From contig CATKHK010000132.1 of assembly GCA_949751835.1 (NCBI GenBank), positions 19,048-83,047 of the forward strand: DNA of 64,000 nt, given 5' to 3'. Below are positions 1-64,000 of the stretch, piece by piece; position 1 is the stretch's first letter, and every line of letters begins with the position of its first letter. The position numbers and the translations under genes are program-made. A model generated the notes under the pieces. That model was not told where the DNA came from, ran no database searches, and worked only from the letters and a program-made list of their open reading frames with translations. This DNA comes from Blepharisma japonicum (taxonomy: Eukaryota; Ciliophora; Heterotrichea; Heterotrichida; Blepharismidae).

Positions 1-804
1 CGCTATTTTTTGCAAAAAGAACAAACAGAATTTTCCTCAATGACGCTTTTAGAAAAAACACGCTATATTATTATATTCCCTATACAATTTCTGCAAAAGC
101 TAACAATTCCTTATTATACAGAAGAGAACTGAAATCGATCTTATGCAGTTATGATGCCACTTGCTTCGCTCTTTTTCTTTTTAATCACTCAAGAATGTAA
201 TGATTAAGCAGGAATCACTGAAACGATATTTGGGGTACATGTTTGAATTCCCTCATTGATAATTGGAGTATTTTTGTGTATATGGGTCTGGTGCACCAGC
301 AAAGTATCAATTCCTCCTCATTATAATGGCAAGTTAACGCTTGTGGCGTTTTTAATGTCAATTTTATGGATTTGCACTATTTGTGGATATATGGTGGATT
401 TGTTGAGCTTGGCTGGACTGCTGAGTGGGATTCCAGCTGAATTTTTAGGTATGACTATGCTTGCTTGGGGAAACTCTGCTGGGGACTTTTATGCGAATCC
501 TGCAATAGCTAAGCTTGGACTTAATCAAACAGCCCTAACTGCTTGCTTTGCTGGACCTCTCTTCAACACCTTAGTGGGATTTGGCATTGCTCTAATTATC
601 AGTAGCAGTGCAGGACCAATATCATTTAACATGTATAACCACACAGCTGTCGCCATTGCAGGGTGCTGTCTCGCAGCCTCAATAATAACTTCTCTCTTAT
701 TTGGAAGTTTCTATAGAGGTTTAATCACAAAATTGCACGCAAAGCTGCTCCTTTTCTTGTATTTTACATTCGGACTTATCGTGTCTCTATATCAATTCAC
801 ATAA
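1..804 (+). CDS. Cation/Ca2+ exchanger (NCLX/CCX-type), C-terminal part
   Basis: The 5' end is cut by the window edge. The reading frame runs from base 1 to a TAA at 804 once a 15-nt intron (197-211) is removed and TGA is read as Trp. The visible protein is the C-terminal half of a sodium/calcium-exchanger-fold antiporter. It shows several hydrophobic segments and one alpha-repeat core with GNSAGDFYANP followed by ACFAGPLFNTLVGFG. The spacing and the GNS-GD and CF-GP-N motifs match the second alpha repeat of NCLX/CCX cation-calcium exchangers. Members swap Na+ or Li+ (or K+) for Ca2+ across mitochondrial or other internal membranes. I infer a Ca2+-efflux role; the membrane and ion choice cannot be read. 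The first alpha repeat should lie left of the window. Confidence 0.8.
197..211 (+). other. 15-nt intron in the cation exchanger gene
   Basis: This 15-nt GT..AG intron contains an in-frame TAA. Removing it joins codons for QEW to ITET and keeps the frame with the membrane-protein sequence on both sides. Confidence 0.85.
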
Positions 805-823
805 TTTACTAATTAAACATTAA

Positions 824-2314
824 TTACTCCTGAAGCTCTTCCTTAATTACGCTCAATTTATTATGAGTGGTGAGCTCCTTCCTATACATATCTAGCAGAT
901 TTTCATATTTTTTAACCAAGGCATTCATTTGCTCTATTTTCTCTTCATTTTTCAGCTCATGCTCTCTAAAGGTGTTCTGTAGCTGCATTAGTTTACCTTT
1001 TAGCATGATATTTTCTTCCAACCTTAATTGAGCCTGCTGATTTAAGCTGTCCATTTTTTTCTCTGAATCTTTTTGGGCTTTCAGAATAAAGTCACACAGA
1101 GCAAGAACTCCTTCAAATGCGGCTTCAATGGTTTTGGATTGGAGTGGAAAACTTCCTTTAATTTCTGACAGCAAAAGGATAACGATAGGCAAGTATTTTG
1201 AAAAATATTGCTGACAGGTTTGCTTGGGGTCAGTAGAAAACTCACAAGTACTAATCTGCTCTTTCAGGATTTGCTGGATTTCTTCCCAAGTTGTCAGCCC
1301 ATGGGAAGAGGATAAGTTTGAGAAAGAGCTAGACCTCTGAGCTTGGGAAGAGAGCAAAGAACTTATACCTTTGAGATTTTCTGTCTGAGAAAAAGGCTTG
1401 TCAAATATAGTAATACTGCCACCTTTGCAGTGGTTTAGGTTATTTTGCTGCTGGGAAGTTGGCTGATGTCCAGAAAGAGACCTCCGCTTAGACTGATTAA
1501 TAGGGCAAATTACTTGTATATAATTAGCTTGTCTCCCTATATCAATTTTAATTGATTTTCCTGCAATTTTTAATTCTAAGTTCCCTGATATTGGCTTATT
1601 GCTTTGCAGAGAAGGGCTTCGAGGCCTCGAAGCAGCATCAGAATTTTCTTGAGAAATTTTCATAGTAATCCCAAGCCCATCATACAGTAGCTTCGGAGTT
1701 ATCTTTGACTGCAGACAAATTTCACAAGCCGTCTGAGGAGAATTATTAGGAAAAAGACTAAGCAGCTGACACTTAGAGCACTTTTTTAAGTCTAAATTTG
1801 TAAATTCTAGCCTTATAAGCTTGCTAGCCTCTTCTGATTTTGCATCAGATTCTGTTTTCCCACAACAGCATCCGCAATAGCTACACTGACCTTCAATTTT
1901 CTCTGTCCTTCCTGGAACACAAGAAGCCACAGTTTGGTATAACAAATCAATTAGATTTTTCAAAGACTGTAGAGACGATAAGTGACTGAGAATCTGCTCA
2001 TGCAATGATGATGCTTTGTCGTTACCGAAATCATGGAAATTGCTTGGAGTCTCGAAGTGCAGCTGTTTTTCTACGTTTAAATCGGGGGAAGGCAGCGGCC
2101 GAGATTCAAGCATCGGAGGAGTGTATGATCGTCCTCGCTCGAATTCTTTCTCCTGGTATTCGGATTCACTAAGCTTTGATTTGCTTCGTATAGTATATCC
2201 TAGAGGACTTGATTCAAAAGCAGGGCGTTGTGAAACATTCAAGTGCGGCTTTTTGACCTGAGTTTTTTCAAGCTGCCGTCTTACAAATGAGTAGTAGTGT
2301 GTTTTTTGTGCCAT
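824..2314 (-). CDS. Cys-rich coiled-coil protein, unknown
   Basis: One uninterrupted frame of 496 residues starts at an ATG just inside an AT-rich gap and ends on TAA. No family recognised. The first ~110 residues are basic, Ser/Pro-rich and probably disordered. Around residues 140-200 there are clustered cysteines (CSYCGCCC, then a CxxC and a CEIC pair), suggesting a zinc-binding module. Residues ~400-490 are rich in Leu, Glu, Lys and Gln and look like a coiled coil. It is convergent with the exchanger gene, with 19 bp between the two stops. A structural or cytoskeletal role would fit but is only a guess. Confidence 0.7.
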   Translation of the reverse strand: MAQKTHYYSFVRRQLEKTQVKKPHLNVSQRPAFESSPLGYTIRSKSKLSESEYQEKEFERGRSYTPPMLESRPLPSPDLNVEKQLHFETPSNFHDFGNDKASSLHEQILSHLSSLQSLKNLIDLLYQTVASCVPGRTEKIEGQCSYCGCCCGKTESDAKSEEASKLIRLEFTNLDLKKCSKCQLLSLFPNNSPQTACEICLQSKITPKLLYDGLGITMKISQENSDAASRPRSPSLQSNKPISGNLELKIAGKSIKIDIGRQANYIQVICPINQSKRRSLSGHQPTSQQQNNLNHCKGGSITIFDKPFSQTENLKGISSLLSSQAQRSSSFSNLSSSHGLTTWEEIQQILKEQISTCEFSTDPKQTCQQYFSKYLPIVILLLSEIKGSFPLQSKTIEAAFEGVLALCDFILKAQKDSEKKMDSLNQQAQLRLEENIMLKGKLMQLQNTFREHELKNEEKIEQMNALVKKYENLLDMYRKELTTHNKLSVIKEELQE

Positions 2315-2543
2315 TATAACGTTATGTAAAAGAAGTAGTTATTTACTCTTCTTAATACTGCCAGACCAAGAAATTTTAACACAAGTGGAATTTTTTTAAA
2401 ATTGGCTTAATACCATTGAATATTTATAAATGACTAATTTCTCTCATTATAATCACTATTTAATATATAAATTATCATTTAAATAGCTTCTCAATATAGA
2501 AATTCTTTATTTGTTTGCAATTTATTCAGTTAATTCAAAATAA

Positions 2544-3072
2544 TTAATCATTTACTTTTTGTGATATTTGCTGGAAGAGGTCTCTGATGTTTCCAAATGC
2601 TTCATCTATCTCACTAGACAAACAAACACAAATTATGCATACAAATGAAAATAGCTGGTTTGAGTACAAAAATACCTTTGTCCCTGAGTCTGTTATTCAT
2701 AAGTTTCCAGTCTTCGTCACACTTGAAATTGTCTTATATCCTATCATTTCAAGCATAATAGAAGGATCATCTAAAGTCTCTGTTGCACAAATCGCTTCTG
2801 CAATAATTGTTGAATCTTGATTTTCTTGTTTTCTTTGAATTCTGCCTACTTGTTTGCAAGCGCTGAAGTAAATCTCACTATTTTCCGTTTTGCAAGGCAA
2901 CTTTTACTTTTGAAGCTGGGATGTCATGAGCCAAATCATGATGCATTAGTGTAGTTGTTGTGTCAATAAAATACTCATGCCCTTTTTTTAATAGTTTTGT
3001 TATTGCTTCTAGTAGGATTTCCGACTTAGAAATGTCGAATTTCATCTCGCCTGAACATTCAATTTCAGACAT
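2544..3072 (-). CDS. Small two-exon protein, unknown
   Basis: Two frames, 3072-2879 and 2862-2544, join through a 16-nt intron into a 170-residue protein starting MSEIECSGE and ending on TAA. One TGA reads as Trp (GNLWITDSG). The protein is mostly alternating alpha and beta and contains a hydrophobic stretch with several cysteines (FVCIICVCLS) near residue 140. I do not recognise the family. The start lies 44 bp from the start of the actin-like gene on the other strand, so the two share one tiny divergent promoter. Confidence 0.75.
2863..2878 (-). other. 16-nt intron
   Basis: Read on the minus strand this is GTGAGATTTACTTCAG. Without removal the frame stops at a TAG formed across the 5' splice site. 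Removal joins LQNGKY to ACKQVGR in frame. Confidence 0.85.
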
Positions 3073-3116
3073 ATTTAGTATTATGATAACAATGCTTTAT
3101 AGATGCTAGACAAAAT
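3073..3116. promoter_or_regulatory. 44-bp divergent promoter region
   Basis: Only 44 bp separate the start codons of the small two-exon gene (minus) and the actin-like gene (plus). Both promoters and both 5' leaders must fit in this interval or overlap coding sequence. No obvious motif beyond AT-richness is visible. Confidence 0.5.
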
Positions 3117-4202
3117 ATGGATGAAAGCTCTCAAGCTATCGTCATTGACACCGGGTCTTATTCCATTAAAGCTGGCTTTACAAGTCTCCCAAGACCTAAT
3201 GTTGTAATGAAATGCACTCCGACTCCTCAAGTTTCTGTCCTTTTTAAAGAAAGCAAGACCATAACTGTGAAAAATAAAGGCGATTCCAATACATATTCCA
3301 CAATCCAGTATCCAATAATGGAAAGGCAGATCTATTTTTCTCATGAAATCGAATTGATTTGGAATCATTTATTTTACAACGAGCTAAAAGTGGCGACCGA
3401 AACCCACCCTTTTATCATGACTGAGGCGATTTCAACCCCAAAGGCATATCGTGAGAAGATGACCCAAGTAATGTTCGAGCTTTACAATGTCCCTGCCCTT
3501 TATATTTCCAACCCATCAGTTCTGGCTCTATATGCCTCAGGGAATGCTACTGGATCTGTGATTGATTCTGGCTATGAGGTGACTCACGTTTCTTCTATAT
3601 ACGAAGGATACGTCATTCCTCAATCGGTCCAGCTTCTTAACTACGGTGGAAGAGAGGTGACTAACCACCTTGAAAGTCTTCTTATGAAAAGGTCGAGTTC
3701 GCTGAGCCGAAGCATAATTCAAGAAATCAAAGAAAAGCTGTGCTTTGTATCTGCAAACCCTTATAATGAGTTTTATAGCTATGAAGACGAAGTCTCTTAT
3801 GAGTTGCCTGATGGGTCAACTTTTAGATTAGGCAGTGAAAGGTTAAATGCCCCAGAAATTTTGTTTAGGCCAGAGATCATTGATATGAAATGTGACGGCT
3901 TTAATGAAGCTGTGTTTAAATCAGTGATGGCTTGCGAAGATGATGTTAGGAGAATGATGTTCAATAATATAGTAGTCGCTGGAGGAAACACGATGTTTGG
4001 AGGAATTAAGGATAGACTTAATGAAGATTTGAGCAGAAAAGTAAATCAGTCAATAGGGATAACTGCTCAGCCTGAAAGGATTTATTCGCCTTGGGTGGGA
4101 GGCTGCGTAATGAGCTCTCTCTCGAGTTTTCAACACCTCTGGATGATCAAAGAAGAATACAATGAAATCGGCCCTGGGCTAGTTCACCAAAAATGCTATT
4201 AA
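3117..4202 (+). CDS. Divergent actin-like protein
   Basis: 361 residues, slightly shorter than actin (375). Actin-fold landmarks are the N-terminal DTGSYSIKAGF (phosphate 1), IDSGYEVTHVSSIYEG (phosphate 2), VVAGGNTMFGGIKDRL (adenosine loop) and a C-terminus EEYNEIGPGLVHQKCY that mirrors actin. The DNase-loop region of subdomain 2 is shortened and unrecognisable around residues 45-70. Residue 133 is Pro where actin has catalytic Gln137 in its AIQAVLSLYASG segment. In phosphate 2, actin's DSGDG reads DSGYE. These changes suggest weak or absent ATP hydrolysis and altered polymerisation. It is either an actin-related protein or a lineage-specific actin variant, and the tail favours descent from conventional actin. 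Confidence 0.88.
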   Translation: MDESSQAIVIDTGSYSIKAGFTSLPRPNVVMKCTPTPQVSVLFKESKTITVKNKGDSNTYSTIQYPIMERQIYFSHEIELIWNHLFYNELKVATETHPFIMTEAISTPKAYREKMTQVMFELYNVPALYISNPSVLALYASGNATGSVIDSGYEVTHVSSIYEGYVIPQSVQLLNYGGREVTNHLESLLMKRSSSLSRSIIQEIKEKLCFVSANPYNEFYSYEDEVSYELPDGSTFRLGSERLNAPEILFRPEIIDMKCDGFNEAVFKSVMACEDDVRRMMFNNIVVAGGNTMFGGIKDRLNEDLSRKVNQSIGITAQPERIYSPWVGGCVMSSLSSFQHLWMIKEEYNEIGPGLVHQKCY

Positions 4203-4257
4203 TCTGTATATTCTTTAATAAGAGAGTTTTCGCTACTGAAAAATGGTTAATTTTTAA

Positions 4258-5685
4258 ATGGGCTGCTGTGTCACTAAAGCTCAAACCGCTCAAGTTCACC
4301 TGCCTCGCGTCCCTATAGAGACAGCGCTTGCGAGATCTCCTGTTTCTCGGCAAAACCTAAACGAACTCTCTTCATTTTTACTATGTCCTTACTGTCTAGA
4401 AGAATTCAGAGATAACACAACCATCAGAAATTTCACTGAGCATCTGCTGATATGCATAAGCCACGGCAGGACAGCCAGATCCCACCCACGACACACGCTT
4501 AAAAACTTAACTAGAGAGTCTCCTTATAATATAAAAATCCAATGACTTAAGGACGAATTAACCAAAATTCGAATTCCCTGACAATCTGAAAGTATGAAAT
4601 TAGAAATCATAAGAGACGAGTTCATGGAAACTTCTATGAATCACATTTTGACGTTCACTCCTCAAGATATGCATAAAGAATTCAATGTCAGCTTCAGCGG
4701 AGAACGAGGCATGGATGCAGGAGGAGTACTCAGAGAATGATTCACGCTGATAACAAAAACACTTTTTTCTAAAGAAAAAGAGTTGTTTGTGCTGTCTAAT
4801 GCTAAAATTGTAAATTATATATTCCCATTAGGAGTTGATGGGAGCAAAGAAAACAAGTATGTATTTATGGGAAGAGTTATGGGAAAAGCTCTTTTTGAGC
4901 AGGTATCAATTACTTGCCCATTATCTGGAGTCATTTTTAAACATATTACAGGGGATGAAATAAATCTAGAGGATTTAAATTTTTTGGATAATGACGTAAG
5001 TGCCATTTAGCTTTATAGTGCTTTAAAATTTATGAAGGAAAACCTAATTGAGACAGTTTTTTTTGAAACTTTTCAAGTAGAAAAACATCAGAATGGGCAG
5101 GTTTATAAGTATTTGTTGAAGGAAAACGGAGACCAAATAAAGGTTACTGAAGAAAATAAAGAAGAATATATAGAATTGAGGCTTAAGTTTGAGACCACAG
5201 AGATTATGAAGCCTGGAATTGATTTTTTGCTTCAAGGATTTTATGCAGTTATTCCTCAGCCTCTGGTTTCATTTTTTACGTCGCAAGAATTGGAGCTTGC
5301 ATTGTGTGGGCTTCCGATAATTGATATTCAGGACTGAAAAGACCATACTGACTATAGGGGAGAGCTTTCAAGGTCACATAAAATTGTCGTCTGGTTCTGA
5401 GAAGTGGTGGAATCTTTAGCTCAAGAGCAGGTCTCCAATTTACTTTTATTTGTGACTGGATCTCCAAGACTGTCGATTGAAGGGTTCGCTTCTCTAAGGA
5501 CATCTAGAGGAGAGCCTGCTAGGTTTACTATTGAGCCGATACATTATGATAAAAACAGCATTTTTCCACGCGCTCATACTTGTTTTAATAGGCTTGACTT
5601 GCCTTTATATCCCAGTAAAGAAATATTGGAAAAAGGCCTTGTATATGTAATAAACAACCATGCCCTTGGCTTTGGTATTGAATAA
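4258..5685 (+). CDS. Short HECT-type E3 ubiquitin ligase, probably acylated
   Basis: Removing a 15-nt intron (4996-5010) and reading five TGA codons as Trp gives 470 residues. The N-terminus MGCCVTK fits an N-myristoylation signal (Gly2, Thr6, Lys7) with adjacent cysteines for palmitoylation. Residues 43-67 form a C-x2-C-x15-H-x4-C zinc-finger-like motif. A HECT domain follows from about residue 120: N-lobe with FSGERGMDAGGVLREWF and GRVMGKALFEQ, and C-lobe with SPRLSIEGF and HTCFNRLDLP. The catalytic cysteine is about residue 437, 33 residues from the end, as expected. HECT ligases accept ubiquitin on this cysteine and pass it to substrates. The protein is nearly all catalytic domain plus a membrane-targeting head, so I infer action at a membrane. 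Confidence 0.9.
4996..5010 (+). other. 15-nt intron in the HECT gene
   Basis: GTAAGTGCCATTTAG. It ends in an in-frame TAG that would truncate the HECT N-lobe. Removal joins FLDND to LYSAL. Confidence 0.9.
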
Positions 5686-5864
5686 TTAATATTTTCAATT
5701 GATCAATTCTTATAAGATTTTAGGCAAATTCACACTCTATTAAAAAGTATATAAATTATACATAAAAAATAGCACAAATAATAAAAAGCAAAATAAAGGC
5801 AATTAAACTTCTCAATAATCCACATCTCTGAGCAGCAAATTAATATTATATTTTTATTTATAAA

Positions 5865-7100
5865 ATGGAAGACTGGCTTGTTAGAGCATCAGATGCTGCA
5901 AAGAATACATTTAATCCAATCTATGTCGTAATGAACAAAATAATTCCTCCTGCTCAATTTCACAAGCCAGTGCTTTCCTTAGTTGCTGGAGACCCAGCTA
6001 AGTGCTCTGACTTCCAAGTCCACCCTGCTTTTGTGGAAGCTGTCTGCGAGCATTTAAGATCCGGCAAAGGCAACGGCTATACCCATCCATATGGTCCAAA
6101 AGAAGCAAGAGAATTCATGGCTCAAAAATACAGTTATGACAATATAAAATTGACCTATGAAGACATCATTTTTGACTTTGGTGGCTCAGGAGCTATTTTC
6201 ACAATTATTCAATCTCTTCTAAATCCTGGTGATAATATCCTTGCACCTTCCCCTGGGTACCCTCTATACGAAAGTGTGTGCAAAAACAGAGGATGTGACG
6301 TAAGATATTATAAATTAAAACCTCAGGAAAGCTGGGAAGTTGATTTTAATGACTTAGATGCGTTAGTAGACGATCAAACCAAATTTATTGTAGTTATAAA
6401 TCCTTCAAATCCATGCGGAAGCGTATTTTCAAGAGATCACCTGCTCCAAATTCTGGATTGGGCAAAGAGACACCGTATTTGTATTTTGGCTGACGAGGTC
6501 TACGAGTATATGACATTTGAAAAGCCATTTATTCCTATGGGTTCTTTAACTGATGAAGTTCCAGTTTTTTCAATTGGGACAATGAGCAAGCTCTGCCTTG
6601 TACCAGGCTGGAGATGCGGCTGAATTAAAGTATATGATAAATATAAACGATGCAATGATCTATTAAAAGGCATCGGAAATTTCAAGAGTCTTCAAGCCCA
6701 TGCTACACACTTTATGGTTAATTCAATCCCACAGATACTTTCAAGCATGCCAGAGGGCTATTCAGCAGAGGTATCTCAAAAATTAAAGCAAAGGGCTGAT
6801 GTTGTTCATCACGGACTTTCAGGAATTCCTGAGCTTACAGTTATTCCGACAGAAGGGTCAATTTATTCGATGATTCTTATTGATCCGAATGCTTTTCGAG
6901 ATATTCCAACCTCAGCAGTTTTTACAGAGAAATTGGCAGCTGAAGAAGGATTAATAATTCTGCCTGCTGAATGCTTTTCAAGTGTTAATGCATTTAGGAT
7001 TGTGATTTGTAATCCAATAGACGTTTTAGAAGATTCTATGGATCGAATAAGAGAATTTGTGAAAAGGCATAAAATTGCGAATGACGTTGAAGATAATTAA
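5865..7100 (+). CDS. Tyrosine aminotransferase-like (class I PLP aminotransferase)
   Basis: 411 residues with one TGA read as Trp at a conserved site (LVPGWRCGW). Fold-type I PLP landmarks: SLVAGDP near residue 40, YGPKEAREF near 76, PSPGYPLY near 128, NPSNPCGSVF with the cofactor-binding Asn182, ADEVYEYM with Asp210 and Tyr213, and the Schiff-base lysine K242 in GTMSK. A substrate-carboxylate Arg is likely in NAFRIVIC near the end. NPSNPCGSVFS plus LVPGWR is closer to tyrosine aminotransferases than to aspartate or alanine aminotransferases. The reaction would be tyrosine (or a related amino acid) plus 2-oxoglutarate to the oxo-acid plus glutamate. Substrate preference is inferred. Confidence 0.88.
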
Positions 7101-7305
7101 CAGAAAACTTTATGGTTTAAAAATAAGAATACAATTAAAACTTTGTATAGAATAGCTTATTCAGTATGATTACTATAACTTTGCATTATTTTAAATAGAA
7201 TGTATTTGATTTAGCAAACCACTATTGAACAAATATTCTTCAAATAGTAAAATATTTCATTATTTTAATTAACGCAATAAAAATTTATTATTAAAAAGGC
7301 CGTCA

Positions 7306-10300
7306 ATGTTGAGACTGCGATTGCTTATCCAGAGTATTCCTCGCTCATTTTCAACATTAACACCCAAGAGCGGTATTGAAAGAGCCGTTATTGACATGAA
7401 ACTTTCAAGATCTAAAGATCTAGAGTCCTTTCTGAATGATATGGATATCTCAAAAATATCTCCTTCTCAACTTGCTTACACACTCAAACTTGCAGTTAAT
7501 AAATCGCAAAAGGGACGCTTTGAATCAAATGAGACAAAGGACAAATTAAACCAAATCATTGAGGAGGCTGAAAATAGTATCAGCAAGCTCGATTCTAATG
7601 GAATTGTCGATTTCTGTGAATGACTTGCAAGGTCACACTTATTTAAGAAGAGGTTTTTATCTATAGAAAAAAAGCAAAAGCTGATTCTCCGTATCGTTGA
7701 GCTGTTATCAAGCAAATCTTTGGATAGAAAGCAGATTATGTCAATTTATGAGCACTTGCCTTCCCAAGGATACTATATAAGGGAGCTGGAAAATGAAGTA
7801 GCTGAAATAATTTATCATCCTGTAGAGCTCACTCTGGAAGAAATTTCACAAATTTTTGTTGCAAATGGGAAATATATGTACTCTAGGGATAACGACATGT
7901 TTGATAAATGCATGAAGAGAGTATTAAAGCTCGACCAAACAGAAGAACTTGATGAGCAATATTTAGCGAAAATAATGGAGAGCTTAGTATCTGAACTTGA
8001 TAATACAAAATACCGAAGCCTAATCGGAATGTTTTTAGGAATAGTTGAGAAAACCTTACCGAAATGAAAAGAAAATGGCTTAATATCAATTCTCAAATTT
8101 TATAAAACACATCACACATTTGATAAAAATCTATGGGTGCGCGCTTTAGATAGAATCGATAAAACATTGGAAAATGGCCCATCATTAGAGTTCGCAATCG
8201 AAATAGCTAATTTATTAAAAGAAGAAACGAGGACTGTTTTAATTATTGACAAAATAATTTTGAATTGTATGAAAACAATTAATTCAAAAATGTTCAGCGA
8301 ATCTATAAGTGAGGCAAATATTCGGAAAATTCTTGATCTTATGAGACCTAATATTGGCTTAGAAACTGCAAAATTATTATCAAATCAAATAAACAGGAGC
8401 AAGTTCATATACACAGCAAGCTTTGAAGCATTTAGGCAGGCTTCATATGTAAACATTAATATTGACGGAAAGCTTTTGCCTCTTGTAAATTTTATTCCAA
8501 TGGAAAAGTTTATAAAATTTGGAGAAATGAAAATTGAAAGCATTTCAGCCATAAATAAAATAGATATTTTGCATAGCATAGTTTTTACAAAAAATTATGA
8601 AGCCCATGGCTTAGATAAAATAAGCAATATTATCATTAATAGCCTTAATAATTGGCTTCAACAGAGGGATGAAAATGTAACTACCTTATGTGAGTGGTTG
8701 TCTCATAGGGAATATAACTCAAATTTTATGAGAATTTTAAAGCCAATCCAGTCTACTATTTATAAAGCGTTGATAAGTAGCAATAAAGAGGTAAAAAATA
8801 GCTGAGGTTTGAGTTACTCTATGAAATTTTATGAAGCAGACCCTGAAACCTGGCGGTGCTTTCTTACAGAAAATAAAAATTATTTTTCTTTGCAAGAAAT
8901 TGCAGAAGCAATAAAGCATTTTCGAGGACCATTTGAGGCAATAAATTATATATTATCCATTTACGAAAATATGCTTTCCCCAGTATGAATAGGGATAGCA
9001 ATGAAAAAAATAAGTGAAACTTCAGACAATTCAGTATGAAATGATTTCCTTCGGATTTTAAACAAATTAGATCCTTACTATTTTTTAAATGAGAAGAGCA
9101 TATACAAAAAAACTGAATTTTTTTATCACTTAAACAATATGAAAGGGGACCTAAGACTTATATCTGATTTAATATCTGGCTCATACAAATTAATCAAAGA
9201 TTTGCCAGCTGTTTTTCTTTTTGATAAAGGCAATCTAAGAATTTTATATTTTGCAGCAAAACTGAAGATGCTGGAGACGGAAGTGGCCGATAAAGTTTTG
9301 GCTAATTACATTTACACTAAAGAAAGCGACTATTTGGCATTGCTCCTGATTTCCTTAAATTGCTCTGATGCAAAAAAGAGTAAGGTGCTGCTAAATAAAC
9401 TTTTCCATCAAAATATTGGATTAAGTGCGCTTAACTCTGCAATAAAAAGATATTTAAGTTATTCGAAAAACGATTTAATAGAGAGTTTCATTATAAACTT
9501 TTTAAGGGATTATATACCAAGATTACAACCAGAGTCTCTTTATAAGTTACTTGATATTCTTAGTTCTGTGTATGAAATAAATAAAAATGATCATATTGAG
9601 CTATTAAATGCTACAGCGTCCTTAATAAAAGAGTTTATTTGAAATGCTATTGGGAATATAACATTCAATGAATTTATTTATTTATTAAATTTCACAGACA
9701 AAAATTTGCCTTTGGATTTTGATTATGGGTATATATTATGAAAAAATCAAAATATTTCAAAATATATGAACTCTGAAAGATCAAGAGAAAAACTTATTGA
9801 AAGAATCAGAGATAAGGGAATTGATGATAGAAAAGCAGTGCAGTCTATTTGTAATAAGCAAAATGAGTTCAGTTCTACTTATTTGTCAGAAACTCTATCA
9901 TGCTTAGCAGATTTAAGATTTGAGCGGGAAAACTGGGCATATGAAACCGCTAAAGACCTAATAAACTATGCGGAAAGCAAAGCAATTGTTTTTGAAAGTG
10001 ATAGAGAATATATTAATTGAATATATGGGCTTGTTGCTTTTAAAGCAAATAAATCACTTATAATGAGACATATCGAGAATAGTAAGTACTTTAATTGTGG
10101 GCAGCCTTCTTTCAAGCACTTTTTGCTTGCAAACCACTTCCAAATTGATCCAGATTTCAAAAAAGTCAATATTTTTGAAGAAAAGATACAGGAATTCTGG
10201 CGTGATTTTAATTATTTTGGATGTTTTGGCATTAATCAGCCGCTTATCGATGATATTAAATCGTCATTTAATAAAGCAAACCTTGAAATAAGAGCTGGAG

Positions 10301-10524
10301 AAGTGATAGATGGAATCTGGGCACCTTTTTACATTCCAAAAATAAATTCAGCTGTTATTCCTCTTACAAATCCAGTTATTTTATATAAATCAGGCATTTT
10401 AAGAGGAGAATTCAATATGCACAGGCAACATTTGTTTAAAAAAGTGAATAATGTGATTATACTCAGCAAAGAAGACACAATTAAAATAGGATACTTTGAT
10501 GTTAGAAGCTATCTTAAGATTTAA
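7306..10524 (+). CDS. Large mitochondrial protein with RAP-like C-terminus, FASTK-like layout
   Basis: 1072 residues in one frame with seven TGA codons read as Trp, ending on TAA. The first ~20 residues are a mitochondrial presequence: Arg and Ser rich with no acidic residue (MLRLRLLIQSIPRSFSTL). The body is a long run of helical pairs, like the repeat arrays of FASTK or octotricopeptide-type RNA-binding proteins. The last ~60 residues run through NSAVIPLTNPVILYKSG to VNNVIILSKEDTIKIGYFDV, a beta-alpha-beta pattern as in RAP domains. I infer a mitochondrial RNA or ribosome factor. No diagnostic catalytic motif is visible. Its stop lies 4 bp from the stop of the next, convergent gene. Confidence 0.7.
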
Positions 10525-10528
10525 TAGT

Positions 10529-11434
10529 TTAACAGTAATATCTCTTAAGGGTTCTGGGAGTTATGTTAATTGAGCTAGATATCGGCGTTATTACAACCCC
10601 AGTGTGCTCGTAACTAGGTGACCTAGACCTCTCACAATTAGGAGATTTTGACCTCGTTAAATTGCTTTTCGACCAATTCCATTCTAGTTTTTTTATTCTT
10701 GACGGAGAAAATCCTCTTATCCTAACAACTGAATCATTTTGATCTATAGGAGATGATCCAAGGGTGCTTGGAACCATAAGCTCGTAGTGAGAAATCCTGA
10801 ATTTCTGATCATTTGCCTCATTTTCAAACTTTTTTATTTTTGTATATACAGATCGTCTGATTATCGCTGGAGGGCTTCTTTCTTTATCATTGTCAAAATC
10901 GCAAGAATTTTCCTTGCTAGCTTCTCTTTCTGTTTTTCTTAAGCTTGCTGAGTCACATTGCACAGCACAACATGAAGAATCAATTCCTCGTAAATTGAGT
11001 CTAGAATCTGTAAGTTTTCTTCTCATACCTGGAGCACAAGATTGAGATCGCTGTGCTGGAGGCAAATTTTCTCCTGATATATAATGAGTGTGGAATTTCT
11101 GGACAGGTTTTATATTAAGAAGTTTTGGGGTAACTTTTTGGGGAGAAATCTTCGTTAGCGGAGGTATTTCTTCTTTTAAAACTAAAGGAAAGCCTAAGCC
11201 AATCGATGGAGCTTTTATAGGTGAAGTGTTTTGCAGACACTTTGTGGTTGCTAAAGAATTTTCAGTTTTTTTGAATTTTTGGTTTGAATTGCTTTTGGTA
11301 ATAACCATGCCAATTAGCTCATTCATACACTTTTCTTGGATTGCGTGCCTGCTCACAGACTGCTTTAGTTGTATAGCTTTACTTGAATTTTTTTTAAGAA
11401 AAGAAGCTTTTAGGTTAAGTTTGTGTCTTCTCAT
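10529..11434 (-). CDS. Basic Ser-rich protein, unknown
   Basis: 301 residues, ATG to TAA, no TGA needed. It is low in hydrophobic residues and strongly basic. Many Ser-Pro and Arg-Ser sites are present (SLNLRGIDSS, RSKSPNCERSRSPSYEH), so it is probably disordered and phosphorylated. No domain recognised. It could be a cytoskeletal, cell-cycle or nuclear regulatory protein; nothing discriminates. Confidence 0.65.
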   Translation of the reverse strand: MRRHKLNLKASFLKKNSSKAIQLKQSVSRHAIQEKCMNELIGMVITKSNSNQKFKKTENSLATTKCLQNTSPIKAPSIGLGFPLVLKEEIPPLTKISPQKVTPKLLNIKPVQKFHTHYISGENLPPAQRSQSCAPGMRRKLTDSRLNLRGIDSSCCAVQCDSASLRKTEREASKENSCDFDNDKERSPPAIIRRSVYTKIKKFENEANDQKFRISHYELMVPSTLGSSPIDQNDSVVRIRGFSPSRIKKLEWNWSKSNLTRSKSPNCERSRSPSYEHTGVVITPISSSINITPRTLKRYYC

Positions 11435-11446
11435 ATTAATTACTTA

Positions 11447-12871
11447 TTAAGAAACCCTTTCAGCTATTTCTTCAACTTTTGGTATCACTTGTGAAGGTGT
11501 CCCAAGCACAATTAACGTAGGCTTTGTCTTAGTAACTCTTCTGGCAGCTTCTCTAACTTGCTCACTTGTAACATTATCAATCATTTTTATCCAATCCAGC
11601 TCATCAGGTGTTTTTCCAAGCACAAGATACATTTTGGCAGTATCTTCAAGCCTTCTCCCAGTCTGTTCTTTTAAGAATAAAATCTGTGTTTTCAGTAAAT
11701 TTTTAGCCCGGGAAACTTCTTCCTCAGATATATTCGGCAAATTTTGAAATTCAGCTATGACATCATTAGACATATTAAAAGTGTGGGAGTTGACTCCAGC
11801 AAGCATAATCCCAAATATGCCTGTATCACTAAAGTTCATATTGATGGAGCGGATTCCTAATAAGTATTTGCCTTTGTCCATAAAAGAAGTATGGGAACGT
11901 GTAAGTAGTCCTTTGCCTAAGTTTAAGCCTGACTTAAAAATTCCTGCTTCTCCAATCGCTGTTTTTAGGATCTGCAAGGCGATCATATCTTTGTCAATTC
12001 AGGAGGCTCCTTGAAAGCAAACACTCATATAAGTGATTTCAGTATCACAAATTTCCCTATGCTCACCGCCTATATATGGGCTTGGAACTCTACTGTAGGT
12101 TGATGTAGATTTGAGATCTCCAAAATATTGATTTGCAAGGTCTTCAAATTCTTGATGATTTCTGACTCCTGATGCAAAAAGAACTGTTTTATCAGGGATT
12201 ACTAATTTCCTTGCAAAGCTGTTCAGCTCTTGATAAGTCAATTTGCTGCTTTTGCTCCCATGCAAAGGCATCCCGACCCCGCTGTTTCCATAAGCTATAT
12301 CTAGCGTTAGCTCTAATAGTCTATGCTCATTAGTCAATGACATCTCCCTTAGTTTCCATAGCTCTTCTAACCTGATTTTCAGTTTTTCCTCATCTTCTTG
12401 ATTTTTTTCGTCTTTTAAGCATGTTTTTATCAATTGTAAATAATCAGCTACATAATGAGACATGCAATAGCCCTGGAAAAGAGTTTGTTCTTGGTCGTAG
12501 TCCATTGCAAGCTCCCCTCCTGACATCTGTAGCATGCTAAAATTCTCGATCTCATTTGCTTTGGTAAGATAAGTATGCTTGAGGCCCATTAAAGCACCTG
12601 AATTTTCTTTGGTTTCTTCTCTAACCCCTATATCAATAATAGCTCCCAAATGAATATGAGCTGGAAAACCTGAGGACTCTGTTAAAATTTTCAGCCCATT
12701 TTTTAAGGTTGAGACATGAATTTTGGGAGTTTTTCAGTCAATTTCTATTGCCTTGTGCTCTGCCAGCGGCTGGGCTATCGCTGCGGTTTTTGCTTTTAGC
12801 TTGGGTGCTTCTTTTTCTGTTTTCCCGAAAATTTTGCCAAAAAGTCCGAAATTTCTCCTAATAAAGGCCAT
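11447..12871 (-). CDS. Mitochondrial processing peptidase alpha-subunit-like (M16)
   Basis: 474 residues with TGA read as Trp twice. It starts MAFIRRNFGLFGKIFGK, a mitochondrial targeting peptide. Around residues 80-110 the sequence SGFPAHIHLGAIIDIGVREE gives the M16 N-terminal fold, but no HxxEH zinc motif follows; the stretch GALMGLKHTYLTKA stands where a catalytic subunit would carry it. That loss is typical of the alpha (substrate-recognition) subunit and of bc1 core proteins. The C-terminal half has the second M16 domain (GLNLGKGLLTRSHTSF) and a substrate-loop equivalent with reduced glycine content. It would pair with a beta subunit to remove presequences. A complex III core protein is the alternative. 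Confidence 0.8.
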
Positions 12872-13025
12872 TTTATCAATATAATTTAACAATTTCTTAA
12901 TAAACCGCAAATGCTATAAACCCAAATGCTATTATCCGCCAAAAATTCGCGCTCTTCTTAGCTGACTAAATCTTGATTGGTCCAAACTTCTTATCTTCGC
13001 GGATTTCTTATATAATTAGCCCGAA

Positions 13026-13784
13026 ATGCTGAAAGACGAAGAAGAGCGCCTAGCCCAACCAAAAGCGGCAAAACCCATAAAACTTGAAGAAGGCGCTGAA
13101 AAACTTTCTCCAGAGCGTTTAAATTTATACTGCTTACAGTACGCCCTGCTTGCTAACCCATTTCAAGACTGCCTCTTTGCTCAAGTTTATACAGTTTCAG
13201 CCTCTCCCAGTTTGTTAACCAAGCCAAACACTCCAGAAATTCTCTCATCAAAGTCCTTATACGTCTGTGAAAAGTGCAATCGCACCTATACCAGGCCGAG
13301 TACTTTAAAAGTCCACATGCGAAAGCATACAGGCGAAAGGCCTTATGTCTGCAAAGTATGCCAGAAGGCATTCTGTGAGAGTGGAAACCTGAGGACTCAT
13401 ATGAGAACTCATACTGGAGAAAAGCCTTATGAGTGCCAAGAGTGTGGCAAGAAGTTTACGACACAGGGACACCTGACAGATCATAGTAGGCGGCATAATA
13501 ATGTAAGGCCATTTGTGTGCAAGGAATGCGGCAGCTCCTTCATGAGGAGCAGCACACTGAAGATACATATAAGGATACATACTGGGGAGAAGCCTTTTAG
13601 TTGTGAATACTGCAAAAAGTCGTTCAGCGAGAGTGGGAACTTAAAAATCCACATGAGAACACATACTGGAGAAAGGCCATTTGCGTGCCCCTTTGAAGAG
13701 TGTAAAAAAACTTTCAAAACGAGGGGACATTTGAAAGACCACTTAAAGACGAAGATTCATAAGAAAAATGAGCAGGCTAATTAA
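13026..13784 (+). CDS. C2H2 zinc-finger protein with six fingers
   Basis: 252 residues. After an ~80-residue acidic/proline head there are six consecutive fingers (about residues 80-245). The first five are classical C-x2-C-x12-H-x3-H joined by TGERP/TGEKP linkers. The last has a TFIIIA-like C-x4-C and H-x4-H spacing (FACPFEECKKTF, HLKTKIH). Fingers 2 and 5 share an ESGNL recognition helix, fingers 1 and 4 an STLK helix, and fingers 3 and 6 a GHL helix. The array therefore looks like a duplicated three-finger block, 1-2-3 and 4-5-6. It is a predicted sequence-specific DNA (or RNA) binder. It is divergent from the M16 gene, 154 bp apart. Confidence 0.93.
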   Translation: MLKDEEERLAQPKAAKPIKLEEGAEKLSPERLNLYCLQYALLANPFQDCLFAQVYTVSASPSLLTKPNTPEILSSKSLYVCEKCNRTYTRPSTLKVHMRKHTGERPYVCKVCQKAFCESGNLRTHMRTHTGEKPYECQECGKKFTTQGHLTDHSRRHNNVRPFVCKECGSSFMRSSTLKIHIRIHTGEKPFSCEYCKKSFSESGNLKIHMRTHTGERPFACPFEECKKTFKTRGHLKDHLKTKIHKKNEQAN

Positions 13785-13894
13785 TGAAAATTTAGACATA
13801 GGAAATAGCATTAATATAAGAGAGAATAAATATTTTATAGCATTTATTTTATTTCGATAGGTTTTTTACACTAAAATGAGAATTAGAAATTAAA

Positions 13895-16483
13895 ATGTTG
13901 CATTCAAGAAACTCCAGCTTACCCTTACTTATGAAATCTCCTTCCAGGCTCAAAAGAAAAGCTAAAAACCCTAAAAAGTTCTATTCACCCCAAAAAAGTC
14001 CCATTCATCCCAGCGATTCAGCTCGGAACGAGCTGAATACTGCTGCAATAACTGAGCGATTTCTTTTGAAATCGCAAAAGTCCAAAATGAGAGGAACGAT
14101 AGACAGCCTTCCAAGCGCCGTAGGCGTGGAAGCCAGACTTGATTACTTCGATTCCTTCAAAAATCTGCCAAAATTGTCTCAACGTATCAACCTTGAGCAG
14201 CTAGAAGATTCCCCAAACCTAGCCTATTTAAATCAGTTACAAGCACACCATTTAATGCCAAAGCCATTTGGGATTGTAAGAAGAGAAGGAAGCGAGACCA
14301 AACTTGACATTCATGGCTTTTCTATGGGCGACTGCTATGCTGATGCCTTTTCAGAAGGAATTAAGCGAGTTCATGGGTTAGAAAGCTTAAACTTAAAATC
14401 AAATAGACTCACTGAACGAGGAAGCTCCACTATTCTATCCAAACTTTCAAACCAAAAGATAAAAGAGCTTTCACTTGCAGAAAATAAAATTGGGATGAAA
14501 TCAGTCGATAAAATTGTGGAAATTGTTGATAAATTCAATTCGAATTTAAAACATCTGAATTTAGAAAATACTGGGATTAGCAATATAGCGGCTTCGAAAC
14601 TATGTGATGCGCTGGCTATAAATAGGCAGCTGACGAGGCTGAATTTGGCGAGGAATAATTTGGGAGAAATCGCATGCAGAGCTATAAGTAAGTTATTGAA
14701 AGTAAACGATTCTATTAAGAGGCTGGATCTCCATTGAAATTGTATGAGAGATGAAGGGGCTGTTTCTCTTTTTAATGGTCTTGCAGAAAATACAAATCTA
14801 AGAGAGCTTGATGTATCCTGAAATTCTATGGGGAACAGCCCAATCCTAAGCGTTGCAAGTGCTATAGGAGAAGCATTAAAGGCTCACTTGCACCTGATTC
14901 ACATTGATTTGTCATATAACTATTTTACAATAGAAGAATGCAAAAGAATAGGGAAAGGTATACAAAATAACCATTCTCTATTAGGGATTCATATGTCAGG
15001 AAACGATTGTATGCTGAATTCTCGAGGTTTCATCATCCCTGTAAAGAACAGTGCGAAATACAACCAAAGTCACTTCTTCCAAAGGATTATAGAGCCTAAT
15101 GTGAGAAATTTAAACACTGAAAAAAGCATGTGCTGGGTGTGTGAAAAGTGGGTAGAAATGGAATTTTCTATAAAAAATAGTGAAATATTGGAAGATCCAG
15201 TGTTTTTACATTTGGAATGTGATGAGTGAGAGCCTGATTTAATGCTTAAACAGCCAGATGGAGGATTTAAGCTAATAAGGGTAGTACCGCCAGGTGAAGT
15301 AAAATTTTTCTTTACTTACAAATGCAAGTTTACCAAATCAGCTGATTATAAATTAAATTCTTTGGATTTTCCTATTGTAAAAGAATTAGAATTTTGAATC
15401 AAGCACAAAGAAACAATAACTGTAAATTCCATTCAATCCGCACCTGCCTCTGGCAAATTATATAAACTTTATGGAAATTTAGACATAAAACCTAGAATCC
15501 CTGGCTTAACTTATAAACCTCCAGATGAAGAATATATTAAACCACCCTGAGACTTTAATACTTCTATATTCAAGGACTATATTTTTAACAGCCAAAGACT
15601 TCTAAATGACTGCTTTGAGTTTGATTGAAGACACACTAGAATCTCCAATTTCATAAAAGATAGTAACGACAGATCAAGCACCAAAGAAATATTGCGCAGC
15701 TACTACTCCTTTTTCAAAGAAACCTACAAATACCTTGCATCTTTCAGTGGCTCAGAGATATTTTCAATCGGCTCCAATATTTTTACTGATTTTTTAAACC
15801 AATGTGGAATTATTGACAGTCTTTATGAAGTAAGCGACTTAGGAGTCAACTGAAATTCTTCCAAAATTCAAAAAGAAAAAGGACAAACGTATAATCCTGG
15901 GAGTGCCCTAGTCCGTTATGAATTTATGGAAATTCTAGTAAGGATCGCCAACGATAGATACGTGAGAACTAAAATTTGTCCAACATATTCTGATGCAATT
16001 CAGAGGCTCCTTAATGACCATTTAATGCAGATTATGCCTCAGCATAATACAGAACTGTGGAGAAAAGAACGGTATATTTGTGAAGAAGTAGACGTTGTCT
16101 ATAAAGCTAAGAGAGCAAGTTTAGATTGGCTTTATAAGAAATATAGTGGCAAAAAGACACTCCCAGGACAAAAGAATTTTATGTGTCTTGAAGAGTTTAG
16201 GCAGCTTTGCAATGATGTAGGGCTTTTGAATGACAATATGGCAGCGAGGGAGATTGATTTGTGCTTTTCTCAAGCTATGATGAGCCAAGTAGATGAGATT
16301 TATAAGAAAAGGCATATAGAAATGAGCTTTATTGAATTTTTAGAAGCTTTTGGAAGGGCTTGTGATTTATCAAGTCGGTTTGAAAGTGGTGGAAACTCAC
16401 CTGGACAAACCTCCAGACTTTTAAGGGAACGGCCATTATATGAAAAAATTCATGCTGTTCTTAAGTCTATTAACAATTGTTAA
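13895..16483 (+). CDS. Leucine-rich-repeat protein with EF-hand-like tail
   Basis: 862 residues in one frame with seven TGA codons as Trp. Residues ~1-110 are basic and Ser/Pro-rich. About residues 130-370 hold ribonuclease-inhibitor-type LRRs (ESLNLKSNRLTERGSS, KELSLAENKIGMKS, TRLNLARNNLGEIACRA). The middle region is alpha/beta and Trp-rich and is not recognised. The last ~180 residues are helical, with an EEFRQLCNDVGLL and IEMSFIEFLEAFGRA pairing that looks like degenerate EF-hands. Ciliates have many such LRR proteins, often axonemal or cortical. A structural or regulatory role there is an inference. Confidence 0.8.
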
Positions 16484-16552
16484 AAATATTTTAACACTAA
16501 TTTCCATTTATTAAGTATGGCTAATAATAAATAAATAGTCAAGGCTTGACAA

Positions 16553-16755
16553 TTTTAAGAGGCAGAGTTGCAATCGAACAACACATAAAGGCGTTCATCG
16601 CTTAAGATTGTTTGGGGAAAGTCTCCGGGCCGAGGGTAGAAAGTACCACTCTTGAATGAGAACCCCTGGATTCCTAATGGAAGTGGAGTCCTGGTCTTTG
16701 CCATAGCACAGTTATGCAACTATCGAAACTCAACGGGGCTTATTGCTTTTTAAGA
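16553..16755 (+). ncRNA. RNase MRP RNA
   Basis: A GC-richer island of about 200 nt between protein genes. It contains GGGGAAAGTCTCCGGGC (16614-16630), the CR-I core of MRP/P RNAs. GGGTAGAAAGTACCAC follows at 16634-16649, matching the human MRP GGGCAGAGAGTGCCAC block next to CR-I in order and spacing, then a short hairpin. Near the 3' end are GCACAGTTATGCAACT and CGGGGCTTATT, matching CR-V and the human CGGGGCTCATT 3' block. Bases 16555-16564 can pair with 16744-16753 (10 bp including G-U), giving helix P1 and the approximate ends. RNase MRP cleaves pre-rRNA in the nucleolus. The MRP-specific downstream blocks separate it from RNase P. Confidence 0.85.
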
Positions 16756-16814
16756 TCACAAGTTTTGACTAATTAATTTATTTATGTATTGTAATCCTGC
16801 TCTTATATAATAAA

Positions 16815-17883
16815 ATGTACTTTATATTATTTTTATTCCATGTCGTATTTTCAAGAAATCCTCGTAAATTTTATATAGCTGGATGTGCCTGATCATCCCC
16901 TCCTAAAATTATATCAATAATTCCTACCCCTTCTGTAATTTCTCTGCAATGGACTTTTCCCACAAATAATGGATACACATTGACACTTTATCAAGTAGAA
17001 TATGCAACTCCAAATTGAACTAACTGAAAAACATCAACTAATATAGGAATGATTAACTGGACCTATCCAGAAACGGCTCTATCAGATATGCTTTTAGGTA
17101 CTTTTTACGTCAGATTCTATGTGAAATAGTTTTCAGCTAGGCTATCAAGGCCAATTTAGATATGCCCAAATAAGCGTTTTGTCGAGTATGGTTTATAGGA
17201 TAAGAGTAAGAGGTTTAGCTGAGAGTTGTGACTGAAGCCCTTGGAGTGATATAAATATCACTAACTCTTTGGGAGAAAAATGATCATTTTTAGAAGTCCA
17301 AGGATCAGGGTCGAACAACCAGATGCCGGCTTATGTAAAACTGGACAATTCTTACTTATTTTATTCAGAAAGCATTAGAGGACTACACCTAATGGTTTTG
17401 CATCGTCAAGACCTGTCCGTTGTGTATAACCACACTTACGATACTTTTGGAAGTGTCCTTGATTCCGCTAATTTAGCGATACAGCTATCTAGTTATAATC
17501 CAAATTACCTTATCATATTAATCAGCTGTGATGCATGAGAAAAGAATTTTATCAGATCTTTAGGCATTGCAATTCAAAACCTTGGCGGAATATTAATTAA
17601 AGAATTTGGAAATGTAAATGCTGTTTATCCTTCTTATAAAACAGTCACCTCTACTCCTTATCGCCACCCTTATGCGTTCATTGGTGTCCCAGGCCAATCC
17701 AACATAGATGGCGAAAACTTTGAAGTTCTCCGCAACAATACTGAATACTACAATTACAATGACACCAAGTATCATGCAATTCCTACAGCAAAAATCAGAG
17801 TCACCCTTCGGCTCAACAGCCTGCGGCAATTTTACTTCTTATCGAGCTCCAATACCTGGAAGATCGGAAGAGATTTTAGCTAA
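16815..17883 (+). CDS. Secreted FN3 + ILEI/FAM3-type domain protein
   Basis: 350 residues after removing a 16-nt intron (17121-17136), with TGA read as Trp throughout. A short hydrophobic signal peptide (MYFILFLFHVVFS) starts it. Residues ~30-170 look like a fibronectin type III domain (PTPSVISLQWTFP, YRIRVRGLAESC, then W-S-P-W-S). Residues ~185-320 look like an ILEI/PANDER (FAM3, also POMGNT1 and TMEM2) domain: SESIRGLHLMVLHRQDLSVV, the YDTFGS block, LIILISCDAW, then ALGI-type GIAIQNLGG and PYAFIGVPGQ. In animals this domain is a secreted cytokine-like or carbohydrate-binding module. In a ciliate a surface lectin or adhesion role is plausible but unproven. The start is about 60 bp after the MRP RNA. 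Confidence 0.75.
17121..17136 (+). other. 16-nt intron in the FN3/ILEI gene
   Basis: GTGAAATAGTTTTCAG contains an in-frame TAG and shifts the frame by one. Removal joins YVRFY to LGYQGQ and restores the frame used by the rest of the gene. Confidence 0.85.
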
Positions 17884-17908
17884 TAATTTTAGAACTAAGC
17901 TTATCCTC

Positions 17909-18208
17909 TTATTTAGGAAGTCCTTTATGATAATCGTATGGCTCTGACATTCCGTTTATGACTTTAAAAACGTGTTTTCCACAAGTTCCAAGGGCTAAGT
18001 TTTGTGAAGCACATGCGCTGAGGTTGTTTCCAGTGCTATGCATGCAGTCTTCGAAGGCTTTCAGCTCATTAGGACACTCATTGCGATAAATCATCTTCCT
18101 AGGAGACCCTTCTTCTTTCCTTTCAAAGAAGGCAGTTTCTTCATCTAGCTGGCTTGATCTTCCAACTTTGTTGGTTCGAAAGTATTTGAATCTATTTCTC
18201 TCTGCCAT
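17909..18208 (-). CDS. Twin CX9C protein
   Basis: 99 residues, ATG to TAA. Two CX9C motifs are visible, CPNELKAFEDC and CASQNLALGTC, separated by 10 residues. This is the coiled-coil-helix-coiled-coil-helix pattern of small mitochondrial intermembrane-space proteins imported and oxidised by Mia40. The ~40-residue N-terminus is basic and rich in Arg, Lys and Glu. Such proteins serve cytochrome-oxidase assembly, complex I or the mitoribosome. The particular paralogue cannot be named. The stop lies 25 bp from the stop of the convergent secreted protein. Confidence 0.8.
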   Translation of the reverse strand: MAERNRFKYFRTNKVGRSSQLDEETAFFERKEEGSPRKMIYRNECPNELKAFEDCMHSTGNNLSACASQNLALGTCGKHVFKVINGMSEPYDYHKGLPK

Positions 18209-18364
18209 TTTATTAGACCAATGATTTGCCTTTCAGGCTGAATTGAAAAATATGAGGACATTTCCTTAGAAATTTATTATGGATTTAGGAGAAAATTATA
18301 TGAAAATTTATGAGACAAAACAGAAGATATGGTATGATAAAAATAAATAAAAGAGTGTTTCCTT

Positions 18365-18527
18365 AATTTACTGGTCTCCGCTGAAGCCTAACGAAAAATC
18401 AGATGTCCCGACCTTCCGCAAGCCGTTGTGACTTAGAAGTCTAAAGTCTGCCACCCTGTGAGAAGTTTTCCATTCCTCACAAAAAATGATTTTTGAGGTA
18501 ATATATAACTCCTATAAAGTTATAAAT
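18365..18527 (+). ncRNA. Candidate structured RNA with Sm-like site, unassigned
   Basis: This 324-bp gap (18209-18532) holds a GC-richer island that no reading frame explains. Features on the plus strand: GGTC..GACC enclosing CTGA..TCAG; a 19-nt GACTT..AAGTC palindrome; a 6-bp hairpin TGTGAG..CTCACA (18457-18481); then GATTTTTGA (18489-18497), which fits the Sm-protein site RAU(4-6)GR; then a 7-bp hairpin TATAACT..AGTTATA. A hairpin, Sm site and 3' hairpin in that order resembles a snRNA 3' end. However, no U1, U2, U4 or U5 signature sequence is present. The opposite strand also ends in TTTT. The call is tentative. Confidence 0.3.
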
Positions 18528-18532
18528 TTAAT

Positions 18533-19156
18533 ATGGACGCTGAAAAGACACTTACAGACCCTATCAACCAAAGTATTTCTTTCGAAGAAGTAGACGGTAG
18601 ATTTTTCTACCTCAATACTGCTCCTTCTCTTAAAGCTTCGCTTGTTTCACAGTTCAAGACAAGCTTATTTGACAATAAAGAAGAGCAATCCCCACTCCTT
18701 TTTAGCAATAAAACATTGACGCAAGACATGGAATCAAGCTCAGTTGGAAACTCAATTGATGATGGTTCATTAATGCCTGCGTCTTCACGTCTAAGAAACG
18801 TCGGGGATTTTCATAAGAACTATCTGGATCTTGGGCAGTGGCCTGACGGTTCTAAGATTCAAAATGATTTAAAACGGAAATACCAAACTCTCAAAAAGGA
18901 GTGTGCAAAATCAGAACTCACCAGGATGCAGTTAGAAGAAGAATTAGATGCCTACCGAAAAGGTAAAATTGAGTGCAAAAACTGCGAAAAACTTAAAGAA
19001 AAAAATAAAAAAACCAAAAAAGCATTAGAAGAAGCTGTTCAGTTGAGCAGTATGCTTCTAAGTGAAGTTCATAGACTAGATAATGAGCTTAATCGTGAAG
19101 AAATATCTCAGAGATCTATGAAAAAAGTGAAGTTCAATAAAAAATATAAATTTTAA
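18533..19156 (+). CDS. Coiled-coil protein, unknown
   Basis: 207 residues, ATG to TAA. The N-terminal 110 residues are Ser-rich with no clear fold. Residues ~115-190 are strongly charged with heptad spacing (KRKYQTLKKECAKSEL, LKEKNKKTKKALEEAV, LLSEVHRLDNEL), so a coiled coil. A CxxC pair (CKNCEKL) interrupts it. No family recognised. It is 16 bp upstream of the nucleoporin gene on the same strand. Confidence 0.65.
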   Translation: MDAEKTLTDPINQSISFEEVDGRFFYLNTAPSLKASLVSQFKTSLFDNKEEQSPLLFSNKTLTQDMESSSVGNSIDDGSLMPASSRLRNVGDFHKNYLDLGQWPDGSKIQNDLKRKYQTLKKECAKSELTRMQLEEELDAYRKGKIECKNCEKLKEKNKKTKKALEEAVQLSSMLLSEVHRLDNELNREEISQRSMKKVKFNKKYKF

Positions 19157-19172
19157 TATTGCTTATAATAAA

Positions 19173-22100
19173 ATGGATCCAAGTGACGAATGATGCTATT
19201 TCGAAGATGTTGTCAAAGCTGACGACACGTTTTGCACTCCTAGGCTGGAGCCTCATTTTTCTCAACTTATTGCAGTCTGCAACTCTTATGGCTTTATCGT
19301 TATAGCAAAAGACACAAAAATTGTGCTTATCCCAACACGATTTTTAGAAGATTATATAAAAGGGACTGAACCGCCTCAGATCTTTGAAAAAGATTTCCCA
19401 GAAATAATAAACCTTGTATCTGTCAACGAGTCTGGCAGCTTGCTAGCTGTCGCTTGCAGGAATAAACTCCATATCTTAGGAACTAGGAAATGGATAAGAA
19501 ATATTACACAGAGTTATCAAATAATAACAACACAAAGCCCTATAAGGTGAATGGAGTGGAATAGGAAAATGTTAGGGGTTCTACAGGAAAATGGGTCTCT
19601 AGATATTTATTTAAAAGACAAACTTATGAATGGGATAGAAAAAATCAAGTGTTTTGCGTTCTTGAAAAGCAGAGATAGGCAGTGTGTGGCTTGTAGTGAT
19701 ATGGGGATTATCATTATAGATAACAAATCAGCCAAAATTTTAGCTCAGCACCCGTTGGAAGAGGTGGTGCCTTTTGGGATTAAGGAAATAGGAAATAACA
19801 TGATAGTAATTTTTGGGTTTAGAGAAGATAATGCGGTAGTTCAAGTTTTTTCACTAGATCCTTTAGCTCTATTAAGTGAGACAAGTGATTCTGATTTAAT
19901 GCCTTATACACCGCCTGATGAATACAATGAGATGCAAAGCAAGCCAATTGTAGCTTATTTTGACTATATTCCAAGCAGGAATACTCTCATTTTGTCTTCA
20001 TCAGGATCAAGTCAAGCAAGTATTTTGTACAATATTGGCGAAAATGCTGAAATATACTTATGAGACGAAATTGCACAATGGAAAGGCAAAGTTCAATGGG
20101 AAGAGACTAAAGAATGTGAGCACGTTATGAGAGGCTTTGGATTTGTTACGAATTTCAAGCCTCACAGCGAGACATTTGAGTTCACTATAAAAGATGAAGA
20201 ATTTAAGATTTGCTATCCGCCGATGATTGTGTTTATAGGAAGTGATGGGAAAATTTACTTGCAAAAATACATTGATTTGAGAGCTGAGTATTTGGATGAG
20301 AATTTAATTAAAGAAGGAAAAAATTTGAAAGATATAAGTGATGATGAAGAGGAAGGAAAAGTGGATAGCAAAGGGAAAGTTGAAGAGCAGAAAAGCATAA
20401 CAAAGGCAGCTGAAGTCAAACTAGAAGAGACAAAGCCTGAGACAAATTTATTTAACCCTAAACCTATGGATTCATCTATAGAGCCTCAAAAAAAGCTCAA
20501 TGAAGTATCACCATTTGGTCAAGCAGGATTTGTTAACCCATTTGCGAAAGCTGAAGAAAAAGCATTGCCTGCTCAGAGTTCTGGATTAACAGAAGAAAGT
20601 AAAAAATCTGGAGACATTACCTCAGGGTTATCAAAACTTACACAAAAAACATTGGATTTGCCTAAAAGTGCTGATATTAAAGCTTCAAATCCTTTTGGCT
20701 CTCAAACTAGCTCTTTTATCCCCTCAAACCCAGAAATAAAAGCAGATGCATTCAAGATCCCAGAAGAACTTAAAGTAAATCCTTTCCAGCCCAAATCAGA
20801 AGTGGGCGCAAAGATAGCTAGCCAAAATTTGTTCCCAATCCAGAATTCTGAAGAACCTAAAGTTGCTGTTCAAAATCCTTTTTCCATATCAAATCTGCAA
20901 TCAAGTTTTTCGCAAGTGAAAACTGAAGGATCTTCTAAGGCAGCAAATCAAGGACAGTTTTCGTTTGGCAATCTACTGCCTGCTCAGCAAAAACCAGAAG
21001 AAGCTACCAAAAAACTCTTTGATTCTCAGCCTCCTCAGCCTAAACCTGGAGAAACCGCAAAAGCACCCTCTCCCTTCACATCTTTTGGAACCCAGCCAAA
21101 GCCTGAAGACTCCAAAACTGTCCAACCTACTTTAAAGCAGCCAGAGCCTTTAAAGCAGCCAGAAATTTTGAAACAGTCAGAACCTTTTAAGCAATCAGAG
21201 CCGTTGAAGCAGCCAGAACCTCCCAAACCTACTGATACCACTATCCTCAAACAAGAAAAAGAAAAACTCATAAACTTCCTCCAAACCACTATCCAAGAAA
21301 CCTCCGCTTCTTTCTCACAGCTCGAATCCCAACAAATCAATGATACCGTCCTCTCCGACACAAAAGCCATCATTTCTGAATCCCAAAAGATTATCAACCT
21401 CAGTAAACAAAAAATTTTCAGCCTCAGTCAAAAATTAGATGACCTAACGGCATCCCATATAGAAAACAAAATCGACGCTGACGCTGTAAAAAATATTTTC
21501 GAAATGGCAAGAGCCCAGCTGGAAGCCAAAAATGACCTAGATGAAGGAGACATTGATCCAAGACTTATCAGGTCTATTGAAGAATTTGAATGCCGAGCGA
21601 CTACTTTTGAGCATTATTTTAGGGTTGGACTTGAAAAGATAATCAAAATGATAAGAAGCCAGAGAAATCAGCTAGGGGTGAAAACTAACGAAAATACAAA
21701 CATGCTGAGGGTTACCAGGAAGCATATGCCAAATACAAAGCAAAAATTTGTCGAGTACCCGAAAGAGATTGTTGATAATTTAATAGTTTCAAGAATAGAG
21801 CAAGCGAGTAGGGTTATAAGTGAGCTTGATTTAAAGGTGAGGGGGTTAGGGAGAGCGCTGAGGCCTTCTCAGCAAAAAAGATATGCCTTTGAAGATGTGG
21901 AAAATAGCGATGAAGAAGAAAAAGAAGAAAATAGAGAGGAAAGAGTGGATTTTAGAGATCCAGCGGAACAGCAGAGGAGGTTTAAAGACTGAATAAAGCC
22001 ACAGACTATACAATCTAAGATCGAAAAGCCCAGACAAAGTTTGGCGACCCCACAGAAGCAGCTTAATGCTGTGAGGCAGCCTGAGAAAAAACTGCCTAGC

Positions 22101-23093
22101 GAAATTATCAAATTTGATACTATTAAAGAGAAAACAACAGAAAGTCCAATAATTTCGACTAAAAAGAAATCCATAGAGCATATAATGGAAGTAGCATTTA
22201 AAAAGCCAGAACCAAAAGTACAGGTAGAGCCCCCTAAAGTTCAGCAACCAATACAAGCAAATACTCAAGTCGATTCAGCTCCTACTCCTCCAGCACAATC
22301 AGCTCAGCCTAGCCAGCCTTTTGCACCTCAAAAGCTTCAGCAGCCGTTATCGCAGCCACAGCCACAGCCACAACTTGCAACTGTCCCAGCTTTCCCGACC
22401 AACCCTCCAAAGCCAGCTGACAAATCAGAGCCTCCAAAGCCTGCAAGTTCTGGGTTCTTTGTAGCCCCAACATCTCAAGCACCTCCACTTTTCCAGCAAT
22501 CCCTAATATCAAACCCTCTCCAAAGTTCCCTGACAACTCCTCAAAAGACTTTATCAACAACTCCTCTCTCCCAATCAATCCTTAATCCCCAGAAACTTAC
22601 CAATACAACAAATCCTCAACCGTCCTTACTAAATCCTCAAAAGCCGTTCTCCACAGGCTCTATACTTGGCACTCAGCCTACAAATCCTATACAGCCGCCA
22701 ACTCAGCCAGCTCAAAATTCATTCTTTGTATCAGCTCAAAATGCATCTACAGCTCCTAAGCCTATAAATCCTAGCCCTTTTTTTGCAAGTAGCCAACCAG
22801 CTACAAACTCTATAATGTCACTTGCACTTAACTCTCAGTCTACTCCAGCGATGTCCACCTTCGGGCAATCAGCGTTTGGGTCTACTTCATTTGCGCCTCC
22901 TTCAATTCCAGCATTAAATTTAGGTGCTAAAAGCTTTGTGACTTCAGGGCAGCCAGCATCATTTGGAGCTTTAACACAATCAGCTGGGCTGCAGTCTAAT
23001 CCAGCAGGCCAGCAACCATTTGGATCTTTTATGTCTAATCAGCAAACTGGTTCCCAACAGAGTTCAAATCCATGGACACAGCAAAGAAAGTAA
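19173..23093 (+). CDS. Nup214/Nup159-like FG nucleoporin
   Basis: 1306 residues; TGA is read as Trp at four or more places, and four open segments share one frame. Residues ~1-360 look like a beta-propeller (repeated GSLLAVACRNKLHIL, SLDIYLKD, CVACSDMGIIII, NTLILSSSGSSQASILYNIG). After an acidic/Lys linker, residues ~430-680 carry scattered NPF, SPFG and FSFG motifs. A coiled-coil region follows at ~690-900 (LINFLQTTIQETSASF onward). The last ~280 residues are Pro/Gln/Ser-rich with FGQSAFG, FFASSQ and SPFF motifs. Propeller, coiled coil and FG repeats together are the layout of the cytoplasmic-face nucleoporin Nup214/Nup159, which anchors the mRNA-export helicase. Extra FG repeats before the coiled coil are notable. 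Confidence 0.82.
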
Positions 23094-23470
23094 AGCCTTC
23101 TTGATAGTAATAATCTAATTTTAGTTATCAAATACAATCTGTCTCTTAATAATAATGTTTTAAAAAGGCATTGTTAGTTTTATTGAAAAATGCATTTTAT
23201 TATTACTAAATGCTTTCTATTTTATTAGAATTATAAATTTTTAGCTTATTTCTTTTATATATACTCAAGAAAAGCTCTCTCTTTTGATTATCTAGAATCT
23301 TTGCATATCAAGTGCTTGATAATAATGATTTTTATCAATTATTCTTATTTAAAATTTCCAACAGTCCCGATTCCTTCGCCTCTCCTTCCCTTGCCTAACT
23401 TTTTCCTTTCTCCTTACCGTCTGAGCTTATCATTTTAAATTTCCCAAAGAATGGTTTCCCTATATATAAT
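23094..23470 (+). other. Intergenic, no gene seen
   Basis: 377 bp of AT-rich sequence between two plus-strand genes. It contains a TATATATAAT stretch just before the kinase start at 23471. A C/T-rich tract (23355-23425) lies about 50-110 bp before the ATG and could be a leader or promoter element. No frame or hairpin stands out. Confidence 0.5.
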
Positions 23471-24736
23471 ATGGAACTTAAACCCAAGCAAGCCTCCAAA
23501 GAAACGGTACATGGCCCATACTCCGTATCCCAACTAGGAGGTCCCTGCGCCATCAACAAGCGCATCACCAGAGTAATAGGTGCCACATTTGCCCTCGACT
23601 CACGCTACGAAATTCTCGACACTTTAGGCAGTGGTGCCTACGGTGTCGTTGTTTCAGCCCGAGACACCCATACTGGTGAAATGGTGGCAATAAAAAAAAT
23701 CGAAAAAGCCTTTGAACATACCACCTTTGCAAAGCGAACATTACGAGAACTCATCATCCTCCGTTTGTTAGAGCACGAAAACATAATGAGAATACGCACC
23801 ATCCAACTACCTGTCTCCCGAGAAGATTTTGATGAAATTTATGTTGTAAACGAGCTGCTACAGACAGATTTAAGCTCTATTATAAAATCTCCTCAGCATT
23901 TATCTGATGACCACTGCCAATTCTTTTTATATCAACTGCTTAGAGGGATGAAGTACATGCACAGTGCAGGGATTATACATAGAGACTTAAAGCCTAGAAA
24001 TTTATTGGTCAATTCCAATTGCGACTTGAAAATTTGCGATTTTGGATTGGCAAGGCCATATATAAAAGAATTGAAAATAAATTCAACCCAGATGACTGAC
24101 TATGTAGCAACAAGGTGGTATCGGGCGCCTGAACTACTTTTGACTTTTAAAAAATACACGACGGCGCTGGATATGTGAAGTGTCGGATGCATTTTTGGAG
24201 AGCTTTTGCATAGAAAGCCGATCTTGCCTGGAAATGATGCAAATCACCAGCTTGAGCTGATTTTTAACCTTATCGGTACCCCGACAGATGAAGATATCCA
24301 GTGCATTCCTACGACTAAAGCCAGAGACAAGGTGATGAGAATGGCGAGAAGGCCAGCACGCGCTTTTGAGACCATTTTTAGGACAGCAAATCCAAATGCA
24401 ATGGACTTGCTGAAGAAAATGCTTGTTTTCAACCCAGCCCGGAGAATTACCATAGAAGAAGCCTTATCCCACCCTTACCTGGTAGCTTTGCATTACCCAG
24501 AGGATGAGCCAGTCCGCGAGCCAGTCTCATTGTTTGACTTTGAGTTTGAAAGGCAACTGCTGACGATGAGAGACACAAAGGACTTGATTTATAATGAAAT
24601 TTTACTTTATCATTTTCAGGATAAAAGAGATGAGTATGAGAGGGCGAAAATTGAGTATGCAAGGCAATTACACATCCCAGGAAGAATGATTATTTCGAGG
24701 GATGCGGATAGTGATGAAGATTTAGAAATTTCTTAA
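23471..24736 (+). CDS. MAP kinase (CMGC) with TDY activation loop
   Basis: 421 residues, one TGA read as Trp at the invariant DMWSVGC site. Kinase landmarks: glycine loop GSGAYGVV (53-60), ATP lysine K75 (VAIKK), alpha-C Glu93, HRDLKPRN with H170-R171-D172, DFG at 190-192, activation TDY at 209-211, and VATRWYRAPE. The TDY motif (not TEY) places it with TDY MAP kinases known from plants and protists. The tail holds a common-docking-like acidic run (SRDADSDEDLE). It is predicted to phosphorylate Ser/Thr-Pro sites after activation by a dual-specificity MEK. The ATG at 23471 gives a ~40-residue N-terminal extension. Confidence 0.93.
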
Positions 24737-25111
24737 TTTGTATATGAAGTCAATAAAAGATTGATTACCCTTAAATTTGGTTTATTTAAGAAATATTGAT
24801 AAATAATTTTTTGTGTATTTTTGCATTATTTTTCATTTTAATACCACAAGAAATTGGATAAGTCTATTTTTATGTTAATTTTTGTGATTTTATATAGTTA
24901 ATTAAGAAATTGCCAGCAAAAACATGCTCTCTCCTCTTTCTTAATATCATTTAACCATTGGTTTTAGTTATTTCATTTATAATTAGGCTAAAAGTATCTA
25001 TTTAAAAGTAAAATTGCTTTATGATAAGTCGCATTTTCTCTCATCTTTTCTTTTTCATCATTATAAAAGTCCTGAAATTTTATGCCAAAATTATGGTGAA
25101 ATAATTATATA
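24737..25111 (+). other. Intergenic, no gene seen
   Basis: 375 bp of AT-rich DNA ahead of a gene that appears highly expressed by codon use. It contains poly-T tracts and a TTATATAATG start context, with no frame or RNA signal. Confidence 0.5.
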
Positions 25112-26038
25112 ATGCAGCGAATGCTCTTTGTTTTCCTCGGGCTTGCATGCCTATCTGCCGCTGTACATTCAGAGCCAACCCCAGCTGACGCTCTTAACTT
25201 CGTTAAAGGATTACTTTCAGGTCTTCAAGCAAATCCAGAGATTGAAGGAACCTGCCAAACCCAACTCAACTCAGAATCTGCCTTGGTCCAAGAAATCGTT
25301 TCTAACTTCCAAAGCATTCTTCACTTAAACTTTGAAGACACCCAAGCACTCATCACAAATCTCAAAGCCCTTGCCAGCAGCCTCCACCAGATCGTGCCAG
25401 CTTGCAACCTTGAAGCCTTAGAAAAGCAACTTACTCAAATCTTGAACCCTAATACTGGCCTTTCCATCTTAATGACCAACTATTTCAAACACTCCTCAGA
25501 AATCCACGCTGACATGAAAGTCTTGACCGCTTGCAACGCCGACTACTCAGCCTGTGGCCAATCCTTAGGTAACGCAATCCAACTCTTAGTAGGCTGGACC
25601 CTTACAGCAGGAGCCAACCCAACTCCTAACTACGACTTCTTCAACGGCTTATTGGCTGGGCTTGCCAAGAACGGAGTCTCCAAATGTGTAGCTGATTTCA
25701 CTGGACTTGAACCTCAGTTCACACAAGTCTCCAATTATATCAAAAAGCTCGAAGGCGGTGACATTTTCGTTCTCCACACCATGCTTAACTTGGTTGTTAA
25801 GATTGAAGACGAAATTTTCAGCTGGAACGCTGACTGCAACTATACAGCTTTAATTGCAATTCTTAAAGGACTTGGAACTCAAAGCGGAACAAACCAAGTA
25901 GTCACCAACTACTTACAGAACTTTTCCACTATTAACAACGACTTCTTGTCACTTGGAAATGGAAAATGTGAAAGCGCTTATGAATGTGGCCACAACCTTG
26001 GAGAAGGAATCCGCTTACTTCTTGGATGGGGAATTTAA
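25112..26038 (+). CDS. Secreted protein with two internal repeats, unknown
   Basis: 308 residues with a clear signal peptide (MQRMLFVFLGLACLSAAVHS). The rest is two homologous ~135-residue halves. Each runs from an F-x-GLL-x-GL start, through paired cysteines, to CG-SLGN-I-LLVGW (first) or CGHNLGEGIRLLLGW (second). The helical, Leu-rich pattern with two or three disulfides per half suggests a small all-alpha secreted domain. Codons favour C-ending forms (AAC, TTC, ATC, ACC) much more than neighbours, consistent with high expression. Family unknown to me. It could be a vacuolar, lysosomal or secreted defence protein. Confidence 0.75.
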   Translation: MQRMLFVFLGLACLSAAVHSEPTPADALNFVKGLLSGLQANPEIEGTCQTQLNSESALVQEIVSNFQSILHLNFEDTQALITNLKALASSLHQIVPACNLEALEKQLTQILNPNTGLSILMTNYFKHSSEIHADMKVLTACNADYSACGQSLGNAIQLLVGWTLTAGANPTPNYDFFNGLLAGLAKNGVSKCVADFTGLEPQFTQVSNYIKKLEGGDIFVLHTMLNLVVKIEDEIFSWNADCNYTALIAILKGLGTQSGTNQVVTNYLQNFSTINNDFLSLGNGKCESAYECGHNLGEGIRLLLGWGI

Positions 26039-26062
26039 ATAACCTTTATTCTTAATTTGAAA

Positions 26063-27283
26063 TTAATATATTAACTTAAAGAAGTCTCTACAGTCCATAC
26101 TATAGAAGTAACCATTATTTTTTTGCTGTACATGATATAGGAAAAGTGATATCGTGCTGAAAAGGTTGTCTGAGTCTTTATGAGGGGCCCAAATTTCGCT
26201 CCCTGATAAGATTTCAAAGGTAGGGATTCGGGAGGTTTGGTAAAAAAGGACTTTGGAGATGTGCATTGAGGTAGGGGGGGCTTCAGTCACTATTTCAGAA
26301 AACATATTGAAATTAGGGTCAACTGTAGGGTTGTTAAGGTTGTTTAAAAGGCGAAAGAAAAGGTGAGAAAGGATTAAAGGGTCGCTTGGCTTTCGGGAGG
26401 TCCAAGAATTTTCAGAAACTACTGGGGAAGCTTGATAGTCTTTTAGAGATAAAGTGCTTGATAATGCATAAAGCCGAGAAATTATGAAATTCCGACAGTT
26501 AAAGGTAGGAATTTCAAAGAAATTATCTAAAAGTAGCCGTTGGCGGACTATGTCAGCAAGCTGGAGTCGTTTTAAAGCTTCTTCCTTGCTTGAGTCGCCT
26601 GGGATTGCTGAGTCCTTTTTAGAGAGCTCTAAATCCAGTGTATAGTTAAACTTCAAGTCTTTTATTAAATCCTGGATATCCCGAATGCTAACTCTTTTAT
26701 AGACAGTTTTTTCCTCATGTGTAAGTTCAAAGCCTTTTATATCGTCAAATGATCCTTCATAAATCCAGTGTTTTTCACATTTTTTGGTGAATTCTTTTAA
26801 TAATTTATTTAATTGCATGATATTTTCGACATTAGAATTCAGCACATAAGGAATCAGTTCTTTTGAGTACCATTGTCTGACGTTCATAATCCACTGTCTA
26901 ATTTTCATATCAATCCCTTTCTTCTTCATCCATTCCTCTACGACATGTGAAGGATTCATAACAACCTCATTTCCTGGCTCTTGATTTTCTATGATTTCTT
27001 TATTTTCATAGTGAGTTTGTGTGTAGTTTATTTCATTTATCGCTTTATTGGCTTCTAAATCGCTGTTTATGTATTTTAAAGTCATAGCTCCTGTTATGAC
27101 CACACAAGCTAAAGTTAACGGTGCCATAAAGTTAGTCCCAAACATCGACCCTTTCTTTGGAGCAAGATATAAAAGATCCGTGACTAAAACGATCGTGACT
27201 GTAACTAAACCTATTAAAATAATTCTGTTTTTCTCTTGGTAGTCACGAATTTTTTGGATTTGTGAGTGAGCGGTGATGTTCAT
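26063..27283 (-). CDS. TMEM209-like membrane protein (tentative)
   Basis: 406 residues, ATG to TAA. Two membrane segments lie near the N-terminus (about residues 20-42 and 50-68), followed by a ~330-residue soluble region. The tail reads PTFEILSGSEIWAPHKD, then LFSTISLFLYHVQQKNNGYF. This resembles the conserved end of the TMEM209 family, inner-nuclear-membrane proteins linked to nuclear pores, where an F/Y-E-V-x-W strand precedes an LFLYH helix. The match is by eye and partial. If right, it sits within a few kb of the FG nucleoporin gene. Confidence 0.5.
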   Translation of the reverse strand: MNITAHSQIQKIRDYQEKNRIILIGLVTVTIVLVTDLLYLAPKKGSMFGTNFMAPLTLACVVITGAMTLKYINSDLEANKAINEINYTQTHYENKEIIENQEPGNEVVMNPSHVVEEWMKKKGIDMKIRQWIMNVRQWYSKELIPYVLNSNVENIMQLNKLLKEFTKKCEKHWIYEGSFDDIKGFELTHEEKTVYKRVSIRDIQDLIKDLKFNYTLDLELSKKDSAIPGDSSKEEALKRLQLADIVRQRLLLDNFFEIPTFNCRNFIISRLYALSSTLSLKDYQASPVVSENSWTSRKPSDPLILSHLFFRLLNNLNNPTVDPNFNMFSEIVTEAPPTSMHISKVLFYQTSRIPTFEILSGSEIWAPHKDSDNLFSTISLFLYHVQQKNNGYFYSMDCRDFFKLIY

Positions 27284-27358
27284 ATTTAAATTTAGCTTTT
27301 CTAATTAAAATTTTATGGAATTTTTATTCAGAGAGGATATATAATTTTTTATTTATTA

Positions 27359-28042
27359 TTAATTATCCCAAAAAGTTTGGACATCTTCAGTTTCCTCGAT
27401 TTTTGCTTTGTCTTCTTCACTTGATGAATTTTCTTTAGAAATCAAAATTTGTTCATGTTTTTTTAAGCAGCGTAAATAAAATGCAACAGCGCCCATGGAA
27501 AGCTCTTCATGGATAAGTAGCTTAGAAAATTTATTCGGTAGCATCTTTTTTATAGAGAAGAAGCGGTTTTTAACAGAAATATCTACTCGGCCTGGCAGAG
27601 ATTTGGCTATTAATGACCATTTTGAACCGTGCTTTTTATACATTTCAAAAATGATTGAGTCTTCTTCAGGAGTCCACTTGCCTTTGTTTATGTCTGGGTT
27701 CAGCATATTAACTCATCGTTCGCGGCATTGCTTCGCACTACGCCCTGTAAATTCCCGAGAGCAGCTTGATCAGCGAGTTGGGCCTACATTCTTAACCCAT
27801 TCTCTGAGCATCGCATCTTCGTGAGGCTTCCATCGTCCTTTTATTAGCCCTGGGATCGATATCTTAGACCATCTATCCATGCACTGTTTCGGAGTTCTTT
27901 GTCCTATCTCATTAGCTATAATCCTTCAATTTTTTTCTCCATAATATTCCACTGCCACTTTGAGTGCTTTATCTTCTTCAGGGTTCCATTTCCCATGCTT
28001 TAATACAGGTATATCAATTTCTATCTCTTCTTTCATTGCCAT
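27359..28042 (-). CDS. R1R2R3-type MYB DNA-binding protein
   Basis: 227 residues when TGA is read as Trp. Three SANT/MYB repeats follow each other. R1 starts KHGKWNPEEDKAL and ends PKQCMDRWSKI. R2 is KGRWKPHEDAML to AKQCRERWVNML. R3 is KGKWTPEEDSII to VKNRFFSI. Several of the repeat-defining tryptophans are encoded by TGA (KNW-RIIA, TRW-SSCS, RERW), strong evidence for the reassigned code. The three-repeat form is that of animal c-Myb and plant 3R-MYB cell-cycle regulators. The ~65-residue tail is short and acidic, so it lacks the long activation region of c-Myb. Confidence 0.9.
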
Positions 28043-28251
28043 TTTAAGATCCCCCTTTTAATTAAACGCATTGTAAGGCATTCTTCAATAAAAATCTTAT
28101 TGAAATCAAAAGGCTTGATAGGAGCTAATTATTTGGAAGGCGCAGAAATATTATTCAGTTAAGATTTCTATCAGAGTCCATGAGATGCAATGCTCCACTA
28201 ATAATGAGTTTATTAGGAAATTTAGGCTTATGATATTTTAATTATTATTTC

Positions 28252-28794
28252 CTAAAGTTTGAAAATGCTTTTCACGTTAATCCAGAATAAAAATCCGTTG
28301 TTAACAAAAGTCAGCATTATCCATATTGATCGAAATGCAGGAATCCCAGTATATCCAGCAGCTATATACCCAAAGTAAAACAAGATTCTTGAAACTATAT
28401 AAATTCCTGTCACAAGGACAATTTTTTCTGGAGCAAGACCTCCAAATGCCCCTATAGCTATCAGGTTGACAGCAAATAAAAAGTTCTGCTCTAGAGTATT
28501 TTGAAGACACATAGAATGGACTTTAAACCAGATTCCTTGATATTCTTTTAATACATTACCTGCAGCAGTTAAAATTCTGCAGAGCATAACTATGATAATC
28601 AGGTAAAATATTGGTATTGTGCTAATTGCTGAACATTTTATAGCTAATTCAAGAGTAGACTTTGCAGTTAAAAATTTGGGAGGAATTTGGATAGGTAAAA
28701 AATAAACTTGTTGATAAACCCAAAGAATAAAAGCCAAGAGGACTGGATAAACCCCAAAAATTACCCAAAAAGGCATCCTTTTAGCTTCTGCCAT
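28252..28794 (-). CDS. MAPEG-family membrane protein
   Basis: 180 residues, ATG to TAA, with four or five hydrophobic segments. The core HSMCLQNTLEQNFLFAVNLI followed by a segment with SRILFYFGYIAAGYTGIPAFRS matches the MAPEG superfamily (microsomal GST, LTC4 synthase and related proteins), which has N-x2-E-x-F/L and R-x3-Y/F-x2-GY elements. MAPEG proteins are trimeric ER or outer-membrane proteins that use glutathione. Some members, including many bacterial and protist ones, are uncharacterised. Enzymatic activity is not assured. Confidence 0.75.
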   Translation of the reverse strand: MAEAKRMPFWVIFGVYPVLLAFILWVYQQVYFLPIQIPPKFLTAKSTLELAIKCSAISTIPIFYLIIIVMLCRILTAAGNVLKEYQGIWFKVHSMCLQNTLEQNFLFAVNLIAIGAFGGLAPEKIVLVTGIYIVSRILFYFGYIAAGYTGIPAFRSIWIMLTFVNNGFLFWINVKSIFKL

Positions 28795-29120
28795 TTCTCT
28801 TATTATAATTGCACCAAATTTAATTTAAGTATAGGAGCTGCATATATAATTTTTGGCTGAAATTTCAAATTGATTAAAACAAAAATTTAGCATGATAAAT
28901 GGAAGAGATTTTGATGAAGTTTAAAATGTATTTTCAAAATATTCCCAATTTATAATTATCATATGTTGAGTCTATAAAATTATTATTTGTTTTTTTAATT
29001 GAATTTCGAGAGATACATTTTCTACAGGTGATTATTTGTGAAATCAATTTGCTTTCATTTTTACTTTAAATCAAACACTTGTAAAGGATTTATCATATTT
29101 AATTAAATGGGGCTATAAAA
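28795..29120. other. Divergent intergenic region
   Basis: 326 bp, strongly AT-rich, between the divergent MAPEG and BAH-PHD genes. No frame or hairpin found. Confidence 0.45.
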
Positions 29121-29711
29121 ATGAATGATCAAGTACAACGCAAGAATTTAGCTAAAAAATCCTCAGGAGAGCCTAAAAAAGAATATCAAAAAGTCAGGAT
29201 CAAAGACACTGAATTTTGTGTTGGGGACTCTGTCCAAATCCTTATTAATGATAACGAATATTCTTACGGCATAATAGAACGAATCTGATGGCACCAACGC
29301 CGAGGAAAACCCAAGGCAGAAATTCGTGCTTATTTCAAACCAAAAGATCTATTCGAAAACACAGAAATTTTCAGTGAGGCTGAGCTATTTGACTCAAATT
29401 TAGTCCAAACTATTGACATAGAATCCATTGAAGGCAAAATTTTAGTATTAGAATTCCAAACTTATTACCTAGAAGACTACTGAGAAGAAAATATTTTCTT
29501 TTCCAGAGCCAAATGGAATACAAAAACTCGCCAGCTAGAGCCTCCTATAAAGGAATGGATGAAGGTATGTATATGCAACCAAATATTTAATCCTGATAAG
29601 GAATACAGCTATTGTGATAAATGCGGGTCCTTTTTTCATGCGGCGTGTGTCGAAGAAGCAGCGAAGGAAGGAAAAATTTATGAAGACTGCCCAAAATGTC
29701 CAGAAAATTAA
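29121..29711 (+). CDS. Compact BAH + PHD-finger chromatin protein
   Basis: 196 residues with two TGA codons as Trp. After a ~30-residue basic start, residues ~32-145 look like a BAH domain (CVGDSVQILIN, IERIWWHQ, AYFKPKDLF, EAELFDSN, KILVLEFQTYYLEDYW). Residues ~150-194 form a C4HC3 PHD finger: CIC, YCDKCGSFFHAAC, then CPKCPEN. The BAH-PHD pair is found in EBS/SHL-type plant readers and in protist histone readers. I infer a bivalent reader of methylated histone H3 tails. No open reading frame of this length appears under the standard code, so it is easy to miss. Confidence 0.85.
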
Positions 29712-29778
29712 TTATAATAAATGATATTTGTATGAGGTAGATTTGAGTTTATATGGATTATAATTAAAATATGAAGGA

Positions 29779-29876
29779 AATTGAAAGCACCAGTTCGAAC
29801 CTGTGGCTTTGTTGCCAGAGGAGATAGAGTGTGCAGAAATCAATCTTCAATACACATTAGCTGTATTGAAGGAACA
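29779..29876 (+). ncRNA. Candidate small structured RNA (H/ACA-like), weak
   Basis: Between two convergent genes. Hairpin 1 (29785-29812): AAAGC..GCTTT and CAG..CTG around a TTCGAAC loop with a 2x2 internal loop. Then AGAGGA fits the H-box pattern ANANNA. Hairpin 2 (29847-29873): ten perfect pairs, CTTCAATACA..TGTATTGAAG. It is followed by GAACATTT, so an ACA triplet stands near a plausible 3' end. Hinge and ACA boxes suggest an H/ACA snoRNA, but hairpin 2 lacks a guide pocket. A transcription terminator or 3'-UTR hairpin is equally possible. Confidence 0.3.
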
Positions 29877-29877
29877 T

Positions 29878-30381
29878 TTAATTATTTTTATTTTCTATAG
29901 GTTTTTCATCTGTGTTGCTTTTTAAAGTTCTTTCTTTCCTCCGTTTGCCTTCTTCTTCCTTCATTTTCTGCTGAATCCTCTTAAAAGCTTCATAATCGTC
30001 ATACTTTTGTGACCCTTCGTGATCTTTGGACTTTTTCTGCTTTAATAGCATCCATTTCTCATCCTTATCTGATATCATTTGGACGACTTTTTCTTGAAGT
30101 TCGACATAATTGTCCCATTCTTCATCATGTTCATCTACATATTTCAGTCTATCTAAAATCGAGTCTAAATTTTGCTCTAAAACGTCATCAGGGGCTTTAG
30201 CTTTTTTCTTAGGAGGTTCATAAGTTACTTTGGCTTCAATAAATCTGACTGTGAAATGAGGAAGAATTTTTTGGTAGAATTTTTCAGGAAGAAACCAAAT
30301 AAGTGGGAATCCAGCTGCAAAGCCAAATGTAAAGCCAAGAGAAACGATGTGTCTTGATAGAAATGTCGAAGTTGCAGCCAT
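29878..30381 (-). CDS. Small membrane-anchored charged protein, unknown
   Basis: 167 residues. One or two hydrophobic segments at residues ~8-32 (HIVSLGFTFGFAAGFPLIWF), then a long, highly charged Lys/Glu-rich helical tail. The layout, with an N-terminal anchor and a soluble coiled tail, resembles small mitochondrial inner-membrane or ER proteins. No family recognised. Confidence 0.65.
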   Translation of the reverse strand: MAATSTFLSRHIVSLGFTFGFAAGFPLIWFLPEKFYQKILPHFTVRFIEAKVTYEPPKKKAKAPDDVLEQNLDSILDRLKYVDEHDEEWDNYVELQEKVVQMISDKDEKWMLLKQKKSKDHEGSQKYDDYEAFKRIQQKMKEEEGKRRKERTLKSNTDEKPIENKNN

Positions 30382-30434
30382 ATGGTTAATTTTAGATTTT
30401 TATTTATACTCATTTAAGTTAAACGCTTAAGTAT

Positions 30435-31145
30435 TTAAGCTCTAAACTTGATTTCTTTAGCATTTTTGCAGCTATATTCCTCTCTCTTCTGACAAACTAT
30501 TTCTTTTCCTGCAAAGTCGAAGCAGTATCTTACTTCCGTAAGGAAAACCTCTCCTGTGCTTTTATTATATTTGCACACAGGATATGCATCTACTCCTAAG
30601 GCATCAATGTATTCTTTTACATTATGACTTTCCCCAGGCTGAATATCAAATTTATTAAAAATTCCTTCAGGGTCTACTAACTTAAAGAGCTTGAGTCCTC
30701 CTCTAAAATAGTCTTCAGGGGTCTTAAATAGTGAACAGGTCCCATGCTTTGCCCATTCATGATTCCAAAAAGAAAGTTGGTCATCATTGTAAGATTGCCA
30801 ATATTTCATGAGTTCATTTTCTAGGTCTTTACTAGGGACGAAATTATCTGCTGGATGACAGCAAAAAGGATGATTGCCGTCATTACGATTTGGCCACAGT
30901 CCATGGATGCTGAAATCTTGGGTTAAGTAGCCAGGAGAACAGCTGTTGGTTTCAGCGCATTTAGAAGAAGGTTTCCATTGGAGAGATAATAAATAGTAAT
31001 CAGCTGGCTCTGTCCCTTCTTTCATGCATTTGCTTTTCTTGGACCTGGACATGACGACATCTTCAGTGATATGGCTAGTAGGGTCATCACATTCTTGTGT
31101 GGAACTGCTAACTAGGCCTAAGATAAAAAGGATGATTATTGACAT
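30435..31145 (-). CDS. Secreted RNase T2-family ribonuclease
   Basis: 236 residues with a hydrophobic signal peptide (MSIIILFILGLVSS). Both RNase T2 active-site segments are intact: FSIHGLWPNR (CAS I, catalytic His) and FWNHEWAKHGTC (CAS II, His-Glu-His). Eleven or more cysteines fit the family's disulfides. These enzymes cleave single-stranded RNA through 2',3'-cyclic phosphates at acidic pH. In a ciliate it is probably delivered to food vacuoles or lysosomes to digest prey RNA, or secreted. Confidence 0.92.
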   Translation of the reverse strand: MSIIILFILGLVSSSTQECDDPTSHITEDVVMSRSKKSKCMKEGTEPADYYLLSLQWKPSSKCAETNSCSPGYLTQDFSIHGLWPNRNDGNHPFCCHPADNFVPSKDLENELMKYWQSYNDDQLSFWNHEWAKHGTCSLFKTPEDYFRGGLKLFKLVDPEGIFNKFDIQPGESHNVKEYIDALGVDAYPVCKYNKSTGEVFLTEVRYCFDFAGKEIVCQKREEYSCKNAKEIKFRA

Positions 31146-31433
31146 TTTATTGGATAGAAAATGGAACCGCTTTAATCTATCAATAGATACTTAAATGTTT
31201 CATATAAGCTGGGTATTAAATTATAAAGCTATTAATAATAGCTTCCTCAATAATTAAATTCCATTATAAGTGTTATATTATTTTTTTTAATGTTTATATT
31301 TTTCTTATATATATTAAATTTTATCCTCATAATTTTTCCTTAAAATCATAATATTAAATTATTTCTTACTTATATCCAATGATTTGGAAAAAATAAGGCT
31401 AAATAAAGAGTTTACAATCAAAAACACAAATAA

Positions 31434-32525
31434 ATGAGTATAGAAAAGCTACGTCAGGATATGATAGAGATACAAAGGGAAAACGAAAATCTCAAAAAAA
31501 TAGCTTATTTAAAAGCTATAGAAGAATTGGAACAGGTAAAAGCAGAAAACAAGCGTCTTCGTTCAGAATTGCATTTTCTCTCAAGCCCTAATCACAAGCA
31601 AACCATCTTAAATTCAAATCAAGAGCTAGACCCAGCTGAAGATTATAGAGGCAGAGTCTTTTGCAAATCATCTTTGGCTTCTCCTATAGTAAAATCTAAA
31701 TCTTCAAAGCTTTTTCCTCTATTAGAGCATTCGAATTCAGCTTACAAACTAGAACTCCCACCAATACATTCCAAAACTTTAAAAAATAAAGCTTCTTATT
31801 CGCCTCAACCTCAATTGTCACCTTTAATGAAAGATACAAGAGCTATTCTACAAGAAAGCAAAAGGATTATTCAGCCAAAGCCATCAATAAAATATAACTC
31901 AACAACAAATGAAGAATTGGAAAATGCAAAATTAGCAAAAATGAGAAGGGAAACTTTTAAACAAATTGCAGCAGAAAAATTCAGTTTAGTAAATAGGCAT
32001 TATAATAATATAGACCAGTACAATAAATCTCCTGAAGAAGATGTGGACTTTGAAAGATATGGAGATATTAATGGAAATTTTGGAAGCTCAAACCAGAAAT
32101 TCATAAATATTATTGACAAAGATGACCCAGACATCGTTTCGGAAAGGATAGTGTTTGAGAAAAAAGATACCTTGAACTCTGATTCATTAGAAATGGATTT
32201 TAAGGAGAAAAAAACTCGGAAAAACCAAGAAAACTCTGAGGAAAAGAAAACACCTAGAAAAGATGAGGTGGAGGTGAAGCCAATAAAAGAAGGGCATGAT
32301 ATGAGAAAATATGATGATTTAATTAAAAAGGATGAAGAAGCTCTTAAAGAAGCGAAAGAGCTTATAAAAACTATAGAGCTAAGACAAAAGCAGCAGCTTG
32401 AAAATTTAAAAATAATGGAAGATGAGAAAAAAAGAAAGGAAGAGGCTGATAAAGTACAACAAGTAATTGTGAAGCCAAAAAATAACTTAAGAAGGAAAAA
32501 CACTTATAAAATTCTTTATGCATAG
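31434..32525 (+). CDS. Coiled-coil protein, unknown
   Basis: 363 residues, ATG to TAG. N-terminal ~50 residues form a coiled coil (LRQDMIEIQRENENLKKI..). A Ser/Pro-rich middle follows, then a Lys/Glu-rich coiled coil from about residue 285. No enzyme motif. It marks the transition from the compact left half to the sparse right half of the window. Confidence 0.65.
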   Translation: MSIEKLRQDMIEIQRENENLKKIAYLKAIEELEQVKAENKRLRSELHFLSSPNHKQTILNSNQELDPAEDYRGRVFCKSSLASPIVKSKSSKLFPLLEHSNSAYKLELPPIHSKTLKNKASYSPQPQLSPLMKDTRAILQESKRIIQPKPSIKYNSTTNEELENAKLAKMRRETFKQIAAEKFSLVNRHYNNIDQYNKSPEEDVDFERYGDINGNFGSSNQKFINIIDKDDPDIVSERIVFEKKDTLNSDSLEMDFKEKKTRKNQENSEEKKTPRKDEVEVKPIKEGHDMRKYDDLIKKDEEALKEAKELIKTIELRQKQQLENLKIMEDEKKRKEEADKVQQVIVKPKNNLRRKNTYKILYA

Positions 32526-33487
32526 ACAGAGTTGCTATAAAAGCAAATAAGAATTTTAATTGGAATTAATTTTATGTTTTATTTTAAAATTGATCTATAT
32601 AAATAATGAAATTTGTTCTTTATTAAATTGGTGATTTATAATTTTATAGTAAAATGGAAATTATTCACAATGAGGATTTCAAGATTCTCAGGTTATTGAG
32701 ATTCTCATAAGACAAGCTATTATTAGATAAGCTCGAGATTTGCATCTTAAACCCTCTAGAATAGGATTTTTAGCTGGAGCCTATGGGCTTCTTCATAATA
32801 GCTATTTGAGCTTTATAAAATCAAATCAAAGTTTCGAGCTCATTGGCAATTTTAATTATTGCTCATAGATAAAAATATATAAATTCAAATTATTAAACTT
32901 ATTGACTCTTATAATTCAATATAAATATTTACAAAAAAATTAATAAATTCAAAGCTTTGCATTTTCAATTACTAAAATAACTATTTTAAATAAGTTAAGT
33001 TTAGTTAAGAGATGGGTATCTATTGATAAATGGTGCTTCTTGCTTGTTTTACTAAAATCTAAACTGCGGAAATCAAATTCTAATGGATTTAAGTTTATAT
33101 TTTAATTTTAAAAAAAGATTTAGAAAATGTTCTTCGTATTTTCAAATTTTTTAAAGTGAATGCAAGATTAAAGATGTCAAAAATTTTGATATGCTAAAAA
33201 TGTTACCATTTTCCAATTTAATTCATCAATTTTATTTTGATCTAAATTTTATTTGCTAAGTGTTTTTATATTGATGGATAATATTCGAATTCATCAGATA
33301 TATGCTTATATCTGATCAAATCAAGCCTAATAAAAAACTATTGCAACAATTATATAAATCACAGCTAAAATTAGTTAAAAATAAAAAAATTTCAATATTG
33401 ATCTTTGCTAAATTTTCTATTAAAAGTGAATTAATTTAATTATCTATTTTAGTAATAATTTTGAAGCATAAATTATCTTGAAATAAA
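32526..33487 (+). other. Long AT-rich gap
   Basis: 962 bp. Apart from the relic at 32653-32868 it is low-complexity A/T sequence with no frame, repeat array or hairpin of note. Confidence 0.5.
32653..32868 (+). pseudogene. Gene relic with in-frame stop
   Basis: One frame reads like protein (WGFQDSQVIEILIRQAIIR, stop, then ARDLHLKPSRIGFLAGAYGL and on to a TAG) with a TAA at 32728-32730 inside it. It has no start codon and stops close it on both sides. The composition is protein-like rather than random AT sequence. Parent gene unknown. Confidence 0.4.
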
Positions 33488-34939
33488 ATGAAATTTATTG
33501 CTCTTACAGTTTTTTTAGGTTTCACAAGTCTTATTGAATCACGAATTTATTCTGAGATTTTCCCGCCCATCTCTGGTGCTGCTAATGCTGATGTTTATCT
33601 TTATTTTGCTTACCCTATAAGACTCCCTGCACATACCATAATTAGAATCCAACAGGCATTTGCTCTATGGCAATACTCAAATAGTCAGATAACTGACTAT
33701 TGTTGATGCAACTTTGATTATATCTCATGCCAATTTACAGGAAGCCTTGAAATACAAACATCTGTAGAAATACCCGCAAATAAAATTATTGAAATTTATT
33801 TAGACAGCTCTCTATATTTAGGTGGCACTAATTCAGGCAACTATCCTGGATTTATTATAACTGCATTATGATTAAACGTAATAATAACTGAAGATTTAGA
33901 CAGTTCTAATATTGTCACAATAAAGCCTGCTGTTCCACTTGCAGTTAGAAATTGGCAAATTGCACTTGATGATATAACTCCTGGAGCTATTTCTAATTAC
34001 AGGTTTAAATTTACATCTGATGCGGACACAAATCCAGGATATCAAATTGTAATAGGTTTTGATCAAAAATTTAACCCCTGGCTCTGTGAACCTAAAAATC
34101 GGAATATTGGTGAGAAAAATGATTACTCTATAAAGTGTTCTTCAGACACATTGGGAGATATTTCATGCACAGCTAAGCATTGATATGTCATTGTTACTGG
34201 AATAAATAAAGCTATTTTGGCAAATGGTAATATTGATGTGAAGCTAGAAAAACTATGAACTCCTTCAATTGGAACATTTTATATGAGTTTTTATATATTA
34301 GATGCAAATGATGAGGTAAAAAGCTTTGCAGACCCTTCACCCCTCGTCATAAGTAATGACAATCCTTCCAGCTTTGTTGATTTCAAAAGTATGCGAATTT
34401 CAGATAACCATTTATTAAATATAGCGAAATATGAGTTTGAATTTTATGTAGGGAGTATGTATCTTCAAAATTACATGATTTTTGTAGAATTTCCTCAAGA
34501 ATATAATTTAGCAAAAAATCCAACTCTATCCTGCAATGTTACGTATTTTGATGAATCAGCTCAAAATCCGAGTAGAGAAATTTTTTGGTTTTTTTGAAAT
34601 GATAATAGCAATTGCACTTCCTATAATAGCTATATAAAAATTTCTGTGCCTGTAAGAAGTCCTATGCAGTTTACAAATAATATGAGACTAAAAGTAGCAA
34701 TTGATGGGATTCTAAATCCTCAAAGGGCGTATAAAAATACTGGCTTTACAAACTGGGAAAATATTAACTTAGTAGATAATGATTATATTTCAGGAAAATT
34801 TGAAATAGAAATATTTGACTCAGGTGCAGTAAAATCAATTGCCAAAAGTGGAAGACTGTTTCACAGTGTATATGCAGGATTTAAAAAAACTAACAAAAGT
34901 TTTCAGTTTACAAGCAAAGCGAAGTCTATTATTTCTTAA
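33488..34939 (+). CDS. Secreted protein, tandem family member 1
   Basis: 483 residues with TGA as Trp at several sites, stop TAA. It has a signal peptide (MKFIALTVFLGFTSLIESR). The mature part is beta-rich with conserved cysteines. Shared family marks, also seen in the next two genes: YPIRLPA near residue 40, a DYCW-CNFDY block, NPG..I.FD, a TLGDISC-AKHWYVIVTG block near residue 230, DFKS-ISDNHLL near 300, and MRLKVAIDGILNPQ near 400. Its tail (KTNKSFQF) matches member 2. Family unrecognised. It is probably a surface or secreted glycoprotein with several N-x-S/T sites. Confidence 0.75.
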
Positions 34940-35553
34940 AATAAGTTAATTTAATCATTACTATTTATCATTAAAGGAATAATAAATAATATTTTCATCG
35001 CCTTTTGTTACTTCCCAATCATCATTGAAGGAATTATTTTATGAAAAATGAAGATTGATTGAGGAATCCAATTGAAGCGCAAATATCTAGAGAACCTTTG
35101 GCTTCACTCAGTAAAGTCTAGAGCTCTGAATAGACTAAGACAGCGTGAGGTGCCTTATTTTATTTAATATATTTTTGCTATTAAAAATAGAGATTTTGGA
35201 TATGGTAATGCAGTAAAACTTTAATTTATACTTATTTTAATAACTTATAATAAAATTCCATGAATTTATATACTGATTTAGCTACTTAAATAATATTATA
35301 AGATTGATTTCATTAATTTTTAAACAAAATTTAAATAACTAAGATAAAAGTCTAATATAATGAATTATTTGCTAAACGAATTTAAAAAAGAGAAATATAA
35401 AAGAAATAGAGAATCAAGACCAAACAATAAAGCCAAATCCTCCATCAATAATAAATTCAGCAAATTATTAGAAGACGAGCTTGCTGGTGCTAAAACATTC
35501 TTGGAGAAAACTTTTCCCATCGAATGATTATTTCTTGGTGTATTAAATAATAT
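34940..35553 (+). other. Gap between secreted paralogues with one small ORF
   Basis: 614 bp. A 79-codon frame (35360-35599, TGA as Trp) starts MNYLLNEFKKEKY, is Lys-rich, and overlaps the start of the next gene in another frame. It may be a relic. Otherwise AT-rich with nothing seen. Confidence 0.35.
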
Positions 35554-37011
35554 ATGAAATTTATTAGTATCCCAGTCTACTTCAGCCTCTATTGGTTAAT
35601 AAATTCGATGATCTACTCTGAAATATTCCCTGCTATCTCTGGAGCTCCTAATGCTGATTTTTATCTCCATTTTGCTTACCCTATAAGACTCCCTGCAAAT
35701 ACAATAATTACAGTTCAGCAGGCATTTGCTCAATGAAAATATACCTACGGTTCGATAAATGATAAATGCTGATGCAACTTTGACTATGTTTGATGTAAAT
35801 ATACAGGCCAAGTCGAAATCCAAACATCTGTTGAAATTCCCCCAAATAAAATTATTGAAATTTATTTAGACATCGCTATTGGGCTACTTTATACAGTTTC
35901 AGGAACTTATGCTGGTTTTTCTGTAGCAGCATCATGATTAGGTGTAAATATAGCTCAAGACTTAAGCGATTCTAATACAGTTACGATAAAGCCTTCTGTC
36001 ACATCTACAACTCATAGCTGGATTATGATTTTTAACATTTTGACTCCTGGAGCGATTGCTAACTATATTTTTAAATTAACATCAGATAGTGATATAAATC
36101 CAGGCTGTAAAATTGTCGTTAATTTTGACAGAAAACTTAGCCCATGGATTGCTCAGCCAAAAAATCTGAATATTATGGAGAAAGATAATAAAAGTTTATA
36201 TTATATAGGTTGCCATTCAGACACACTAGGCGATATTTCATGTATAGCAAAGCATTGATATGTAATCATTACTGGGATAAGCAAAGCTGTTTTAGCGACT
36301 AATACTATAGATTTCACAATAGAGAATTTATGAAACCCTGTATTTGGATATTTTGTAATGAAATATTATATATTAGACCCTAATGATGATATACAAAGCT
36401 ATACTGATGCTATAGCTTTTACAATAAATAATTATCCCCCTTCTAATTTTATTGATTTCAAAAGCTTAAAAGTTTCAGATAATCATTTATTAAATGCAGC
36501 TAAATATGAATTTGAATTTTATGTAGGAAACCTGAACTTGGGAAATTATTTTATCTTAGTGCAATTCCCTCAGCAATATAATTTAGCAATAATTCCGTCT
36601 TTTACCTGCAATCTTACATATTACGATGAGTCCTCCCAAACCCCTGACAGAGAAATTTTTTGGCTGTTTTGAAGTAATGATAATTGCTATTACTATAATA
36701 GCTACATTACAATTTGGGTACCTTTCGAAAATGCTATACAATTTACCAGCAATATGAGATTAAAAGTAGCAATTGATGGCATTATGAATCCACAATACAC
36801 TTACAAAAACACTATGTTTGCAAGCTGGGAAAATCTCAATATAGTAGACAGCAATTATGTTTCAGGGAAATTTGATATAGAAATTCTTGACCCAATCTGA
36901 TGGTGATCAATTGCTAAAAGTTGAGAAATCCGTCATAATGTGTGCACAGGGCTTAGCAAAACAAATAAAAGCTTTCAATTCGCCAGTGTTGGGAGTTCTA
37001 ATATCTCCTAA
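35554..37011 (+). CDS. Secreted protein, tandem family member 2
   Basis: 485 residues with TGA as Trp, stop TAA. Closest to member 1: near-identical YSEIFP-ISGA, FAYPIRLPA, TLGDISCIAKHWYVI and SNMRLKVAIDG segments. It has a hydrophobic signal sequence (MKFISIPVYFSLYWLINS). Three consecutive Trp near residue 447 (PIWWWSIAKS) are encoded TGA-TGG-TGA. It arose by tandem duplication with member 1 and has not been disrupted, so it is probably functional. Confidence 0.75.
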
Positions 37012-37062
37012 TGTTTACATTTAATTAAAATTTATAGATAAAAATAAAAAATCAAAAAAATT

Positions 37063-38526
37063 ATGTCTTCTCTACTCCCAGTGCTCCTTTTATTACTCTC
37101 TAATTTTATTGAAGGCATAATTATTTATGAATTTATCCCAAACAACGCAGGTCTATCAAAAATTGACCTTTACATGAAATTCGGTCTAACTAAAGCACTT
37201 CCAGCAAACAGCATGATAGCAATTGGTGCAGACTTTGCAGCTTATAGCTATGCTGATGGCGATATAAAAGATTACTGCTGAAGCAGTGTAGATTATTATT
37301 CTTGTCAAATAAGTAGCGGAATAATTCAAATCACGACATCATTGAGCATCCCTGCATTTACTGCCATGACGTTTTATTTTGACAATATATTTGATTTCAC
37401 ATCTCAATCTGCTGGAGATTCTGCATTAGGATTTTCTGTAACAACATCGTGGAGTAGTGTTACTATAACACAAGATGCTAGCAGCACTAATATTGTCACG
37501 ATTGGAGCAAACGTTGCTAATACAGTCACTAATTGGTGAATTATTGTAGATAATCCAACAATAGGCGAAATGACTAATCTTGGGTTTAATTTTACTGCTA
37601 GCAGTGCTGTAAATCCAGGTGACAATGTTTTAATTAAATTTGATAGAGCTTTTAACCCATGAATTGCAGAGCCAGGAGAATTAGATATTACAGATAAAAA
37701 TGATCAAAACTTATATTATGTAGATTGCTTTTCTTATACTTTAGGAAATATTCAATGCACAGCTGGACATTGATATTTAAATGTAACAGGTGTGACTAAA
37801 ACAATAGGCTCAGGAATTTTAATGGACGTATGGATAAAAAATGTATTGATGCCAGACTTAAGCAATCTGCATTGTGTTTTATATGTTTTTAACTCAGCTT
37901 ATCAATTGAAAATGTTTTCTGAAAACGATGGATATTTTAGCATAGCAAATTCTCTTCCTGCAAATTCAATTGATATTAAAAGTGTAAGCCTTTCTGATAG
38001 TTATTTATGGGATACTTCTACCTATTCTTTTGAATTTTACCTTGATTTTTCCTTGACTTTAACAAATGATTATTCATTTTATATTCTCTTTCCTCAGCAA
38101 TATAATTTTAAAGGTAATTATACCCAAATCCCCTGCAGTGCAAGTTATCAGGAAGACGGAGGGGCCGTGACTCCTTGAATCACCTCACAACGCTGCAGCT
38201 TTAATAATAATTATGTAATTTTCAGTATCCCCCAGAATGCAGGCTCTTATTCATTCTCCACAACGACTAAAATATCAATAGGTTTAGAAGGAATTATGAA
38301 TCCCAGATGGGCACAAATAAACCCATGAACTTCTGCCTGAGGCGAAACAAATTTTTATGGGGATACTTATTATGTCAGTGATAAATTTGAAATTGAGGTT
38401 TTTCAAGAGTCAGTGAGCCAAATCTTAGGTAGAAGTTTTGGATTAATGCACAGTGGATACGTCGGGCTGAATAAAGCAGTCCAACAATTTACATTTAAAA
38501 GTGCTCAAAATTGCAAAATCTATTAA
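37063..38526 (+). CDS. Secreted protein, tandem family member 3 (divergent)
   Basis: 487 residues with TGA as Trp, stop TAA. Same layout as members 1 and 2 but more diverged and more Ser/Thr-rich: signal peptide MSSLLPVLLLLLSNFIEG, DYCWSSVDYYSC, NPGDNVLIKFDRAFNPWI, TLGNIQCTAGHWYLNVTG, PQQYNF, GIMNPRWAQ. It is 51 bp downstream of member 2. This older copy helps define the family core. Confidence 0.75.
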
Positions 38527-38581
38527 TTCTTTCTATTTTTGAGTAAAGGCAATAATATTACTTTTTAATTAAGATTTAAGG

Positions 38582-38809
38582 CTAACTCTTATTAAAACAA
38601 TCAAATTGTGTGTTGATTGCTGTCATAGGCGAGAGCAGTCTCATCTCTCTGAAAATTGAATCAAGTCGGTTTGAAACTATCAGAACTTCTGTTGCCTCTT
38701 GGCCAAGCCCGGATTCTATTTGAACTATCAATAATCTATGGGTAGTTTCATTTTGATCTAGATCCTCAAGAACTTGTAGATTTCGATCACTGAGTCCAGT
38801 ATAAGAGAA
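38582..38809 (-). pseudogene. Gene relic (3' end of a broken gene)
   Basis: About 75 codons read well on the minus strand (LSDRNLQVLEDLDQNETTHR, then VQIESGLGQEATEVLIVSNR, ending FNKS and TAG). A TAA closes the frame upstream and there is no start. The Leu/Ile/Glu-rich text looks like genuine helical protein. Parent unknown. Confidence 0.4.
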
Positions 38810-38935
38810 TTACCCCTTCATGCATCTTCCATTCTAAGTTGTGCTAAGTATTTAAAGAAATTAATCTAAAATAGCTGCAGTTAATACATCGAAAAAGCCT
38901 GAATTTGCGATGCTTTATTTATATTTTTAAATATA

Positions 38936-39755
38936 CTTAGATGGAGATGAAGATGAATTAATCGGACTTGATGATATGGAAATATTGGAGATGGATATTG
39001 AGATCCTGAGAGGATTTAGCCTACAAGAAAGATGAAGCAAGAAAAGCGCTGGAAGTATATGGAGGGAAACACTGAGCATGCTCTTGAGCTGCTACTAGAT
39101 TGCTGCACGAAAGCAAATAAATTTACTGAAAGGGATTGGGAACAAGATTTACTATTAATTATAGGAGGACCTGAATGAAAGTTGCTGGAAGCAAGCGAAA
39201 TCATTACAATTCAGTCAGAAGACTGAAAAAGAGCTTATGTAAGACTATTTTGTAAGGAAAGAGAAAATTCTAATCGTGCGGCTGCGGCTCAACCAAAAAG
39301 TGAGGAAGATACAATAAAAGGAGAAGACTATATCCACAAGATGTTAGAAGAGATAGCACAAAATGAAATAGTGGGCAAGAGACAATCAATATGAGCAAAT
39401 ATTCATTTGAAACGAGAGATAAATGATAGATGCAAAGAACTGAAGGGATCATGATAAGACTATGCAAGATCCTTGCATAAATTGGATGAAATAATCTAGA
39501 TTTATTTAGCAAGGATGATAAAGTCCATAAATGCAAGAGATGAAAGATAATTTTAGAAAAGAAAAGAGCAAGGCACAAGAATGGATTGCATAATCAAAGA
39601 TGGTTAAGAGCCACTACAGATAAAGTAAAGCATTATAGATTGGAGCATAGCATTGTGAAGCAGGAAGAAGATGCATTGAATTGAAATGGAAGAAACTGGA
39701 AGAGTTTTAAACAAAAATGGTCCATAAGGACCGTTAGGCGGCTATAGCAGCTAGA
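38936..39755 (+). pseudogene. Frameshifted UBA-like gene remnant
   Basis: Protein-like text runs across at least three frames. DLAYKKDEARKALEVYGG continues in another frame as NTEHALELLLDCC. Dropping one G in the GGG run near 39064 would join them into a UBA-type segment. This is followed by a helical stretch (ERDWEQDLLLIIGGPEWK.. NIHLKREINDRCKELKG) that hits TGA-TAA at ~39452, then stops and further frame changes. The last frame ends NWKSFKQKWSIRTVRRL. The helical tail could belong to a transposase-like or other DNA-binding protein, but this is unresolved. It is clearly decayed. Confidence 0.5.
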
Positions 39756-39801
39756 TTCTATAGGTTAATTGCAATTATTTATTAGCCATTAAATAAAAAG
39801 T

Positions 39802-39993
39802 TTATATAGATATGATCTCTTAAAATCCTTTGCCTTGCATTTAAGAGGACTCAATCAAATTTATTGGCAAAAGAAAACTTTTTCTCAGAAGGAAATAAAA
39901 GATGTAGCAGATTTATTAATAAATCTCAATTTCTGCGATAACTTTGACCGAACCATATATTTATACATTTCAAAAAAGCATCAACAATTTTAA
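39802..39993 (+). pseudogene. Gene relic
   Basis: A 63-codon frame ending in TAA reads as protein (DLLKSFALHLRGLNQIYWQK, then FSQKEIKDVADLLINLNF) but has no start and no homologous partner in the window. It may be the last exon of the broken gene upstream. Confidence 0.35.
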
Positions 39994-40480
39994 AATTTAA
40001 AAGATCTTATTGTAATAAGAAAAATAAATGGCTATCTTTTATAAGAGATAAATTATCATAAATATAGCTAAAATCTCACATAAATATAAGCAATTAAATA
40101 AAACAAAAATTAATATGCATTATACTAACAAAATGAAGCTAAATAAATTTCTATATGAAAAGTTAATTAATTTAATTTTCTTATTATTTGTTTTAATATT
40201 TGACTCTTGGGCACTACCAACCTAACTCAGCTCTTACTTTTCCTCATATATTTACGATAGATTATTTCCTATACAAAAATTTTCATTAATTAATATATCT
40301 TTATTATCCTTATATACTAATTTAAAATCTCATAAATCTTCTTCTTAAAAATTTGCTTCATTTTCCCTATTTTTTAATTCGCTAAAATTATGCTTTTCAA
40401 CCGTCCATAAGTGTCAACTATTAATGATCTCATATGCTCCCAAATCCGTTGAGCTGATTAAATTTCTAATAATCCTTATA
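39994..40480 (+). other. AT-rich gap before the cyclase genes
   Basis: 487 bp, mostly A/T, with no frame that looks coding. An in-frame ATG at 40424 would add 19 residues to the next gene; the ATG at 40481 is preferred. Confidence 0.4.
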
Positions 40481-43147
40481 ATGGAAGAAGCAAAAAGTCC
40501 AACTCGTGGTGGCATCAACTCTCGAAGGACCACGATTGCAGAAATCCGTCACAGTTCTGAGCTCTTCAACCCTATTCGGGACCTACTCGCAGCCGCAAAC
40601 AAACCTCTGCTTTCCAAATCACAAGATGTGTCCTTTGCATCAAGAATGACTGGTTGCCTTAACCATTGATCCTATACAACTTTCATGACGTTTTTAACGA
40701 TCTACGCATTATTTGCGGACGATTTTCGCTTAGCTTTGACTTCTAAACCAGCTGATGACATCTTTTATGGTTTTACAACTGCTTGCCTATTTTTCTTCTC
40801 TGTCGAAATAATTCTTTCGTCAATTTTTAAGGAAGGATATTGGCTAAGCTTTTTCTTTTGGCTAGATGTGGTATCAACGTTATCACTCATCACCGATATT
40901 GGCTGGATTTGGAATGAAATGGTAGGCACTAGTTCTATTTCTAAAGGTGCAAAGGTCGCAAGAGCAGGTAGAGCTTCCAGAGCTGGGACACGTGCTGCAA
41001 GAATTATCAGGGTAATTCGCGTTATCCGGCTTATAAGAGTTGCCAAACTCTATAAAGCCGCGAAATCGAATATGATAAATAAGGATAAAGAAGATAAAGG
41101 ACAGTTAAAGCGAGCCAGAGTGATATTCAGGGGAAACCAAGTCGCTGATATAAAGCAATTTGTAGTCTCTGCACAGGCGCCAGTCGAAATCGACAGCAGT
41201 GATTCTAGCAATAATGCGTCAGCTTCCCAGTCCTTTAGCTCAATGTCTCCTCAAGATCTTAATGGAACTCCTAGCAATGAAGAAGAAAGCAGGGAAGAAA
41301 TTGTTTCGGATCAAGAAGAAGCGGACATTGCAGACTTAAAAATTCCTGAAGAATCAAAAATAGGCAAAAAACTGTCAGAATTGACGACAAAGAGGATCAT
41401 TATATTGGTGTTGAGCGTTATGATAATGCTACCGTTTTTTTCGACGACGTTTTATAATGAAAGTAACGTTTCTTATGAGTATGGGCTTGAAATTATAAAT
41501 GACCTGATAGGAACGTCAGGTTTTGATTTAGCCTTTGAAGATTACGTTTCTGAGCACAAAGATCTTTATACACCTCTGATATTTTTAGAGGTGAATAATT
41601 TAAAAAACTGAAGCTCAAGCGTAAACGTCGATGATTTAAGGTCAACTGAGCAACTTACTGTTACTCTTTCAGGGGTTCCTTCTGACTACAACTATTCAAG
41701 CTACTCTGTTTTTGATTTGCGTAGCTCCACCAAGCTAGACGCTGAGTTGAGTATCGTAAAAACTGTTTTTATTTGCCTTATGCTAAGTATATCTGCTATT
41801 TTTCTATCAAAAGATGCTCAAGATTTAGTTCTTGAGCCTCTTGAAAATATGATGCAGACAGTTAAAAATATATCAAAAAACCCTCTTAAAGCTGCCCAAA
41901 TCGCTGAAAGTGACGAATTTTTGATGGAAGAAATGGCCCACGATGACATTGTGGGACAGAAGAAGAAAGTCAAAAGTTCTATGGAGGCTGAGTTTCTGAA
42001 AGAAACTATAAATAAAGTCACTATGCTGCTAGCATTAGGCTTTGGAGAGGCTGGCTCCGAAATTATAGCATCAAACATGCAAAAAGGAGGCGGAGAAGTA
42101 GACCCAATGATCGCAGGTAAGAAAACCTACTGCATTTTTGGGTTTTGTGACATAAGAAATTTCACTGATACAACTGAAGTATTAGAAGAAAAAGTTATGG
42201 CTTTTGTCAACGACATTGCACATATAGTTCATGGCTATGTGGACTATTTTGCAGGTTGTGCTAATAAAAATATAGGTGACGCATTTTTATTAGTTTGAAA
42301 AATTAATGATGAAAATATGCTAAAAGAAGCTGAAAAAGACACCTTGGCAAGGAAAAATCCGTTTGTTAGGGAACTTGCTGATATGGCGGTTATAAGTTTT
42401 TTGAAAATTATAGCTGAAATACATAGGAATCCTAAAGTTTTGAAATACAGAGAGCATCAGATGTTAAATGAGAGGCTTCCAGGGTATTCCGTGAAAATGG
42501 GATTTGGGCTGCATTTAGGATGGGCAATTGAAGGAGCTATTGGAAGCGAGTTTAAAATAGATGCATCTTATTTGTCACCTAACGTTAATTTAGCTTCAAG
42601 ATTAGAAGCTGCTACCAAACAGTTTGGTGTCCCTATTTTAATTTCAGACGCTTTATGGAGACTGTGCAGCCAAGTCACAAGATCCAAACTTCGAAAAATC
42701 GACAGAGTCACTGTTAAAGGCAGCAAAGAGCCAATCGAGCTTTACACTTGTGACATTGACACAAACAACCTAAAACCTCGTCAAGAAAATGACACTGAAA
42801 CCACTGAAGGAATGAAAAAGTCAAGGATTATGGCAAGACTAAGAAAGCAAGCCTTCAAAAAACGGCTCGTAAGCGACGGATACCATGCGTATCAGCTATT
42901 TAATGATGACGAAGATCTATTGATGATGAGATCTAGCGTCAGTCATAAATTCGTAAAAACCTTTGGAAAAGCACTAAAAAATTATCTCGATGGAGATTGG
43001 GATAAAGCTATTGAAGGGTTTAATAAAGCTCAATTTATCAAGAAAACTCCTGATGGGCCATGCAGGGCACTTTTGGAATTTATGGAGCAGGAAGGTGGAA
43101 GAGCGCCTGATTTTTGGCCGGGGTATAGAGAGCTTCATGATAAATAA
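40481..43147 (+). CDS. Voltage-sensor / class III nucleotide cyclase / TPR fusion, likely active
   Basis: 888 residues with TGA as Trp. Residues ~50-190 form four membrane segments ending in an S4-like helix with Arg every third position (RAARIIRVIRVIRLIRVAK). A Ser/Asp-rich linker has one FRG motif near residue 216. A membrane segment (~305), an extracellular stretch and another membrane segment (~425) precede the class III cyclase domain (~540-770). Metal aspartates D557 (FCDIRNFT) and D600 (IGDAF), base-selecting K596 and D694, and transition-state N703 and R707 (VNLASR) are all present, favouring adenylate cyclase. The tail (~830-870) resembles one TPR. Channel-cyclase fusions are known from Paramecium, Tetrahymena and Plasmodium; no pore loop is evident here, so voltage may gate cAMP synthesis directly. 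Confidence 0.85.
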
Positions 43148-43547
43148 TTATTTAAGAATTTTATATGATTTTATATTGAACTTGCTTATTTTGCATGAAT
43201 TTGTGCTAAAAATAAGTTTTGATATTTATCCAGACCTTGTCTTTTTTATAATTTTATATATATAGTAGAGTTTAAGATAATATATCTCTATGAACTCTTT
43301 TTATCCTAAAAGGAGTTTAAAAATGACCTCTAAATATGCATCTTTAAACCAAATTACCAATTAAAAATCATTAAAATTACAGTTAATTTTGCCGTTCCAA
43401 TAAAAACTTATTAACTATTTTTAAATTTCTTATCTTTATTATTCCTTTTCCCCTAGAAATTTCCTATTGCTACAATTTATATATAATTTTTCTAATTTTC
43501 TGCTCTAGAAACAAAAGTAAAAGCTTGCTTTTTTATAAAAATAATAC
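43148..43547 (+). other. Intergenic, no gene seen
   Basis: 400 bp of AT-rich DNA between the two cyclase fusions, with a GTTTAAGATAATATATCTC stretch and poly-A runs. No coding relic noticed. Confidence 0.45.
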
Positions 43548-46500
43548 ATGGAAACAAATGAATCAAATGGAGCAAGTATTGATATTCGAAGATTCAGCTC
43601 AGAAATACCCCTCCGAGAAATCATTTCGGCAGCTTACGGCCCACGCGGCCAAACTCGCTTTCAAAAGCTTAGAGCATTTTGTAAGCAAATTCTAACTCAC
43701 TGAGGGTATGCATTTTGTATGATCCTTCTTACGCTTTTTGTTCTTTTCTGTGATGACATACGCTTAATTGCAACATCAAAAAGCACTGATGATATATTTT
43801 TCAGTTTTGTGACAATTTGTATGGCTTTTTTTGCCTTTGATATAATTATCTCATCAATTATTATTGATAGGTATTTTCTTTGTTTTTTCTTTTGGCTTGA
43901 TATTGTCTTAACGGCTTCACTTATAATGGATATTGGCTGAATATGAGATCAAATAACTGGAGATAATAAAATTACTACAGGAGAAGGCACTCAAGCTTCA
44001 AAAGTCCAAACTGCAAGCCAAGCATCTCGTACAGGGACTCGAGCAGCCAGAATTATCAGAGCCCTAAAGACAATCAGATTAATAAGAATTGCAAAATTAT
44101 ATAAAATTGCTCAGTCACAGACTGAAAAAAAACAAAGCAGCCAACAAAAATTAGAAAGGTCGCCTGTGCTTTATAGAGGAACGGATAATCCTATTAATGT
44201 CAATTACAACCAAATACAAGATGTTCCCCAAGGAGATCTCAATAGCGGGTCAAGTTTAAGTGCTGGCGAAGATTCATATAGCCAAGTCAGCAATGAAAAT
44301 CGGCTTGATAGAGGAATTTGTGCATTTAGAGGGCCAAATTTGCCTGTAATTAATGATGTTTTGGCTTCTTCAGCTGGAGAAGTAAATTTAGAAATCAGCT
44401 CATCAAGGCCAAATACGACGAATTCTTTTTCTTCAGTATCAGTTTCACGGCATTTTTTCCCTACTACGGAGCTTCAAGATCCCGCTAAATTAGAACGAGC
44501 CATAATACAGTTCAGAGGGTCACATGACCCAGCTGTCCCAAATTCTATTAATAACTGTTGGGACCGTATTGACTCTATTGGAGCTTCTAATGAAGGCTCT
44601 GAATCACAGTCATTTTTAACGTCAAAAAATTCCAATAAAGAAATTTTGACTGAAAATAAGCTGGACAGAGCTGTCAATGTATTTCGAGGCAATCTGGATC
44701 CAATTTCGGATAAAATAATTAATCAAAGTGCACAAGCTATGGATACGATAAGGACAAATAGCAATTTGTCAGAATCTCAGTCATTTTTAACAAGCAGAAG
44801 CATAAGCAGAGATTTTTTAGATGAAAATAAGCTGGGAAGGGCTTCGATTATTTTTAGAGGAGAATTTAATCCGATTTCTGACCAAATAACAAATGAAAAT
44901 GTAGAAGGAATCGATACAATAAGAAGCTGTAGCAGCATATCAGAATCACAAACATTTTTGACGCCAAAGAGCTCTGATACAGACTTTTTCCGAGAAAATA
45001 AGCTGGAGAGAGGAATTATTGCCTTTCGCGGTGACTTTGAGCCCGTTTCTAACCAAGTTATAATACAAAATCCTGTCAGGATGGGAACCTTAACAAGCAA
45101 TAATTTTTCAGAATGCCAGTCATTTTTAATGTCAGATGTTTCTGGAGAAGAAAAGGCTAATAAAACCTTTGATCGAGCTGTCATAGTATATAGAGGAAAT
45201 TCTGAGCCAATTTCTAATCAGTTTATATACCAAAATATAAATAGAATTAATACACTAAAAAGCAATACGGATTTCTCCCCATCTCAATCTTTCAGTGACA
45301 CAAATTCTCAAAATATTATTAGGTCAAGTCAAATTTCTGAAGAAAATCGGCGGAACCATGGAGGATCTGTTGATGGGTCAATCCAAAGCGATTTTCTTTC
45401 ACAAATGAAAAGGCGAGAAGAAGAATTGAAAATAGGTGAAGACATAACAGATGTCGCCACAAAGCGAGTCATTATTTTGGTTTTCAGTGTTTTAATCATT
45501 ATTCCTTTCTTTTCTACAGCATTTATTCAAGCAGAGAATACGTCTTATCAATATGGATTATCAGTGATCAATACGCTGCTTACAGATAATGATACTGATG
45601 CAGAGTTTGCCTTTAATCAGTTTGTGGATGATCATAAAAATTTATGAAATCCATTGATTTATTTGATGGTGAACCATACTAATATGATATATAAATGCGA
45701 TGTAGATCCTGATGAATTAAGACCTCTAGAACAATTAACAGCAGTTTTGCCTGATGTAGATAATGATTATTACTATTTTAGCTATGCTGTTTTTGATATG
45801 AGACATACAACAAGGCTTGATGCAGAACTGAATATGATTGAAACTGCTTTTATTTGTGTGCTTTTGATGGCAGCGTCTACTTTGATAGCAAAAGATACAA
45901 AAATGATGCTTCATGGACCTTTTGGAAAAATGATAGAAGACTTAAAAGCTATCTTAAGAAACCCTCTAAAAGCAGGGCTTAAAGCTCAAAAAGAAGAGCT
46001 TAAGCAGCCTCGGCAAATCCTTAGAAATGACAGCTGGAGGTCTATTTTAGGAAAAGAAACGACTGTATATGAAACTAAGTATCTCCAAGCTACTGTAAAT
46101 AAAATTGCGATTTTATTAGCATCAGGGTTTGGAGAAAACGGGATGAAAATAATTGAACAAAATTTATCAAATGCAGATGGAAGCATTGACACTTTAGTAC
46201 CAGGTAAAAAAACGTACTGTATATTCGGGATATGCAAAATCAGAAATTTCAACGAGACAACTGAAATTTTGAGAGAAGATGTTTTAGGGTTTGTTAACCA
46301 AATAGCTCATATTGTTCAAAGTGTGACGGAGTATTTTTCAGGACACATAAACAAAAATATGGGAAATTCATTTTTGATGGTATGGAAGCCATATGAGACA
46401 AATTCAATAGAGATAGAGGAAAATGAAATTTTATCCGATGAAAAATTTTCATCTGTAAGTGAAATAGCAGACATGTCTTTTATATGTTCTCTAAAAATTA

Positions 46501-47237
46501 TTGCAGGTATCTATAAGCATCCTTACATTCTAAAGTATAGAGACCATATTGAGCTTACGCAGCACATGCCTGGCTATTCTGTACAATTAGACTTTGGGCT
46601 GCACTATGGATGGGCTATTGAAGGAGTTATTGGGAGCGAATATAAAATTGATGCATCTTATTTATCTCCAGCATTAGAAGTATCGAAGAAAATGGAATCA
46701 TTGACAAAGCATTATGGAGTTCCTCTAATAATCAGTAATTCTTTGTATGAAATTTGTTCTGAAGAAGCCAAAGCAAAATTGAGAAAAATAGATAAAATTC
46801 AATTGTCATTGGAAGGAAATATGATTCCTTTAGAATTATATACTTGTGATATAGCGCCAGAGTTACTAAAACCATATGAGAAAATTAATTCAGAAAATAT
46901 GAATAAATTAAGTAAAAGAATCAAAGAAAGAAAAGAAAATTTAAAGAAAAAAATAGCTGCTGGAGAGTACAAAGTAGCTCAGCTACTTGAGCATGATAGA
47001 GATTTATTTGTAATGACCAATTGCGTAAGTGAGAAATTTATTAGAACTTATGGAAAGGCATTGAATTATTATATGGAAGGAAATTGGGCAAAGGCCAGAG
47101 AAGGGTTTATTAAAGCTCAGCATCTGAAAAAGTTTGATGATGGGCCTTGTAGAGCACTTTTAGAATACATGAAAGATATAGGTGCAAGCCCACCTGAAAG
47201 CTGAAAGGGGTATAGAGAAATTAATGAAAATGATTAA
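43548..47237 (+). CDS. Voltage-sensor / pseudo-cyclase fusion with expanded linker repeats
   Basis: 1229 residues, TGA as Trp, stop TAA. Same layout as the upstream gene: four membrane segments with S4 (RAARIIRALKTIRLIRIAK), linker, two membrane segments, cyclase domain, TPR-like tail. The linker has grown to ~400 residues by tandem repetition (see the repeat entry). The cyclase fold is kept (KTYCIFGICKIRNF, NKNMGNSFLMVW, IDASYLSP) but metal Asp 1 is K897 and metal Asp 2 is N940. The VN-x3-R transition-state motif reads LEVSKK, losing both Asn and Arg. The base-selecting Lys and Asp positions remain. It should not make cyclic nucleotide; it may act as a regulatory or decoy subunit. Confidence 0.85.
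44148..45312 (+). repeat. Seven tandem ~57-residue FRG repeats in the pseudo-cyclase linker
   Basis: Each unit starts L-[DEKG]-R-A/G-x3-F/Y-R-G, runs on to P-I/V-[SN] and ends in a Ser-rich [ES]-SQSFLT-type segment. The F/Y-R-G codons sit at 44172, 44325, 44511, 44682, 44853, 45024 and 45189, so steps are 153, 186, 171, 171, 171 and 165 bp, all multiples of three. Units 3 to 6 are the most alike (57-codon period). The neighbouring active cyclase has a single copy (RVIFRG at ~41120), so expansion followed gene duplication. Confidence 0.85.
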
Positions 47238-47354
47238 ATTGATAATGTAATTTATGATATAATTTTTAATCAATTGATAATTAAAAATAAAACTATTGAC
47301 AATAAAAAAATTATTTTTCATTAATTTTAAGATTCTATACTAAATCTTTATATA

Positions 47355-47972
47355 CTAAAAATCGGAATTGCAATTTGGACATTTTGGACTCTCTGAAGTC
47401 ATAATTCATTCATCAATACATTGGCTATGAAAAACGTGTCAGCAGTTAATTACTCTTACAGGGTCACAGTCAAATAATTCCATTAAACATACTGTGCAAA
47501 CTGGCTCACCTTTAAACCTTATATAGCCTGAAAAATATTTCAGAGGATATTTATGCTCAATTCAAGTATATCCTATTAACCTCCTGCCTGAATTCTGGTA
47601 TAAATCTCCTGAATCGCTTGGCAAAGAAGCTGTGACGACTTCAAATTTATGTTCAGCTTTAAATTTTTTACATACATAAAATAAAATACAGCCAAGTCTG
47701 AATAAAAAATACCAAAACAAGCCGAAAGAAAGCCCCATTACAATGCTCATAAGTAGAACTGTCCCATTACTTGAACCACTATTCCCCTCAGATGAGGATT
47801 CTGAAGAATTTGTTTGAGTTTGCAGTATACAATCCCCTGAATCAAAATTGCAAGAAGTATTATTGCATTGAAGATCACAGTGGCCATTCCCTAAGATTTC
47901 AGAGTTGCAGGAGCAGTTTTGAGAGCTGGAGAGCTGAATTGATCCAATAAAAAAAATCAGGAGGACATACAT
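47355..47972 (-). CDS. LNR + transmembrane + RING-H2 protein
   Basis: 205 residues when TGA is Trp. It has a signal peptide (MYVLLIFFIGSIQLSSS), then a Notch/LNR-type cysteine module (CNSEILGNGHCDLQCNN to CNFDSGDC, the N-G-x-CD and D-x-GDC calcium pattern). A Ser/Gly-rich stalk precedes one membrane helix (~73-97). At the C-terminus is a RING-H2 finger: CTVC, then CWHVFHSQCIDEW, then CPNC. Two Trp, including the one before the RING His, are TGA. RING-H2 proteins are E2-recruiting ubiquitin ligases. Here an outside calcium-binding module would be coupled to an inside ligase. Under the standard code the RING is lost. Confidence 0.85.
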
Positions 47973-48048
47973 ATTATGTTTACCATAGATTTTTAATTGT
48001 AGGTAATAATAGAAAGGAAAATTTTGGAGTTATTTCCTTAAAAAATAA

Positions 48049-48207
48049 TTTTTAATTGAAAAGGATATTTTTACTGAATACTATGAACATTTTTATGATT
48101 ATAATAATGGAGTTAAATTAATCACTAATATAGCCTATAAAACAGACTTAAATTCAAAATATTTTTGTGATAATTTACTATTAGATTTGTTGGAAAGGGG
48201 GAATTAA
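48049..48207 (+). pseudogene. Gene relic (YDYNNGV-type)
   Basis: A 52-codon open stretch after a TAA, ending in TAA, reads as protein (DIFTEYYEHFYDYNNGVKL, then SKYFCDNLLLDLLERGN). A shorter, similar string (ISYDYENGVTWNINSERNIV) occurs at 53599-53712. Both may descend from one gene. Confidence 0.35.
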
Positions 48208-48264
48208 TACTTGTGAAGTAGAAATTTTCTTAACAACAATATTTTACAAAATAATAAATAAAAC

Positions 48265-48456
48265 ATGTGCTCTAAAGTAGTCGGCATAGCTGACTGCGAC
48301 AACATATTTTATTTATTGGCCAACCAGGACATTTTTTATGAATCAATTTCAGCTATTTTTTGAGGTCAGAAGTATCAAGCAGTATCAAAAGACAAGCTAA
48401 ATAAAATTAGGAATAATTATTTCTCTTTCTCTTATGATAGTTTTGCATCTTGATAA
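48265..48456 (+). CDS. Short ORF, unknown or relic
   Basis: 63 residues from ATG to TAA, one TGA as Trp (AIFWGQKYQ) and another just before the stop. It has a balanced protein-like composition but no family. It may be the 5' remnant of a gene whose remainder (48457-48889) is unreadable. Confidence 0.3.
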
Positions 48457-48889
48457 ATAATATTAATTCTGCTTGATTGGTTTTAATGGAATCTATTGAT
48501 TTTAGATGCAATTATTATCTGCTATCTTATAGGAAATTAAAATTTTGTTGCATAATACTTGATTCATAAAAAATCTTTTGGTCGATCGAAATAATTTTTT
48601 TGGGAAGTATCTATATTCAATAGTCCCATCTCAGATCAAGAGCTCAGCTGCCTTCAGCGAATATAAGGAGATTATAAATGACTATCTATGTATGGCACTT
48701 GCTCATATTCGGACATTCCTATTTACACCATAAAAATTATTTAAGAGGTTTGGAAAGAACTGTTTAAAACTATTGCATAAAGAAAAATTATTAAAATCGA
48801 ATTTCTAGGTAACTTGTCTTTGCTAGTTGAGCCAATCGCCTTAATAGAATCGACGTCTATCAAAAATAATATAATTGCCCGCTATTGTA

Positions 48890-50638
48890 ATGAGTGTCCA
48901 AAAATGCTATATTTCTTGATGTCCTCAAAGAGCTGAAATATTATGCAAATGCACTTCTAATGAGATTTTCATGTGCAAAAATCACATTAATGAGCATACT
49001 TCTACTTTTTTTGGATGAAATCATAATTTCATACAGATAGAAGCTTCTCAAAAGCAAAACAAGGCAATTATTGATGTGCTCACCGATATAAAGCAGCAAA
49101 TTATGAAAGTAAGGAAGGAATCTATAGAAATCTTTTCTAAATGCATATCTAGCTTTGAAAGCTTAATAGACTACAGCCTACAAAATACTGATTTTATTAT
49201 CAATCAAATTGACCAGCGGATTCATGCTCTTGCAAATATAGATATAAATTCCAAAATTTATGATTTATTTGAAGAAGAACTCTCTAGAAACATTGAGTCT
49301 TTATTAGATGATAACGAAAATAAAAAAATCGTGAATTCTATCAACAAATTTATGAAAGAAATTATAAAAATAACTGAAAATGTAGCTAAACGCCCATCTT
49401 CAGCAATCAAAGAATTTCTTGGTAAATTTGAAGAAAAATCAATTGACGAAGAACTCAAAAAACATGAAAATTTTATTAAATCGTGAGCTGAAGATTTCAG
49501 AGATTTTCCATCAAGAAGTCCTTTTTGGCATTGCAAAAAAGGAATTTTTGAATATTATTCAGGAAATGCAATCCAGGCACTCAATGATATCAATTTTGCT
49601 ATTTTTATAAAGCCAGGATATTTAGATGCTATCTGATATAAAAGTATTATCCTCGCAAATCTAAATAGAAAAGAAGAAGCAATTACTTGTTTAAATGAAC
49701 TTATAGACAGCAATCCGCAATTTTCAATTGTCCATCTGATAAAAGCTGAATTTTTATTTTCAATCAATTTAAAAAAAGAAAGCTTGGACTGTTATAATAA
49801 ACCCTGCAGCTTCCCTGAAAAATTTTTTATGAATTATTTTAAATACAAGTGTCTGCTTGATTTACAAAAATACAATGAAATTATTAATTGTTGCAATGAA
49901 TTGATTCAAGAATATCCTAAATTTAGCCTGAGCTACTCCCAAAAAGGAAGTGCATGCCAAGAGTTAAAACAATATGATGACGCTTCGAATTGTTATAGTG
50001 AAGCAATTATTACTGATTCAAATTGCTATCAAGCTTTCAATGGACTAGGAAAGCTTTATTTCGCCGAAAAAAATGGCGAAGAAGCTATAAAATATTTCAA
50101 TGAAGCAATTAAGGTTAATCCTTACTATTCCTGAGGTTACAGTAACAAAGGAGCAGTACTACTTTCGTTAAATAAAAGAAAAGAAGCAATGGAGGCTTGA
50201 AATCTTGCTATTAAGTTTGACCAGAATAATCACTTTGCTTATAATAACATAGGAAATTATTTTTTTAAAGAACAGAGGCTTGACGATGCCATCAAAAACT
50301 ACAATGAAGCTATCAGAAGTAAGCCTAATTATATCTCTGCATACATTAATAAAGGAGTAACTCTCAAAAAAAAAGGAGAATATGATGATGCTATAGAATG
50401 CTACACAAATATCATAAGAATTGATCCAAATTATGATTCTGCATATTATAATATAGGGTGCATACTACTTGATAAAAAGCAATATGAAGAGTCTATAAAA
50501 TATTTTAATGATGCCATTTCGATCAAGCCTGAAAATGAAATGTATCATCAAACTCTGGCAGATGCTCTTGATGAAATTAGTAAGGAAAAAAAAGCTATGG
50601 AAAGTTATAATAAAGGTATTGAAATTAAGAATAATTAA
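48890..50638 (+). CDS. B-box-like zinc module + TPR-repeat protein
   Basis: 582 residues, TGA as Trp, ATG at 48890, stop TAA. The first ~45 residues hold a Cys/His cluster (CYISWCPQRAEILCKC, then MCKNHINEH) with B-box-like spacing. Residues ~50-190 form a coiled coil, as in TRIM proteins. From ~205 to the end there are about ten TPR units, several near consensus (AYNNIGNYFFKEQRLDDAIK, AYYNIGCILLDKKQYEESIK). It has the TRIM-like order of B-box then coiled coil, with TPRs as the partner-binding end and no RING. Probably a scaffold. The shorter start at 49076 would lose the zinc module. Confidence 0.82.
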
Positions 50639-51371
50639 GAAATTAAAATATTTATTTCAGTAAAATTAATTTTTTTAAGAATTGATTCCCTTACAAAAAT
50701 CACTTTCATAGCAAAGAAAGAGCAAGTATATTATTTAGCTATAGCCTTAATGAAATCTAGAAAAAATAAATATTAAATCATTTGTGTTTTATTATATAAA
50801 AAGACTTTTAAATTAGATTAGATTATATAAGGCAATATTAGAGAAAGGCATGCTACTTAGTTAAAAGGCCATTTGTATGGGAATCAATAAGACTAAAAAT
50901 TCTGCATGCTAAAAAATGACTCTAAGATTTTCTCTGTATACATTATGTATTTTTAACTGAGTCAGCAAGGAGCTGCATCACTTAATTTCAATCGAAGGTT
51001 ACCCTAATAGGTCACTGCTATACATATATTTAGTGGATAAATGATTATGATCATTCATGGGTCTTAGTAGAAATGCAATTGTGTATCCCATTAGATTTTT
51101 GAGTGTAGCTTTCTCTAAAGCATCTATAATTTCTACCAAAACTATTTAAAAGGGGTGATTGTGAAGGTATTAGATGAAATAATTGATAAAGCGATGATTT
51201 TAAATATGTGCTTTAATTCAAAAGTATTCAATTCAAAAATAATTATTAGCTAGATTTATTTCCAATTGGTATCGAAATAGATGAATTGTTTCAAGTTTAT
51301 TATAATTTATATCTTTAAAAATCAGAATTATCAAATCTACTGTTTTCTTTATAAAACTAATCAACAAAATT
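50639..51371 (+). other. Gap with one relic
   Basis: 733 bp. On the minus strand 51145-50999 reads as protein (EIIDALEKATLKNLMGYTIA, then FLLRPMNDHNHLS) between two TAA codons; it is a relic of unknown origin. The rest is AT-rich with no signal. Confidence 0.4.
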
Positions 51372-52199
51372 ATGTCACTCAAGCCTGATAATCTAGCAAT
51401 CCAAAAGCGCCCAACAATAAGAACAAAAATAGTCACCCATCTTCTCTCTTCAATTGATCTATTACAAAATGACCTAAAAAATATTAAAAAAGAACCAGTT
51501 AAATCTTCCTCAATTGATACCTTAAGAATCCTCACCCAAATATCATCACCAAAAACAGGAATTACTTTCAATAGAACTAAGACATATTTGAAAGGAAAAA
51601 GCCGGATTGAGCTAATCAAAAATAAAGAAGAGTTAGAAAAGCATAAACAAAAAGAAAAAAACGCTTTGCAAATCATTTATGGGGATAACCCACAGCACAA
51701 GAGATATATGACTCAAGAAATTTTCACTGATAAAGAGACCTATAGACTTGTGCAAAATAATAAAAGAAAATACGGTCCAGATAGAACGAAATCAAAATTA
51801 AATATTCAATTTTTTGAGACACCTAAGGCGAATTATCAATATAGAAGAGGAAAAGAAAAGGTGGTTGCAAAAGAAGAAGTTGCAAAAGGGCTGAATTCAA
51901 TTTACTTTAATCATATGTATAGAAACTCGCCAAGAATTATTAAAAAAAATTTATTAAAAAGCATCGAAGAATCAAAAATAAAGAGTTGCTCTTTAGCTTC
52001 TTTATCTGAATTTTCGAGTCGCAGTTCGCCTGTTGGGAAGCTTGAATTGATTTCCAAAAAGACTATTGGGGATGAAGAATTAGATAAATGCATACAATCT
52101 GTCATAAAAAATCATTCGAAAGAATCAGACCAAATGAAAACAAAGCTTGGCCTTGAATTATCGAAATCTCCAAAAGTGAACTTAAAAGCATTTAATTAG
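51372..52199 (+). CDS. Basic protein, unknown (parent of the 56.7-kb copy)
   Basis: 275 residues, ATG to TAG, no TGA needed. Highly basic (Lys/Arg ~20%), Ser-rich, no membrane segment. It has a short Gln/Arg motif (YQYRRGKEKVVAKEEVAKG) around residue 160. Family unknown. Its 3' half plus about 75 bp downstream (51743-52276) recurs at 56690-57221 with a few point changes and two single-base deletions, so it was the source of, or sister to, that copy. Confidence 0.65.
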   Translation: MSLKPDNLAIQKRPTIRTKIVTHLLSSIDLLQNDLKNIKKEPVKSSSIDTLRILTQISSPKTGITFNRTKTYLKGKSRIELIKNKEELEKHKQKEKNALQIIYGDNPQHKRYMTQEIFTDKETYRLVQNNKRKYGPDRTKSKLNIQFFETPKANYQYRRGKEKVVAKEEVAKGLNSIYFNHMYRNSPRIIKKNLLKSIEESKIKSCSLASLSEFSSRSSPVGKLELISKKTIGDEELDKCIQSVIKNHSKESDQMKTKLGLELSKSPKVNLKAFN

Positions 52200-52519
52200 A
52201 TGTGCTTAAAATAATTTTTTCATAATTTTAAAGGAGCATTTTGATTAAATTCTTCAAGAGGATGACTAATATCACATTAATTAGTTAAATATCCATAGTT
52301 TTGCTCTCTGCTGGATTTTTGAGAATATTATATTTATTTTCAATAAATTTAAGAGTAGATTCAATAATTTTCGTCTAAATTAAAGACCTAACAATTAGTT
52401 AGGTCCGTTATTTTATATAATTTTTTCAAAAGGCCCGAAACTCTGAATGGCAAAGTATCTTGCAAACATAAAAAAGCTCTCAACGAGGCCAGCCTCTAGC
52501 AATATTCCAATCAAGAAGC
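52200..52519 (+). other. Intergenic, no gene seen
   Basis: 320 bp. The first 77 bp are shared with the duplicated copy at 57145-57221. A GACCTAACAATTAGTTAGGTC palindrome (52385-52405) between convergent genes could form an eight-pair hairpin. Otherwise nothing. Confidence 0.5.
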
Positions 52520-52765
52520 TTAAGCCCCACAGCCATTCCATTCAAGACCTGCCTGGGAATTCATAACAAAAATCCCAACAATAGATCCAATCATGATCAA
52601 AATCCCTACCACAATTGAAGCTGCAGTCCAATTTGATGCTTGCTTTCTGTTGAAACTTAAGGAAGCTATCATAAAGGCTTTTATCGGTATCACTGTAATT
52701 ACTGCCAAAACGGTATAACCCATGTACTTGTTTATGTAATCGGAAACAAAGTTTTGGGATCCCAT
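52520..52765 (-). CDS. Small two-helix membrane protein, unknown
   Basis: 81 residues from MGSQNFVSDY; an upstream ATG at 52804 would add 13. Two hydrophobic helices (GYTVLAVITVIPIKAFMIAS and ASIVVGILIMIGSIVGIFV) are separated by a short polar loop (NRKQASNW). No family recognised. It is probably a helical-hairpin membrane protein. Confidence 0.55.
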   Translation of the reverse strand: MGSQNFVSDYINKYMGYTVLAVITVIPIKAFMIASLSFNRKQASNWTAASIVVGILIMIGSIVGIFVMNSQAGLEWNGCGA

Positions 52766-52804
52766 AATTTCTCTTAGATGAATGCACTTTATCAAAATGC
52801 ACAA

Positions 52805-53686
52805 TTATGGACCTGCACCCAAATGATCATCTGAGAAAATTTATAATAAAAAATTATAAGATCAAAAAAAGTCTCTTACGAGAAGCCAGGATAATTATAA
52901 TTTTTAAAGAGTTATTATTTTTTAATTTGACTAATCATACAAGGCTTAAAGACAGATTCAGTCTATTTAATTTCAAGAAATAAATTCATAATTTTTTTAA
53001 CCCAAAAACTTCAAAATTTTAAATCTAATATTGAAATCGATATTATAACAGCTATAAAGCTTAAGAACAAAAAATAATACTTCTCTCAAAATGATCCAAA
53101 TATTAAAAGTTGCTATTTATACGGTTGATAGCTTTCGAAGAAATGCAAAGTATGCTATTATTAATTCATCAGCATTTAAGCACTACTAGCTATAAAGGCG
53201 GAAATAGCCCTTATTTCCTCATATTTCTATTTTATTCTTTTATTTCACTTTTTGTTTCTTTTAGTCTATCTTCCTCGATTCATTTATATTTTATTCAACT
53301 GTTTTGCATGCCTTCATCAATTTGATATTTTTTGCATATTTGTTTAATTAAAGCTCTTCTTTGTGACAAAATATTGAATAATATTTATATTACATATTTG
53401 AATTACTGTAGAATCGTGATGAATAATTATCAATTAAATCTTAAAAGCCAATAAATCATTATCATTAATAAATTATGGAAAGAAAGCTTGACACTCCTCA
53501 ATTCTTCTACAGATCTCAAGCATGTTCTTAATGATCCAAACCTACTTACAGAAGATATGGGTCAGATTTAAGAACCCAAAGTGGTAACTAGTTCTTAGGT
53601 TTTAGAGCCACCTATATTAGATAATAAAATTTCATATGATTATGAAAATGGAGTCACTTGAAATATAAATTCAGAAAGAAATATTG
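52805..53686 (+). other. Gap with relics
   Basis: About 880 bp. It includes 53599-53712, a 37-codon protein-like stretch ending in TAA (LEPPILDNKISYDYENGV..) that overlaps the end of the Rab-like gene and resembles the 48.05-kb relic. A short MERKLDTPQFF start occurs at ~53475. No intact gene. Confidence 0.4.
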
Positions 53687-54248
53687 TTAATGATTTAAAA
53701 TATATGGGATAATACTAATAACCAGCAACTGAAAGGGTTTTTCTAAATTAAATTCACGCGTAATAGATATTTCTATATATATTACCCCAAGTTGATCAGC
53801 AAGCTCTTTTCCTTCGTCATATGATACAACTCTTTGATTTTCTAAATCGCATTTATTTCCTATCAAAATGATTGGGACCCTTTGATAAATTCCCTTATCG
53901 ATTAGATCTTTTCAAACTATAACTTTCTTAAAAGAACTTCTATCAATTACACTAAAAAATATAAAAAATCCATGCGCACCTCGTAAATAAGATTGAGTAA
54001 CGGAAAGAAATCTTTGGTTTCCTGATGTATCTCATATATGCGACCTAAAATATTTACTGGAATGTTTAACTGTTTTAATCCACTGAGTAAAATTTTACAA
54101 AATCAATACCGATTGTTGGAAAATATTGATCAGAGAAGCAATTTTCATTGTATTGTAATAGCGATGATTTTCCAGTGCATATTTCTCCTACAATAGTTAG
54201 ATTTAAGAGATAATCACTGAATAAATTTTACTAGGTTTGGATTTCCAT
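53687..54248 (-). CDS. Rab-like small GTPase, copy 1
   Basis: 176 residues from three exons after removing introns of 15 nt (54217-54231) and 16 nt (54083-54098); two TGA as Trp. GTPase motifs: P-loop GEICTGKSS, switch I/G2 FPTIGIDF, G3 WDTSGNQRF (canonical WDTAGQERF, so the catalytic Gln position is Asn), G4 NKCD and G5 EISIT. The protein ends ILNH with no C-terminal cysteine, so no prenylation, unlike normal Rabs. It is about 90% identical by eye to the inverted copy at 57.3 kb, including intron positions and ~65 bp upstream. Both copies are open, so both may be used. Confidence 0.82.
54083..54098 (-). other. 16-nt intron 2 of Rab-like copy 1
   Basis: Minus-strand GTAAAATTTTACTCAG. It differs at one base from intron 2 of copy 2 at 57456-57471, and the position is the same (after the switch I GIDF codons). 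Confidence 0.85.
54217..54231 (-). other. 15-nt intron 1 of Rab-like copy 1
   Basis: Minus-strand GTAAAATTTATTCAG, identical to intron 1 of copy 2 at 57323-57337. Confidence 0.85.
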
Positions 54249-54521
54249 TTTTCAGAAGAATTATTTTTATGGATTTCAACAATTATAATTATTCCTTACT
54301 TTCTTTAATTTTTAATAGCTAGTATATCGAGCTCCTGAGTATCCTTTAAAAGTTTCCAAAAATTTTATTTTACTCTTGATAATGGCTTTTGGCTTGCTTA
54401 AGAGTTTTAATATGCTTTAAGATGCTTTGCTCATCAGATTTTTGACCAATTGAAAACACACATATAAACGAAGTAATAATTATTATATTTGGAAAATTTA
54501 ATAAAAGCAATAATTATTATT

Positions 54522-56138
54522 CTAAATATCTTCATTTCTCTGAGGATAAGCCTTTCTTCTTGGGCAATCTTTTGCTCTATGCCCATCATCATCACAAAAG
54601 TAGCAATTGGGGCATCATTTCGTCTTATGTTTAGCATCTCCACACTTTCTACAATGGTTTGGGGCGCCTTTTAATCTTTCTTCTTGCGCTCTTCTTTCAA
54701 TAAAGGGTTGCACAGATTGATAAATCATTTTTAAATTGTCATTATCTGAGAGTTCATCTACATAATGTTGGAGCCTTTCTTCGTCCATCAAGCATGTGTT
54801 GTGTATAAAGTAATTAAGACTATACTTTGTCTTTAAAATCTGCTCAAATGTAGCAATATCCATTCCATATTCTCTGAATAAATAATTTTTCTTGCAATCT
54901 TCTAATTCATTCATGTCTATTCCCTTGCGCAATGCTGTCTTCTCGATTTCTGAAATACAATAGCATCTTTCGCCTATAAATCCACTTAGCTCTTTCATTA
55001 GGTCATTTCTCAAATCAGCTATGATCTCCCTCATTTTTGATTTAAACTCAATCTCTTCGAGTCTTACTATTTTTGTTTCATTGTTAGAAATCTGAAGCCT
55101 ATTTTTACTAATCTTTTTTGCACATGAGTCATTTATTTCTATCAAATCCTCATTTCTTTCTTCCATAAATTTTAGTTTCTGTTCAAGCTTTGCAATAGCT
55201 GCATCATAAATTTTATATTTTGCTTCACTTTTAACTCGGATTTCTTCAATCCGCTCTTCAAAGTTAGCTGTTAACTTTTGCTCTTCATTAATGCTTTTAA
55301 ACTCTGTAGTCCGTCTAGTATAACTTTCTTTGTGGTATTTTTTCTCTTCCTTAGCCTTTTCAGAGATTTCTTTGTCTTTTAGAAGTTTTTGGATTTCATG
55401 AATTTTCGAAGCTTGTTCTATATTTTGATCTTTTAGCATCTTATTGTCATTTTGAAGCAAACAAATTTCATTTTGCAGCGACCTTATTGAATCTTTTAGC
55501 TTAATAATTTCATTTTGAAGCGACCTATAAGAATTTTTGAGCAAGCTATTTTGCATTTCATAACTATCAATTGTGGCGTTTTTTTCTTCTAATGCATCAA
55601 TTGCTAATTTCTGTTGTAGCTTGAAATAACCCATGAGTGCTTGATTGACTCAATGTTTATTTTTGACTTCATTTTGAAGATACCTAACCTTTTCATTCAA
55701 CTCTTTATTTTTAGCTTGAATTCTTTTTTTTGCCACGTATATGTTTTTAACAAATGTCTTGAGATTTTCTAAGTATTCAAGAGCTTTGGTAATCTGATTT
55801 TCTAATTCTAAGTTTAATTTTGGATCTAGCGTTGAGAGAGAGAATTCTGGAGAATTAGCTTTAAAGGACTCCAATTGTTTCATTTCTTGAATTACTGAAG
55901 GAATAGTGGAAAAAATCTCTTCAATTTGTATTAGATCTTCTTTCAAATCTTCATCTGAGGTGCTGATATTTAGCTTGTTGAGCTTTTCTTCCTCACTCAA
56001 AATTAATGCTCTAAGGTGGTCAATTCTTTCTCTGGCAACTGAAAATAACTGTAGGTCTTCTTTGGATTCTTCACCTATATTAAGAGCGCTATTGACAAAT
56101 TCTAATGGATGATCTGCGGCGTTACTTTCCTGCTCCAT
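54522..56138 (-). CDS. Coiled-coil protein with two CCHC zinc knuckles
   Basis: 538 residues from MEQESNAADH (an ATG at 56180 would add 14), stop TAG. Reading TGA as Trp joins two long frames and also completes the first knuckle. Residues ~60-400 are largely coiled coil. About residues 400-500 form a helical domain, not recognised (EYGMDIATFEQILKTKYSLN). The end has two knuckles, CRKCGDAKHKTKWC and CYFCDDDGHRAKDC, both C-x2-C-x4-H-x4-C, so nucleic-acid binding is likely. Similar knuckles occur in retroelement Gag and in host RNA-binding proteins; no other Gag or polymerase feature is present. It sits between the inverted Rab-like pair. Confidence 0.8.
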
Positions 56139-56689
56139 ATTGTTTATAATAGTTAATTTTCTAATCAAACCTATTTGCACCTAATAGCGTATCTAATTTT
56201 CATTTACTCAAAGATCGCAAAGATCGATCAATCTAAACTTTTTCTTTAAATATTGAGCTTCTGTATAGCAACTGCTTGGCTATTTTCCTTTTCTTAGACA
56301 ACAAGAATCTATCAGTAAACTCTTCCACTACACCATGCCGACAGCAGCCGTCTCTTTTCCATGTCAATAAAAGGAGCTCATGTGCCTATTATAAGTATTC
56401 CAAAAGATTACTAATTTAAATAGTAAGCAGGAATAGGGACTAAGACTCTATATTTTGTTATATCTAAGCCGCTCTGAAAAGCCAGGATATTTGATTCCTG
56501 CTGTTTAAGTCATTTTTAGTCTGCAAAGAGAGATACTTTGTCCTAGTTTATTTAGATAAAGAGCTAGATGGACTAAGCAAGAGTGGAGCCTTATAACTAT
56601 GCCAAGATTTACTTAGACTGGACTCCTGTAGCTATAATCAAAGAGAAGGGTTCACACTGTGATGGTTTGAGGAAAATGGTGCAAAAGGG
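56139..56689 (+). other. Gap before the duplicated segment
   Basis: About 550 bp. Mixed-composition sequence; a stretch reading FLRQQESISKLFHYTMPTAA at ~56290-56350 may be a relic. From 56583 an ORF (MEPYNYAKIYLDWTPVAI..) runs into the duplicated segment, making a chimeric frame of 106 codons that is probably accidental. Confidence 0.4.
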
Positions 56690-57221
56690 TAGACTTGTGC
56701 AAAATAATAAAAGAAAATACGGTCTAGATAGAACGAAATCAAAATTAAATATTCAATTTTTTGAGGTACCTAAGGCGAATTATCAATATAGAAGAGGAAA
56801 AGAAAAGGTGATTGCAAAAGAAGAAGTTGCAAAAGGGCTGAATTCAATTTACCTTAATCATATGTATAGAAACTCACCAAGAATTATTAAAAAGATTTAT
56901 TAAAAAAAATCGAAGAATCAAAAATAAAGAGTTGCTCTTTAGCGTCTTTATCTGAATTTTCGAGTCCCAGTTCGCCTATTGGGAAGTTTGAATTGATTTC
57001 CAAAAAGACTATTGGGGATGAAGAATTAGATAAATGCATACAATCTGTCATAAAAAATCATTCGAAAGAATCAGACCAAATGAAAACAAAGCTTGGCCTT
57101 GAATTATCGAAATCTCCAAAAGTCAACTTAAAAGCATTTAATTAGATGTGCTTAAAATAATTTTTTCATAATTTTAAGGAGCATTTTGATTAAATTCTTT
57201 AAGAGGATGACTAATATCACA
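56690..57221 (+). pseudogene. Broken partial copy of the 51.4-kb gene
   Basis: 532 bp that match 51743-52276 (534 bp) at well over 90% by eye. The copy lacks the first ~125 codons. It has lost one A in the A-run at ~56893, which shifts the frame into a TAA at 56900, and one A downstream of the stop. Non-coding and coding parts have diverged about equally. It is therefore a duplicated fragment, not a working gene. Confidence 0.85.
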
Positions 57222-57305
57222 ATAATCACGCAGCTATTTAAGATTAAAGAAAGTAAGGAATAATTATAATTGTTGAAATCAATAAAAATAATTCTCTTTT
57301 GAAAA

Positions 57306-57873
57306 ATGAAAAGCAAAACCTGGTAAAATTTATTCAGTGATTATCTCTTAAATCTAATTATTGTAGGAGAAATATGCACTGGAAAATCATCGCTATTACA
57401 ATACAATGAAAAATGTTTCTCTGATCAATATTTTCCAACAATCGGTATTGATTTTGTAATATTTTACTCAGCGGATTAAATGAGTTGAACATTCCAGTAA
57501 ATATTTTAGGTTGCATATATGGGATACATCAGGAAATCAAAGATTTGTATCCGTTACTCAATCTTATTTCCGAGGTGGGCATGGATTTTTTATACTTTTT
57601 AGTGTAATTGATAGAAGTTCTTTTGATAAAGTTATATTTTGAAAAGATCTAATCGATAAGGGAACTTATCGAAGGGTCCCAATCATTTTGATAGGAAATA
57701 AATGCGATTTAGAAAATCAAAGAGTTGTATCATATGGCGAAGGAAAAGAGCTTGCTGATCAACTTGGGATAATATATATAGAAATATCTATTAAGGGTGG
57801 ATTTAATGTGGAAAAAGCCTTTCAGTTGCTGCTTATTAGTGCTATTCCATATATTTTAAATCATATTCAATAG
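57306..57873 (+). CDS. Rab-like small GTPase, copy 2
   Basis: 178 residues from three exons (introns 57323-57337 and 57456-57471), stop TAG. P-loop GEICTGKSS, G2 FPTIGIDF, G3 WDTSGNQRF, G4 NKCD, G5 EISIK, with TGA as Trp at KWVEHS and IFWKDL. It has no C-terminal Cys (ends ILNHIQ). It is the inverted sister of copy 1; differences are mostly amino-acid changes outside the nucleotide pocket, so the pocket seems to be under constraint. Asn in place of the switch II Gln suggests slow GTP hydrolysis. It could be a Rab-like regulator that works without a lipid anchor. Confidence 0.82.
57323..57337 (+). other. 15-nt intron 1 of Rab-like copy 2
   Basis: GTAAAATTTATTCAG; without removal the frame meets TAA after five codons. 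Confidence 0.85.
57456..57471 (+). other. 16-nt intron 2 of Rab-like copy 2
   Basis: GTAATATTTTACTCAG; removal restores the frame from switch I into RIKWVEHS. Confidence 0.85.
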
Positions 57874-57918
57874 CTTCTTTCTAAATTAATATTTCAAACT
57901 AATAATAATATTAATAAA

Positions 57919-59412
57919 ATGTTAGAAAAACAGATAGAATTAGAGACAGTTACAAGTCCAGACTCTAAAGAAGTTTTCAATTCAAATATTTACTTTTATA
58001 GAGAATATAGGCCTGAGTATCCATGATCTTTAGATTTAAATGACTATTCTAAACAATTGTTGCAAATTAAATCAGATGAATTTGCTCAAAAACAATTTTG
58101 AATACTTTGCTCACTTCCTAATAATAAAGTTCTTTGCTTCTGAAATCGCGGCAAAAAAGACTCTGGTGCATGGTTTTCTTTAGATTCTCAAGGACATATT
58201 TTTCGCTTTAAAAAACCTTCTCATAAAGAAACAGCAAGACCAATTGCAGTTTATTATAAAAATGATATAGTTTATATTTTTGGATTTATGAAGTGATACA
58301 AGCTGGATATATATAGAAATATATATTTTACTATTGCTGGAAGAAGCAATTCTTCATACTATTCCTGTACTTTACTTTATGATTATATAATTATTTCATC
58401 GGAGAAAAGTATTTACACGTTTGAAGTCTATGACATTTTAACTAATTCAAAGTCGACCATGAATAGTATTGAGATAGGTGGAGTAAAACATTTATTTACG
58501 CTAAATGAAAATCTATATGCAGTTGATTATAATGGATATTTATTTTCATTAGGCTTTTGGAATTTAGATGAATGAAAATTTATGGGAATCATAAAATATT
58601 GAGGAATTGATAAATTTTCTTATTGGCTGTACTATAATAATGATGCCTATTTTATGACTAATTGTATAGAAGTGGTAAAATTTAGCATAAAGCTTAACAA
58701 TATAGATGCAGAGATAAGTCAAATTTACCCTATCCCTAAAAAAGAAATCCGAAGACTAGACGATTCAATAACCTATGAAAATATATTTTCTTCTATCTTA
58801 CCATCTTGAAAAGAATTGTTTAATCCTGCTATAAATGAATCATTAAAACATATTTGAAGCTTAATTACTTTTAAAAATTTTGAAATTGGAATTTTTCCGT
58901 TTATTTTGAAAAAAAAAATTGAAATTAAGAAAAATTACCCTAATTTAGATCTCAATAAAAAATTTGGTTATATTTTTGAGTCATTTAGGAAGAAGGAGCC
59001 AAGAACTATAAAAATTATTATTTTGTTCCCAAATCCAAAAAGATTTTATGACTTTCAAGAACTGGCAAAGAGGATTGAATCTATACGTAACGATTTAAAT
59101 GTTGGAAAAATCAAAAAATTAAAAAAAAATATTGTGGTTCTTTCTCCGATGATTGTTTCTAAGTTCACTGGCGAAAAATCAATTATATTAAAAGAATTTA
59201 CAATCGAAATGACAAAAGTATTAAACACTATATTGGATAGAGCTGTGTTTATGTTGTGAGGAAAAGAAGCAAGAAGCTACCTAGAATTTGTTGACCAGTC
59301 AAAGCATCTCTTGATAGAAAATGTAAATTTATTATCATTGAATGAAGAAAAAATTAAAAAGTTTAAAGATTCTGAACAATTCCAGTTAGCTTATTCATAT
59401 CTTTATGGCTAA
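57919..59412 (+). CDS. Propeller-like + degenerate uracil-DNA-glycosylase-fold protein, array member 1 (intact)
   Basis: 497 residues, ~9 TGA codons as Trp, stop TAA. Residues ~20-270 are repeated beta blades (QFWILCSLPNNKVLCFW, WFSLDSQGHIFRF, DIVYIFGFMKW, NLYAVDYNGYLFSL), probably a propeller. Residues ~295-497 follow family-1 UDG order: SWKELFNPAINESLKHI, then IGIFP, TIKIIILFPNP where UDG has VKVVILGQDP (369-373), IVVLSP where UDG has LLLNAV, AVFMLWGKEA where UDG has VFLLWG (W447), then DQSKHLLIENVNLLS where UDG has the HHVL..HPSPLS block. Catalytic Asp of GQDPYH is N372 and the HPSP His is N468, so base excision is unlikely. I infer a retained fold used for DNA or protein binding. Confidence 0.65.
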
Positions 59413-60159
59413 ATTAATATTTTTAATGCTGCATTTCTATTATTTGAATTATTTTAATATTCATTTTTATTAATAAGAAATAATGGGATATCAATAGTAA
59501 AATATAATTTGAAAAAATTATATAAAATATTTTACAAGCCCCTAATATATATTTCTATCCCTTTATTGCTAGCTGTGACTTATTATGATAGGCATTGGGT
59601 TGCTGTTGCGGGTCATAGAAGATGTACAATATTGCTTATGTAAATGGATACAGAAAAATTTTTCTAGTACTGCAAAAAAAAACATGTTAGGAGGTACTTT
59701 CTCTTGTAATTCTAGGCGATTTTGAGTGACTTCATCTGCATGATGCATTGTGCTCAAATTTCTCTGGAGCTTATTATTTAATTGGCAGTGATTGTTCTAG
59801 CTTTGCAGTTCTCGTAGTAAATGCTTGAATAAATGCTTTGGAGAGCAAAACGCTAATAGATATAGAGATATGGATGCAATTGATTGTTTGTGCTATCTCT
59901 CCATAATGTTTCTTACAATAGTAAATAATGAATAAATAGTAATTTCCACTAATATTTGTATCAAGAATTTGCATAATATCATGCGATGACTAATCAAATC
60001 CGATTGTGATTTGCAAAGATTGTATATTTGAAAATTGAGTGAAAAATTAATAATATGATAATATTGATGTATAAAGAAAAAGGCTCTTGAATTATAAGTT
60101 ATTTTAATAATAAATTAATTTTATAAAATTTAATTATATTCGTTTTAATAGAAATTAAA
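59413..60159 (+). other. Gap with minus-strand relic
   Basis: 747 bp. On the minus strand 59974-59570 reads in pieces as protein (ISGNYYLFIIYYCKKHYGEI, FIQAFTTRTAKLEQSLPIK) broken by several stops. It is an unidentified relic between array members 1 and 2. The rest is AT-rich. Confidence 0.4.
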
Positions 60160-61674
60160 ATGTCAGGAGAGCAGATGAGATCAGATTCATGCCCTGTTTG
60201 ATCTCAACTCACTGAAGACAAAGGAAACTCAATTATTTACTTTTATAAAGAACCAAAACCAGAGCAAACATACGTTTTAGATGTCAATAGCTTAACCAAA
60301 AATACAATGCAAATTCTTCGGGAAGAATGCTCCAAAAAACAATTTTGGATCCTTTGCTCGCTTTCTAATAATAAAGTGTTTTGTATTTGGCAAGATAATC
60401 AAAAGAAGTTGGGTACTGTATTCTCTTTGGATTCTCAAGGAAATACTTTTAATTTTAAAATGCCTTATAAAAAAGATATATTAAAATCGAGAATTGCAAT
60501 TTATGATCAAAACGATATGGTTTATATATTTGGATATAGAAGATGATATAAACTTGATATATATAGGAATATTTATTTTGTTATAGCTGGAGGAAGTTAT
60601 CGTACCTATTATTCTTGTGTTTTGATATATAATTATGCAATACTTTCCAGCGAGCAACAAATTCACACATTTGATGTTTATGACATTGTCACTAATTCTA
60701 ATTCAATCATGAATAATATTGAAATAGGCAAGGCAAAACATTTGTTTTCTATCGATGAAAATGTTTACGCAGCTGATGCTTGCGGATATTTATTTTCATT
60801 TGAACTGTGAAATTCAGATGAATGGAAGTTTATTGGATCTATAGGGCCTTGACAAATTGAGAATTTTTCTTATTGGCTTTATTGCAATAGCGAAGTTTAT
60901 ATAATAACTGAAAATTTTAATATTTTAAAATTTGATATGAAGCAAAATAACCTCAATGTTGAATTAATCAAAACCTCCCCAAATCCTCAAAGAGAAATTC
61001 ACGAGATCAATCGCTCAAGAATTTATGAAGATAAAAATTTTGATATTCTCCCAGTATGAAAAAAAATACTTAGTCCTGCAATAACTAAAGCACTAAAAAT
61101 ATTCTGGTATTTTATTGCAATAGAGAATAAAAACATCGGTATTTTTCCTACAGTTTTAGAAAATTCTCCAGGTAGATCTGGCTGATTCTTAATTGCAGAA
61201 GCCTATGAAAAAATAAATTATTTTTTTGAGTTATTTAGAGTGAAAGGGCTAAAAAACAAAAAAATTATTATTTTAATATCAAAACCTAAGAAACCAGTTG
61301 ATTTTAATTCTTTAATTCTGAAAATAAATGCAATAAGGAAAAGTTTAGATGCTGATAAAACATTGTCAAAATTGAAAAAAAAAATTATTGTGCTTAGCCC
61401 ATAAGTAGTTTTAAATCATATGACTGGAGAAACATTTAATGTGTTTAATGAATATATGATTGAAATGGCAAAAGTTTTAAATTCCATGTTGATGAAAGCC
61501 GTATTTATGCTATGAGGAGGGGAAGCAAGAAGATGCTCAGAATTTATTGATCAATCAAAGCATCTAATTATAAAAAATTCAAATATATTTTCATGGGACA
61601 CTAGTTCTGAAAAATATAAAAAGTTTTCTGGGCTCAAGCAGTTTCAATTAGCACACTCATATCTTTATCAATAA
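60160..61674 (+). pseudogene. Propeller/UDG-fold array member 2 with premature stop
   Basis: Same layout as member 1. The frame is open (TGA as Trp) for 414 codons, then meets TAA at 61402-61404, where members 1 and 3 have sense codons (VVLSP-M and IVLSP-A). Beyond the TAA the same frame continues with good similarity to the real end (MTGETFNVFNEY, VFMLWGGEARR, QFQLAHSYLYQ). A single nonsense change, no frameshift, suggests recent loss or readthrough. Motif A position reads LISKPKKP and motif B KNSNIFS, so it too lacks catalytic residues. Confidence 0.7.
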
Positions 61675-61860
61675 AATAATTATATATAAAATTCAAAGAT
61701 TATAATGCTTTAGATTGTTTTATTGGTGAACCAGCAATTTAGCTACATAAAACTTAAACTTATATAAATTTGCTTTAATGAATCTTCAAAATATATATTA
61801 ATTCCCAATTTCATACTTTTTGAAAATTAAAAACAAGTTAAAGCTATTCATATAATAAAA

Positions 61861-63445
61861 ATGTCACACCGACATATAACACCAAAAGCAGTTACAAGCC
61901 CTATTGTATCTCACAAATCTGAAGCTATATCAAATTCTAATATTTATTTTTATCGAGAGCATAGACCGGAGCATACATGCTTTATAAATGTAAATGATTA
62001 TTCTAAGAGCTTAATGCAAATTCATTCAGAGGAATTTGCACAAAAGCAATTTTGGATTCTTTGTGCACTCCCAAATAATAAAGTTCTTTGCTTTTGGCAT
62101 CATAATCAGAAGGATTCAAGCATTTTATTTTCTTTAGATTCTCAAGGGAATATATTTAAATTTAAAATACCATCACATAAGGAAATATCAAGAGCGATTG
62201 CAGTTTATTATAAAAATGATATGGTATATATATTTGGGTTTAAAAAGTGATATAAGCTAGATATGTATAGAAATATTTATTTTACTATTTTTGGGGGAAA
62301 TAATCATACTTATTATTCGTGTGCATTGATTAATGATTATGTCATTATTTCAAATGATTGAAATTGCCACACTTTTGAAGTTTATGATATTTTGACTAAT
62401 TCTAAATCTACTATGACCACTATTGATATAGGCGGGCCAAAGCATTTGTTTACACTTCAAGAAAATCTATATGCTGTTGATTCTGATGGATATTTATACT
62501 CTATAGGTCTGTGAAATTGGAATGAATGAAAATATAGTAAGTCAAAATCTTTTAAAACATAATTAATAAAAAATTTATTAAAAATAATGTTTTTATAAAT
62601 GAAAATTTATGGGAGTCGTTAAGAGGTGGGGAATTGATAAGTTTTCTTATTGGCTATATTACCATAATGATGTTTATATTATGACTCTTAACCAAGATAT
62701 GATAAAGTTTGAATTGAGACATAATAAAATCGATGCAGAGATAAGTCAAACTAATCCAGATATTGTCAGTGGCATTCATAGATTAGACAGCTCAGTAATT
62801 TTTGAAAAGACACTAAAATCATTCCTGCCTTCATGGAGAGATCTGCTTAGTCCTACAATAATTGCTGCCATAAACCTAATTTGAAGCTTAATCGTATTGC
62901 AAAAGCAAAATCTTGGACTTTTCCCTTCAGTTTTGAATAAAAGTCCAGGTAATGAAAAATGATTTGATAATTTAGAAGTTAATGAAAGATTAAATTATTT
63001 TTTCGAAATTTTTAAAAAAGACCCAAGAACTATAAAAATTATTATTTTGATTTCAATGCCAAAGAAAAAACTAATTGATTATGATAGGCTAGTTGAAAAG
63101 GTTAGTATGATTCGTAGAAGTATAGATTTGAATCATAATTGGATAAAATTGAAAAAAGATATTATTGTTCTTAGCCCTGCAGTTATTTTTAGGAATGTGA
63201 CAATTGAAACATCAAATCAATTTAATGAATTTGTGATTGAAATAGCTCACGTTTTAAATTCCATTTTGAATAAGGCGGTATTTATGCTATGGGGAAAAGA
63301 GGCAAGAAACCATTCAGCATTTATTGACCAATCTAAGCATCTTGTAATAAGAAATGCCAGCTTGCTATCAACAAATGAAGAGAAAATCAAAAAGCTTCAA
63401 GATTCCAAGCAGTTTCAATTAGCATATTCATTTATTTATCACTAG
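61861..63445 (+). pseudogene. Propeller/UDG-fold array member 3 interrupted by a 73-bp insertion
   Basis: The 5' part (61861-62533) is open and close to member 1. At 62534 a 73-bp AT-rich insertion shifts the frame and adds a TAA at 62560. The 3' part (62607-63445) then continues in the shifted frame to the normal end (stop TAG), with the UDG-like region whole: FPSVLNKSPGNEKWF, TIKIIILISMPKKK, IIVLSPA, VFMLWGKEA, DQSKHLVIRNASLLS. Without the insertion the gene would be open and ~504 residues. Either it is broken, or the insertion is removed from DNA or RNA, or two proteins are made. Confidence 0.7.
62534..62606 (+). mobile_element. 73-bp insertion between 9-bp direct repeats
   Basis: The 9-mer AATGAAAAT occurs at 62525-62533 and again at 62598-62606, flanking the extra sequence; member 1 has one copy at the same place. 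The insert is ~85% A/T, begins ATAGTAAGTC and has no coding content. Length, AT-content and flanking repeat fit a retained internal eliminated sequence or a small MITE with target-site duplication. A slippage-type duplication is less likely, because the insert is not a copy of flanking DNA. A GTAAGT at 62537 could be a splice donor, but 79 nt is far longer than other introns here. Confidence 0.5.
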
Positions 63446-63801
63446 AAGTATAATTAATTATTATAAAAATATATGATTAAGGGTTTAAAATTTTTTCATA
63501 AGTTTATGCAATAAATGCCAAATAAGCTCTTCATAATCTAAAAAGAATTTGGATGCTTAATATAGTAAATATGATAATGCTTATTTATAAATTTAAAATG
63601 ACCATAAGTTAGCCATTTTAAATTTTACTAAAATCAAATCGATATGAAGCTTTAAGAATTTCTTGTAGAGCCATCATTCATATCTCCAAACTTAGTAAAT
63701 GCAAGTTCATTTAATTATAGTGAATATAATAATTCTGATTTAAAATTTAACCGACTGCTACATACATGACGTAAACAACTTTATTTTAATCCTTACTCAC
63801 T
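63446..63801 (+). other. Intergenic, no gene seen
   Basis: 356 bp of AT-rich sequence between the last array member and the gene at the right edge. No relic recognised. Confidence 0.45.
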
Positions 63802-64000
63802 CTAAACTTTTTTAAAAATGAAGAGACGAAAACATTTTACTGGCGATTCACTAGGCCCAAATGCCGACCAAGCATTGGGAATTGATAGTGAAGGCTTGTT
63901 ATTTTGTTCTTCAACTTCGACTGATACTTTACCTACAATTGTGGAGTCAACGATAATGGAAAGTTCTGATTTTGAAGGCTCCATTCCACCTTTTATTGAT
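63802..64000 (-). CDS. C-terminal end of an unknown protein, cut by window edge
   Basis: The minus-strand frame is open from the edge to a TAG at 63802. It ends in a beta-rich stretch (STIVGKVSVEVEEQ, SLSIPNAWSAFGPSE, VKCFRLFIFKKV). The plus strand is also open here (MKRRKHFTGDSLG..), but its composition is less protein-like. Product unknown. Confidence 0.4.
   Translation of the reverse strand, partial: SIKGGMEPSKSELSIIVDSTIVGKVSVEVEEQNNKPSLSIPNAWSAFGPSESPVKCFRLFIFKKV

Follow-up and report, generated by a model that had tools for sequence, protein, structure and literature searches.

A tandem gene array in Blepharisma japonicum encodes proteins in which a predicted Kelch-type propeller is joined to a domain that appears to derive from a family-1 uracil-DNA glycosylase (UNG) and to have lost its catalytic residues. 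We propose, with a probability of about 0.5, that the product is a non-catalytic, two-handed binding protein of the Blepharisma lineage. The window, by which we mean the whole stretch of 64,000 nucleotides analysed, forms the right end of the 83,047-base contig C132, within a genome of 45.2 Mb. The copies were translated with TGA as Trp, a reading that they require and that agrees with the ciliate host and code assumed in the preliminary description. Three paralogues lie in tandem on the + strand, each with a propeller-type N-terminal half and a C-terminal half carrying UNG-like motifs:

57919..59412, + strand: copy 1, the intact propeller and UNG-like fusion gene, 497 aa (open reading frame list and homology searches)
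57919..58803, + strand: predicted Kelch-propeller half of copy 1, residues 1-295 (homology to in-genome paralogues)
58804..59409, + strand: UNG-like half of copy 1, residues 296-497, pI 9.7 (HMM, profile-profile comparison and AlphaFold model)
60160..61674, + strand: copy 2, architecture as in copy 1, broken by an in-frame TAA
61402..61404, + strand: the in-frame TAA of copy 2, with Leu at the equivalent site of the duplicate on contig C168
61861..63445, + strand: copy 3, architecture as in copy 1, split into two frames (61861-62562 and 62609-63445)
62535..62607, + strand: 73-bp insert in copy 3, extra relative to copy 1, with TA at both ends (62535 and 62608)
62831..63442, + strand: UNG-like half of copy 3 (UNG HMM, NCBIfam and PDB search)

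The array had been described beforehand as one of three proteins. Three tandem paralogues are indeed present, but copies 2 and 3 are interrupted and copy 1 (497 codons) is the sole open full-length frame among the window copies. Contig C168 carries duplicates of window positions 60699-61702 (97.6% identity) and 61814-63518 (96.0%), and with them two further copies of the family, both truncated or split: its copy 3 is split in the same way as that of the window, while its copy 2 lacks the N-terminal part and has Leu in place of the stop. Matches to CCCTAACA repeats number 77 in the forward and 91 in the reverse orientation (0 and 0 for the reversed control), and among the matches listed such repeats occur near the ends of several contigs. 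The assembly is presumably mainly macronuclear.

The array is flanked by a patchwork of duplicated segments, in which positions 51743-52281 pair with 56690-57226 and positions 53658-54320 pair in inverted orientation with 57897-57232 (96.7% and 92.5% identity). Broken frames resembling small GTPases (Ras/Rab), named by eye, occupy 57280-57873, with an inverted copy within 53658-54320; more of them lie on C168 (L031, L034), so that they are repeated on both contigs. The same C168 loci carry tandem multi-pass membrane proteins of ~341 aa (judged by eye), the single one tested being without a Pfam match. Also recognised by eye were a coiled-coil protein of 552 aa with two CCHC-like zinc knuckles at its end (54522-56180, - strand), three tandem paralogues of 485-492 aa with signal-peptide-like starts (33461-38526), and two large tandem membrane proteins whose C-terminal part is nucleotide-cyclase-like (40424-47237).

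The assignment of the C-terminal ~200 residues to a divergent UNG domain holds across several kinds of sequence search and a structure model. When copy 1 was searched as a single sequence against the PDB (E up to 10), all 20 matches were uracil-DNA glycosylases (UDGs), the best at 1.8e-5, and a profile of four copies gave UDGs in 36 of 39 matches (best 8.2e-7). The second half of copy 3 (E up to 1) gave 28 UDGs among 29 matches (best 0.0022), the second-ranked match being a stathmin-like domain at E 0.0031; no stretch passes alone. In NCBIfam, four of four fusion proteins match four UNG models each, with a best E per protein of 6e-7 to 4e-6 and scores of 15-29 bits, far below the curated cut-offs of 162-237; in addition, two of these proteins each match one unrelated model weakly (E 0.061 and 0.14). 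An HMM built from 34 UNGs picked out 3 of the 717 six-frame segments of the window, which are exactly the three copies (E 7e-12, 5e-10 and 1e-9), copy 2 being found through its tail. Profile-profile comparison of five own rows with UNG gave E 7.5e-12 over 194 columns and a score of 83.4, against at most 20.5 for 60 column shuffles (none as high) and 16.1 for the reversed profile, and the family matches the genome's own UNG with a probability of 94.5 and E 8e-8. The UNG type claimed for this half in the preliminary description is thereby upheld, although the Pfam UDG model PF03167 was silent on all fusion pieces given to it (five, then four) at E up to 10.

Most of the profile signal resides in the last 70 residues (E 6e-13). 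The part before them, which precedes the WG motif, has an hhalign probability of just 7.5% when taken alone; it nevertheless aligns in register with UNG (E 0.0047, score 25.8), and none of 60 shuffles scored as high (at most 20.6). An AlphaFold model of the UNG-like half, with UNG rows included in its alignment, reached pLDDT 80 and matched UDGs in all 50 of the best PDB rows listed, so the UDG fold is apparently kept. A full-length model from eight own rows and no UNG rows was unusable at pLDDT 38.6. This failure, the low probability before the WG motif and the Pfam silence are what could be said for a spurious resemblance, with the domain belonging to some unrelated alpha/beta type, a reading with next to no probability given that PDB, NCBIfam, UNG HMM and profile-profile searches agree and that the part before the WG motif stays in register. 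A mixed alignment of propeller and UNG sequences, run with two MAFFT settings, placed UNGs on the propeller half and was discarded.

Within this half the elements WK/WR, FP, KIIIL-x-x-x-P, (I/V)VLSP, VFMLWG and DQSKHL follow one another in the order of UNG. Their spacing departs from that of UNG P0002 in alignment A3. The segment from FP to the IF..F motif, ahead of the first strand, is longer by about 20 residues, and the segment separating the two active-site motifs, which in UNG contains the Pro/Ser loop, is shorter by about 23. The order and spacing of family-1 UDG had both been claimed, of which the order stands and the spacing does not. The residues of copy 1 that bear on catalysis are as follows:

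59026..59040, + strand: FPNPK in place of GQDPY, with Asp changed to Asn and Tyr to Lys (alignment A3)
59143..59145, + strand: Ser in place of the UNG Asn, LSP for LNA (alignment A3)
59257..59262, + strand: Trp-Gly of VFMLWG, the Trp encoded by TGA
59326..59328, + strand: Asn in place of the His of HPSP (alignment A3)

The catalytic Asp of GQDPYH is absent, its position being taken by N in copy 1, K in copy 2, M in copy 3 and Met in P0001, a relative from B. stoltei. Alignment A3 has NVNLLS where UNG has CHPSPL, and the HPSP His position holds N in copy 1, N in copy 2 (read from the C168 duplicate) and S in copy 3. In the four own rows, which are copy 1, copy 3 and the C168 copies of 2 and 3 and so represent only three paralogues, the Asp position reads N, M, M, K and the His position N, S, S, N. 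The pocket Tyr is K in four of four rows, the pocket Phe is K, E, E or L, and the Asn of LNA, which we take to be the uracil-reading residue, is S in four of four. Replacement of the catalytic Asp and His in every copy, as the preliminary description had it, is thus borne out, as is retention of WG. We also counted the columns that are filled in copy 1 and at least 85% conserved in 25 UNGs. Of these 67, 23 are unchanged in copy 1 and 18 in all four own rows, the retained residues including W, P, F, P, WG, A and KH; Gly-Gln-Asp-Tyr, the pocket Phe and Asn, and His-Pro-Ser-Pro are among those lost. The same loops carry family-specific invariants, K374 for Tyr and S409 for Asn (four of four rows).

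Because the aligned catalytic and recognition residues are replaced, and P0001 also has Met at the Asp position, the copies are almost certainly without catalysis. MUG and TDG glycosylases also have Asn at the Asp position, as copy 1 does, and a weak activity of this type might be imagined for it; given Lys or Met at this site in copies 2 and 3 and P0001, and changes to all of the aligned pocket Tyr, Phe, Asn and His, we regard this as extremely unlikely.

UNG grips DNA through its Pro/Ser loop, its HPSP/Leu loop and its GQDPYH loop. In the array the Pro/Ser region is a gap and the other two loops are rewritten, as far as alignment A3, which is loose there, can be followed. The suggestion that the copies are non-catalytic UNGs that read DNA without cutting it, perhaps during genome editing, draws on the basic character of the UNG-like half (pI 9.7-9.9, against 9.46 for the catalytic part of the B. 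stoltei UNG), on the apparently kept fold of the AlphaFold model, and on a host that belongs to a genome-editing genus. It is set back by the state of the loops and by a search of open-licence papers that returned no link to genome editing, the word 'glycosylase' occurring 0 times in the main text of PMC9942806, and we consider it unlikely. Retention of the fold for DNA binding, as suggested earlier, is accordingly not supported, overall basicity alone speaking in its favour. DNA is a possible but weakly supported ligand, because the loops with which UNG grips DNA have been removed or altered. Judged from sequence, the reading with the best support, and likelier than DNA binding, is a binding or adaptor role under constraint.

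A further alternative is that the domain serves as a decoy for UNG inhibitors or recruiters, such as Ugi-like inhibitors and hijackers. UNG inhibitors bind the DNA cleft. PDB titles do record the UNG surface as a target of inhibitors and hijackers, but that cleft is the most altered part of the domain, which makes a decoy very improbable.

The N-terminal half is best read as a Kelch propeller of a kind common to other genes of this genome. When the genome was searched with copy 1 at E up to 10, with 86 of 183 candidates scored, at least 29 places were returned; seven of those 29 belong to the fusion family, one is UNG, and 21 match the propeller half only. The in-genome propeller paralogues show 18.5-28.7% identity at E 1e-13 to 6e-4. 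Several look like B-box, coiled-coil and propeller proteins and others like propellers alone (named by eye). Ten paralogues, drawn from 22 prepared segments, were compared with Kelch families; a match at E < 0.001 was obtained for nine of them, and seven score above a curated Kelch cut-off. The N-terminal half of the fusion aligns end to end with Kelch paralogues of ~250 residues, 17 of which are 16-25% identical to copy 1. A joint propeller profile, in which 17 of the 20 rows are in-genome paralogues rather than fusion copies, found Kelch and designed propeller chains among the best 60 of 113 PDB matches (best 1e-22). Searched alone in Pfam, copy 1 yields no Kelch family and copy 2 yields PF24681 at E 0.17, and the full-length fusion model has strands from 63 to 280 with block-mean pLDDT below 70 throughout. 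The propeller proposed earlier for this half therefore stands by homology to the in-genome paralogues, and its type would be Kelch.

A Kelch propeller is usually a protein-gripping module. For the two-handed binding protein that we favour, we propose that a beta-propeller of Kelch type, found also in other genes of the genome, some of them B-box-like, was joined to a UNG-derived domain that retained its core but no longer has the residues that activate water, recognise uracil and pinch DNA. The propeller would grip a protein partner. The former UNG domain would bind a second partner or a ligand at a pocket rim lined with the family-wide residues PK, LSP and DQSKHL.

A canonical UNG, 94% identical to that of B. 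stoltei, is encoded separately in the genome, and uracil repair is therefore covered. With 86 of 183 candidates scored and 39 loci scanned, the only UDG-like domains in the genome were those of the array, its C168 duplicate and the canonical UNG. The B. stoltei protein P0001 is an intact relative of 499 aa, 64% identical, and protein searches that scored the 8000 candidates sharing most words returned no other fusion relative. The family is thus lineage-specific, as first suggested, within the range of these searches. A scan of viral contigs gave 78 stretches fitting the pattern, and the one confirmed relative is a UNG with GQDPYH. With filters switched off, the family HMM gave 17.7 bits to an open reading frame lying downstream of the C3 propeller gene; none of the motifs was seen in it, and it was set aside as a chance match.

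Comparison of copies 1, 2 and 3 gives a dN/dS of 0.15-0.40 over the first ~220 residues and of 0.28-0.46 for the UNG-like half, values that are rough, dS being 0.78-1.25 and near saturation. Both halves are thus constrained between the old copies, with fewer changes per amino-acid-changing than per silent site. The recent C132/C168 duplicates, with 7-9 silent differences each, give 0.39-0.65 and are perhaps under relaxed constraint. These higher ratios, the stop in copy 2, the insert in copy 3, the truncated or split C168 copies, and an identity to B. stoltei of 64% for the fusion against 94% for UNG could all be expected of a decaying family, with a drifting domain and a copy 1 that happens to be the last frame still open. 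Such decay seems to us rather unlikely, since copy 1 is open over 497 codons, the B. stoltei relative is open as well, and the old copies differ under constraint in both halves.

The 73-bp insert of copy 3 is also present in the C168 duplicate (L031) and restores the frame when omitted, though other cuts are possible. The likeliest reading, we infer, is an IES retained in the somatic assembly: short IESs of B. stoltei have a first peak at 65 bp and are most numerous at 72 and 110 bp, and one class analysed there consists of TA-bound IESs (PMC9942856). An odd intron is thinkable because GTAAGT lies close to the start of the insert; against this, B. stoltei introns are mostly 15-16 bp (PMC9942806).

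The gene family is small and fast-changing. When P0001 is compared in 50-column steps, its first 250 columns lie closest to copy 1 (72-86%, with 48-80% to copy 3 and one step nearly equal) and the columns that follow lie closest to copy 3 (75-86% against 40-69%). This mosaic points to recombination at the domain border, between tandem copies of one lineage or the other. A 29-row tree built for the UNG-like domain sets the family off from UNGs by a branch of ~10 changes per column. The AU test rejects neither placement with P0002 and P0003 (p-AU 0.217) nor placement with four bacterial UNGs (p-AU 0.198); placement with all 11 Blepharisma-like UNGs is barely rejected (p-AU 0.0449). A more elaborate proposal would make the UNG-like domain a non-cutting reader or adaptor in Blepharisma nuclear development. 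The propeller would then tether a partner either to DNA or to a surface resembling UNG, and recombination among the tandem copies would diversify the family; we judge this proposal quite improbable.

Dead relatives of enzymes are common in general, and poxvirus D4 is a UNG that serves as a polymerase processivity factor, with its catalytic motifs kept and no propeller known in it. The fusion would resemble D4 in using a UNG-fold protein as a structural part, and differs from it in lacking catalytic motifs and having a propeller. With family-1 UDG (UNG; TIGR00628, PF03167) it shares the core-element order, the WG motif, a UDG-like model and a whole-domain profile match. It departs from UNG in its missing catalytic Asp and His, its replaced pocket Tyr, Phe and Asn, its altered spacing, its position behind a propeller and its scores far under the curated cut-offs. 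Like Kelch proteins (Kelch_1, Kelch_4, Kelch_6; KLHL20), it has an N-terminal half that aligns with the ~250-residue Kelch domains of this genome; unlike several Kelch paralogues, its propeller is N-terminal and is preceded by no B-box-like or coiled-coil part, as judged by eye. UNG also stands beside a propeller in the DDB1-DCAF1-Vpr-UNG2 complex (named in the title of PDB 5jk7). There the two are separate chains, whereas the fusion is one chain with another type of propeller and no catalytic residues, and the likeness may be coincidence. In line with the preliminary description, which knew of no propeller-UDG fusion, the titles and opening lines of abstracts of the open-licence papers listed describe no Kelch-UNG fusion and no inactive UNG of such a kind. 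The array suggests that a DNA-repair fold can lose its catalytic and DNA-gripping parts and yet stay constrained inside a new protein, and the fusion offers a concrete candidate for this in a genus of ciliates that rebuild their somatic genome after sex.
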